Origin: Sinohyriopsis cumingii
Lineage: Eukaryota; Mollusca; Bivalvia; Unionida; Unionidae
Length of the DNA: 64,000 nucleotides
Assembly (NCBI GenBank): GCA_028554795.2
Contig: CM068827.1
Span: forward strand, 143,667,751-143,731,750
Reading direction: 5' to 3'
Under the pieces are notes generated by a model. The model saw nothing but the letters and a program-made list of their open reading frames with translations, was not told the DNA's origin and ran no database searches. This document shows positions 1 to 64,000 of this stretch, piece after piece (the first letter of the stretch is position 1; each line of letters starts with the position of its first letter). The position numbers and the translations under genes are program-made.

Positions 1-868
1 CAGGAAAATTTTCTGTGAGCCGTATCAAATTCTTAATAATAACATATAGTTTCAAACAAAAGCCAAATGGTTTCCTTTGCATAGGTTATGAGATAATATT
101 TTCCTGCTATTCATGAAATTATGCAATCAATGTTAAAAGATTGGAAGCCCTGTAATGAGGTTACCCTCTCTGTACAAAAATAGTAAGATGAGGGACTGTT
201 GTTTTTAGAGCAGTATAATTTCCCAGAGAGAAATAACTTGCATTATATCTGAACAATCTTGCCCCTGTAAGTAGCAACACTGTATTCAGTATTATTTTGT
301 TTTACTACATGCAATAAAAAAAATCAGGAAGAAATCAGTAAATTGCAAGTGAAATAATCCATACATGGAATATTTTATATATACCTATTTTGCCAGCAAA
401 AATATATCACATGCCATGAGCTGCTTTCTGAAATGTTTGAAAACAAAGATGATTTTTCTATAACCTCAGTAATTAGATGAACTTGGTGGTTATGATTGAC
501 AGACAGGCAGGCTTTTGCACAAAGTAGGATAATTTTGAGATCAGGGGTAAAAAGTGGCCAGGACACAAAAATGATGGGTCCAATAAGCACCAAAAATAAA
601 GAATTTCAGCTTTTCCTCTTCTGCACATGCACAGGTGAAATAGCCAGTAAAATGTTTCTAACACAACTAGACATGCTGTTAAACAAAAATCTGGAAGCAG
701 ATGTATTTGGGTGTATTAAGATTTAACCTTGAAAATGCATATTCCTACCCTGATTTCAGTTGAAAATGACAAAAATCTCTGGGCCTGAAAGAGTAAATTG
801 AAACAATCTCCTTCCCCATTTATAGTTGAATTGTGTGGGAAACTGATATGTTTTCTCTTTTTTTTTAG
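1..868. other. Sequence upstream of the first visible LEMD3 exon
   Basis: Presumed intron. I looked for the LEM domain and a first transmembrane helix and saw neither. Short open frames at 375-726 overlap on both strands and show no family motif. No repeat structure stands out. Confidence 0.5.
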
Positions 869-906
869 GAATTCAGTTAGCAAGAGAGAGGTCCATTAAT
901 ACTGAG
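869..906 (+). CDS. LEMD3: LEMD3 exon a (38 bp), lumenal segment start
   Basis: A polypyrimidine tract and AG end at 868, and GTATGT follows at 907. The first two bases complete a codon from an upstream exon, then the exon reads [12 protein letters not shown] and ends on a codon boundary, matching the phase-0 start of the next exon. It is short and its sequence is weakly conserved, so it rests on phase, splice sites and position. It should lie just after the first membrane helix, which is not in the window. Confidence 0.65.
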
Positions 907-3900
907 GTATGTAAGATTCATTGGTGGAGAAATACACTTTATTTCACTCCAAGACAAGTTGAAAATTTTGCTGGACAAGTGAAATTGCTACTTGTCCAAA
1001 ATTGTATTTTCATTAAGAATTACAGCTACTGGTCTTTGCTTAAAGGAGACCAGAAACCAATGGAAATATAGAATAATAATAAAAGTACTATAGCAGAAAA
1101 CCTTATTCTGAAGTATCATCTGTGACCGTAATGCCAATATTTAAATATTGGCCTATCTTCTAGGAGCTGAATTTCCGTGACCTCGTATGCAAAATTTCCG
1201 TGCCTATTCGGTTACTTTCGGGATGTGACATCATAGTAGCGACTCCAGCAGCCCAAGTGGGAGTCACCAGAGTGAAAGACAATACCGTTTTGCGTTGCTT
1301 ACGGGTGTAATAGAACATTAAGAAAAGCCTGTTGACATAACAAAAATTCTTTTCCCAAAGATAAAGGCATAATGAAAGAATGGGTACATTATTACAAACG
1401 AGTTGATTTCAAAGCAACACCATACAGCACTATGTGCTCGTTACATTTCGCAAAGGAATGTTACGAGTGGGATCATGAAAAATAGCAGCTCAAAGATACG
1501 CAAATGCTAGGCCTAGACTAAAAGTTGGTGCTGTTCCAGACATACCTTTGGACATTTTAAATCCTGGGAAAAGTGTTAAATGTGTGAGTTATGAAAACAG
1601 GCAGAAGGACGAGTAAGTGACCACAAAATGCAACAATCAATCCACATCTTTTATCTAAAAACAGCAGTGCTTAAAACAAATCTGATAGCCCGACACCCTG
1701 GGCCCCTTCTGGTTTTAGTTCCAGCCCATCCTGTATTCAAAGTGAGGTGCCCGTCAGGCTTGTCGAAACAAAAATTGTGTGCCTGAGGAAACTTTGATTG
1801 CGCTGGTGAAATGAGTAAATGTATTTTCAAGATGTTGACATACATGCCTTAACACGGCACAATCTAAATCAAATCACCACTGTCCTAGGTGAAATTTAGA
1901 TTTGATTTTAATCAAATGGAAACTTTGCTAAAAATAAGGTTCTAAACCGGTCGTGTTTCGAGAAAACACAATGTTAGCAATCTTATAAAAATTAAAAAAT
2001 TTTTTTTTACAAATGCATTGTATACATGTATGCATAAACTGCAATCTGTAATAATTGGAACTGATATAAAACTATTCCTTGGGCAGTTTAAAAAGCAGCG
2101 ATTGAAAAAAAGAGGTCAAAGTTTCACATTAACTGTCTGACAATAGAACTGGGGGGGGACTATTGATCCCCCACCCCACCCCCTTGCCCCAATGTGCCAC
2201 CGCCCATTTTGACGTGCCTTTTCTCCCTGTGATACGCCTTATTATTCCCCCATGACAAGCCCCTTTTGCATATTCTGGTCAGTTCTAGCTAAATTGCAAA
2301 ATAGCTAAAGTTTTGATTTAAGTACGCAAACGATAAAGCCGATGTGACTAATGAACATAATCCTTATCCTTGCATTGATCTTGTGAAAAGGACTGCCCTT
2401 CGGACATACTTCAAAGAAACCATGTTCGACAGTGTGTGTATGCGTAAGCACCAGCAATTGATTACCAAATAAACGATGCCTATTTTGTTATTACTTACGA
2501 TGCCATGGACTTAATTTTAAGAGTTCAAATCTGCAGTCACAAGTTACCGTACTTGTGGCAACTGTTTTTCTCACGTTTTATGTCCCACCTTATTTCCTTA
2601 GGTTTAAGTCTTAATGCATGTAACACTGTTTGCTGAATAAAATATTTATTCAGAATTAGTTCTTTAGGGCCACATATACTGCATGGTATATTTTGTTTTA
2701 TTCCTTGTAATTTAATCATGATAATTAAACTTTTCATATACGGTAGAGGAATGTCAGGTGTTAACTGGCCGAGTTTCTTTGGCGGAAATGGAGATGCGAT
2801 TTTGTTTGCAGAGAAAATTTCAAAGTGATCATTCATTTAAGCTAATTGGTGACAATTTTATTCTTTTAATTTTTTTTAATACTATAGTACTGTTGTAGTT
2901 GTTTAAAAAATATCTGAAATTTACTTGAATAATGTTTAATCTTCACGTTCTATTTACTGAAGCTAAAAAAAAAAACAACAAAAAAAACTGTTGTATGATA
3001 TTAATTATTTCGTCCAGGGCCGGTTTAGACGTGTGTGCATGTGATTTGAATTTTTAACGTAGCTTTAACAATTTTTCAGTCATATCGCTACGATGTCTGC
3101 AGTGTGGTAGTTTAGACTGTGGTTTGGGGTTGGGTTTTTTTCTTCTGACAAATGAAAATTGACAGACATAATGTAATAATCGGGACTTCGCTGCGCAAAA
3201 TTGAGAGATATTACGAGATCGGGAGGTAGATGAGGAAATACCCCCAAAATCGGGAGGTTTTTCTCCCGGCTTGAGAGTTGACTGGTATGAACTGTCCGGG
3301 CTTGTGGAATTTCATTCAGGACTTTAGTTTATTTAAGTCACCAGCCCGGAGCCTGTGCCTAACAAATTTCTTTTATCACTTACCAGTACAGCACATAAAC
3401 TATTATATCAGATTGCAGATTCAACTTTTGAATGTGCAACCCAAATGTGGTCTCCTGTCTGCCTCGCTCGCCAATGTTTATGTTTGTATTCGAGGACTGG
3501 CTAGTATAGTGTCACAGTACCACGTGATCTGTCGTCTCATCAAAACTCGGAAAAACTCGGCAATTTACGGAATCGTGGTATCTTACACGCAATATAATCA
3601 CTACCCGCTTACGATATTTAATTTATAAGCATTGCAGTCGAATTAAAATCTGAAGAGAATTACATACGTAAAAGGAAAATTTTGATTTCTAGTCTCCTTT
3701 AAGTTTATACAACTTCTAATTCCGGGCAAGTTTAGGATTTTCCCAGCAATATAGATTTCTGATATAGTTAGATATAAAAGGAAAGATTTTTCAATACGCT
3801 TTGAAAATTAAGGTCTGAGGGCAACATTTGAACTTAAAACAGAATGTCCATGGTATATAAAATGATAGATCAAAACAATAAGTTTTGAAAACAGTGATCA

Positions 3901-5534
3901 GGGTTTTCAACAGATGTGTACCTTTGGGTTTTGACATGACATGTGCAATGTAAAAATGACCCATTTTTGATTCGCGGAAATTTTGACTTGTGCTTCTTTT
4001 TGATGCACGTAGATTTGGGCTGGAACATCAATCTTAATTGGGGCCCCGAGTGGTCTAAAGCACTCTCCGTTATGGATCACTGCCATCTCTCCTCTGTCTG
4101 CGCCGGTTCAAGTCTCAGATTCAGCCAGTGTGGGTATGTGAGAAAGCTTGCCAGTAGCTTCTCATGGGTCAGTGGTTCTTTCCGGGGTTTTTCCATGGTT
4201 CTTCCTCCACCATTAGTACTGGCTGCCATGTATAGCCTATCGTGTGCTGAAAAATGGCGTTAATCCCCACAACAACAACAACAATCAATCTTACTTACCC
4301 TTGATTTGCTTCCAGCTTAGTTTCTTACCAAGAGTGCGCTGTCCAAAACAAATTTACTGTAGGAGGCACTGATTGACATCTGTTCGACAATAGTTTAGAC
4401 CTTGAAGCCCAAAAATATCGTACCAAAGGAAGATATACATGAACTGGGCAGAGCTACCAGTTCACTAAAGTCAGGCTTGGATTTAACTGACTTAGGTTGG
4501 ATTGTTTTGAGATTACGTTTGAAGTTTGTGATAGAGGAAGAGGAAACAATTATGAAATGAATGGATTACCTTTTGATCAAATATCAGCAATGGTATGTTT
4601 GGACATCAGATTATAATTAACTGGTCAGAACTGGAGTATATCATTATGGCGGCTTGCATAGCAAGTTGTCAACAGAAGTGGACTGTAATTGTTTTATTAG
4701 CAAGTTGCTTCATTTAGTGGATGTTTAAAAGTTCGGAATCATTTATGACTTCAGTGGATTCATTTCTGATAAAATATCAGCATTTTTTTTATTGTGCTTT
4801 AAATTATAATCATTTAGACAAAGTGGGAATATATGGCATTTTGCTAAAGCAGTTTTTGGTGTGGTATTGTATTTTATTGGCAATTAAATTGCTTAAATTG
4901 GCAAAATGTTCCATACCTAGAACATTTTAATTAATGGATCAATCGGAAAAAATTGAAAGGACATAACACTCAGTGCATACATCTGAACTTTAAAATCACA
5001 ATGGCGCAAAGAAGTATATTTTCTTTTCTGTCTCTGCCTCAGAAATGACCTGGTGGTGATTAATTTTTTCACCCTTAGACTCCAAAGAATTTGCATCACT
5101 ATAAAAACGTAAAAACCACAATTGCATTATTCTAATATACAAAGAAGGAATGTAACTTGTGAAAGGAATCATACTTTTCTGATTATTGAATTCGCTGATG
5201 AATTTACTAGTACCATAATTTATCTTAAATTTGTCAATCTCATATTTCTCATCTCATATTTAAGTTTAAATTTAAATATAAATTTATTTAAATTTGTCAA
5301 TCTCATATTTCTCATCTCATATTTAAGAAAATTTCTCATCTCATATTTAAGAAAAGATATCATGAGCATGTATGTGTTTCTAACAGACAATGGAATTTAG
5401 TATTTTAATACTAAACATGTTAAAATAAACAGTAATTATTGCCATCTTCATATAATGTGCATTGTTATACTCTCCTTAAGAGGGCCTCAAGGGAGAATAG
5501 TCCTTGACTAATGAGTCACCCTCTATAAATAAAG

Positions 5535-5570
<36 letters not shown>

Positions 5571-8500
5571 CAGCTCTGAGGAGAATAAGAAGAGTAAATC
5601 TCTGAAATTTGAAAATTTAAGGACGATTGGAAAAGTGAACTGACAATTCTGTGATGTACGTGCTTGATATCTGAGTAATATATAACCTTCATAGTTGTAT
5701 GGATATATATTTGCATATAAAATGATTTGAGCAGTTGATAATAGAACATGTTGAAAGTTGAAAATATAATAAAGTATAAAATAATCCTCTGTCTTTCATA
5801 TACAAAATATACAGACAGTAACATAGAGAAACATTTTTACAAAAATGAGATTGTATATTTCTTACAAAATACTGCTTTGCTAGTTAGTAAGTTTGGTTAG
5901 ATTTGATTTAGGAAGTCATGGAAACACTATGGATAGGTGGTAGTGAAATATTCTTTTTTGTATTTCAGGAACATGACAATGACACTGATAACATAGATTT
6001 CATTTTGGGAATAATAAGTCGTCTTCATGATGAACTGGCCTATTATAAAGGTAAGGAGGTGTAACACATTGTGAAGTTTTCTGCCATATCATTTTCTTTA
6101 TGTAGACCAGACAAGCTTATGGGATAGCCTGTTGTCTGCTATTTGTCCATCCATCAACACAATTTTTTATGACTATTCCATGAAACTTCACACATTCATT
6201 TCCAGGTCTGGTTGGTCCTAAATGGTGCCACAGCGATGTCTTTTATGGTTGCAACAGGAACTAAATGTGAAACGATTCATCGATATTTTGATGCATCAAT
6301 ACTTTTGCTGTAATGATGCATATATAGATGTAAGTGGTGGAAAATTGATAAAAAATTATTTACTGTATGCAGTCATTTGTCTTGTTGCCTTATTTTTTAA
6401 ATTGAGAATTCATCTGAGACAGGTATTGCAGGCACATTCACCCATTTATATTAGTTGTATATAAAAGGACATGATAACATTCACTTGCCATCTACAAATT
6501 AACACCAAGTGATGTGGTTCATAATACTACCCCCACTCCACCAATTCCATGGTAATTATTTTATTGCAACAGCTTGATCAGCATAAAGTATTCAGATTTT
6601 CCTCTGACCCTTACCGCCCCATTTTTTTATATTTGGATATTTTATGTCACAGGGTGGCTGCTTACTAGCCGGACTAGCAAACTTTAATGCCCTTTTCAGG
6701 CCATACCTGCATGAAATCAGTAGGAATATGATTTAGTTTTTCAGAAATTGTGAGAGAGTATAATATGTCTTTGATCTGTTGACAGATGAAATGAAACTAC
6801 AATGTTGATGAAATTTGACATGGAACTTGCCATATGCACTGCTAGTCACATAACATAAATGGTTGTTAAACTAAATTTTATTGGTACGTTGTGCCAGGAA
6901 CAAGTATTATGTCGTAATTTAAACTTGCATCAAGCAAGTTCTACAAATGCATGTTTACAATATGGGCTAATCAGAAAACCCAAAATGGCAGGTTCACAGT
7001 ATGGTTCATCTTCAGATGAGGATTTTTGTTGGGCAAATATAGACTGACGATTGTTATGATGGCAATAATTTTTAAAGATATGAAGTATATCTGATTATTG
7101 GAGCTGGGAAAAGTGCTAATGGAGATACCAGTGAGTGATTTTGAGTCCAAAAATGGTTTCAAATATAAGTCTGATGTATATGCTGGATGGGTAGGAATAG
7201 ATGGCATGCTGGATGGGTAGAAAAGACGGAATGCTTTATGGATAGAAATAGACGGCATGCTGGATGGGTAGAAATAGATGGCATGCTCGATGGGTAGAAA
7301 TAGATGGCATGCTGGATGGGTAGAAATAGATGGCATGAAATAGATGGCATGCTGGATGGGTAGAGATAGAAGGCATGTTGGATGGGTAGAAATAAATGGC
7401 ATGCTGGTCAATCACCCTTTCAGCAAATATAGTATAGAAAAGGCAGAATACCAAGCCAAATGAAAATAAATTCATTTGAAAACTAGAATGCAGTTTTCAT
7501 TTTTTTCTTTCTTAAAATTTAGCCATGCAGAATCATGAGCTACAAAAGTATATTTCCCTATTGTGGTTAAGATAAACTGAATAGATAAGATTGAAAAAAT
7601 GATATTAAGAAGTAAAGATGTTTTGATCAAATTATCTCTGTCTGGTGGCTAAAGTGAATCCTACATCTGATCAGATGGAGCAGCCTTATTATATGGTCCA
7701 AAATGTTGAATAAAAATCACTAACAGCTACCAGGTAGTTTCTATGAAAGTACTTTTGTCATAGATGAGATTGGCATATAAATTGGTGCTGGGTAAATGTC
7801 TTTAATCTGCATACTGAAAATACAACCAGTAAATCAATTTAAGGGCACCACCTACCACTGACAGACCTTCTAAAGATGTAAAAACCATCAAGTTAATATG
7901 TGTATTGATAATGTATTTTATCGTAGGTGGTGTGTCATGGATCATATAGATTTGTGTCACATTGGTATAATTTCACACCTAACAGGAACCATCTTGAACA
8001 GCTTATTGCTACTTTTTTTTAATAGATGTTGATAAGACCTCCAATATGGCCATCATGTTGATAAGACCTCCAATATGACCATCATGTTGATAGGACCTCC
8101 AATATGGCCACCATAGTTCTCATCTTGAAAATCTTGCCACTCTACCTAAATGGAGGGTCATATCAAATGGGTTTTTTGCCACTGACGGTCTCAGTGAGAA
8201 GGTAGATCTCCCTTCCAAGGAATCACAGTTAAAGCGGACAGCCTCATTGAAAGCCAGATTCCTCAGAGTAATTAACATTTACCATTCATTCAAATCGTAT
8301 TAGTAAAAAAGAAAAAGCCAAGGGATGATGTTATCTGGAAGAAAAATTGAATGATATTCAGCCATATGGAAAGATCAGACTTAGCTTTAAAGATACAATA
8401 CAGTGTTGTTGTTGTTGTAGGATTTAACACCATTTTTCAGCACACGATAGGCTATACATGACAGCCAGTATTAATGGTGGAGGAAGAACCCAGGAAAACC

Positions 8501-11500
8501 CCGGAAAGAACCACCGACCCACGAGAAGCTACTGGCAAGCTTTTTTAGATACCCACATTGGCTGAATCCTACAATACAATGAGGAGCCCCGAGTGGCCTA
8601 AAGCGCTCGCCGTTACAGATCACTGCCATCTCACCTCTGTCTGCGTGAGTTCGAGTCTCAGGTTCGGCTAATGTGGGTACATGAGAAACCCTGCCATTAG
8701 CTTCTCGTGGGTCGGTGGTTCTTCCTGGGTTTTCCAGGGTTCTTCCTCCACCAATTATACTGGCCGCCATGTATAGCCTCTCGTGCTGAAAAATGGCGTT
8801 AAACCCTACAACAACAACAAACAACAACAATACAGTGATTTGACAAAGTACACATGCAACTTTAAAATTATTAAAGTAGTAAGTTTTGTTGGCAGTGACA
8901 TTATTGTATATATATTCATGTCTATATTTATTAAAAATTCTAACTTTATTTTAAATTTTATAGATGGACTCAACATAAAGACCAAAAAAAAGGTTTTAGA
9001 ATTTGACTTCAAATGGGGGGAGTAAGTTCATTTTAAGCAAGCCCCTGAATTTGTTTTAGAAAGTTCTTCAAAACCACTGAAAAATTCCCAAAATGTATTC
9101 TGTCATAGTTTGTATGAACCAATGTATTCATACTGCTGTCTTATAAATATTTGGAACTTTCTGTGAAAATCCTAGGAAAATCACAGTGTGCATTGTTCCA
9201 TTCCATGTCATTTGGGAGAGGAGCGTTTTAAGTTGTTTTTAGTCACTGACCATGTAATATTTCAGATCTGGAAGATCATTCAGGTAATTTTTATAAAAGC
9301 AAGTTTTTGCCATGCTTTAGATGCTGTGGTCACTAGTATATTCATTCATGTAATGTGTTCTTTAACTGTTGTGCAATTTCTGTCACACAGTCCTAGCTTA
9401 GTCATTACTTTCTCTACAGGAACAGACATTTTCATCAACTCTGTTCTGCCTAGATATGATAGTCCTTTCAGTGATATCTGAGTCTGATCAATAGCAGTCA
9501 AAACCAGTTCAGACACGGCATCACTTGAATCTTGATGCAAATAGAACCGGGTTACAGTATCTCCCTAACTGGGCCCTGCATCGTGGACATGGTACTGGAA
9601 GGAAATAATGACCCTGTTCCTTCACGACGAGATTTGCATATATACTCTACTATTGAGAGCATTGTTGGTTCATCTGTTATGTAAAACCTGCTTCCTTGCT
9701 AAAGCCAGCATGCTGAATCAGTCAGATACATGCCTTGTTGGTTAATCTGAACAATCTAGCATGATATTTTGATTTCACTTGTGATGATCCTTGCTTTCAT
9801 GGTCAGCAATAATGTTTCCAGTTATGGGCAATTTGTCAATGGAATTTTTGTTTCAGTACCATTTACAGGACCTGGTGAAGGCCTTGAAGTGGTACCTGAA
9901 TGACTGAATTGGTGCAAAGAGGGAGATCCATTTATCTATACCTTTGAAAAAGGAAAGGTTGATATCTCAGCTGAAGTTCTATCAGCCTGTATAAGATGGG
10001 TTATTCACTCTGCATACAGACAGCTCTAAGATCAAATGAACTTACTGTGCATTTCAGCTCATGAAGCTAGGGCAGTCACCATGAGCATAGCATTCAAGGG
10101 CACCTGTTACCTAACAGATATGTAAGATGAGGGGCAGAGATGACACTTTATTTTTCTGGGTTTCAAATTTTGTATTTTGGGTAAAAGTACATACTCTTGG
10201 TCATCTAATTTTGTGGATCTATCATTTACAAAATGAAATGGCCTCCAAAACAATGCATATGTCTCTGTAAACGATTTTATCAGCATTCATGCATTGAAAG
10301 CAAACAGATGTGATCTGTTCCGCGGTTATTAAGTTGTTCAACTAAATGGCTAACATGTGGCATAAATGTGGAGATCTTGAAGAAAATGTCTTCTTTTTTC
10401 ACACATGTCCAAGTTAGCACATTAAATACCACCGTTTTAATTAGGTGCTCATGTTTTCTTAAAGAGCTCTATCAAAGCATAGAGTTCTCAACAATTAGAG
10501 ATCAGGTGCTTGGGACAATGTAAAACTCTTTTGTCCAAAACAATTCTGCAAAATTGCCTGATAAGAACCCATTATTGTTGATGACCTTGAACTAGTCCAA
10601 AATTAGATCTAGAAAGTTCTGATGTATGCCCATGGTATATACAGGGATGGTCCTGGCTTTTAAAAAGCTGTTGCCAAAAAAATCGCCAACCTCAATATTT
10701 TTTCACCAATTTTCAAAAAGTGTCGCCAGAACAAGTAGTGTACAGTTTTTCAAGTGTTAATTTAGTCTATTAATGTAACAGGCAATGAAAATTACAAAAG
10801 ATGGGTTAGTTAGTACTCTAATTACAACAAGCATTAACAAAATGTTACAAAGTGTTACATGAAGATCCGTTGCGATTTTAGGGCTGCCCACTTGTTGAAT
10901 ATAGTTTCAAAGTCTAATTTTTCACATCTGTACATGCTGATTCTCATTAAATTCTCGAGAGATGAGATGCAGAGTTTATTTCTGATGTCAGTTTTTATGA
11001 GGTTCATCTTACTGAATCCACGTTCACAGTCTACAGTGCTGACAGGTGACACCAGTAGTCTCTCAGCAGCCCCCCCCCCCACACACCTTATGGCTATCTT
11101 CACAAAGCTTGAAGTGAATTGCTTCCTAATTCCCAAGAATGATCACAGAATGCTGTATACATTTTCTTGACAAGCAAAATAGGATCTCCATTCCCACGAA
11201 TGAAACTTACACGAGTCAACACCTGGCAATATTGGACCGTATATATAAGCATAAATTCACACCCAATTTAGGGATTCTTTCACTCCTGTATTTTGAGAAA
11301 TAAATAATTATTATTAATTATGCAAAACTGTTGGTTTTTTTTTGCTATTTCTTGTTGCAGAGTTTAAGTCGCTGCAGCCGTAACGCAGATTGATGGCAAA
11401 AGGAAAAGATCAATGAGTAAAATGCTGCACTGGCGACAGATATAATTGTGATTGAGATTTTTTTCCATTTGCTTTGTATTTATACGCAGTAGTCGGTACT

Positions 11501-14500
11501 TCAATGGTTATCAGTTTTCTATAAAGGTTCATCAAAACTAATGTATTGGTATGTGTAAAAAAAAAAACAACAGAAGGATTAGCCATTCATTTAATTGTAT
11601 CTGTTCTATTTGCGTCTTCAGAAGTCGGTCAGTTGTAGGTATAGTTTGGTAGCATGATTGACTGTATCACAGCATACAGTACTCAGCCCAGATGTCAGCA
11701 TAAGCAGATTATGATGTAACAATGCACTGTAAATATGGGGTTGTCAATACGAACAAAGGATCGTTTGTGTAACAGATTGATTCCAATGCATTGCTTAGTC
11801 AAGTTTGTGGCTTCCTTTCATTCTCTCTTTTAATTTATCCAGTCCAAATCCATGATTGTATGTACAAATTAAATAACCAAAAAGTCTGTCACCAAAAAAA
11901 TCGCCAAATGGGATATTTTTGTCGCCAATAAGGAAAAAAAATCGCACTTTGCGACATTGGTGAAGCCCAGGACGATGCCTGGTATATAGCACATATCTTT
12001 GCTAGTGCTGAAGGAATTGTTACAGAATATGCAACATTTAAACTGCAGAGATAAAAACAGTGGAGATACACACTATGATCAGGTCTTCGTTGACCTGAAA
12101 ACATCTACACTTAAGCCAATTGATGCAAAGTGCCTTATCTACACACATGACAAAGTAGTACTTTGAAAGACCTGATTGAAATGGGCTTTGAGAAAGCGTG
12201 ACTAATCTGCTAATTGTTTACTTAATAGTATATGCACAATTTATATATAAATGGATATTATATGTACTTTGGCAAATAAAGATGTACGTGGACAGCAAGT
12301 AAATCTGCATTTATTACTATACATCATGTGGAGTCATTACAACCCTTCATGCTGATTAAATTTTGTGCATTAAAATTCAAATTAAATTTAAATCAATTCC
12401 AGCTCTGATCATTATTCAGGTACTGATCTTTATGTATATTTCACATTCTCAGTACTATTATAGAGGCCAGTCAGCATGGTAGATATTTTGTTGTGACTTT
12501 AAATTTGTGGTCTAGCTCACCCCTAAAAACCATGAAAATTGGAACCCATTGAATTTAAAGTGTTTCACAGTACCTCAGAGATCCTTGTCTGAAGGGATCA
12601 GTTTGACCTGGTGAGATCTACTGCAGCGGTGCAACATACTACTGTACCTGCATAGGTCTTTGGGCAGCTTCTTTAGTGACACATCTCACATGATTTAAGC
12701 TGCAGGGGGATGGGTTATTCCTGAGCAGCTGCATCTAGGCACACGGGGTCACTTTCTTCAGCCTGTATATATGTCACAAGTTGCAGCAGGCTCACATACA
12801 GTGTACCATAGGGAACAAGAGATGGGCCTTCTCCATGGTAAATGATGCAAGTCCACCACGTCAACAATAAAAAAAAAACCCATTTTACTCCAAAATTAGG
12901 CATGTCAGAAAATGCACCATGTTGTCCATCAATGCATTTATTCATTTTTATTTCATTTTATTACACAGGAAAGTATGAAATGGGAGAACTATCCAGTGGT
13001 GAAACAGCTAGGTGGAGTGAGGAAAGGTACAAGAAATTTGTGGAGAATATGATCCCCAGTAAGGTAGATAAAGAGGTATATATATTTGTTGACTCCAATG
13101 CTACAGCTCTCCCCTGTTATAAAGCGATTCCAGATATAAGATGGTACCACTATGGACCCCATGACCAAAATAATACCAGTGTATAACAGCAAGGGTTGAA
13201 AGAAAACAGTGAATCTTTGTCTTGTATTTTTTATTTTCAAAAGGGCAACATTTAACAAAGTTCTGCTAGACCATGGTTCTGTATACTTAAATATGTCATG
13301 GTTTCTTAGATATCACAGTTCTCCGTATAAAACAGTTTGGTAAATAACATAGTCTGTGGTAATGGATGCCAGCTATTGCATTATGCATGGGAGAGCAGTA
13401 GCTGTTACTACAGTTGGGCATATATTTTTTTTTTTATTGATGTTTGTCACCCCCTTCCTCCTATACAAGGTCATCCATCTGTGATTAATATAAGTATGGT
13501 TTAAGAAGAGATGTGGCCGATTATGAGGTGCACAGTAAAACAGATCCACTTCTTTGATGAAGGAATATGTGGCCTCTTAAGAGATTGAGAGGAGGTGGGA
13601 GTGGATGGGACAGAGATGGGGAAATCTGCATTTTCAAATTAACAGAAGGTGCCCCAAGTGGCTGAGTGGTCTAAAGCACTCTTTGTCATGGATCAATGCC
13701 ATCTTACCCCTGTCTGCATGGGTTCGTCTCGGGCTCGGACAATGTGGATATGTGAGAAAGCTTGCCAGTAGCTTCTCATGGGTCGGTGGTTCTTTCCGGC
13801 GTTTTCCTGGGTTCTTCCTACACCATTAATACTGGCCACCATGTATAGCCTATCTTGTGCTGAAAATGGCATTAAACCCTATAACAACAGCAACAACAAC
13901 AAATTACCAGATAGACTTGAAAATATTTCATTATATTTCCCAAGTTACAAGTTCTTGGTTTGGAATTGCTTTATCTTATTTTTATCATCTAAAAGTTTTA
14001 ACCTTGGTTTTTAAAGTTTTTAAGCATTAATTATGTGAAGGCTAGTTCTCTTTTCTTATCACAACCTGAAAATGATAAAAATATTGCTGATCTAACATCC
14101 AATATGGCTGTAGTACTGGCAGTCTTGAAAATTTTATTGCTACTCCTCCTGAATGGAAATCCATGTGGACATGGGAGTTTCCACTGTGGCAAATTTCGGT
14201 TTGAAAATCTTGGTATACCGTAGCAAAAGAATATCAGAGATAGTTTTCAGCACTCAGTATTTGAAAAGAAGAGACACATGTATCTTGGATTTATATATGT
14301 GCTTTCTTGTGTTTAGCCAGTGTCACAACTTTTCATATTGGTCTGAAAGTTTGCCGACATGACTTGGCTCAGGAAAACCACTTTCCTTATACTGACTGTA
14401 TGAAGGAAAACTTTACTTCTTACTGATGTTTGGACCAAGTAGATGCTGATTCTCTCCTTGAATAATACTTCGTTCTCTACTCTTAAGAAGTGCTGAAGTT

Positions 14501-17500
14501 CAACATCACTAAACATCTAGCATGCATCTTTATCAATTTCTTTTGCCTGTTTTAAGTCATTGTCAGTCCAAACATGTAAGAAAAGCTTTTTCTTTTCTAG
14601 TTAAGTTCCCATATGCAATCTTGACACCCCACTGGTCCCAAATTCTGTGAAGATAGCAGTGTTGTACATAAGATCCGAAGGGCAGGGGATATCTGTCTCC
14701 CAACATACAGATTTTTGGGACACACATTTTAGAGGGACAAAGGGAAATAATTAAGAGTTTAATATTGTTTGTTTTTTGTTCTGAGATTATTGTGTATTAA
14801 CCGTCAGCTGCCGAATCACAAAGCAAATAAAGCCTGAAGGATGTTGTGTAAGATCTGTGAGTCAGCAATTTTCAGCTTGGCCTGATCACATGGTTATGTT
14901 CTGACCAATGAAAATCTTTGCTACAATTACCAATGTAATTATAATTATTAGAACTACAAAAAATAGTTTTAATTTGGTTCTTCAGTTTTGCTACCTTAAC
15001 TTTGTGGTTTCCACTGTACTATGATAATCTCCTTAGACACTTACATTATTGCATTAAAAGTTTTATAATGTGCTGAAGTAAGTTTTGAAAATATTAACCT
15101 GAAATGAGTTGCACTATGGAATTTTCCACTCCATATCTTGCTGTCATTTGATATTAGTGCAAGCTGATTATCTGCCAGCATTTTTTAGAATAAATACCTG
15201 TTTCCTAAATGACTTCTCTTTCCAGACTAACAAATCATCTATTAAATTACAAAATGTGTATTTACTTAGATTTTGTCTGTTTTGCCATTATTTCAACCTC
15301 AAAATAATTCAAATTGTCCTTACTGTAGAGGTGATATTAATCTTGAAAATAAGTTACACTATCAGCCGTTAAATGCTTACATTGCAACTCAGCTGACTAC
15401 TACAAACCTTAAAGGAGACTAGAAATCAAAATTTTCCTTCTACGTATGTAATTCTCTACAGATTTTAATTCGACTGTCATGTTTATAAATTAAATATCGT
15501 AAGCGGGTAGTGATTTTATTGCATGGAAGATACCACGATTCCGTAAATTACCGAGTTTTTCCGAGTTTTAATGAGACGACAGATGACGTGGTACCATGAC
15601 GCAATACTAGCCAGTCCTCGAATACAAACATAAACATTGGCGAGCGAGGCAGACGGAAGGAGACCACATTTGGGTTGCACATTCAAAACTTGAATCTGCA
15701 ATCTGATATAATAGTTTATGTACTGTACTTGTCAGTGCTAAAAGAAATTTTTTAGGCACAGGCCCCGGGCTGGTGACTTAAATAAACTCAAGCCCTGACT
15801 GAAATTCCACAAGCCCGGACAGTTCATACCTGTCAACTCTCAAGCCGGGAGAAAAACCTCCCGATTTTGGGGGTATTTCCTCATCTACATCCCGATCTCG
15901 TAATATCTCTAAATTTTTCGCAGCAAAGTCCCGATTATTACATTATGTCTGTCAATTTTCATTTGTCAGAAGAAAAAACCCCCAACCCCAAACCATTTAT
16001 AAATAGATATAACGTATGTAATCCACAGTCTAAACTGCCACACTGCAGACATCGTAGTGATATGCCTGAAAAATTGTTAAAGCTACGTTAAAAATTCAAA
16101 TCACACGCACACACGTCTAAATCCGGTACTGGACAAAATAATTAATATCACACAACAGTTTTTTTCTTCTTTAGTAAATAGAACGTGAAAATTAAACATT
16201 ATTCAAGTAAATTTCAGATGTTTTTAAACAACTACGACAGTACTATAGTATAAAAAAATTAAAAGAATAAAATTGTCACCAATTAGCTTAAATGAATGAT
16301 CACTGTGAAATTTTCTCTGCAAACAAAATCGCATCTCCATTTCCGCCATAGAAACTCGGCCAGTTAACACCTGACATTCCTCTACCATATATGTAAAGTT
16401 TAATTACCATGATTAAATTACAAGGAATAAAACAAAATATACCATGCAGTATATTGTTCAGCAAACAGTGTTACATGCATTAAGACTTAAACCTGAAGTC
16501 CATGGCATCGTAAGTAACAACAAAATAGGCATCGTTTATTTTGGCAATCAATTGCTGGTGCTTAAACATACACACACTGTCGAACATGGTTTCTTTGAAG
16601 TATGTCCGAAGGGCAGTCCTTTTCACAAGATCAATGCAAGGATAAGGAGTTATGTTCATTAGTCACACCGGCTTTATTGTTTGCGTACTTAAATCAAAAC
16701 TTTAGCTATTTTGCAATTTAGCCAGAGCTGACCAGAATATGCAAAATGGGCTTGTCCTGGGGGAATAATGAGGCGTATCACATGGAGAAAAGGTACGTCC
16801 CATGGGCGCTCGCACATTGGGTTGGGGGTTGGGTCAATAGTCCCCCCCCCCCCCAGTTTCTATTGTCAGCCATTTAATGTGAAACTTTGACCTCTTTTCT
16901 TTTAATCGCTGCTATTTAAACTGCCCAAGGAATAGTTTTATATCAGTTCCAATCATTTCAGATTACCGTTTATACATACTACATGTATACAATGACTTTT
17001 TTTTTAAATTTGTAATTTTTATAAGATTACTGAAAATTGTGTTTTCTCGAAACACGACAGCAGGTTTAGAATATTATTTTTGGCAAAGCCTCCATTTGAT
17101 TAAAATCAAATCTAAATTTCACCTTGGACAGTAGTGATTTGATTTAGATTGTGCCGTGTTAAGGCATGTATGTCAACATCTTGAAAATACATTTACTAAT
17201 TTCACCAGCGTGATCAAAGTTTCCTCAGGCAAACAATTTTTGTTTCGACAAGCCTGACGGGCACCTCACTTTGAATACAGGATGGGCCGAAACTAAAACT
17301 AGAGGGGCCCAGGGTGTCGGGCTATCAGATTTATTTTTAGCACTGCTGGTGTAGATAAAAGATCTGTGAATTGATTGTTGCATTTTGTGGTCACTTACTC
17401 GGCCTTCTGCCTATTTTCGTAACTCGCACGTTTAACACTTTTATTATTCAACGTTATGTCTGGAACAGCGCCAACTTTTAGTCTAGGCCTAGCATTTGCG

Positions 17501-20500
17501 TATCTTTGAGCTGCCATTTTTTCAGGATCCCTCTCATAACAGTCCTTTGAGAAATGTAACGAGCACATAGTGCTGTATGGTGTTGCTTTGAAATCGACTC
17601 GTTTGTAATAATGTATCCATTCTTTCATTATGCCTTTATCTTTCGGAAAAGAAAAAAAAATGTTGTCCACAGGCTTTTCTTAATGTTCTATTACACCCGT
17701 AAGCAACGCAAAACGGTATTGTCTTTTACTCTGGCAACTCCCACTTGGGCTGCTGGAGTCACTACTATGACGTCACATCCCGAAAGGAACCGAATAGGCA
17801 CGGAAATTTTGCATACGAGGTCACGGAAATTCAGCTTCTAGAAGATAGGCCAGTATTTTAATATTGGCATTACGGTCGCAGATGATACTTCAGAATAAGG
17901 TTTTCTGCATTAGTACTTTTATTATTATTCTATATTTCCATTGGTTTCTGGTCTCCTTTAAATGTTTTCTTTGCCAGATCATTGTTTTAAATAAATATTG
18001 CCATCTTACTTTCATGACTTTGGCCATTGATAGAACTAGAGACATGGATGGACATTCATTACTGATAAGCACATTGAGTCCAATATCCATCTAATAGTGT
18101 ACAACACTGTGACGGGTCCAATACCCATCTAATAGTGTACAACACTGTGATGGGTCCAATATCCATCTAATGTTGTACAACATTGTGACGGGTCGAATAA
18201 CCATTTAATGTTGTACAACACTGTGACGGGTCCAGTACCCATCTAATAGTGTACAACACTGTGACAGGTCCAATACCCATCTAATAGTGTACAACACTGA
18301 TGGGTCCAATACCCATCTAATAGTGTAAAACACTGTGACAGGTCCAATACCCATCTAATAGTGTACAACACTGTGACGGGTCCAATACCCATCTAATAGT
18401 GTACAACACTGTGACGGGTTCAATACCCATCTAATAGTGTACAACACTGTGACGGGTCCAATACCCATCGAATAATGTACAACACTGTGACGGGTCCAAT
18501 ACCCATCTAACAGTGTACAACACTGTGATGGGTCCAGTACCCATCTAATAGTGTACAACACTGTGACAGGTCCAATACCCATCTAATAGTGTACAACACT
18601 GTGATGGGTCCAATACCCATCTAATAGTGTACAACACTGTGACGGGTCCAATACCCATCGAATAGTGTACAACACTGTGATGTGTCCAATACCCATCTAA
18701 TAGTGTACAACACTGTGATGGGTCTAATATCCATCTAATGTTGTACAACACTGTGATGGGTCTAATATCCATCTAATGTTGTACAACACTGTGACGGGTC
18801 CAATAACCATTTAATGTTGTACAACACTGTGACGGGTCCAATACCCATCTAATAGTGTACAACACTGTGACAGGTCCAGTACCCATCTAATAGTGTACAA
18901 CACTTTGACGGGTCCAACACCCATCTAATAGTGTACAACACTGTGATGGGTCCAATACCCATTTAACAGTGTACAACACTGTGATGGGTCCAATACCCTT
19001 CTAATAGTGTACAACACTGTGATGGGTCCAACACCCATCTAATAGTGTACAACACTGTGATGGGTCCAATATCCATCTAATAGTGTACAACACTGTGACG
19101 GGTCCAATACCCATCTAATAGTGTACAACACCGTGATGGGTCCAACACCCATCTAATAGTGTACAACACTGTGATGGGTCCAATACCCATCTAATACCTG
19201 GCTGCTTTTATAATTATATAATAAGAGACATGATTTGTATACTAAATTGAGAAATTGTAGTTTCACCTCTGGCCTGTTTATTTCTTAATGGTATCATTTT
19301 TGTAATGGTATTTTTGCAGTAATCAAGGCTTCATTTTAATACAGAGAACTTTTCTTTCTCAGTAAGTTATCTTACAAACTATGAGTGAGACATTTGACAA
19401 GAGATAGAGAATGTGAACATTTTTGTGATTTATTTATTTCTGACCTGACGGGGTGATTTTTGCCACAGGTTACCAGTTTTTTCAAGGCTCCGCAGCTTTA
19501 TTGATACATTGTCATGCCAATGTGAAGACACCAGCAGATTTTTTTTAAAACTCCTAATTACCTTTTACAAGAATAATGTTGCTAACTTGAGATGTATTTA
19601 ATTAGGAGTGAAAAGATACACCTTTGCCATGTATCGATACAGTTCATGAAATGCACCTTAGGATACATTAATGATATACATATCAACCTGATGGTCTTTG
19701 CATCTTTTGAAGGTCTGTCAGTGGTGGGGTGGTGCAGTTTTATTTGTGTTGTCATCTTAGTTCTATTTCCAATATGCAGATTACAAACAGGCATAGACAT
19801 ATCTTCATATGCCATCCTTATCGATGTCAAGTTAAGAAGAACATTACTTCTAAACAGACTACCTGCTAGTTGTGAGTGATTTTAAATTAACCTTTCAGGC
19901 CATTTCAGGCTGCTCCATTTGATCAGATGCAGGTATCCTGATGACCACCACACCCTTCATTTTTCTTGGCATGAATGCATTAAAAATCTTATTTCAAGTT
20001 TTCATTTGAATTTTGAAGGCATGACAGTATTTTCTTTTATAAAAACAGAAATATAGTGCAATGTGTTGGTGCAATCATATCTTATCTAGAACAATTCTGG
20101 GTCTTGGAGCGGAAATAACTAGCAATCAGATCCATCAAATTTCACTTACTGGAGATGCAAAATGACTGCAGTGGCCACAGCCACATGTTTTTGTCATAAG
20201 AAAGAAAGAAGAAATTTTCGACAACATCCACACCCTTTCTATAAGTGGACATAGTGAGTATAACTCATGTGTGTAGAATCTAATTCCTCGCCAATTCTGA
20301 GCAATTTTTTATTAAAAAAATCTGTCAGTATGGTCAGTTGCCAATTAACATAGATAAAGTAAAAGAAGACATTCCAAACTTGTTCATATACAGCTTAAGT
20401 GCTTTATTGTTCATTTAATGGCCACTATTGAGTGAAGCTTTTGTTACTTTTGACCATATCTACCTATATATTGGGACACCATAAATGAATATTTAAAGGA

Positions 20501-22493
20501 ATTTTTTTGTTCTGGGACACGTTTTTTTTCCTGTCGTAAGTTGTGAGATGCATTTAAAATCATTTGAAAATTACCTGTCAGAAAGTGCATTCAAACTGAA
20601 ATTTTATTTTAAAAAAATATTAAAGTGTGCTTGAGATAAAACACTTTAATCCACTGCGGCATCTTCTCAACAACCCAACCCTTTTCCTGCACAATAATGA
20701 GCCATATTTTTGGTGCATGAATATGTTTTAGCTTCATGATGTTGTGCAAAAAAAATAATTGGAGACAACGCATCTCCTAAAGCGGAAACTGCAAGGACTA
20801 AAGTAACCCATGCTAGTGAAAAGATTGTCATTGCACTCACATGTGATCCATGCTTTCGATGCTTGAATATTCTTTAGCTTCCTCATGCCAGGAAAAATTC
20901 TCCTGAAGCAGACACTGCAAGGACTAAAGTTTTGCAGTAAGATTTGTTTTTATCTGCACCAGTTGTGCAAATTCTCACTTTTTACCCTCTACCAGCCTAT
21001 CAGGAATGAGAGCAAAGTACACCAGAGTTTTATCCGTGTTAATGATCATATTGTTGGTGAAATCATGTTCTATTCTGGCCTTCTCTAAATTCATCGGCTG
21101 ATTTTATTTTTATTTTCTCCTCCAAATCTTCTGGGAAACTTGGCCCGATTAAAAGAATCCATAATCATCTTCTGAGGTCAGCTTGCTTTGTAATGAAATA
21201 AGCTTTGTATTTGATATCCTGTTCAAACAGCAAGTTTTGCATCTGTGCCAGTTGTTTTTTTTTCACCACCTGGGCTTCTCTTAGCTTGTCATAATCATAT
21301 TTGATACAGTCATTGATGTTTACAGGGTAAATAATATATACAGCAATAACTTGCTTTAATAATACTTTATGTATCCATGCTAGCGGAAAGATTGTCATTT
21401 GCACTCACAGTGAATGTATTTTAAAATGATTTTTATTTGCAAGGTACTGTCATATAGTTAAACTGGACATTTTGCTTTGACTGGACAATGTATAAATAAA
21501 GCGGCAAAGTACTAAAATAATGATTTGGTAAAATAACAGTTTGACTACATAAAAATAATTTTTAAAAATATTTTCTGGTTATTAACTTTCCACAAGTCTA
21601 ACTCCTAAAGATGTATGATAGCTTGTTGCCTTCAAAATGTCTCCATATCTCCATATAAAAACTATGTAGATTACTGAAAACCATCAAAAAAAACTGTCTG
21701 ATAGTTGTGAAACCTTTACAAACTTCTTCTCCTATTATATATTAGTGTTGTTCCGATTATCGGTTATAATTGATCATCAGTTGGTTGAGCAAACCAATAA
21801 GATAATCGATTGTGAAACTCCATAATCGATTATGTGTAAAGGGAGACTACTTTTTAGTTGTATGCAAAGCACAAAGGTTAGTAAAACTCCCAGCCACTAA
21901 AGTTGACCTGAAATTTATTAATACCCTTCACAACTACAACTATAAAACCGTATGATATTTATTAGGTGCATAATTTCATAATTAGGAACATATAGCCATT
22001 ATTGCATGATCAAGTTGTTAAATAGTTGAGTTAATAAATTTAAACACACTTTGATGATTTGTTTCAGTTTTAAAAGCAACATTATTTGTAGTATTTGTAA
22101 ACAATGACAAACAAGAAAACCATGTCCCTCTACACTTAAAATTATAGACACATCACATATGACTGAAAGAATTTTGGGGAATTGTAGCAGTATTTCAGTT
22201 ACATATGACTTATCAGCGATAAAAAGTTGTGTTCATTTAACAAAGATGTAGAACAAAAATAACACACAACACAATAGACAAAAATGTTATATTATTATCA
22301 GGTTAAAGTATACATGTCATTAAAAGAGATTACTCCTGTACATTTACTAACATCTTGAACTATTGATCAAATATATAACTGAATAACAAACAAAAATTAA
22401 AATTTGCTCTTAGTAACTGATTATAATCGATTATCAGTTGGTTAAGTGGAACCGATTATCGATTATGAATTTCTGACCGATTCCCATCACTAT

Positions 22494-22551
<58 letters not shown>

Positions 22552-25500
22552 TTAAAACTTGTGTCTTCACTCCAAACATTTTTGGTATTAAGTTTGTATT
22601 GAGTGCCTGTGATAATTAGTAAGAGCATAATAATGTCATGGATGCTTAAAAAAAACTTTCCCTGAGCTCAGCATTGATAACACAAGGTTAGCATGCACAT
22701 GGCCTTCTTTTGTCACACTCTAATGCATATTTTAAGCAGAGTTATGCCCCTTGCTTTGGTGAATTGTTATGAAACTTTGCAGATATTATTGGTGTGAAAT
22801 CTACTTGAGAATTGTTTCTATAATCGTTCTCAGATTCAATTTTCCACAGTTGTTTTTTGACATTAAATGGGGGTAGGGATGGGGAGGCATCTGTGACTAT
22901 TTCTAGTTGAGATATATTATACTTCCCTTCAACAGCCATCCAGCAGATGTCTGATAAAGAGATTTTATTACATGCTTATGTTTTAGTTTTCATTTTGACT
23001 CCCTTTTTTTAGCAGACTGTTGATAAAATGCTTGAGAAGATCTTCACTTTGATTCTGAAACACAAAGACTGGAATATCAGGTATGGTTAAAAATATAATT
23101 TTGCTACTTGACATATAACATTTAAGTTCAAACATATTTTATTTAAAAAATTGTACATGGTGTAAGAATGCTGTTTTTCTTTTTTTATATGCAGGGAATC
23201 AGTTTCATATTTTAAATACATGATCAAAGCATTTGATTACATTTATATAAAATCTGTCTGTTATTATAAAACACGTATTATATTAAGCACGCATTTATTT
23301 TGAGGTTTTGAGTTGAAATACCTGTGTCAGCAGTTACTTTTATTGGTCTAGATCAGGGTTGTCCAGCTTGTGACCCATGACCAAGAATCCAGCCCACCAA
23401 AAGTTCCTGTTTGGCCTGCCATCCATTCATAACTGGTTGTGGAAAACATAAGCCAAGTTAATGAAAGAGACAAAAGAATGCAATTTGGTCCCTAACATAA
23501 AAAGGTTGGATGCCCTGGACTGGATCATTCTATTAGAAGTTGCAGATCAGCACTAGACTAACAAGTGTCCCTGCTTTTTTATATTTATTGTTCCAATCCA
23601 CTCGGGGGGAAAATAAATAACAGTTTTACAGATTTTGCACACATGTGCAAACCAGTCATGTCGTAAAGTGTTTATCTCATTGCAGTCTTAAGCTGTGGAC
23701 AGTTGGCTCAGCATTACATTTTCATTACACTGTATCGTGATTGGGATAACAGAAGTATTGTTGGATGGTACAGTGGAATGTGTATTTGTAGAGCAACTGA
23801 GGTTGCTTAAATTGTCCGGTTTTCACTGCCACTTCCTTTTGAGTCCTCCACCCAACAACATCATTGGTATCACACAAGGGAGTATCATCCAGTTGATTTT
23901 TTTTTTATTGCCAATCATTTTCAACTGTTTACATGATCATACTCGTGTCTCTTTCAAATCACCAGCATCAGTCATTTTGTACATGTGCTGTGATTTTGAG
24001 AAAGACAATTATTTCATCTGCTGAAGGAAAATTTACAAAATTTCTAACAGTCCAAAATAAGTATACCTGGAAATATTAAACAACTTTTTTTTAAGGAATA
24101 TGTTTATATTGTGTTAGAAAGAGGTTTGCTGAATTAATAAATGCAAACTGTTGCCAAGATGTGTCCAACAGAATGTATCTATGACAGCGCTAAGATATGT
24201 ACATTTAATTTCTGGAACAATTGTTAAGAATTTTACCTTTTTCATTTAGGTTTGCATTTATTCATTTTTGTCTCATTGCAGTTTAAAGTTTTTTGAACAT
24301 CTGGATGGCAAAATAAATGCAATCAGTTTTCATTGTCCCGCATTTCATTTTGTTTACTGTGTCAGTTTGAAAATCTGTTTATTCTCATTCTCTTTCATTA
24401 TTATTATTAAAATTATTATTATTATTATTGTTATTATTATCTAGCTTGTTCTTTGTGAACTAGATTTTTCCTCATGAGATTCCTTTTTTTCACAGTGTTT
24501 TCTTTTCATTGTTTTTTATGTTAACTATGAGCAGTCAGATTACTTTACCTACTAAATGATTTGAATTAGAAAATTTTATCTCATTGAGATTTAGTTCTAT
24601 TCGATTGTATACAGAAGAGGGCATATGATGTCATACATCAATATTCAAGTTCATAGTGTCGATCTATGGAATACCAGTTAATGGTACCACATGACATAAC
24701 TATGGGTTATCAGAATTTAGGACACATGGCATAACCATGGGTTATCAGAATTTAGGACACATGGCATAACCATGGGTTATCAGAATTTATGACATGGATA
24801 AGTACGGATGTAAAAGCTGTCATCGTACAATAAACATGAATAAATGGGCAGATCCCACCACATGGCTCATGCCTTTTACCTTTACAGAAATCTTTGCCAT
24901 ACTTAAATAACCTTACTGACTTTATGAGTTTAGTGCAAAGAAGTTCTCTTTTTACTTCCAATGTCCCTTTTTCAGAGTATATGATGAAGATGGTGCAGAA
25001 CAGCAATCTTGGAAAAATGGAACACAATATCAGATCGAAGCAGCCTTACCATATTTGACATTTTTCCAGCGCCTCAGTCGCTCCTTCTACAAAATCTTCA
25101 TGGCTTTTCTTCTTCTTATAACATGTAAGTAATGTTTTCTCCATTTACAGGCCTCTTCTTGTTTTGATATTTTTCATTATAGTCTAACAAAATATGATGA
25201 AGGATGTACAATTTTCTTGCAAGATTGTAAAAACAATCTCCACACGGTAGTTAAACACAATTGTAAAAAAGGAATGGTTTGTGAGATCACTTTGCATTCA
25301 CTGTGTACAGTATTTGACATGAAAGTAGCGCTGTTGTGTTCTTTCATGACTTGGCTGTATCTGTAATTTTTGGGACCCTGCCATAAATATAGGAGAGTAT
25401 TAGTTTGCTTATCCATCTGTCATTTACATACATACTGAGATTCTTGATTGTGTGATCACTCCTGTATTGTAACTTTACGCATATTATTGTAGTGAACTTG

Positions 25501-28500
25501 TGAATGTGGTCTTTTTGTCATGCTCCTGTCTTTTCCATAGTTATGCCCCTTTTTGGTGATTTTTGTGTTCAGCTAGTTCAAGACCTTTTGAGTATCTGAC
25601 CAAAACTTTATAGTAATGATTGAAATGGGGTGAATATCTGAATGTGATCATGTTGCCCAACACCCATGTTTTTTATGGAGTTATGCCACTTCTTTGCTTT
25701 TGTATATAGTGTACATAATTATTGTGTGTGTACAACTAGTCCTACACCTTTTGAGAATTGCCCTGAAAGTTGGAAGTCATTAACATGATGTGGAAGTGGT
25801 TTTGTTATCACATTTTGATACATTTTTTCAGTTTTGTATCCTTGTTCAGGTGTATTAAATGTGATGTTATATATGTCATAAATTAATTTGTGTGCAGCTA
25901 ATCCCACAAGTTTGGATGAATTGCCCTAAAACTTGGTCCACATAATTGACATAAGGTGAACATCTGAATGACATTCCAATTTTTGTTAAAATTGTCCCGT
26001 TTTTTAAAATCCATTGTTAATGTTCTTACGTGTGTTCATACAGCACAAGCAAGTGATTTTTTTCTAGTTGAGTAGTTGCTCACAAAATGTAAATTTAGTT
26101 GACTAGTTGTCTATCTAAATTTCACCCTCCAACCACTCACCCCCAGATTTTTTGTCAGCTGAGCCCCAGATTTTTTGTCAGCTGAGCACATAGTCTCAGG
26201 AACAACTGTTTGATAGATTCTCACTCAGTATTGAGCAATCAGCAACAGCAAAACACCTGTCAGATTTTCGTTGTCAAAGAAAAATTGTCAAAGTGTGTTG
26301 GAAAACTTGTGGTAACACTATAAACTAGCCACCGTGGAAGGGGAAGTTTTCAAAGCTGCTCATAAAATGGAAGAGCATATTGGGCAGACCATCTGTCTGA
26401 CTGCAAGCACAGATTTATTTTCACTGCTGACCTTAACTACTTGGAGTGTCACCATGAAACTTGGCACACAACTTCAACCCAAAGTCTAGCTTGTCATATA
26501 GTATTTGCTTCCTGTCCTGTTTGTACCCCCTACTGATTTTAAAAACGAAAATCATTAAGGATATAAAAATGCACAAGACTTATTCATCTCATTCATTATT
26601 ATATAATTTATAACCAGATTGTTACCAGGGGGTCCATAACACTGTCAACTTATTGGCATTTCAAACCAAAATTTTCTATATCATGATTCATATTAACATG
26701 GTCGAGTCAGTGTTTTCAGGCAAAAGATGTGATGTATTTCAGTTTTCACTAAACTCTGAATAATTCCATAAATTTTGGATTTAGTTCTCTTTGAACATTT
26801 GTATACAAGAGCTACTACATTTTATTTGTTAATGTTATTTTTGAAACATGAAAACTTGAGAATTGTAAAAACAGGTAAATAGCAAATACTGTAATACTTT
26901 TTATGGAGTATACTATGTACGTATCATTCTGTTTGTCTGACATACATCTTGCATGCAAGTCTGGATTTATCAGAGTTGATGGAGCTAAAATCTTTGAAGG
27001 CAGTTTCTGATACCATCAGCTGGCTAAAATTCATTGGCAATAACAATGGATATGTCCTGGCGTGGAGATAACAAAACTCCGAGCTTGATTCTGTCAGTGT
27101 TCTCAGCATATTTATGTATTTGTAAGCAATAAATAATAGATGAATGGTTCCTGTTTGCGAAAAATTGCTAGTGCTCATGAATACCACTTATATAAATTGA
27201 TAACAGTATGCACCAGTGTGTTTGCACTGTTGGTCATTTAAACTTTTGTTTTCTTTTTGTTGGGGTATTTTTGGGGTGGGTGGTGGTCTAGACTGATTTA
27301 AATGAAGCATAAAACCTTGAAGAAAAAAATCCTGCCTTCCAAGGATAAGAAATATTTGAATGGAGCTGCCATAATACCAATTTGTTCATCTTTGGTTTCA
27401 AAAGAAAAGTAACTACATATATACTTTAAGGAGTTGTTTTCCTTTGAATATAATTTTGATCTTTGTACAAAAAAAATTACTAAAAATTTAAATATTTAAA
27501 TAACAAAAAAATATTACTTTGCCCCATAATTTGATATTTAATTCTCTTTGCCAGGGTTCATTCTAGGCTGTGGCCTTGCATGAATGACCATTATTTTTCA
27601 TCTTTGATACATGAAAGTACCTCATTGGTGCCCATCAGGTTCATAAGAATACCTAAGAAACTACAGATAAAAGATCTTTCCAGTAGACTCTAGACTGAAA
27701 CAAAGATCTTTCCAGTAGACTCTAGACTGAACCAAAGATCTTTCCAGTAGACTCTAGACTGAATCAGAGATGTTTCCAGTAGACTCTAGGCTGAATCAAA
27801 GATCTTTCCAGTAGATTCTAGACTGAACCAAAGATCTTTCCAGTAGACTCTAGACTGAACCAAAGATCTTTCCAGTAGACTCTAGACTGAACCAAAGATC
27901 TTTCCAGTAGACTCTAGACTGAATCAAAGATCTTTCCAGTAGACTCGAGACTGAATCAAGGTCTTTTTGGTAGACTAGACTGAATCAAGGATCTTTCCAG
28001 TAGACTCTAGACTGAACCAAAGATCTTTCCAGTAGACTCTAGACTGAATCAAAGATCTTTACAGTAGACTCTAGACTGAATCAAAGATCTTTTTGGTAGA
28101 CTAGACTGAATCAAAGATATTTCTGGTAGACTAGACTGAATCAAAGATCTTTCCAGTAGACTCTTGACTGAATCGAGCACATCCCAAGCTTACTGAATAG
28201 AGTGCACTCATTTGCATAGAATCATACGACAATAGATTTCATTGGTTTGCCAATTCTGATTAGGTTTATCACCAGTCAAGAGTGTGTGGTGGTTCAATGA
28301 TAGAATATGTAAAAAAGAGAAGATGAAATATTCAGTGAAAACAGTGTTGCATTTATTTTCAAATGTTGACTCATCTGTAAAAAAATAAATGGAAAGGAAT
28401 GAATTCTTGAGCATGAAGAATTCAAATCCCACCATGATTGGGGATGATGATACTGAATGCAGGTTCCTGCGTTACAGATTTATTAATTTCTGCAATAAAT

Positions 28501-31500
28501 ATTCACTTTTCCAGTATCATATATTTTAAATGAATTGATGTTGAGTCTCACTAAAGAACACTTTGCTAGTTTCCTTGTCAACTAATATAACTACGTCGAG
28601 AACAGTGGACACCGTACTATTGACAAAGAAATTGTAAGAAACTAGTTTTGGCACACTGACTCATGCAAAGATAATGATAGCTATAATGTGTCGTCATATG
28701 CTTATATTATTTCTTAATTTAAAAACTGTCTACAGCAACTTCTTCAGACTGCAGTCTTTGACCTTTTAGTGCAGTAAAATTCAGAAGGACAGACACATTC
28801 CTACTGCATCTTAAAAAGTGACCCATACATATCATTTGAAAGCTTGTGCTTTATGTCCCAAACTTTTGGCAAGTGTACAAAGTCATCAGGGTGTTCCATG
28901 TTTCACTCTGTGTGACAAGCTTCTCATCAGGGGCCCCGAGTGGCTGAGTGGTCTAAAGCGCTCTCCGTTAACGGATCACTGCCATCTCACCTCTGTCTGC
29001 GTGGGTTCGAGTCTCGGATTCAGCCAATGTGGGTATGTGAGAAAACTTGCCAGTAGCTTCTCGTGGGTCGGTGGTTCTTTCCAGGGGGTTTCCCGGGTTC
29101 TTCCTCCACCAATAATATACTGGCCACCATGTATAGTCTATCGTGTGCTGAAAAATGGCGTTAAACCCTACAACAACAAGCTTCTTATCAAGATTACCTT
29201 TAGCTTTGATAGAGCTTGAAGTGAGTGAATTTGTTAAAATTATTTCACAGTAATTTCTAAGGGTCAGTGAAGGTTATGATGGCTGTTGGTCTGATACATA
29301 TCCGAGAGTACAAAAAATATTTGAAATCTGTTGGAAATGAGGAGTTTAAATTATTGATAAAGGTACTGGGGCTATTGCTGCAGCATCTCATGTCATTTAA
29401 ATGACCACGTGTAAAGAGTGTAAAAGAAAGTGGAATAATCACACATCTGATCGTCCCAAATAAAGGGATATACTAAAAATATGACAGAACTAAAAATGAG
29501 ATTTCATTCTTGTACAGTCGTGTTTAACTTTAAAAGAGAACACTCCTGAAGAAGTTAAAACTTGATGGAGCTAACACTCCTGTTGGAGTATTTCTAGTCA
29601 TCATTTATTTAAAATGGTGTGCTGAATATCCTTCCAAATTTGTATATTTCATTGATCATTTACATTTCAGGTCTAGCTATTGGATGCCTTGGATTTTACT
29701 GTATTCATCGTCAGAACAAGTTTAGAGAGGCTCATCAGGCTGAGGTCTATGAAATGGTGGAAAAAATCATTGGTGAGACAAATATATTTTTGGGAATGTA
29801 TACGTAGAGGATCTCACCCTTCTTCAAATGAAATTTATGAAATGAGTTGAATAAAAGTGAACTGAAGTACAGTTTATTTGATGAATTTCATCAGTTTGAT
29901 TTGAAATGCGTTGAATAAAAGTGAACTGAAGTACAATTTATTTGATGAATTTCATCAGTTTGATTTGAAATAAGTTGAATAAAAGTGAACTGAGGTACAG
30001 TTTATTTGATGAATTTCATCAGTTTTATTTGAAATGAGAGTAAGGGTGAGATTCAACATTTCTTCCTCGTTATACAGCAGTAGTTGGGGTCCATTGCTAC
30101 TGTTTGTTTTCTGTAACCAACCATTGTATAGCAAGAAAGTTCAAAAACAGGATGAATGCATATAGGGTGAAGGGATAATGGTTTTTTTTTTATTTTTGTT
30201 CATTTTAATGGCACTTTTAACACATTATTGACCATGGCAAGCCAAAGGAAATCGGAATTGTGTTTTTCCTAAGGACACACTGAGCAGCTGAATATGTGAC
30301 TCATTGGTCCTGAATGAAAATGGCACTTGTTTAAAAATTAATTTATAATGTTTGGTTGCACCACTCCGGTGGCCTAGTGGTTAGACTGTCTGCCTTGGAT
30401 GTGGAATGTCAGGTTCGAATCCAAGCCAAGTCATACCAAAGATTTATAAAATGGTACTAACAGTTGCCTTGCTAGGCTCTCAGCATTAAGAGGATAATGT
30501 TAGGACTGGTCGGTGACTGGGTGGGGACATCATGCTTCATGTCTGGCATGATGCCCCAGTGCTAGACATCACTATAAACTGCCACACTGCAGACATCATA
30601 GCGATATGATTGAAAAATTGTTAAAGCTATATTAAAAGTCCAAATCTCACACACACTGTTTGGTCATGGGGTCCATTGTGTTACAGTGTTTAATCGAGAA
30701 CTGGTTAACAGTCATGGGCACTATAATGAAGATCTTTATTTATCACATGATGAAGTAAGAAGAGAAGAAGAAAAAACATCATTATTAAAGTATATTTGGA
30801 GAACTTGGACATGACACTTTGGTTTTATACGACTCTGCTACATCATTGCTTCATCAGGTGTTATTTGAATAATATGGAAAAATTATACTGGTTTATGGAT
30901 GCAAATAAAGCAGGAATAAAGTAATCCTGCCTTCCTCACCATTGTCATCTCCTCTACATGGCCCTTTGTTGATGGCATCAATGAGTACAAAGTACCTCTC
31001 ATAGTTGACAATCTCTCTGGTATGACATGTCAGCATATTAATCCAAATATATCATATTAACTCACAAGTGGCCATAATTTTATGTAATGTGTGTTAAAAG
31101 CCTGTATTTAATTCATACAGTAAGTTAAGTAATCCAGTAATCTTTTCCTGTATCTGTTTCTAGATATCGGGTTTTGTTACTGAAATAATTGCTGGATAAA
31201 GTATATCATAATATGTACTACTTTGATTAATATGTTATTATCTACAAATGACAACATTTACAGGAAATGGGCCTAGCAATGTTGTGTTATAGTTTTGGGC
31301 TTCACACAGCTGTCAAGTTCTTTTTGATGTTTATAACTGGATGTAATTATTAAGATTCAAACTTGGTCAACATAGGCTACGTATTCATATCCATAGAGCA
31401 TACATGCCAGCCATTATGCATTTTTCCACCAAATTACATCTGATGCTCACCAGTATAGGATTATGCTTTTCTGGTATGTTGAAACAAAATAACAAATTAA

Positions 31501-34500
31501 GCAATAAAATTTGGTACTTGTCAAGTTTATTATCGTTTCTTTAATCCCACACATCATATAAATTTTAGAATATTCCATCAAATTTTTCAGCAGGAATTCT
31601 TGGAATTTTCACCACTGTTGCAGAGTTGAACAATTTTGACTTTTTCTTGTGAAGTAAATTTTCTGTTAATGTAATGATGTATTAAACATCTGTAATGACT
31701 TATTCCTGTATTGTGAATTGTACTCAATTTAATCATGACACATATATAGAGCAGCTTGTTTATAAAGAAAGTGATAAATGTAAAGTTTCATCCTTTTCAT
31801 ATTTTATTCAAGGTTTGTCTCCCTTTCATAAAAGGCAGCCCCTTGAGAGGTATAAGCTTGATTATTACTAATATAAGTGGCAAAAGCATAATCTTAGCAT
31901 GAAATATCTATATATAATTACTGGAAATTATGAAAAATGTACTTTTATTTTCACTACTAAACTGGATCTGCAGCTGGTTAAAAATTGTTATCACAGATGG
32001 GAAAAATTCTCGTTGATTAATACCAAGCATATCAACAAAATATTTACAAACAAATACACTTTAACTTGTCTACATATTCAACTTTAATGAATGATCGGAA
32101 AGTAAAATAAATTCTGCAATGAGCATGATGATGTGCTCAGTCTGAGTGCTGTCTTACATCACCGTTGCATTCTTGTTAAATTGGTAAAGCACTTTTGATT
32201 TGTCCTTTGTCTGATCTAACATGTCTTGATGTTTTAAAAGATCCTCTTCTCTAACATTTTTTAGTCATACAACATGGATCATTCACATCAATAAAACCTG
32301 CTTCATTTAACATCTTGTGCCTAAATGTATACAAAAATATAATAAATTGATGAACTGAAGAGACCAGTCTGTTTTCTTGGAAATGTGTCATATACAGATG
32401 CTATAAATAGAAAATAATGATCAAATTAAAGATCTGTTCTGTTTTAAAGGATAGGAATCTTTGTAGTATATTAACCCAATGGACCAGTCAATGAACTAGA
32501 CTAATGAACATTTAAAAACTTTTTCCATCACCATAACAAAACATGAAATGAATAACATTAAAAAATCCAATGATTTAGTTCCTTAGAGTAGTCAGAGTGT
32601 TTCATGCTAGTCCAAGTGGCTCCAAGCATGACTTGGCAAACAAACCTGAGACTGTGTGTTGAATATAAGTCATTCAAAGCACAAAATGTGTGTATCAGTC
32701 ATTACCAATATGTATTGTCAACTATCCAAAGATTTAGTTGGAAAAAGTTTCAAAATAAGGAATACATGTCCGATGCTATGAAATGGAGGAAGGATTCTGC
32801 TTGTCAGCTTTTTAACAATGCACATATGTTAAAGAAACCAAATTATTATAGGATCCATGCTGTGGGGGGTGATCTGGTAAAATAGTCACCTTTGTTCCCC
32901 ATCACTTCACCTGAACTGGCCCAAAAATGCAAAGTTCACTTCACCTTGCAGGGATTTCATGACATTCCCTTCAGATCCTTGTTTAAATTCAATACATCAG
33001 TAATCAAAATAAAACATTAACTTTGTCAATTTTTCCTTCAGATAGGAAAGAAAAAGTTCTGTATGCTCTTGTCAGTTTGGATGCTGATACTACAAAAATA
33101 CCACTGAAAATTCACTAAGATCCTTGAAAGCAAGTGACAAATTTAGTTTGTGTAGCACATTATGAAGCAAAATATGATTTGGTGGATGTATCCAGGTACA
33201 TTTCTAAACAGACATATGAAAAGAGACATTCTGATATGGAGACTGTTTACAACTTTTTTTACAAAACTATTTACAAGGATTGCATTGTTTGCTATACAAC
33301 AGCTATTGTGATAGAAAAAGTTTTACTATTTATATAATTATGGATAGTGTTTCATCAGCATCTTGTGGTTGTACAGCCATTGTTTGTTATACAATAATTT
33401 TGATGTGAGTAAAAGTTACATAACCATTGTTTGTTATACAACAACTATGATGTGATTAAATATTACATAACCATCATTTGTTATACAAAAACTATGATGT
33501 GAGTAAAAGCTATATAACCATTGTTTATTATACAACAGCTGTGATGTGAGGAAAAGTTGTATAACTATTGTTTGTTACACAACAACTATGATGTGAGTAA
33601 ATGTTGTATAACCATCGTTTGTTATACAACAGCTGTGATGTGAGTAAATGTTATATAACCATTGTTTGTTATACAACAGCTGTGATGTGAGGAAAAGTTA
33701 TATAACTATTGTGTGTTACACAACAACTATGATGTGAGGACAACTTTTACAATTTTTATAAACTTCTAGTAGTATTTCATCAGCATTTTAACATGGAAAC
33801 ATGCAACAAAAACCCATTACTTCATAGTTACTATTTTTAACTGTTTTTCTGACTTATAAATAAATGCATTGAAATGTGGTCCAAAATTTGTCATTATTGA
33901 TGAGACTTTGTAGTTAGGAAAAAGGTAAAATGTTGATTCCAGTCTAGCAGCATCACATGTTAAGGATATAAATCAAATGAGGGAAAAGATCTGGAAAGCA
34001 AGATTTACTAATGTTTGATTGGGATATTTCAAAATTAAAATTCTGGGGCCACCAATTGAAATTGAGGCCATCATCCCTGCCGTGTTTCATTGGTTTCAAG
34101 GTTATGACTCAGGGGGTGGGATCTTAGTGTGGTAAGGAGAGACCCAATAATCCATGCTCACTGCACAGATGAACTCCTTATAATGTCAAGTATATTTAAG
34201 TACTTGAAGGGTGTAGCTATGAAAGAAAAAGTTTAAATTTTATAAATAATGTAGAAATCCAAAACCATTCAAGACAGCAGTATGCATCTTAGTACATATA
34301 TTAAACTAGTGTTTTGCAGTCCTTATTGTTACGTTTTGTACATCACTTTAACTTCTAACTTCTTTAAAGCAATTTATACATGTAGCTACTTAATACTTAT
34401 GATGCCAACAGGTACACAGGTACACGCCCATTAATATTAACCCAGGTAATAAAATGAACAACCGGGTACCCTTTTAATAAAAGTATTCCAAGTTCAGATC

Positions 34501-37500
34501 GAGACATGAAATAACAATTACAGTTTGAGGCTGGTGTCGTGTGCACATTTATTCATCATCACATGGGGATCGGATGGCTGCTTGCAATTTACTTGTCATA
34601 CATGTACTACAAAATAATACAAGGGAGGGCACTTCTCTCCTTTCTTGCGTAACCTATTTAAGAATCACCACTGATATTTAAAGCTAGACCATCCTAACTC
34701 TGTCTGTCCATGGTTCGTATGCCATTTTTCTCAGTCTTAAATGTGCTTGTTTTGAAATCCTGATGACATTAACTAGGTCAATGCCTTTTGTCAACAGCTA
34801 CAGTAAGTACTGATTAAGTATTATTAAATGAAATAAAATTTAAATACATACTACAGTTCAAATAAAAGGCACAATATAAATGTCCTAACTAATGCCATTT
34901 TTGCCTTATGTTTATGGACCTAGAGTGAGTATTAGCTGTTCAAGTCAGGGCCGCTGTTTGTTTGTTTACTGGACCATTTTTTATTAGCAGGAAACCAAAG
35001 ACATATTTTTGTCACGGTAAAGACAACACAAAACTTGGTTACCGTAACATGCACTTCTTAAACCATGTTAGGAAACGATTAATGAAATGGGCAACTATAC
35101 AGAATGAAATTTTTTACTGAAATATTTAAATATAAGGGAAATCTTTGTTATTTAATAATGCTGGAAAAGAAAATCTAATACAAATTTACCATGTCTGTAA
35201 ATATGGTAATTTTTGCATTAATTTTACTTGAAACAGTTCCAAGAAAATAGATGGGATTCTTGAACATGAAACCATTTGTCACAGATTCATTCTGTTTTGA
35301 TACTACATACCTAGTGGACCGAGGTCATCTCCCTTCTCTCTTTGTGGGTTCAAGTCTCGGATTCAGACAATGTGGGTATGTGAGAAAGCTTGCCAGTAGC
35401 TTCTTGTGGGTCGGTGTTTTTTTCCGGGGATTTTCCCGTGTTCTTCCTCCACCATTAATACTGGCCGCCATGTTTAGCCTATTATGTGCTGAAAAATGGT
35501 GTTAAACCCTAAAACAACAACAACAACCAAGTGGACCAGTCTAAATTGAAAATGTTGCCAGATACTATAAAAAAAATGGGCTGTATTGGTGTGACTGTTA
35601 GATGTTACATGACTACAAAATGTTAGAGGAGAGGCATTTTGTTAAACTTTAAAATGTGTTGCAACAGACTGTTGTTAAGGGATGAACCATGGCAGTTCAA
35701 GGATACTACAACAGTCATCATTTTTGGACTTTATGACTATTTAAGAAAGCTACTGTAAACATTTAGACTAGTTAAAGGGAGTGTTATGCAGAATAATTTA
35801 TCCAATTCGTTTGTGTCTATACACTTGTAGTAACTACTAATCCACATGGATTTAGCCGATTTGTGACCAAAAATTTTTAAACTGCAGATCCAGGTAAGTA
35901 GCAAGAACAAATGTACATTAAATAACATAAATGTGTATGTTTTTCATACAGTTTACTGTAATTATTGCATGTAATATATAGATTGCTCTTTTTATGCTCA
36001 GATTACTCTTTTTGCCACTTATATTAGTAATGCATTACGCTTATACCTCTCTTGGGGTGGGTGTGTGTGAACCAACTACAAAGCAGTTCAGGTTCATATA
36101 TAATACAATTTCATTTTGACCAGGTCCCCGGGTAACCGATCGTTAGGATTGACAGGTACCTGGTAGAAATTCCCGAAAATTTTACATCCTTAGACATTAT
36201 TTCATTGTCCTAAAAACCTTGTTGAGGCAGTATAGTTCATAGGGCAGTGAAAAAAAATTACATTTGTTAGGAAACTACAGTTTATATCCACCTTTGTTCT
36301 CTCCAAGATTTTTGTTTTTAATAGCTTCTTTGCTGGCCATTTTTCTGACCAGTATTATTTTGAATCGCATCTATATTCATAATGGAATCTCAAATATAGT
36401 GAGAGACTGGTTTTAATTATTAATTGTAGATCTTTTAAAAGAGGCATCTGAGCAGAGTGAAAGAAAGCATGACCCAGTCAACTACCCACCATACCTGGCA
36501 GTACAACATATCAGAGATCAGCTTATTCCTATCGCAAAGAGGTAAGCACACAGCCACAGTTTCATTAAATATTGCAAGATTTCTATATCAGATTGACATT
36601 TTATAATATCTTTATTGTTTGTTTAGTAAAGTTTAATTTAGTACATAATCTGACAGTGTAACAGGATAGAGTTGTTGTTGTTCTATGGTTTAATGCCATT
36701 TTTCAGCACAAGATAGGCTATACATGGCGGCCAGTATAACTGGTGGAGGAAGAACCCTGGAAAACCCAGGGAAGAACCATCGACCCACGAGAAGCTGCTG
36801 GCAGGTTTTCCCATGTACCCACGCTAGCCAAGCCTTGGACTTGAACCCACGCAGACAGAGGTGAGATGGCAGTGATCTGGAACGATGAGCGCTTTAGACC
36901 ACTCGGCCATTCGGGTCCCCAGGATAGAGTACAAATAAAGCTGTGGCTGCAAATACAGTAGGACTGCTTTATAATTATGTACATGTGCTGCACATGTTGA
37001 ATATTATTAAAAAAATTACAGATTCATTTTGAAATTTATTGAAGGAAGTAGACTCACTTTCATTAAATGTATAATAATGGTACAATCAGAGGTCTGGAAG
37101 AGTTTTGTTGACACTTCCAATAAATGTATAATATCATAATCAAAGATCTGGGAAGGATTTTTTGATCTTTGTGTTTCAATAAAAGATTCATTAGTATTGT
37201 TGAATTGGTATCTTTCTTAAATTGCTTTCTTGTCAGATCCTTGTTTTATGTTCTTAGTGTGTTTTATATATTGTATTTAAGTCAGACTGTAAGCAGAATA
37301 GTTGACACATCATTTGTCATTGTCTTCATCTCGTACACTGTATCAATAGTCACACTCTAGCCTATCTTATTCGATCTCTTTCTAATGCATGACATTGTCT
37401 TCATCTCATATACTGTATCAATAGACACACTAACCTATCTTATTCGATCTCTTTCTAATGCATGACATTGTCTTCATCTCATACACTGTATCAACAGTCA

Positions 37501-40500
37501 CACACTAGCCTATCTTATTCCATCTCTTTCTAATGCATGACATTGTCTTCATCTCATATACTGTATCAATAGACACACACTAGCCTATCTTATTCCATCT
37601 CTTTCTAATGCATGACATTGTCTTCATCTCATATACTGTATCAATAGACACACACTAGCCTATCTTATTCCATCTCTTTCTAATGCATGACATTGTCTTC
37701 ATCTCATACACTGTATCAATAGATACACACTAGCCTATCTTATTCCATCTCTTTCTAATGCATGACATTGTCTTCATCTCATATACTGTATTAATAGACA
37801 CACACTAACCTATCTTATTCGATCTCTTTCTAATGCATGACATTGATTTTGTTAGAAAATGATCACAGTTATTACATGCAGTTCTAATGTGTATGACTGC
37901 TGTTGTTAGAAATAGATCACTGTTATACATGCCATTCTAATGCTTATGACATAGTGCTGTTGTTAAAAAGTGGTCACTGTTATTACATGGCATTCTAATG
38001 CAATGACATAGTGCCTTTGTTAAAAAGTGGTCACTGTTATTACATGCCATTCTATTGTATATGACATAGTGCCTTTGTTAAAAAGTGGTCACTGTTATTA
38101 CATGCCATTCTATTGTATATGACATAGTGCCTTTGTTAAAAAGTGGTCACTGTTATTACATGGCATTCTAATGTATATGACATAGTGCCTTTGTTAAAAA
38201 GTGGTCACTGTTATTACATGGCATTCTAATGCATGTGACATAGTGCCTTTGTTAAAAAGTGGTCACTGTTATTACATGCCATTCTATTGCATATGACATA
38301 GTGCCTTTGTTAAAAAGTGGTCACTGTTATTACATGCCATTCTATTGTATATGATGTAGTGCCTTTGTTAAAAAGTGGTCACTGTTATTACATGCCATTC
38401 AATTGTATATGATATAGTACCTTTGTTAAAAAGTGGTCACTGTTATTACATGGCATTCTAATGCATATGACATAGTGCCTTTGTTAAAAAGTGGTCACTG
38501 TTATTACATGCCATTCTATTGTATATGGCAGTGCCTTTGTTAAAAAGTGATCACTGTTATTACATGCCATTCTAATATATATGACACAGTGCAGTTGTTT
38601 GAAATTGATCACTGCTGCTGTGCCAAGAACAAAGATGAACAATTGCAAGTTTTATCTTTATTCATTAAAAGTTATTTATCACACATGCATTCTTTGGAAG
38701 ATACTGCAAGGAGAATATCACATGTTTGTACATTGTTGTTGTTGTTGTTGTTGTTGGGTTTAACGCCATTTTTCAGCACACGATAGGCTATACATGGCGG
38801 CCAGTATTAATGGTGGAGGAAGAACCCCAGAATACCCCGGAAAGAACCACTGACCCACGAGAAGCTACTGGCAAGCTTTCTTGCATACCCACATTGGCTG
38901 AATCCGAGACTCGAACCCATGCGGACAGAGGTGAGATGGCAGTGATCCGTAATGGAGAGTGCTTTAGACCACTCGGGGCCCCGTTTGTGCATTGATTTAA
39001 TATAAGTTTTCATCATATTAGGCTTCATTTAATGTTTTCAGACACCAGCTTCAGAACCTGTGGAATGATGCTGTGAAGTTTGTGGAGGCCAATGAGTCAC
39101 GGATTCGGGTGGAAACACAGGTTATACAGGGAGAGCAGTTCACTGTGTGGCGATGGATGCAGGTATAACAAGATTTTTTTATTATTTTATAGTATAACCT
39201 TGTCATGAATTTGTTGTCTCCAGTTATGTCTTTGCTATTGTTGACACATGTCAGTACAATATATTGTTGGTCAAAGGATAACAGATACGTCATATGGTAT
39301 AAATAAGAAGTCTTATACAAAAGGGTGTTACTTTGTTGTTGAAAATTTCATATCTGTTAGGACTGCTGTGTCCATTGTGTAGACTATATTTACTGCAGTT
39401 TCTCTGTCACATACTGTTACATATATTTATATTGTGTGTTTGATTTTTGTCTGTGATTGAAGGTTGTGAATAGAGTGTTTGAATACCTTACATTTGTCAT
39501 GATTGTGATTGAGGCTTGTGGATACAGTTTTTACTTACCCGTCTTTTGTCATGATTATAAGCGGTAAACAAGGTGTTTACTAGAATTTGAGTTCAAGGGT
39601 TAGTGGAATTTTCCAAGGAAATTATTAGTTATTCATTGCTTATTTGAACAATTTGTATAATTTTTGTTAGTGCTTGTCTTCTGTCCTCCATTGTTGAGAT
39701 GTTGCAGTTATAGGTTTAATGCTGTTTTTCAGCATACGATGTGTTTATACATGGCAGCCAGTGTCACTTGTGGACAAAGAACCCATGAATAACCCCAGGA
39801 CCACTGACCCACAGGAAGCTACTGGCAAGCTTTCTCACACACCCTTATTGGTGAAGCCCAAGCATTAGTGAGATGTCGGTCAGGTATAAAACGTGCAGAT
39901 GCTTTAAGGTTGTGGTGGACAACCATGACAAATGCTCTTACTCACACCCGTATAGTGTGTGTGTGCAATATGTGCAGAAAATGTTGAAACCAAGGTCTTG
40001 AAAATGCATTTGAAAGGCTGCATTAAAAGGGCATGCACTAAATCTTGTGAGCATGAAGTATTAAGCTATCATTCGAATTTGGAATCAACCAGTTTCCTGG
40101 GGAATGTTGAGATACTGCTCCCACTTCCAATGAAGATAACTTGACAGTGCCTATATTGATGATCACATCAAAACTAGTCGAAACCAAATCAATCTTGTAG
40201 AATATGGACAAGCAAGTAGACCCAGCCCTAGGGCAAGGAAACCGCATTGGGCCCCGTGCTTTCAGGAAATCAACTCCACAATGCATTTTTTTTGCTTGGG
40301 GTCCTGCTCATCACTTGCTGCCTTCGGTACTGCATGCTGCCTTGGAACCCGTACATCCTAGGGCCGTGACTGCAAGCAAGTTGGATGAAACTGGAACCTT
40401 TTTAACCAGCCTTGGCAGGCAACTTGGCACAAGTCATGCAGCTTGGAAATATTGAACTTAGCCAAGTGGGATTACTCTCCATCTTTTCTCTCTGGATCAG

Positions 40501-43500
40501 CCTGCAATTGTATATCATTCGTCATACACTGCCCTGACTTCTGACCTACCAGTCCAGCCACCCAGACAATTAATGTCCGGTTTTGACTGTTGTGTAACCT
40601 CGATTTTGGACTATTGAGTAGGATGTCACAAGATAGTTTCTACGAGGCATCCTACTGCAGTGAATCTGCTGGACCAACCATATCCGTCATACCAGTACAT
40701 TGAAAATGGCATCACATTTGGAGCCATCTAGCTTGGCCCAACTGACATTCCCCAACTGGATTATACAACATGCAGAACATACTTGGCTCGAAATACTAGC
40801 GTATCTGACAAAACCTTATTCATGCATGGTGATAATTCAGCATCATCATTGCTGTACAGAATGCAAAAATACAGGAGGACAGTCCCTGTACTAATGAGGT
40901 AAGTGACACAGACTTGTCTGAATATTCTGATACAGTCATGAAAAGGATGGAATTTAGTTCCGAGGTAACAATCAAAGGATTATGTAGAATTTTTTCTCCA
41001 CTGGAATGCCATCATCCACCAGCAGTGGATACTGTTTATAAAGTCGAGGCTTCTGTGGATGTGGATGATGATGATGAACATCCATCTTTCAGAATTTTGA
41101 TTCAGTTGTCAGAGTTTACAGAATGATCTCTGATAAAATTCATAACCCCAGTAATTCGAGAGCCATTCTTGTCTTTGAGGCTGCTGCCTGTAACTTTCTC
41201 ACTGAACTGGTACAAATCACATACTGATGTTTGTAATTCGGATGTACCTAGCCATGAGAAGTTTATTACTGCCTTTGAAATGTCTGTACAACTGTTATAA
41301 AGTGCACAAACTGTTGTTAACACCATGTCTCAGTCGATCAGGAATGTCATGTTGACTTTCTTACTATCAGACCTGGCATCTCTGGCAATCTTTTGATAAA
41401 TGGGGAGGCTGGAAGTGACCATGCCTGGGAATTGGTTGGCTTTATTGCCAAGGAAGTCAGTAAGGCTTCTCACCACACAATGGCAAATGTCCAGATGGTC
41501 TCTTGTAACATTGACTGATCAGAAGATGTGCACTCCTACAGTCTTGTTTTCAATCCTACCATGTGGCCACCCTGCAGTCCATCCCATCTCTAAGGAGGTG
41601 AGAAAGCTCTATGTAAGCTCATATCTCAGCATGGTCCAATCAGTGAGCATACCAGGAAAGGAATGATCAGTGACAGAAAGATTGCAGGTGTAGTCAACAA
41701 TAGCTACCTTTTTGTTGACAGTTGAGTTATAGATGGCCATATGTCCCAAACTAGCAGTCCCACACTAATTAATTTATCTTTAAGGTAGGATTTGGAAATA
41801 GCAGGAATAATTTTCTAGTGTTGTTATGATCAGGTAAGTATTTTTGGAGAAACTGTAGTTTTATATACTTTAGTACACATATTTTGTGATAAGGTACATT
41901 TGTTTTCTGATTGTTTTTTAAATCTCATGAGGTGGCTTCGGTTTTGATGGTGTTTTTTAAATCTCATGAGGTGGCTTCGGTTTTGATGTTGTTTTTTAAA
42001 TCTCATGAGGTGGCTTCAGTTTTAATGGTGTTTTTTAAATCTCATGAGTTGGCTTCGCTTTTGATGGTGTTTTTTAAATCTCATGAGGTGGCTTTGGTTT
42101 TGATGGTGTTTTTTAAATCTCATGAGTTGGCTTCGGTTTTGATGGTGTTTTTTAAATCTCATGAGTTGGCTTCGGTTTTGATGGTGTTTTTAAATCTCAT
42201 GAGGTGGCTTTTGTTTTGATGGTGTTTTTTTAAATCTCATGAGTTGCCTTCGGTTTTGATGGTGTTTTTTAAATCTCATGAGTTGGCTTCGGTTTTGATG
42301 GTGTTTTTTAAATCTCATGAGGTGGCTTCGGTTTTGATGGTGTTTTTTAAATCTCATGAGGTGGCTTTGGTTTTGATGGTGTTTTTTAAATCTCATGAGT
42401 TGGCTTCGGTTTTGATGGTGTTTTTTTAATCTCATGAGTTGGCTTCGGTTTTGCTGGTGTTTTTTAAATCTCATGAGGTGGCTTCAGTTTTGATGGTGTT
42501 TTTTAAATCTCATGAGGTGGCTTCGGTTTTGATGATGTTTTTTTTTAAATCTCATGATTTGCCTTCGGTTTTGATGGTGTTTTTTAAATCTCATGAGTTG
42601 CCTTCGGTTTTGATGGTGTTTTTTAAATCTCATGAGGTGGCTTCGGTTTTGCTGGTGTTTTTTAAACCTCATGAGGTGGCTTCGGTTTTGATGGTACTTT
42701 TAACACTTTGTATTATGCACAATTAATTCATTAAGAATCTCACAGTCCAGGAATCTATCACACTGTATTAAATTTGCGGACAAGTCTTTGTCATGTGTTG
42801 AAAATTTCAGTTCTCCCTTTGAAACTCACTGCAGAGATGGTCAGAATGGGGTGTATCTCGGAGTTTCTTGGCAATGTATGTCAAATCTCTTGTCCTCAAA
42901 CACCGACTGAGAGTTACAGTTTTGAACATTATTAAGTGTACACTTTGACATTGTTAGCAGTGCTCTCTCAAGCCAAACATTTCGAAATGATGACTGTTTC
43001 TTACTGTTGTCACATCAGGTATATACATGCCTACCAATGAAAAAACCAAAACAAAAACCCGTTAGAATAACAAACATATTTACCAAGAAGTTAGTCTTTG
43101 AAATTTTTGATATTGTTCACTGACAGATAAAGTTATGAGTTTTGACCCCCATTTAGGAAGTTGAGTGGGCATAGTGTCCTTCAGGCAGTTGAACTGTAAC
43201 AAGCCATTGACGAAGAAATAATTTATGAACTTGACTGTAACATTTGAATTTCATTTGTTAGGTGCAGTGTTTTATCTACCCATGCATCATGCATCAAATA
43301 CGCAGACTTTTTCGATAGTCGCCGGTACTTAAATTGACTCACCCGAATGTTACATTTGACTTATTAACAAAAACCAAAGGTTCGGTCTAAAAATCATTGC
43401 CAGTAGATAAATTAACCAGTAGATAAATTAATGCACCCCAATATTATGTTTTGTTGATTAAAATAAAATTAAGCTTTGGTCTAACAACTTTAATGGCTAG

Positions 43501-46500
43501 ATTACAACTCTCCCAGATGGAAAACATGTGGACATTAGTTTCTTACATTAATGTTGTCATAACACATAGGGTTAAAACTGAGTGTGGAGCCTGGAGCTGA
43601 CCTTATGTGACCTGTAACTGTCACATCATTTGTAGCAACAGGATGTTAGAACCGTATAATCACCACACTCAAGAAAGAGGCGGAAAATAAACACGAGAAA
43701 CTATTATTATATGTGCACTTTTGTCATGCAGTGAAGCAACAATTTGCATTCGCTCAAATTTTATGCCTTGCGTTGTTCCAATATACTGTCAGCATTCGAC
43801 TTAAAAAGACATCCAAGGCAAGAAAAGTAAAATAGATCCAAAACAAACGAAATTATCTTTTGGACGTTTATGACCGTGATAATAGTAGAGGTCTCGCTAG
43901 GATTTTAAAGCTAGGTGTCCAGGACTCCTGTTTTGGAAAACACAGGAGTCCCACCAGCAAAGTTGCAGTCCCCTACCAGAAGCATATTGGGCATACCTGA
44001 AGTGTCTAAATTTCCAGATAAGTAGAACTAGTGGTTGCCACTGACTTTGATTTTCTAACTTCTTTACACACCGACATATAACTCTTGTTTGTCCATTAAA
44101 GTGAGAGTGCATTATGTAAGGCCAAGGAAACTTCTTACTCCATGCACTAAGCTAAGCATCACACATAGTGTTTCATGTGAAATATCAGTTCTAGCAACTT
44201 CTAGCACTCTGTTGAATCTCATTACAATCTTCGCCTAGTCACCCTAAAATACTTAACCAAATCTTCAAACAGCATTTTGTCTAACTATCAACATGTCTTG
44301 ATTTTGAGGTCACATGCACTGCTGATTCAGCTACACTTGGAAATGAACACAATAATGAAATTGAAGTTGTTCATTTGACGTTCTCTTACACAAATGTACG
44401 TCACTGGGTCTTTCTGCCTCTGAATTCAGCCATTGTAAATATCATTACATTTTCCCACCACTCTGCAGCTAGTCAAGTCTTTGAACTTGCCACCAAGTTA
44501 TTGGGTCATGTTCTTCAGATGTACGCGTACAGTGACAACATGTACATCTGGGGGTCTTTCAGACACTGAAGTTTCTCATTGTAAATATCAGCACAGCTAA
44601 AATGATCATTTGATCAACACATTTTCCCACTCAGCAGATGGATGAAGCAGAACTGGCAAGTCCTTGAATTTGCCATCTGGCAAATGCGTGCGTAAAGAGG
44701 ATTCCTCTATAAGTGATTTTCTGCATCCCAGGTATAAAAAAAAATTGCATCCATATACACGTGTTTAAGCGTTTCCAAGACCTCTGACCGTATTGTTATT
44801 GAACCGGTGGAGCCTTCATCATCCAATGGTTACTCATAAGATAAAACATAGTTCGTGCAGCAATGGTTGAAAACACAGGTGGCAGCGTTTTCAAAAAGAA
44901 GTTAAGTCAAGTGAAGAATGTGACAGTTAAGACTCATTTATATTTTGCGATATATGTACAGAGGCTAAATAAACCACCATGACCAAATGTGCAAAGAATA
45001 ATAACTTTCAGAACAGTACACTGACAAGGCATGCTGTGTTGCCAGAACACAAACTGCTGATTGAAGGTCCACTCCACAACACCAGGCAGATTTGAATGCA
45101 GGGTTACAAAAACATTCTTCCAAACAAGACATAGCAGTGAAAGTGAAACTTAAGTGTGTACATTGGCTGAGTGTAGACAACATCCCTTTTAAAAAAAATA
45201 CAAGTCTTTTCTTAATCTAATACACAACTTAGCGGCTGAAGAAACTGATGCCATTGGCATTTTGAAGAATTCTGCCAATCATTATGACTTGGCTACTACC
45301 TGTTCAGAGGTACTGGAGTGCCTATCAAATGTTGTTGAGGATAGTCTTGTATGTGACCTGCAAAATTCGTCATTTGTAACAGCAGTGGCAGATGAAAGCA
45401 CTGACATAGCCAACAATAAACGCCTTGTCATGTATGCTCAGATTATGTCTGATTTATTAAAACCTTCAGCAAGATTTTTAACAAATATAGAATGTTCACA
45501 TGCTTCTAGCAAAGGAATTGCCTTATTGGCTTTAGTCACATTACATAACTAATACTTTCTTTGCGTATTTAAACAATGTAACTATATTTTAAAAACTACT
45601 GAAAACTGATCATCGGCTAGAATAAGACTCATAGATTTGGATTTTGACTCACTGTTTTTTGCCTTGGTGAGTCAAATGACTTACATGAAGCCATTTGTAG
45701 ATAAAACACTAAGTGTTTATTTAACAGTTTCATGGATAAGCAAATTAAAGACAATTTGATACAATGTTTTATACGCTGGTCAGAACCATTGATCTGACTG
45801 ACATGTCTGGCAAATGCATGGAATCAAGGAAGCCTGCTGTAAGATTAGGGGACTGAACTCACCTGTAAGGGGTGGTATCCCTAATGGCAGGAGTATTAGT
45901 CACTGTTGGTCAACATGGTTGAGGAGAAATAAAATAGTATATCATTAAGTGTTCTCATTTTAATTATAGCATTTTTCAATCTTTTCCTGATCAAATCACA
46001 GATTTCTGTCATGAACCTTCTAAAGGAGAATTTTCTGCACAAAAGTACAGTTCATAGACTCAGGACAGGAATTACAGATCTTTCATTGCAATTAATTAGA
46101 TCCTCAGATGTAATAGGCACGTTTTTTCTTGGCATATGGTAGATAAACCTTGTGCCTTCTTTCATTTATTAGCAGTCAGCTGTATTCACTAGCAGTCAGC
46201 TGTATTCACTGTCTGTCAGTGTCATTGAGCAAGATTTTATATGTTTCATGCTGACGTGTAAATTGTTTGGCCATGATTCAAAGAAACATTCAACATGTTA
46301 AGTGACTATTTGGCACTAGTCATCCCCTAGGATTCTCCCAATTTATGGCTCCCTGTTTGACTTGGAACTTGGTCATGACAAATAAAATTAACGAGAGTTG
46401 GGGAACATTTGTGTAGTATGTACACATGTCTAGTCTTCAAGGTTTTTCGTCTTTGTTTTGTTGCCAGAGACAAACTGCAGTGATGGCAGATTTAGAGAGT

Positions 46501-46895
46501 TAAGGAATCTTCATTAAACAAAGTTAAATAACCAACTCTTTAAAATATTGAATATTTTAAACATGCAGTAATAAATTATTAATGCATTTGAAGCTGCAGT
46601 GGCTGAGTGGTAAATGTTCTGGACTCCCTGACTAGAAGACTGTGGACCTGACCACCTGTGTTGGCCATCATGGTATGTCCTTGAGCTAGACACTTTGCTA
46701 CAATTTTATTATTCCAGTATAACCTTTTATGTGCTGATGTGCAAATAGAAGCCAATCAGTAACATAATGCATTTACAGTATATACATTTTAAAATGTCTT
46801 AAACAAATAGATGAAGAATTTTTTATTTTTTTCAGTCAGTACCCAATGGTAGAAAGCACTGGCAAGGCCAAGGTAAGTTTTTGATATTTATTTTG

Positions 46896-46937
<42 letters not shown>

Positions 46938-49900
46938 AAGAGAGAGAGGGGGGAGAGAGAACACTGATGTAATTATGTACCTTAAAGCGTTATAATATCT
47001 GGGCACATGTGATTAAAGTACTGAATTGGATCATAATGATATGGGCATATGTCTGCTTTCTGTATTGATTTTGGATCATAACATGGGTATGTGTCTACCT
47101 TCAATGCAGATTTGGTTCTGTGGAATTCTTTACTTTAGCAAAGTAACACATACCCCACACAGGTCTGGGATTTAGCAGTAATTCCTTTGTAAACAGAATG
47201 ACTTGTAGCTTATCTAATTATCTAATTGTCCTACTAACTCTTCACTAATCCTTGAGTGAACCTGGAATTTTTTCGATGTGTCCATTTTCATGAATTCTGT
47301 ACACCAGTTACATTACATAATGCTGGTCATGAATTAGCCATTCAGGTCTGCTGGATCCTTCAGTTGTGCTTTTCCCATTATAAGCATTATTTGTTGATAT
47401 CATTCTCCTTCAGCTTTGCCTTATTCCAGTGGCGTAACACTTACAAAAATGCCACATTTTTCCTGTTTCTAACAGTCGTACAGCCAAGTTTTGAAAAGTG
47501 AATTTAAGCCTCTTTTTGAAATACCACAAGTTAAATCCCATTGTTAGTTCCTCTTGAGGATTTATGCAGAGAAAATTTGGACGTTATATTTTAATTAAAA
47601 TTTTACAAAAATGACCAATGGTAGCACAGACTAATGCTGACTGGTCACAACTGAAACTTAACTAACTTTTGGATCGCAGTAATTAGGAGAACTGATATAC
47701 AAGCAGGAAATTTACTAGTTTCATATTACTGCTAATTTCAGGCCCTGCAGCTGCAAAACAGTATCAACCTAGATCTGCGGACACATAATGGATCAGAAGA
47801 TCAGGGTCCATGTTCATTGCTTATCTCATCATGGGCAAGCAGATCAGGGTCCATGTTCATTGCTTATCTCATCTTGGGCAAGCAGATCAGGGTCCATGTT
47901 CATTGCTTATCTCATCTTGGGCAAGCAGATCAGGGTCCATGTTCATTGCCTATCTCATCATGGGCAAGCAGATCAGGGTCCATATTCGTTGCTTATCTCA
48001 TTATGGGCAAGCAGATCAGGGTCCATGTTCATTGTTTATCTTATCATGGGCAACAAGATCAGGGTCCATGTTCATTGCCTATCTCATCATGGGCAAGCAG
48101 ATCAGGGTCAATGTTCATTGCTTATCTTATCATGGGCAAGCATATCAGGGTTCATGTTCATTGCTTATCCAATCATGGGCAAGCAGATCAGGGTCCATGT
48201 TCATTGTTTATCTCAGGCCAGGAAAAAAATTGTTTCCTATTGCCCTGGTTTTAAAATAAGGTTAGTCAGGTCTTTTTTTATATTTTATAAACATGTATAT
48301 GCATATATTTAATGAGGGTTTTTTAACCACTGGGGACAAAGTGCTAGGGTCAGCAGTGTGTGTGCGTGTGTGTGTGTGTGTGTGATTTGGATTTTGGTGT
48401 TTTTTTTATATAGATGTATTGTGTCATGATTTGCATTTTTAACGTAGCTTTAACAATTTTTAAGTCATATCGCTATGATGTCTGCAGTGTGGCAATTTAT
48501 AGTGATGTCTAGTACTGGGGCATCATGTCGCAGACATGTAGCGTGATGTCCCACCCAGACACATTGTCCTGACACCAGGCTAACCAGTCCTACCACTAAC
48601 CTCGTAAAGCTTAGCGCCAAGTGAAGCAGCTGTTAGTACCATTTTTGTAAGTTTTTGGTATGACTCTGCTGGGGATCGAACCCATGACCTCCCACATCCA
48701 AGGCGGATGCTCTAACCACTAGGCTACCAGAGTGGGTCAGCAGTGAAAAACTGATGGTCGGCTGACCAAAACCACATTTTTGTTTGTTTGGCCTTATGAT
48801 TGACAAGTAGATCAGGGTCACATTCATTGTTTATCTTATGATAGACAAACGGATCTGGGTCCATGCTTATTGTTTATATTGTGATGGGCAAGCTGATCAG
48901 GGTCCATGCTCATTGTTTGTCTTGTGATGGGCAAGCTGATCAGGGTCCATGCTCATCATTTAATTTTGTGATTTCAAGCAATTTGGATCTTGATCTGTTG
49001 GTGCATTATTCACATTCAGTGTGAGTTGTATGTAAAGATGGAGCCCTATTTACTCTCATAAGACCTCATAAATTGTGTACCTTTTTTTATATCAGACTCC
49101 ATTATATGGTATACCTCACTTTACCAGACTTCATAGATGATATACCTTTCTGTACTATCCACCATTGATGGTGTACCTTTCTTTTTAGTAATAAAAAATG
49201 TCAACAACATTTAGATCATAATAAGACCAAGGATCACAGGTCCCTTTTAAAATGTGTCACAGTTTTACATGATCAACTTAAATTTGGGTCCTTTATATTA
49301 AAATTATTAACAGACTGTACACGTGGCCAGCTTTTTGGGAGGAAAAGAAAAAAATATATTAGTTTTAAACGAGATGGTTAAAGATTAAAGCTGCTGGAGA
49401 TTTTATTAGATAATGAATGCTGGATAATACTGCACATTTTATCCCAAGTTCCATGCCAAGATTTCTATTGTACAGGTAAAAAAGATTTGATAATTAATTC
49501 TTCATTTGTTCAAGAATGCTTTGTTCATTTCAGCTTTTGGTGAGAACAGCCAGTACAACAGCTCACTTCGTTATGGCCCTACTCCATGCTTAAAAGTGCG
49601 CAACATGTTTGATTACAGTGTGTAAGTTGACTTAAATTCACTTTGCATTTATTTACAGGTTTGTATATTCATTTTTATATGTACAGTGATTTGTTAACCA
49701 TAAAGGCCCTTGTTATACTGCTGACCTCTTTAAACATTGGAATAGCCTTGGATCCCTATACAGGCCTTGTTATAGCATTGAATCCATATAAAGGCCTTCA
49801 GTATACTGTTGCCCCTCTTTAAACATTTGTATAGCCTTGGATCTCTTTCAAGGCCTTGGTATATCCTTGAATCCCTATAAAGGCCTTCAATATAATACTG

Positions 49901-52900
49901 CCCTATTTTAAAAATTGATATAACCTTGGATCCCTTTATAAGCCTTCATTTTAATGTTGCCCTTCCTTAAACCAGTGTTGTAGTCTTGGATCCCTATAAA
50001 GGCCTTCAGTATGCTGTTGCTCCTATTTAGACATTAGTATAGTTTTGGATCCCTATAAAGCACTTTCATTATTCTTTTGCCTCTCTTTAGACATTAGTAT
50101 AGACTTGATCTCTATAAAGGTCTTCAGTATGCTGTTGCTGCTCTTTAAACATTAGTATAGTCTTGGATCCCTATAAAGTGCTTTCATTTTAATGTTGCCC
50201 TTGCTTTAAACGTTAGTATAGTCTTGGATCCCTATAAAGGCCTTCAGTATGCAGTTGCTCCTCTTTAGACATTAGTATAGTTTTGGATCCCTATAAAGTG
50301 CTTTCATTATACTTTTGCCTCTCTTTAGACATTAGTATAGTTTTGGATCCCTATAAAGTGCTTTCTTTATACTTTTGCCACTCTTTAAACGTTAGTATAG
50401 TCTTGGATCCCTATAAAGCACTTTCATTTAATGTTGCCCTTGCTTTAAACATTAGTATAGTCTTGGATCCCTATAAAGGCCTTCAGTATGCAGTTGCTCC
50501 TCTTTTGACATTAGTATAGTTTTGGATCCCTATAAAGTGCTTTCTTTATACTTTTGCCACTCTTTAAACATTAGTATAGTCTTGGATCCCTATAAAGGCC
50601 TTCAGTATACTGTTGCCCCTCTTTAGACACCATTATAGTCAAACTTGATATAAAATGCACTGAAATGTATCTATTGTTGCATACACAATTTCTTTGTCCA
50701 TATTGACAAACCATCGTAACAGTGCATTGTTATATCATAATCTGCTTATGATGATATTGAACATGAGTACTGTATGTTGTGAGATATCCGCTTTTTTTGT
50801 TGTTGACATTTCTGGTAGCGAAGATCAACCAGATGAGGCATTGTCTCGTCATCTATCTTTCGTCGGATTTTCGCCTGCTTGCTAGCAAGTAATATATTTA
50901 CATTGACTGACATTTGTATGTAGATGGTAAGTAAAATTCCTCTTCTTTTCACTCAGAATTAAATCCTTCAGAACACTCACATTTTCTGTACTAATCTTTG
51001 TCATCAGACCAGAACACCTATATCTATCATTCGTTGACCCTTTGTTAAATTTTTGATGCATGTGTGGAAGGCAGCATCACTCCGCTACCACAAATTTGGG
51101 TGAGTACACGGTGTTGATACTCTATTCATGCTATACATTAGACATGTATATATCAACAGTATACAGTAGTCCCCCTCTTGAACGGCCCTCCTGACCAGCG
51201 GCCAGAATCCGTTGGCACCGACGAGTTTGTGTTCAAAAGTATCCCTCGCAAAAGGCCACCCGGCTAATATGTATCCAGAACCAGTATTTTATTCATAACG
51301 TGTTAAGTAATCCGATTTCTGTTTCCCGATCTCAAGTTTTCATTACTGAAAGAAGTGTTGAGTAAAGTACATGTACCACTAAGGTTAATATTATATCATT
51401 TATGCCTCACGAGAAGCCAAATTTATTCCATAAAAACCGAGAAAGACTCAAATTTTAATCCATACAAAAGGGTAAGTACATGTAATCCAATTAGCCTTAC
51501 TGCTGTGTTATCATAAGATGTCTGGTTTAGTCACTCTGATAATTGTTAAGATTACAATTATTGAACAGTAGTAACAGCTGAGAAGTGGCAGTATCGATGT
51601 ACAATACCCAAGTCAACAGGAAAATGGTTTGATAGCCTTTATGGCTTCCCTTAGTAAGCTGTTGAGCTTGTTCACTTTGATAATTAGTGGCTATTACTAC
51701 TGACAATAATTGTCAAAATTGCGAATCCTAACAGCTGTGAGGTCAAATCTATGTGATGTTAATGGTACATATCGAAGCCATTATGGCTTCTCTCACTTAG
51801 TATAAAGAAATATATAAAAACAATAGGGTACCAGACTGTGACTAACGAATCATGTGACAAGATCACTTCCTTTAAAAACACATGGCAATTTGTTTACATG
51901 CATACAAAATTGTTTTATCAGTATTGTAGTTGGCAACATGAATAACTTGCTACAAAAAGATCAACATGTCATCGAGGAAAAGAAAAATTCTCAGTTTAGA
52001 AGAGAAAGTGAAAGTAATTCAACTGATGGGGGTGGGGGGTGTGTGTGTGTGTCAAGGATAATATTTAAATGCCAATTAAATAATTTTGATTAAGTGAAAT
52101 TTGTGTTTTAATTCTATCTTTTAGTTCCACTTAAGCGTAATCATCATAAATGCAATGTGTATTTAAACGTAAAATGTGTCAATCTGCCATAACAGCTATA
52201 TCCGCAAGCTTTTCTCTGAGAACCTAATCAAATGCCGACTGTATTTTAATAACTGACTTGCGGAAGTATTTGTTGTATTGTTGCACTGAATTAAAATCTA
52301 GCCTCCTTTGTATTGTCATGTTAATTATGACTTTTGAATCAAATAAAGGAGGTGGAATATAAAAAAAGTTAAAAGGCATGCAAATCTTACATACTTAAAA
52401 TCTAGCGGTCCCATTCGTATGTTGGGTGAACTCCCTTCAGTTGATCAATCGAATACTGTTACAAATTTTATTGTGTATGTAACATAAACTACCTTAAATT
52501 AACCAACGCTTTCATAACTGTGATCAAAGAAAGCAAGGCAACCAAGTAAAGTGAATAATTCGTAAAATAAAGAACTTGGTTTCACAGATACGGACCGTTG
52601 TGGGAATGCGATTCTGAACTGGCACTTAGAGATATCCTCAAGGATGATAAGAAGTTTCACTCTTACTTTCCATGAAATCATGACATCTATATTGTACTAA
52701 TTGAACAATACAAAATTGAGTTTCGACGTAACCAATTGTCTCATAAAACAACTGCTGCTAGTTTTTGAAAGAAAGGAATCTTGTTTGGTGGTATATCAAC
52801 AGATAGTCTAGTTTCTCTTGACTTGCTAGTATACTATTTAATTCCACTCTGGGAACCAGACTAATCAACAAAACAAAAGGCATTGATATAGTACATGTTT

Positions 52901-55900
52901 TCGCGTACACAATGATGGTTGTTGAAACCAGTTGGAACAATCTTTCACATGTTGGAAATTTTGAAAATAAATGTTATTTATACAGAATAACAAACAGCTT
53001 CATTAAAAAAGTGCGTTATTAACAATTAGTATCGAAGTGATTATAAAAGGAGGATTCAGTTATTCAACTGCCCAGTTCCCTACCCCCCCCATAGTTTTCT
53101 TGATGTATAAGTGGATTTTTTCAACTTTTTGAGGTCTCTTGATAACTTGCTCCCTTGCTTATAGTGTGGTCTATGTTTGTGGACCCCATTGTGCACGAGT
53201 TATCAAGGGAGATTTGTACTTTCCTTACACAATCATTATATTCTGTTCATAGCAGCTGTATGGCTTAGTTAGAAGAAAACAGATTGGTTTTCTAATGTTT
53301 AATCTTTGCTGTAAGATTCTAATTTATATTTGGTACAGAACCAGTCTAGGTATTTGGTGCTAAAAGTCGTCAAATTTATTCTAGTCAGTAAGTATGTTAG
53401 TGCAAAAATGTTTTTCAAATAATTTCAAAGTTGGATTAGAAAAAGAAAAAACCCCAGATTCCTCCAAAGATGAATACATGAATGACAATGCAGCTTTCCA
53501 TTGTAGGGCAGCTTTATGCCCTTTGCAGGCTGTGTGGAAGGATTTTAAAATTGGTAATGGTGGTAAATTTGATGTGGATAAACTCTAGAAAACAAAGAAA
53601 CACCTTAACTAGCTCATCTTACTAACTCCAGTACTAAGGTAACTTCTTTTTAACAGCAGAACTCAATAGTGGACACGAATGTTGTAAATGCCGAAGTATT
53701 ATTTACCGAATTCTTAATTGAACACGGACTACCCCTATTGGTAACAGACCACGTTGGTCATTTGTTCCAGCAGGTGTCTCCTGATTTCTTAATTGCAGAA
53801 AATATGCATGTGCAAGAACAAAAGCATCTAATATTGTTCAGTGTTTAACTGAAGATACTTTACTTAGTTTAGTATTGCTACAGATGGGAGTAGTGATTAT
53901 GACAACAAAAAGTTGTACCCAGTCTGTGTAACAGACTTTGACAACAAAAAGTTGTACCCAGTCTGTGTAACAGACTTTGACAACAATAAGGGCAAAGTGA
54001 TAGTGTTCTTATTTCACTACCAGAATTGACAGTATATTCCAGTGGAGAAAACATTTTTGATTTGCTTGACAATGCTGTGAAGAAACATGATATAAATTGG
54101 TAGAACTGTATGGGGTTTTCAGCTGATAATCAGTGATTGGAATTCATAAAGAAGTTGCATTCTATATTTTGAAAATGTCTACATCAGTGTACATAACAGG
54201 TTGTCCCTGTCATTTGATGCACCTTGCTGTGGGAAAGGCTGCTGATAAATTAGAGGGAGAATTCCTGAAGCATCAAGTTGGCATTCTACCTGACAATGTA
54301 CCTCATGCAATGGTACTGTATTTAAAAGCTAAAGGACCCAATCACTGTAAGGTATAAATTTCCTCCTCTTTGTCAGGTTATGAAAAGGAGTATTGGTTCT
54401 TTACCATTCTAATGATCACTCAGAGATTGTTCAGTATTGTTAACAAAAACAAAAATGTATTGAGATCCAGGCCCAGTAACCCAGTACATGTACTTAGTGC
54501 TTTACTGGTGTGCAAAACATTCATGGTCTCAGCTGGTACAAATTGTTTTGAAATGCAACATGACAGTCTAACAGTTTGTTGCTATTTAAAGCTAAAAGTG
54601 CTACATATGAAACTTTGAAGCAGTAATTGATATTAAAAGACCAGATGGGTAAATAAATCATCTTGCATATATGCTCATTTAATTTTTATCATGTATACGG
54701 ATTACTCTTTTTCTGCTCGGTTTACCTTTTTTGTCCACTTGGATTACACTTTTTCCTTGCCAGGAATTGGCATGTATGTATTCAGTCTGGAGAAGGCAGA
54801 AACTTTGCAATTGATCTGGTCATTACTTGACAAGTGAGCAGTGCAGAGAGTTTACAAGTACAGTAGCCTTTGACTCCAGGCTTTTTCTAGTGCCCAAAAC
54901 CATTGAGAAACTCTGGCCAGTCTTCATCCAGCTCAGCTAGTACATATCCTCACAGAGATTAAAAATAGAAATGACAGTGTCAGTAAGGTATTCCATAAAG
55001 AGGAATGAATTTGATGAATTTATCTTGACCTAACCAACATGTTTCCACATCCCTATCCATGTAGCATCATGTAACTTCTTTTGGTTTGTCTCACAAGGAG
55101 CAGTATATACCAATTTCATGCATTCTCATTTGGTCTTAATATTAGTCCATGGACATTCACAATATCACCTGACTGATGCATTCTGGTTTAGGACTTGCTG
55201 TGCATGTGTTTCCATCAAAAGATAACACAGTCCAGATCAGACATGTTCATTATCTTAGCCAACACAGTCAAGATGTGGCCTGGCCCTTTCATCAGTTTGT
55301 TAGTTTCAATGGATTTGTATACAGACCTTTTTGTAATGAGGCGGAATCATAAACTGCTCACCTTCATCCTGCCCCGACCCTGACACTGAAGGCTGGGTCA
55401 CGGTGGCGCTTTTAGTCAGTTGATCTGGGTTTTGGGGCTATGCTCACCACACCCATGCATTCTGGTGTTGTGGATAATACAGAAAATATTGAGTCAGAAC
55501 TGCAAGTTTATTCTTAGGTGGACAGGTTGTGGGTGAACAATCTACTTCATGTTGTAATAGAATGTAGTTAAAATCATGCTAAAAACAGCCATGATTGCAT
55601 GTGTTTCACTCCTGCTTGGATTGGCTTCTCTTTAATGCCTGGCTCTTGTCAAGTCTTCAGTCATGGAGAGGATCTTGCAACATAGAGGAACTTGCACTTT
55701 GACAGATTACAAAGGAAAGTGATGGGTTTTCATTGACTTGTGCAATGTCTGCAGCATAGTGCCTCCTTCCTGTTATTAGATATATTTTTATCTCTGGCTC
55801 TTTTTGTGAAAAAAGTTAGCCATAATTGCAGTCAGAGGTTACTGTTTCATGATCTCTGACACTTTCAGGCAACACATGTAGTGGAGATACTGGTTGATAC

Positions 55901-58900
55901 AGACCTATCAGACCTACTAGCCTGTTTTGACTTGAATAGGCAAGACGTCTAACCCTGTTTCTTAAATGAAATTTTGTGTTGGTTTTGACATGGCTCAACT
56001 CAGATCAGTTCAAGCCTTCAATGAGAACCTTTTAAAAGGTTTCATCATATAAAACATGTTTTCTGCTAGTCTTGCCTTTGCATGCAGGGTGAACAAATTG
56101 CATGCCCTTCCAAATAGACTCAAAACTATTTCCAGTTCAGATCAGATGGTTCCAAACTCGTAATGACACAACTATTCATATTTAAGAACAGGTTATCATC
56201 AGCAGGCATTGAAAGAATAATCATCAGTTCCTGCTCACTGATTGATACATTGGGAGTGGTGGCAATGAAGGCCAACATCTTTTCCCTCTTGTGAAATTCC
56301 TAGCATTGTGGGTGGCTGAAGTGGGCAGTATGTATACTCTGAATTTCCAATATTTCAGACATTCCTCATGAAGATTTCAGCTCATGAAATTAGTGATCTC
56401 TGCAAGCATTGTGTTTGGACATAATGTATCAGTTTGAGACATAAAAGCCATTGGCTGATGTACACAGTTAACCTTCTCAAGCCAAACATTGAATCAGGTG
56501 GGTCCATTTGCAGTGACCCATATGACCACCAGGCCAATTTAATGTCAGCATGACATACTGGTGGGCATGGTTTAGCACTTTTGCTTCATTTACCTGGAAT
56601 TTGTTGGGTCAATAAGGAAGACTAATTCTTTTCTTCCTATACAGTATTGTTGTCACATGTTTACATAACTTGATTATACCATCTTCAGGTAAGGAGAGTA
56701 GTTTATTCTTCATGTAAGTAATCCAGCCATTCTTCCCTTGAAGTGGGTCCATCTTAATGGTAGGAGAACAAGTTATCTTTCATACAAGTAATTCAGCTGT
56801 TTCTTCCTTGAAGGGGGATCATAATTGTAGGAGAGCAAGTTTTCCTTTATATAAGTATTCTGGTCATTCTTCCCTTGAAGGGGACTCATCATAATGGTAG
56901 GGTTCTCTTGCATTTTCCCTCACATTACCAATTATTCTAACATTAACAAGATTGGGATTGTGTTCATTGGAGAAAGTTAATTTTTCATAAATAATGTTTG
57001 TCAAGAACACTTGAATAATCACATTACTAATAAACCCTCCCTCTCCTACCAGCAAAAGTCAGCATCCTAAATGATATATCCGTCAGCTTAAATGGACAAT
57101 AGCCATAAGAGGGGTGACCACCTAGCAGTGGTAATTAAAGGTAATTTTTAAGAGTTTCCTCCCTTTGCCTATGTTCTGTAGACATTAAAGTACATTTTTC
57201 TCTTACTGGGATTGCTCGATTGAAGAGGTAAGGTAATTAGTTTTTAATGTGAATGTGATGATACAGTTAATCTCTGAGAAACATAAGGTCCAGTTTCATA
57301 TTACATTCAGACACAGCAGTGATAGTAACTATTTCCTGTAGAACTTTCAGTTGATGCATAAAATGAGGAATGAAGAGTTATCTTCCACTGCTGAATAAAA
57401 AATAATGCAATGAGAAGTTCTTAGTCAATGTAATTGGTTTTTATATGGTTTATTGGCTTTTGGCAGAACATATTATACCTTGACCATGTCTGGCCATCTG
57501 TCCATTATCTTGTATTTATTTTTAGGCATTTTAACTTTAGTTCTGTGGAAAGTACTTTCACCAAAATTGGTTAGCTTGCACAGTTTTGTGGGGAATAAAC
57601 AAACTTTCAGATCAGAAGGTCAAGGTTTCTGTGGCTGAGAAAAGAAAAATGGTTTCTACACATAAAGCTGGCGTGTGTATGTGTGATTTAGGATTTTAGT
57701 ATAGCTTTAACAATTTTTCAGTCATATCGCTACAATGTCTGCAGTGTGACAGTTTGTAGTGATGTCTAGCACTGGGGCATCATGTTGCAGACATGTAGCA
57801 TGTCCCACCCAGTCACATGATCCTGACACCAGGCCGACCAGTCCTAACACTAACCTTTTAATGCTGAGTGCCAAGCAAGGCAGATGTTAGTACCATTTTT
57901 GTAAGTCTTTTGGTATGACTTGGCCTTTGTTTGAACCCACAACCTCCAGCTTCTGAGGCAGACACTCTAACCTCTAGGCCACCGGAGCGGTTGAGAACTG
58001 GTAGTTTTGTTGGTGTACTAAAAATCTAAGAGTCATGAATTTGTTACCCACCAAGGTTGGCTACCGTATATTCTATAAAGTGTTAAAAAAGTGTTAAAAA
58101 TGCTGTTAAATTCAACTGAAGCAAAAAAACCCACCTTTATTCTACATTACATACATGGACCAAATAATCAGGTTAGCTTGCACATGAGGTATGGAAGAAG
58201 CCTCTTTACTTTGGGTCAAAAGGTCAAAGATCAAAGTTACCATGACTTAAAATAAAAACAATTTCTGCACAATAACTTTGAACATCATGGACCCAGACCA
58301 AATTTTGTTTGATACCTTTCACTTAGGTAAAGAATAAGCTTATTTGTTTTGGAGTCAAAAGGTCATGCAGGTCACTGTGGCAAAGAAGTAAAATGGTTTC
58401 TGCTCATTAACATTATTTGTAGATCACATACCTGAAGAGACTGCACTTGGGATTCCTAAGAAGCTTATCAATTTGGGGGTTTAAAGTTCAAAGAATATAG
58501 GTCACTGAAAGAAGAAACGTATCTCCACAAAAACTTAAGTTCTTGACTAACTTTACCAAAGTTTGTAGATGACTTGCATGATGGATATGCAAAAAAACTA
58601 TTGATTTTGGGATCAAAAGTTCAAAGTAAAAACAGCCTATATAATAAGAGGTCTAGAAGTCAGAGGTCATGATCACAGTACACCTGACAAGAAACTAATA
58701 GATTCAGCAAAGTTAAGTTTATATCAGAAAGACACATCTTGAACAAAGGTACAGGTCATGGAGACCCATTGGTCAATAATCAACTATGCTATACTATTTA
58801 CTGCATAGAGGGCTATTTAGGGTAGATGGATAATGTGCCATTCATTCTAGTCGTCTGTGTGTGTGTGTGTGTGTGCATGCATGTGCCAGTGTGCCATTCA

Positions 58901-60045
58901 TTCTACTCATGTGTGTGTGTGTTAACACAACAACAACTAATTAGGGTTGTGGCTGTTGACTTTGTATACCAAATAGTATGACAGCATTTGGAAACTCCTT
59001 TTTTTAGTTCATTTCTGAAAATGTGCATGCTAATCAAATTTTTTTCTATTACTGTGTATATACCATGAAGCCCTACTAAAATGCAGATTTAGGTAAACCT
59101 TTTTCTTTGTGTAAAATGAAACCTGTTGTAGTCATCTCTTCATTACAGATGTCAAATGTATGTAAAAGTGTTAGGTAGATTAAGGTTCTTTTTACATTCA
59201 TTTAACTTAGGAATAACATTGAAAAAGTAATGGGGGGATGCGGATTTATAATGTATAAGTTTCTAGAAAATTTCAGACAAAAGCTGAAAGGAGATTTTTG
59301 CATTGGGAGATACCTTACATTGGGAGATACCTTTATTACCAAAAGCAGAAAATATTTAAATGTATATGAACTTTGTCTGCACAGTTTTGTAAGCTTAGTA
59401 AGGGACCTTTAGACGATTGTCTTTCTAAACTTCCTTTTTCTGCATCTCTCCATTAAATTTTTTAAATTTCTTTTACTATTGCCTATTAAAAACTTGTTTT
59501 CTTCTCATATTAGGGAAAGTGACATGGACTGGGAGAATGATCTTGAGGAGGTCATTTTAGAAAAGTGCAAGAACAACAATGGGATACTGCATATCTATGT
59601 AGACAGGACTTCCAAGGAGGTAAGATGTCTCCACCTGTTGATGCCTACATTAGGCTTGGCTCAAACCTCTCGTACAGTCACCTTGATTTGCATCTTCATC
59701 AAGGTGTAGCTCTATTAAAAAGATAGTGATGTTATTGTATATAGTAGTTGAAAAGAATTTATTATATTGGTCATATCAGATGCTTACCTACCTGTGCACA
59801 AAAAAGGACCCACATCTGCTGGTAGCAGATTCAAGTTAGTATTGTTCGCTAAATATCACTTATAGAATAAACAGCAATGACCCCTGGCTGCAAACAGCAG
59901 ATCTGGATGTACCTTGTGCGGAGCTGGCTTTTCATTACATTCAAATTTGACTCAGATGTGCCAGCACATAAATGTTGGCAGATCTGGGTCCGCATTTTGT
60001 GAAGTTGGATATGTATTATGTATAAATTTTATCCAGATGGGCCAG

Positions 60046-60124
<79 letters not shown>

Positions 60125-62467
60125 GCCCAGATATCCCATCACATTATATGCTGATCAGTCTGAGTCAGTAACATTTGATTAATGTCATGTGAATAGCTAA
60201 AAGTGGAGGAACTAAACTATTCTTGTAGCATTTTGACTTTATGTCAAATTTTGTTAGACTTTTGTTGCTTTTGGGTATATGTAAATGAAAGGTAAATCAT
60301 AATTTTCATCTCAGTGAAATTTTAATTAATAAATACTTCTTGTCAAGTCAAGTAACTTATGTGCAAATATTATCATTCATATGTGATACAGAAATGCAGA
60401 ATTAAAATAAAATTCACTCTTGATTTTTATTGTGTGTTCATGGGAAAGGCATTTAGCTCCTTTTTTCCACTGCATGATATTGGCAATAATGTATTAAAAG
60501 TGCACTTAAAACCAGGCAACCAAGCCAAATGAAAATAATGAAAATGATGCAGCTTTGTAATCCACCATGACTGCAATATTGGTCGTCTTAAATATCTCTG
60601 ATGTGTCCAGAATGAATGGTTTTATCAGCGCAGTATTTTAACTAACAGACTTATTATGACCTGTAATCTGACTCACAGTATGGATGTTATTGTGATCATC
60701 TTGAAAATCTTGTTACAGTTACTGTATTTACCATATATGTTGGGACACTATATTTATTGGGACACCATAAATTAATTTTAAAAGTCATTTTTTTGTGCAT
60801 TGTATGTTCTGGGACACATTGTTTTTTTTTTCAAGTCATAAGTTGTGGGACACCTTTTAAATCATCAAGAAGTTACATATCAGAAAATGCACTCCAGCTG
60901 AAATTTTATTTTAAAAAATATAAACTGAGTACTTGAGATAAAGCTCCTTAATTCACTATAGCAGCATCTCATCAACACAACCCTTCTCCTGCACACATAT
61001 GATCCATTCTTTTGGTGCACAAAGATATTTTTTTTGCATTCTCATACCATGCAAAATTGTTAGAGGCAACACATCACCTAAGCGGAAACTGCAAGGACTA
61101 AAGTCAGATTTTTTCAAATCTGCACCTTTCTAATTCTCACACTTTTGACCCTGATCTTAATGTCAGTCCATCCAGGAATGGAGACCAAAGTACATTAGAA
61201 TTTCATACATGTTAATGATCATATTGTCAGTGGAATCATCTGCTTCTCTTCTGACCTTCATGAATTCATCAAATGATTTTATTTTCTACAGATATTCTGG
61301 GTGATGCTGGGTCATCGCCATCTGTGCACAGAGCATTATATTGTGTCACTTTAAATTTTTTCCATTGTTTCAATTTATTTTCAAAATTCCCATGAATACC
61401 GGTGAAAAGGAACCAAAGTTAGCTTCCATATCTCAGCCATCTTTGTATATTAAATTGTTTTTAAAAAGATCGGCACACTTAAAAGAATCCATGGTTGTCT
61501 TCCAAGGTCATGGTCAGCTTGCTTTACATTAAAAAAAAACCCTTTGTATTGATATCCTTTAAAAAACAACAATAAAAACCGGCTTCCAAATATCCAAAGT
61601 CGGCTTCTGATATTTGCTTGTTTTGTAATAAAAATAACCTTTGTCTTTGATGTCCTGTAGGTAAGTTCAAAGAAATTTTTTACTGCTTGCTGCCAATTGT
61701 GTTTATTCACCACCCGGGCTTCTGTGTGCATGGCTGCTGTAGTTATAATTAATACAAAAGAACATTGATGTCTGTGGGTAAATAGTAATGATACTTTTGT
61801 AACCTGTGCTGGCGAAAAGATTGTCACTTGCACTCAAGTGAATATGTTTTCAAATAATGATTTTTATTTGTGAGATGCTGTCATACAGTAGACCTGGATA
61901 TAATTCTGTCTTGATTATTTTGCACCTAACACTGTGTCATGTGTGAATGACAGTTGCCTTCAAGATATCAGTTGATTATTTCCCTCTTGTTTGCAATTTT
62001 TTTTATCCAGTTTTCAGTCGGATTACATATTCAAACCTTTGAGCACAACTGAACACAATTTGTTTCTCAATGTTTATGTCAGTGAACAATGTGGCATGTG
62101 TTATCGGACATAAGCGATAAATTCACATTACTTATGTTTGACTCATCTGCATCAATGGAGATGATGTGGGATGCAGGAGAGACAGGTATATTTATGTGAA
62201 CAAATGGCTCACTATTCCTCTAGTTCAGTGATTTGATGAAACTTGCATCATACAAGTCTTAAGGCTCCAGTCAATCTGAAGGAAAATGAAGAGTTACTCC
62301 AAGAAACAAATGACTGTTTAAAGTATTTAGAATTCTAAATACTTCTTGAACACTTGCCGTAGTTTTAATGTAATTAATGTATTTGCAGGGCTGTGTGTAC
62401 ATCAAGTGCTCAAGTTGTGAGAAGGCATATGAGGCATATCAGTCCCTGCATGGTTGGTGGTTTGATG
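869..62467 (+). CDS. LEMD3: MAN1 / LEM domain-containing protein 3, 12 internal exons, partial at both ends
   Basis: Inner nuclear membrane protein. In animals its C-terminal nucleoplasmic half binds DNA and receptor SMADs and restrains TGF-beta/BMP signalling, and its N-terminal LEM domain binds BAF. The joined exons are 869-906, 5969-6050, 12969-13063, 23013-23080, 24976-25124, 29671-29772, 36430-36541, 39042-39162, 46836-46872, 49534-49621, 59514-59619 and 62389-62467. All have AG/GT borders, all junction phases agree, and no stop occurs in about 359 residues. Domain order seen: lumenal helical segment (about residues 1-125), hydrophobic helix spanning the 24976/29671 exon junction (about 128-150), MSC winged-helix region ending in VWRW (about 165-260), the linker motif [16 protein letters not shown], then an RRM/UHM-like fold with GCVYIKC as the RNP1-like strand. 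That last fold separates LEMD3 from LEMD2, which ends after the MSC region. The LEM domain, first membrane helix and final exon(s) are outside the window. Confidence 0.94.
1291..1485 (+). pseudogene. THAP zinc-finger domain relic, Kolobok copy 1
   Basis: Reads [14 protein letters not shown], stop, then [30 protein letters not shown] and ends at a TAG. C-x4-C, the FPKD segment, the invariant Trp and C-x2-H (CSLH) are the C2CH signature of THAP DNA-binding domains. A TGA replaces what is GGA in copy 2, and an indel in an A run shifts the frame after DHEK, so the domain is dead. Confidence 0.8.
3026..3118 (-). mobile_element. SINE-B 3' fragment inside Kolobok copy 1
   Basis: A TG-rich tail followed by the words ATTTTTAACGTAGCTTTAAC and GATGTCTGCAGTGTGG matches the 3' half of the tRNA-derived SINE seen complete at 30361-30656, 48359-48733 and 57670-57990. 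The tRNA-like head is missing. The same fragment sits at the equivalent place in the inverted copy (16017-16115). Confidence 0.8.
4040..4283 (+). mobile_element. SINE-A, tRNA-derived, CAACAA tail
   Basis: Starts GGGGCCCCGAGTGG, ends in (ACA)n. It is flanked by a 13-bp target duplication ATCAATCTTAATT / ATCAATCTTACTT (4027-4039 and 4284-4296). The head is a degraded tRNA-like promoter and the body contains GTGGGTATGTGAGAAAGC and the CTGGCYGCCATGTATAGCC word shared by all family members here. The 106-codon frame at 3943-4263 is a read-through of this SINE. Confidence 0.92.
5225..5355. repeat. Short tandem repeat, ATTTGTCAATCTCATATTTC-type units
   Basis: The words CTCATATTTCTCATCTCATA and TTTAAATTTGTCAAT recur in about three imperfect copies; very AT-rich. 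It opens a spurious 92-codon frame. Confidence 0.8.
5465..5570 (+). mobile_element. Possible retroelement 3' tail with ATT run
   Basis: A GGGCCTCAAGGGAGAATAG body followed by CTCTATAAATAAAGC and a pure (ATT)n run to 5570. The ATAAATAAAGC-(ATT)n arrangement is typical of tails of animal SINEs and LINEs. No head or target duplication was found, so this is a low-confidence call. Confidence 0.4.
5969..6050 (+). CDS. LEMD3: LEMD3 exon b (82 bp), lumenal helix
   Basis: Preceded by TATTTCAG and followed by GTAAGG. Starts in phase 0 and ends one base into a codon. It encodes [14 protein letters not shown] and then [12 protein letters not shown]; the LHDELA-like helix is the recognisable lumenal element found before the second membrane helix in MAN1/LEMD2 proteins. 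Confidence 0.85.
7178..7405. repeat. 26-bp minisatellite
   Basis: About nine imperfect copies of a unit containing GCATGCTGGATGGGTAGAAA plus TAGATG. It generates three overlapping minus-strand frames rich in ACHLFLPIQ that are not genes. Confidence 0.92.
7630..7985 (+). repeat. Dispersed repeat, copy of 19590-19952 (inverted)
   Basis: Shares in order, on the opposite strand, words such as CTGATCAGATGGAGCAGCC, the AGCTACCAGGTAGT stretch, TTTAATCTGCATACTGAAAA and CCACTGACAGACCTTCTAAA with the segment at 19590-19952. Similarity looks like roughly three quarters of positions. No coding motif and no clear ends seen; probably an old transposon fragment. Confidence 0.75.
8029..8106. repeat. 29-bp tandem repeat, 2.7 copies
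   Basis: The unit contains GTTGATAAGACCTCCAATAT and GGCCATCAT; only a few substitutions between copies. Confidence 0.9.
8406..8569 (-). mobile_element. SINE-A, minus strand, lacks tRNA head
   Basis: Begins (on +) with a GTT run and CACCATTTTTCAGCACACG, and ends within the body before the tRNA-like head. Flanked by TACAATACAGTG (8394-8405) and TACAATACAATG (8570-8581). It abuts a full SINE-A in the opposite orientation that uses the same flank. Confidence 0.9.
8582..8826 (+). mobile_element. SINE-A, plus strand, full length
   Basis: Begins AGGAGCCCCGAGTGGCC, has a B-box-like GAGTTCGAGTCTC and ends in (ACA)n. A third copy of the flank, ACAATACAGTG, follows at 8827-8837. The 119-codon minus-strand frame at 8471-8830 is a translation across this SINE pair. 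Confidence 0.92.
9850..10115 (+). pseudogene. DIRS-type tyrosine recombinase relic, C-terminal part
   Basis: Conceptual translation in two frames gives [12 protein letters not shown], then [20 protein letters not shown] and, after one stop, [16 protein letters not shown]. The VKALKxYL segment and the (I/V)xAHxxRA motif, containing the HxxR box of tyrosine recombinases, match the YR of DIRS retrotransposons. Tyr is not recovered, and stops and frame changes make it a pseudogene. Possibly related to the relic at 54860-56500. Confidence 0.6.
10642..11980 (-). mobile_element. hAT transposon, 1.34 kb, internally deleted
   Basis: Flanked by a perfect 8-bp duplication GGTATATA (10634-10641 and 11981-11988), the hAT target size. 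The left end reads CAGGGATGGTCCTGGC; the right end on the minus strand reads AGGCATCGTCCTGGGC, an imperfect terminal inverted repeat starting CAGGG as in many hATs. Words such as CCAAAAAAATCGCCAA repeat inside both ends. It holds the 3' end of a transposase on the minus strand (10855-11136) but is too short for a full one. Confidence 0.88.
10855..11136 (-). pseudogene. hAT transposase C-terminal dimerisation domain
   Basis: Reads [19 protein letters not shown], then [18 protein letters not shown]. This is the C-terminal hAT dimerisation motif (CERxFS...R.RL....L..LMxI). About 94 residues are intact, whereas full transposases have some 600 or more. The remaining domains are absent, so this is a fragment inside a deletion derivative. 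Confidence 0.85.
12969..13063 (+). CDS. LEMD3: LEMD3 exon c (95 bp), lumenal segment
   Basis: Acceptor TTACACAG, donor GTAGAT. It completes the Gly codon begun by the exon at 5969-6050 and reads [12 protein letters not shown], then an [14 protein letters not shown] helix, ending in phase 0. Its length (3n+2) is exactly what is needed to connect the phase-1 exon before it with the phase-0 exon after it. An open frame from 12842 to 13186 runs through it but has no meaning beyond the exon. Confidence 0.85.
13649..13899 (+). mobile_element. SINE-A, plus strand
   Basis: Starts GTGCCCCAAGTGGCTGAGTG, has A-box-like TGGCTGAGTGG and ends in (CAA)n. Target duplication CAAATTAACAGA / CAAATTACCAGA (13635-13646 and 13900-13911). 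Spurious frames at 13605-13829 and 13778-14014 derive from it. Confidence 0.92.
16017..16115 (+). mobile_element. SINE-B 3' fragment inside Kolobok copy 2
   Basis: Contains CCACACTGCAGACATCG, GAAAAATTGTTAAAGCTACG and a CACACGCACACA tail. It is the reverse complement of the fragment at 3026-3118 and has the same internal position. Confidence 0.8.
17395..17710 (-). pseudogene. THAP zinc-finger domain relic, Kolobok copy 2
   Basis: From 17710 downward it reads [16 protein letters not shown], then after a frame change at an A run (17651-17660) [35 protein letters not shown] and [11 protein letters not shown]. It has all four metal ligands (C, C, C, H), the FPKD and the Trp of a THAP domain. The homopolymer is the only obvious break, so it is less damaged than copy 1. 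Confidence 0.85.
18075..19196. repeat. 38-bp satellite-like array, about 29 copies
   Basis: The unit is built from CCAATACCCATCTAATAGTG and TACAACACTGTGACGGGT. Copies differ at few sites (GACGGG/GATGGG, AATAGT/AATGTT). Each unit holds two small inverted repeats: AGTGT-ACA-ACACT and GGGT-CCAAT-ACCC. 38 is not a multiple of three, so the frames it opens (18355-18772, minus) cycle through three readings and are not genes. Confidence 0.97.
19590..19952 (-). repeat. Dispersed repeat, inverted partner of 7630-7985
   Basis: See the partner at 7630. Recognisable words are GGTCTGTCAGTGGTGGGG, AATATGCAGATTACAAAC and GGCTGCTCCATTTGATCAG. Small overlapping frames on both strands (19582-19879) have no motif. 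Confidence 0.72.
20380..21420 (-). pseudogene. pogo/Tigger-type transposase relic 1
   Basis: On the minus strand, 21045-20998 reads [16 protein letters not shown], matching the (N/M)DxTPVxFDMPxxxT segment around the first catalytic Asp. Further on, 20692-20642 reads [17 protein letters not shown], matching the KGWM...MxxW segment of pogo-like DDE transposases. Stops and frameshifts separate them. An upstream 79-codon frame (21165-21404) belongs to the same repeat. A second copy in the same orientation lies at about 60730-61890. Confidence 0.65.
21743..22492. mobile_element. hAT-like nonautonomous element, 750 bp
   Basis: The ends are TAGTGTTGTTCCGATTATCG on the left and, on the minus strand, TAGTGATGGGAATCGG on the right. 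Subterminal words TTATCGGTTATAATTGATC and GATTATAATCGATTATCAG recur at both ends. Flanks TTATATAT (21735-21742) and TTATGTAT (22493-22500) fit an 8-bp target duplication with one change. No coding segment inside; AT-rich interior. Confidence 0.65.
22497..22547. repeat. (TA)n microsatellite
   Basis: About 50 bp of alternating T and A directly beyond the right end of the hAT-like element. Confidence 0.98.
23013..23080 (+). CDS. LEMD3: LEMD3 exon d (68 bp), lumenal segment
   Basis: Acceptor TTTTTTAG at 23012, donor GTATGG. Reads [20 protein letters not shown] then NIR, with the Arg codon split (two bases here, one in the next exon). The helix followed by an aromatic/Arg end corresponds to the segment before the membrane helix in MAN1. 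The other nearby acceptor (AGCAG, exon from 23016) would give a stop codon, which fixes this start. Confidence 0.88.
23354..23517. mobile_element. hAT MITE, 164 bp
   Basis: Left end CAGGGTTGTCCAGCTTGTG, right end GGTTGGATGCCCTG (minus-strand reading CAGGGCATCCAACC), i.e. a terminal inverted repeat beginning CAGGG. Flanking octamers GTCTAGAT (23346-23353) and GACTGGAT (23518-23525) match at 6 of 8. The interior TTTGGCC and CCATGACC words are typical of hAT MITEs. Noncoding. Confidence 0.78.
24398..24441. repeat. ATT-rich microsatellite
   Basis: Imperfect (ATT)n with AAATT and TTGTT interruptions. Confidence 0.95.
24686..24796. repeat. 35-bp tandem repeat, about 3 copies
   Basis: The unit starts GGGTTATCAGAATTTAGGAC and ends ACATGGCATAACCAT; unit starts lie at 24704, 24739 and 24774. 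Confidence 0.93.
24976..25124 (+). CDS. LEMD3: LEMD3 exon e (149 bp), end of lumenal segment and start of TM2
   Basis: Acceptor CCTTTTTCAG, donor GTAAGT. Continues the split Arg and reads [19 protein letters not shown], then an amphipathic stretch, then [13 protein letters not shown], the first half of the second transmembrane helix. It is the longest exon here and ends one base into a codon. Confidence 0.92.
25490..26060. repeat. Degenerate tandem repeat, roughly 150-bp units
   Basis: Words of the type GAGTTATGCC(CC/AC)TTTTTGG, GTGTTCAGCTAGTTC / GTGTACAACTAGTCC / GTGTGCAGCTAATCC and CTTTTGAGNATTGNCC recur three times in the same order. This looks like a family of old, diverged tandem repeats; a related stretch starts near 22740. 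No coding sense seen. Confidence 0.6.
26141..26185. repeat. 22-bp direct duplication
   Basis: CCCAGATTTTTTGTCAGCTG is repeated with a GAG spacer. Confidence 0.9.
27661..28175. repeat. 32-bp minisatellite, about 16 copies
   Basis: The unit contains CAAAGATCTTTCCAGTAGAC and TCTAGACTGAAC. Three variant units have TTTTTGGTAGACTAGACTG with a short deletion. Regular, without unique spacers. Confidence 0.97.
28931..29176 (+). mobile_element. SINE-A, plus strand, full length, young-looking
   Basis: Begins GGGCCCCGAGTGGCTGAGTG with an intact A box (TGGCTGAGTGG) and B box (GGTTCGAGTCTC), and ends in CAACAA. It has a long target duplication CAAGCTTCTCATCAG / CAAGCTTCTTATCAAG (28916-28930 and 29177-29192). 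The tRNA-like head has a long variable region, suggesting a Ser/Leu-type tRNA origin (inference). The 133-codon frame 28818-29219 is a read-through of it. Confidence 0.95.
29671..29772 (+). CDS. LEMD3: LEMD3 exon f (102 bp), end of TM2 and start of MSC domain
   Basis: Acceptor TTTACATTTCAG, donor GTGAGA. Completes a Cys codon and reads [19 protein letters not shown], so the hydrophobic helix begun in the previous exon ends at a basic HRQNKFR stop-transfer motif, as expected for a nucleoplasmic C-terminus. The exon ends with VYEMVEKII, the first helix of the MSC domain. Confidence 0.93.
29835..30040. repeat. 64-bp tandem repeat, 3.2 copies
   Basis: The unit contains TGAATAAAAGTGAACTGAAG, TACAGTTTATTTGATG and AATTTCATCAGTTTGATTTG. 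Unit starts are exactly 64 bp apart (29851, 29915, 29979). It begins 60 bp after an exon. Confidence 0.95.
30361..30656 (+). mobile_element. SINE-B, tRNA-derived, CA-rich tail
   Basis: Head CCACTCCGGTGGCCTAGTGG with an A box (TGGCCTAGTGG at 30370-30380) and B box GGTTCGAATCC (30412-30422). The body has GATGCCCCAGTGCTAGACAT and the 3' word CTGCCACACTGCAGACATC; the tail is CACACACACT. Flanked by TGTTTGGT at 30349-30356 and 30657-30664. The sequence suggests a SINE family distinct from SINE-A. Confidence 0.9.
31842..31930 (+). repeat. Left arm of a long inverted repeat
   Basis: Contains GAGAGGTATAAGCTTGATTA and TACTAATATAAGTGGCAAAA. It pairs in reverse complement with 35950-36054. The arms enclose about 4.0 kb. 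Confidence 0.8.
33350..33740. repeat. 47-bp tandem repeat, about 8 copies
   Basis: The unit contains AACCATTGTTTGTTATACAA and CAGCTGTGATGTGAGTAAA; a more diverged copy lies just before (about 33270-33345). Confidence 0.93.
35321..35526 (+). mobile_element. SINE-A, plus strand, 5'-truncated
   Basis: Begins inside the tRNA-like head (GAGGTCATCTCCCTTCTCTC), keeps the B box GGTTCAAGTCTCGG and the body, and ends in (CAA)n. Target duplication CCTAGTGGACC / CCAAGTGGACC (35310-35320 and 35527-35537). Confidence 0.9.
35950..36054 (-). repeat. Right arm of a long inverted repeat
   Basis: The reverse complement begins AAGAGAGGTATAAGCGTAAT and continues TACTAATATAAGTGGCAAAA, then has two ATTRCTCTTTTT-type boxes. 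A similar pair of boxes occurs near 54700-54775, just before the DIRS relic. Confidence 0.8.
36430..36541 (+). CDS. LEMD3: LEMD3 exon g (112 bp), MSC domain
   Basis: Acceptor TTAATTGTAG, donor GTAAGC. Starts by completing an Asp codon and reads [15 protein letters not shown], then [20 protein letters not shown]. The [12 protein letters not shown] stretch (PYxxxxHVRDxLI in the family) is the clearest MSC signature. The final Arg codon is split with the next exon. Confidence 0.95.
36672..36920 (-). mobile_element. SINE-A, minus strand, full length
   Basis: Starts (on +) TTGTTGTTG and ends GGTCCCC. Exact 9-bp target duplication AGGATAGAG (36663-36671, 36921-36929). The 91-codon minus-strand frame 36718-36993 is its translation. 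Confidence 0.94.
37320..37853. repeat. About 74-bp minisatellite, 7 copies
   Basis: The unit contains CATTGTCTTCATCTCATATA, CTGTATCAATAGACACACAC and TATCTTATTCCATCTCTTTC. It is directly followed by the next array. Confidence 0.95.
37855..38583. repeat. 58-bp minisatellite, about 12 copies
   Basis: The unit contains GTGCCTTTGTTAAAAAGTGG, TCACTGTTATTACATGCCAT and TCTATTGTATATGACATA. The first two and last units are more diverged, as expected at array edges. Confidence 0.96.
38736..38982 (-). mobile_element. SINE-A, minus strand, full length
   Basis: Begins with (TTG)n, ends CACTCGGGGCCCC. Target duplication GTTTGTACATTG / GTTTGTGCATTG (38724-38735, 38983-38994). It lies 60 bp before a LEMD3 exon, very near the acceptor. 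Confidence 0.95.
39042..39162 (+). CDS. LEMD3: LEMD3 exon h (121 bp), MSC winged helix
   Basis: Acceptor TGTTTTCAG, donor GTATAA. Reads [20 protein letters not shown], then [20 protein letters not shown]. VWNxAVxFLxANESRVRTE and VWRW are diagnostic for the MSC/winged-helix region of MAN1 and LEMD2. Ends in phase 0. Two SINEs flank it, at 38736-38982 and about 39705-39915. Confidence 0.96.
39705..39915 (-). mobile_element. SINE-A, old diverged copy
   Basis: TTTTTCAGCATACGATG, ACATGGCAGCCAGTGTCAC and GAAGCTACTGGCAAGCTTTC in family order on the minus strand. The head is largely unrecognisable and no target duplication was found, so this copy is older. Confidence 0.8.
39920..41760. other. Unassigned degenerate stretch, less AT-rich
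   Basis: Locally higher GC and several 60-90-codon frames (for example 40204-40455, 40700-40894, 40914-41126, 41400-41666), all short and mutually inconsistent. Base composition and style resemble the decayed transposon stretches elsewhere here, so I suspect an old retroelement. I could not match any motif. Confidence 0.3.
41920..42698. repeat. 39-bp minisatellite, about 20 copies
   Basis: The unit contains GTTTTTTAAATCTCATGAGG and TGGCTTCGGTTTTGATG. Because 39 is a multiple of three, open frames persist on both strands ([13 protein letters not shown] repeated on +, [13 protein letters not shown] repeated on -). Runs of six or seven Ts break them. Not a gene. Confidence 0.96.
44862..45552 (+). 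pseudogene. hAT transposase relic with BED-type finger and RNase H-like start
   Basis: 44943-45065 reads FCDICTEAK, stop, MTKCAKNN, then [15 protein letters not shown], a C2H2-type BED/TTF finger (CxxC ... H...H). After a frame change, 45262-45552 reads [19 protein letters not shown], then [20 protein letters not shown], the DESTD motif holding the first catalytic Asp of hAT transposases. No C-terminal half was seen downstream. Stops and shifts mark it as dead. Confidence 0.8.
46836..46872 (+). CDS. LEMD3: LEMD3 exon i (37 bp microexon)
   Basis: Acceptor ATTTTTTTCAG, donor GTAAGT. Reads [12 protein letters not shown] and ends one base into the next codon (Ala, so WQGQ-AF across the junction). 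The WQGQAF motif is conserved right after the MSC domain. Despite being 37 bp it is well supported by phase and motif. Confidence 0.92.
46893..46960. repeat. (TG)n(GA)n compound microsatellite
   Basis: About 15 TG units then GA-rich sequence, only 20 bp after the donor of the 37-bp exon. Confidence 0.97.
47790..48215. repeat. 43-bp minisatellite, about 10 copies (block 1)
   Basis: The unit contains GCTTATCTCATCATGGGCAA and GCAGATCAGGGTCCATGTTC. As 43 = 3n+1, all three + frames stay open (149-174 codons) with a 43-residue period; they are reflections of the same array, not genes. Confidence 0.97.
48359..48733 (-). mobile_element. SINE-B, minus strand, with target duplication
   Basis: The TG-rich tail comes first, the body contains TCTGCAGTGTGGCAATTTAT, and the tRNA-like head lies near 48670-48733 (B box GGATCGAACCC on +; A box TCTAACCACTAGGCTACC region). 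Exact 12-bp duplication GGGTCAGCAGTG at 48347-48358 and 48734-48745. It sits between the two blocks of the 43-bp array. Confidence 0.93.
48795..48960. repeat. 43-bp minisatellite, diverged block 2 (about 4 copies)
   Basis: GGGCAAGCTGATCAGGGTCC and ATGCTCATTGTTT words are the same unit as block 1 with more changes. Confidence 0.9.
49534..49621 (+). CDS. LEMD3: LEMD3 exon j (88 bp), linker to UHM domain
   Basis: Acceptor TCATTTCAG, donor GTAAGT. Reads [14 protein letters not shown] then [27 protein letters not shown] is the conserved segment that opens the C-terminal UHM/RRM-like domain (first beta strand). Ends two bases into a codon. Confidence 0.95.
49730..50635. repeat. 59- to 60-bp minisatellite, about 15 copies
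   Basis: The unit contains TCTTGGATCCCTATAAAGGC, CTTCAGTATGCTGTTGCTCC and TCTTTAGACATTAGTATAG. Two unit types alternate (CCTTCAGTATGC and GCTTTCATTATAC), implying higher-order amplification. The 78-codon frame at 50283-50519 is spurious. Confidence 0.95.
51164..53216 (+). mobile_element. Tigger/pogo-like element, about 2.05 kb, defective
   Basis: The left end CAGTAGTCCCCCTCTTGAAC follows TA (51162-51163). The right end, read on minus, is CAAATCTCCCTTGATAAC and is followed on + by TA (53217-53218). The ends are only roughly inverted but have the CAGT/TCCC..TTGA style of pogo-group termini, and a pogo-type N-terminal helix-turn-helix is encoded inside. No catalytic core was seen. Confidence 0.55.
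51967..52041 (+). pseudogene. pogo/CENP-B-type N-terminal HTH fragment
   Basis: Reads [20 protein letters not shown] and then runs into a G/T-rich stretch. [14 protein letters not shown] is the first helix segment of CENP-B/pogo DNA-binding domains. Only about 25 residues remain. Confidence 0.7.
53390..54360 (+). pseudogene. hAT transposase relic 2 (ZNF862-like group), frameshifted
   Basis: Pieces in several frames, in the right order: [20 protein letters not shown] and [17 protein letters not shown] (about 53680-53815), [12 protein letters not shown] duplicated (53905-53985), [16 protein letters not shown] (about 54053-54100), and [13 protein letters not shown] then [20 protein letters not shown] (54133-54250). 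The CPCHLMHLA stretch corresponds to the hAT C/HxxH-LxLA region. Stops and at least three frame changes; the C-terminal dimerisation part was not found. Confidence 0.78.
53890..53990. repeat. 50-bp direct duplication inside the hAT relic
   Basis: TTGACAACAAAAAGTTGTAC plus CCAGTCTGTGTAACAGAC occurs twice in tandem and a third time partly. Confidence 0.92.
54860..56500 (+). pseudogene. DIRS-like retrotransposon relic (reverse transcriptase then tyrosine recombinase)
   Basis: At 54869 it reads [19 protein letters not shown]. At 55019, in one frame with one stop, it reads [14 protein letters not shown], then [19 protein letters not shown], matching RT motif A (LDLTDAYFHIP) and the (V/I)YQFxxLPFGLxxAPxxFT segment of DIRS/Ngaro-type RTs. 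The YxDD box is eroded to LYTDLF near 55315. Further on, 56371-56406 reads [12 protein letters not shown], the recombinase (I/V)xAHE motif in which the expected Arg has become Ser. RT followed by a tyrosine recombinase is the DIRS order. Many stops; dead. Confidence 0.7.
56690..56905. repeat. About 66- to 70-bp tandem repeat, 3 copies
   Basis: GGTAGGAGAACAAGTTATCT, TAAGTAATCCAGCCATTCTT and CCCTTGAAGGGG words recur in order. Confidence 0.85.
57450..58790. repeat. Degenerate repeat block with TCAAAGGTCA-type motifs
   Basis: Units of roughly 130-150 bp share TAGCTTGCACA(G/T), TTTGGG(A/G)TCAAAAGGTCA and AATGGTTTCTGC-like words. They are spread from 57450 to 57660 and from about 58080 to 58790, with a SINE between. 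Similar AGGTCAAAGGTCA-rich repeats are common in marine invertebrate genomes (from general knowledge, not checked). Confidence 0.6.
57670..57990 (-). mobile_element. SINE-B, minus strand
   Basis: Tail GTGTGTATGTGTGATTT, body GTCATATCGCTACAATGTCT and CACTGGGGCATCATGTTGC, head region CTCTAGGCCACCGGAGCGG. No convincing target duplication seen. Same family as 30361-30656 and 48359-48733. Confidence 0.9.
58852..58922. repeat. TG microsatellite pair in a duplicated segment
   Basis: GTGCCATTCATTCTA followed by a (TG)n run occurs twice (from about 58835 and 58889). Confidence 0.9.
59514..59619 (+). CDS. LEMD3: LEMD3 exon k (106 bp), UHM/RRM-like domain
   Basis: Acceptor CTCATATTAG, donor GTAAGA. 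Reads [18 protein letters not shown], then [17 protein letters not shown]. In MAN1 this is helix 1 (EAILEKC) followed by strand 2 (GIVHIAVD). The domain contacts SMAD MH2 domains in vertebrates. Ends in phase 0. Confidence 0.95.
60049..60120. repeat. (TA)n microsatellite, about 72 bp
   Basis: Pure TA dinucleotide run, flanked by imperfect copies of a segment with CAGATG(T/G)GCCAGCA and GATCTGGGTC words (59900-60170). Likely length-polymorphic and prone to assembly error. Confidence 0.98.
60730..61890 (-). pseudogene. pogo/Tigger-type transposase relic 2
   Basis: Co-linear with 20460-21480: shared words TTGGGACACCATAAATTAAT, TGAAATTTTATTTTAAAAAA, CGGAAACTGCAAGGACTAAA and AAGATTGTCA-TTGCACTCA. 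On minus, about 61218-61170 reads [16 protein letters not shown] and about 60994-60962 [10 protein letters not shown], decayed versions of the same pogo motifs. The 127-codon minus-strand frame 61450-61833 lies inside. More decayed than relic 1. Confidence 0.6.
62389..62467 (+). CDS. LEMD3: LEMD3 exon l (79 bp), UHM RNP1 strand
   Basis: Acceptor TATTTGCAG, donor GTAAGT. Reads [20 protein letters not shown] then HGWWFD with a split Gly codon. GCVYVKC is the RNP1-like strand of the MAN1 UHM and LHGxWFDGKLV is the following helix and strand. The remainder (GKLVTVKYL-like exon and C-terminus) was not found before 64000 and must lie downstream. Confidence 0.95.
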
Positions 62468-64000
62468 GTAAGTCCCACATAATAATGGTACAAATAATTT
62501 CATCTCCTGGATAAGTGAACAAGTTGAATTTTCATAGAAACAATGACTTAGTTACTTCCATTAATATTTGTTTTAATTTACTTCATTCATTTGTTAACCA
62601 CAAAATTTAACAATTGTATGTGAAAAAAATCGGTGAGTATACTTGGTTATACTGTTAAATTGCATATCTACTCAGTATACATGTATCTTTTGGCTGGGAA
62701 GTGGCTTCAGTTTGAGGTGAGTGATGTTTCCCTTTTAGTCTTTAGTGGCTTATGTGCACAACTGAGCATTGTAAAGCATATGTATCAAAGACTGCACTGA
62801 GACAAAGATATTCTATCTGTTGGGGTCTTATATAGTCATACTATCCTCAATGAGTATTGCACACAGGGTGCATCTATTTGGCACAGTATTAATGTGTATT
62901 TCAAATCATGTTAGTGCATCTAATCAGCGTTTAATGAACAGTTTAAAGAAAGAAGGAAAAGGAAAACACGTTGGTTTTCTTCCTTTTAGGAGTTGTGGAT
63001 ATCGTATGATTTTTGCTGTCATGCAGATGAGGTTAAAACGGCTTTTGATAAACATGCCACACTCATATCTTGCTGGGGTCATTTATGTATATGATATTAT
63101 TGTGGTACATATCACACATCATAGAAAATTATCACATTTATGTATGTGATACTGTTGTGACATATGTCACATATCATAGATAATTATCACATTTATATAT
63201 AATACTATTGTGATACATATCAGAGACAGTTATCACATTTATATGTATGATACTATTGTGGTATATATCAAATACAGTTATCACATTTATGTATGTGATC
63301 CTATTGTGGTACATGTCACATATAGAAGACTATTATCATCTTAATGTATATAATGCTATTGTGGTACATATCACATATCAAAGACAGTTGTCACATTTAT
63401 GTATGTGACAATATTGTGGTACATATAAAAACAGTTATCACATTTACAGACCTGCCAACTCTTACGATTTTGCCGTAAGTCTTACAAAAATTAACCTTAA
63501 AATATGGACTTACAACATACTAGCAAAAATTATGGGAAAATGATCATTGCCGAAAAATTCGGATAATTGGTTTATTCGTGTTTTATTTGGATCTGGATTT
63601 CATCTTAGAATTAGTTAAAAATTAGTCAGGGAACCAGACTAACTTTACAGCAGCACCCCAGACGCTTTAAAGTGCACCTATTTGTTTATCCAAAGCATCT
63701 GCATGATCAAACTGTTGATTATAGAATTTTATAAAAATTGCATCCAGAAAGTGATGAATGTCTAAGACAAAACGGAAAATAAGCTTCTAGAAAAGTGTTA
63801 ATAATCAAATCAGAAGAATAAAAAGGAGTATTCAGATTCTTGTGAATTATAGCTTGAAAGAACACAATTATGTTTATTGGATATCACATGCCAATTTGTG
63901 TATGTCTTGTGGCAGGAGATATGATTGCCATCATCATGTGAAATGGAAAAGAAAATTTCCAAGAATTATGTCAAGTTGAAAGATAGCAACAAGCCATTGA
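62468..64000 (+). other. Sequence downstream of the last visible LEMD3 exon
   Basis: Presumed intron. Holds a tandem repeat (63075-63445). I searched for the expected GKLVTVKYL-like exon and did not find it. The 109-codon frame at 62820-63149 runs into the repeat and has no family motif. Confidence 0.6.
63075..63445. repeat. About 58-bp tandem repeat, 6 copies
   Basis: The unit contains ATTATCACATTTATGTATGT, GATACTATTGTGGTACATAT and CACATATCATAGACAG. Confidence 0.93.

Follow-up and report, generated by a model that had tools for sequence, protein, structure and literature searches.

Two inverted copies of a high-copy, non-autonomous and probably Kolobok-type transposon family in the genome of Sinohyriopsis cumingii

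Two copies of one transposable element lie in opposite orientations, 11.7 kb apart, in a 64-kb stretch of the Sinohyriopsis cumingii genome (the whole stretch analysed, referred to below as the window). They are very probably insertions from one family of non-autonomous Kolobok-type DNA transposons, present in high copy number, whose members were moved in trans. Source elements that preserved the two ends and a single THAP exon, but had neither a usable start codon nor a recognisable catalytic domain, would have been transferred to TTAA sites in a cut-and-paste manner by a Kolobok transposase acting in trans and supplied from elsewhere. The two insertions in the window may be spanned by one host gene.

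Ends and target sites of the window copies

The window was scanned for TTAAAGGAGAC with one mismatch allowed, and four sites were found, all of them exact: 1040–1050 (+), 3692–3702 (−), 15409–15419 (+) and 17951–17961 (−). Such a count is in itself unremarkable, as 7 of 100 shuffles also reached four sites at one mismatch; all four sites, however, formed the outer ends of two long similar copies (Table 1). The alignment of copy 1 with copy 2 covered 2,498 bases with an identity of 93.6% (K2P 0.067; 77 transitions, 82 transversions and 220 gap columns). The likeness stopped at the TTAA and the flanks were unrelated. The coordinates and the alignment bear out the description given in the first-pass annotation of two inverted, TTAA-flanked copies of 2.55–2.65 kb with matching termini and 11.7 kb between them.

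The terminal inverted repeats, AGGAGACCAGAAACCAA and AGGAGACTAGAAATCAA, were 17 bp long and matched at 15 of 17 positions, and the outermost bases of both window copies were AG...CT. The tetranucleotide TTAA starts at only 0.9% of the window positions, so its presence at the four ends of two separate insertions is far beyond chance. The scanning of the window for TTAA-RR...YY-TTAA pairs in which 13 or more of the 16 end bases matched gave four pairs, comprising copies 1 and 2, a weak pair at 22303–27429 and a pair at 3643–15468. The last one was rejected as an artefact built from the internal sequence of both copies. The same scan performed on five block shuffles gave 0, 1, 0, 0 and 0 pairs.

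Table 1. Features of the two element copies and of the region between them (window positions)
Feature	Position	Strand	Remarks
Copy 1, non-autonomous Kolobok-type element	1044..3698	+	2,655 bp without TTAA
Target-site duplication (TTAA), left side of copy 1	1040..1043	.	
Target-site duplication (TTAA), right side of copy 1	3699..3702	.	
5' terminal inverted repeat of copy 1	1044..1060	+	AGGAGACCAGAAACCAA
3' terminal inverted repeat of copy 1	3682..3698	-	AGGAGACTAGAAATCAA as read on the - strand
THAP exon remnant of copy 1	1282..1612	+	Expected start lacks an ATG; in-frame TGA; frame lost further on
Splice-donor-like GTAAGTG closing the THAP exon of copy 1	1613..1619	+	
SINE-like tail fragment inside copy 1	3042..3114 (about 3031-3114)	-	84-93% identity
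Putative host exon between the copies	5969..6050	+	AG/GT borders, open frame; by eye
Putative host exon between the copies	12969..13063	+	AG/GT borders, phase-compatible with 5969..6050; by eye
Copy 2, same family as copy 1, different subfamily	15413..17957	-	2,545 bp without TTAA
Target-site duplication (TTAA) adjoining the 3' end of copy 2	15409..15412	.	
Target-site duplication (TTAA) adjoining the 5' end of copy 2	17958..17961	.	
THAP exon remnant of copy 2	17399..17719	-	Expected start lacks an ATG; frame shift in a T run

The family across the genome

The exact 17-base terminus, in both variants, occurred 1,833 times (903 + 930) in the 2.9-Gb genome. TTAA directly preceded 1,762 of these occurrences (96%; 865 + 897), the four window termini included, and the reversed terminus pattern, used as a control, did not occur genome-wide. 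The first-pass annotation had named a genome-wide occurrence of the termini away from TTAA as the result that would speak against its reading, and these counts point the opposite way. The number of exact termini corresponds to a family of at least about 900 copies. If about 900 copies were distributed uniformly along 2.9 Gb, approximately three pairs would be separated by no more than 12 kb and half of these would be inverted, so a close inverted pair needs no special explanation.

Family loci, which were picked by similarity to copy 1 or to the THAP frame and are not a random sample, included 20 places read over their whole length. Seventeen of them contained a copy with a length of 2,616–2,698 bp including both TTAA. 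L039 (2,811 bp) and L045 (2,947 bp) were lengthened by insertions, the right end was absent from L034, and L048 was a head-to-head pair with a partial second member. Eighteen of the 20 places had TTAA on both sides. Among the 36 rows of L031–L066, three of which were redundant (L036 shares its flanks with L035, L055 coincides with L033, and L061 with L047), the left TTAA was intact in 35, the exception being CTAA in L053. A right end was found in 22 rows, 20 of which had the right TTAA, the exceptions being L042 (TTAC) and L063. Two main length classes were seen in the 41 end pairs identified among the first 100 of the 1,762 places, with 27 pairs spanning 2,441–2,683 bp and 10 spanning 2,865–2,971 bp; the rest spanned 1,627, 1,828, 5,080 and 16,530 bp.

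An alignment of 18 copies was built from both window copies and 16 of the 20 whole-read places, leaving out L034 (truncated), L036 (flanks of L035) and L039 and L045 (insertions). The distance to the consensus was 1.5–2.5% for the copies, 2.3% for copy 1 and 4.7% for copy 2. The mutual identity of L063–L065 reached 98.5–99.3%, and judging by this similarity, these copies probably moved recently. A published description of the family was not found in the open literature, and it may well be listed in Repbase or Dfam.

Interior of the element

Six frames of each window copy were translated and, among these 12 translations, THAP was the only Pfam family above the cut-off (PF05485, curated cut-off; E 2.1e-7 for copy 1 and 1.2e-9 for copy 2). 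The THAP frame of copy 2 also matched solved THAP1 and THAP2 chains (E 9.1e-8, 1e-6 and 1.3e-4). The THAP finger assigned to both copies in the initial description is therefore recognisable in each of them, but both exons are broken, and they are disrupted differently. The ATG at the expected start was missing in all 18 aligned copies and the TGA was common to 16 of the 18. No relatives of the THAP frame were found in viral contigs, nor were any of the terminus pattern with TTAA.

No transposase or catalytic domain was detected by Pfam in the six frames of either window copy, where a DUF4046 match stayed below the threshold (E 0.04). The approximately 2 kb following the THAP exon contained no recognisable coding domain. 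In the 18-copy consensus, frames reached 99 codons at most, no frame of at least 130 codons was present inside L063–L065, and a 59-aa frame inside copy 2 (16486–16662, −) gave no match.

Copy 1 carries a tail fragment of a SINE-like repeat some 300 bp long, whose family is represented at three other places in the window. For one of these three repeats, a tRNA-Pro was called by ARAGORN. The fragment was found in all 18 aligned family copies, and because of this it most likely joined the element ahead of the spread of the family.

Search for an autonomous partner

The genome search with the THAP frame gave 2,365 first-look candidates, 150 of which were scored and 16 (L051–L066) read. No autonomous partner with the same ends was found among these 16 of the 150 scored matches, and all 16 loci were the window family itself, as indicated by blastn to the consensus. 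The copy with ends 5,080 bp apart, at C1:68364274–68369357, contained a large ORF (L067) of at least 346 codons with no Pfam match. Judged from its left junction only, this ORF looks like a nested insertion, and it could still be the partner. The search of the literature with the first letters of the L067 protein gave no match.

Putative host exons and pairing of the copies in RNA

The two putative exons between the copies, recognised by eye, join in one phase to give 59 codons; for exon 12969–13063, an alternative possible donor lies at 13059. Neither exon gave a significant Pfam or PDB match. From their borders and phase, it is plausible that both copies are located within one host gene. In such a gene, copies 1 and 2 might pair in the pre-mRNA and lead to back-splicing or skipping of the exons 5969–6050 and 12969–13063. 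Between the copies, 27 perfect complementary runs of at least 30 bases were counted, the longest of 82 bases, and reverse-complementary repeats have been reported to favour back-splicing (PMC8516420). Such an effect is nevertheless unlikely. SINE-like inverted arms at 4118–4283/8404–8568 and 8434–8565/13735–13866 could enclose each exon singly, and 8496–8566 with 8663–8733 form a local competing pair. Moreover, the exons themselves are only putative, and the position of the two copies is explained by copy number alone. The effect on the host most likely consists of longer introns and nothing beyond.

Selection on the THAP exon

The THAP exon might also have been kept as a small DNA-binding regulator produced by THAP-only copies. 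Stop-free frames of about 113 aa were found in many of the 150 scored places, and eight of these tied at 226 bits among the matches listed; the THAP query spanned the break and the best matches were listed, which biases the set to intact frames. In L053 the exon was open from an ATG. The comparison of copy 1 with copy 2 revealed 8 synonymous and 11 non-synonymous changes (P 0.02–0.08, according to the transition bias). The lack of the ATG in the aligned copies stands against a maintained protein, as does the divergence between the two window copies, which was higher in the exon (29/317, 9.1%) than after it (118/1,933, 6.1%) or before it (12/240, 5.0%). In addition, the exon of L066 differed from the majority of four exons (L052, L053, L062 and L063) by 20 non-synonymous and 3 synonymous changes, with the changes private to L066 counted in. 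There is no convincing sign of constraint on the THAP exon, the 8/11 comparison being a weak hint, and its retention as a regulator seems very improbable. Equally slim is the chance of a stand-alone THAP protein, produced by some young copies whose frame of about 113 aa is open, that would bind the shared ends and regulate the transposition of its own family. If true, a "dead" non-autonomous element would be the carrier of its own regulator.

Assignment to Kolobok

Target duplications in the P superfamily are 8 bp long, and the 4-bp TTAA duplication does not fit this superfamily. Published features of Kolobok elements are TTAA, 5'-RR/YY-3' termini, AGGRR ends and THAP (PMC6004289, PMC9587614), and Kolobok has been reported from bivalves (PMC10294476). 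In the window, the TTAA duplication was found at both sides of both copies and the termini were AG...CT, that is, 5'-RR/YY-3', in both. The THAP exon exceeded the Pfam cut-off and was broken, with no transposase attached. No DDD/E domain was recognised in the window copies, and for this reason they are not autonomous Kolobok elements. The label "Kolobok-like" in the first-pass annotation thus fits the TTAA and the RR/YY and AGGRR ends, but the family is non-autonomous: its THAP exon is dead and a catalytic domain is not recognisable. As no autonomous partner was found among the loci read, the connection with a Kolobok transposase is drawn from the ends, the target site and THAP.

A piggyBac-type element, the other TTAA inserter, would account for the target site. 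Its termini are not of the RR/YY type, by which Kolobok is set apart from piggyBac (PMC9587614), whereas both window copies end in 5'-AG...CT-3' and contain a THAP exon, making a piggyBac origin highly unlikely.

The Kolobok-type family resembles several known systems. In Xenopus, T2-MITE and similar non-autonomous elements of the Kolobok type also combine TTAA and AGGRR ends with the lack of a transposase, and they are presumed to be mobilised by Kolobok transposases (PMC6004289), as is presumed for the window family. The Xenopus elements of the T2-MITE type are miniature (PMC6004289), whereas the window family is about 2.67 kb long and has kept a THAP exon. With XKol A2, an autonomous Kolobok of 6.8 kb with the left terminus AGGAGAAGGAAAGGCT, it shares the first six terminal bases (AGGAGA), the TTAA flanks and a THAP with an AVP-type box; unlike XKol A2, it has no recognisable DDE/H2CH part and its THAP frame is broken (PMC6004289). 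KolobokP, described from bivalves and other animals, has RR/YY ends as well, but it carries long terminal direct repeats (PMC9587614); the ends of the window copies share a 17-bp inverted repeat. Direct repeats of at least 25 bp linking both ends of an element were not found in the window. KolobokP reportedly lacks a strong target preference (PMC9587614), whereas the window family inserts at TTAA.

Two subfamilies in the window

Among 33 other sequences, the nearest to copy 1 was L031 (1.4%), located on another contig, and the nearest to copy 2 was L066 (4.0%), located on a third contig; in the same comparison, copies 1 and 2 were 6.5% apart. The THAP residues KDCY, DITLN and KAE were common to copy 2 and L066, with KECY, DIP and KDE in the other printed exons. 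A deletion of about 85 bp was present in 4 of 34 sequences (copy 2, L066, L039 and L062) and was rejected as a clean subfamily mark, since such a distribution by itself defines none. Copies 1 and 2 belong to different subfamilies and are therefore separate insertions. Their identical family, opposite orientations and spacing of 11.7 kb could also result from the local inverted duplication of a single insertion, but with unrelated flanks, a likeness ending at TTAA and closest relatives elsewhere in the genome (1.4% and 4.0% against 6.5% between the copies), this origin was rejected as extremely improbable.

Significance

The striking inverted pair is what copy number alone predicts. The analysis adds one well-delimited, high-copy, non-autonomous family of probable Kolobok type, with copies mostly of 2.4–3.0 kb.

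Repeats inside and outside the transposon

Repeat comparison in the window revealed a SINE-like family with a unit of about 300 bp in three places, and a tRNA-Pro gene was called at 48661-48734 (-), within one of these copies. The tail of the same family, about 80 bp long, was found inside both transposon copies of the window and was present within the transposon in all 18 aligned copies. The TTTAGAC motif flanks this piece at either border, a pair which is possibly, though ambiguously, a target duplication. A further segment of transposon copy 1 (2736-2818) showed 74% identity over 84 bp to 11161-11244, the sequence located immediately upstream of one of two hAT-like remnants.

Features identified in the window
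Feature	Position	Strand	Basis or location
SINE-like family (~300 bp)	30360-30656	-	repeat comparison in window
SINE-like family (~300 bp)	48420-48735		window
SINE-like family (~300 bp)	57675-57991		window
Tail of ~300-bp SINE-like family	3030-3114		inside transposon copy 1
Tail of ~300-bp SINE-like family	16031-16115		inside transposon copy 2
hAT-like remnant	10855-11142	-	dimerisation region, E 0.0017, under curated cut-off
hAT-like remnant	45193-45552	+	one frame matching DUF4371 (E 0.022) and, likewise weakly, Nic96 (E 2.1e-4), both under curated cut-offs
Exon candidate	59413-59709	+	resembles solved chains Man1 (E 2e-7) and RBM39 (E 1.9e-6)
Second SINE-like family	4040-4290	+	window
Second SINE-like family	8583-8827	+	window
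Second SINE-like family	13664-13900	+	window
Second SINE-like family, inverted copy	8404-8568	-	window

The transposon family elsewhere in the genome

Among the 41 end pairs obtained from the first 100 listed termini, 27 fell into the main size class of 2.44-2.68 kb and 10 into a second class of about 2.94 kb (2,865-2,971 bp). At one locus (L048), two members lay in head-to-head orientation with about 50 bp between them (1151-3828 and 3878-4867), the second being partial. Within the 5,080-bp copy at locus L067, a reading frame stays open for at least 346 codons (962-1999); it gave no match in a Pfam search and is probably a nested mobile element. At locus L065, an open reading frame of 584 codons (4027-5778) lay outside the family element, and the Pfam search returned nothing significant for it.

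Other features of the window

Minisatellites were abundant (42 tandem-repeat rows), and one of them, a 38-bp unit repeated 29.5 times (18078-19196), begins about 120 bp past transposon copy 2. The candidate at 59413-59709 is probably an exon. The second SINE-like family includes an inverted member, which could allow pairing across each of the two putative host exons located between the transposon copies.
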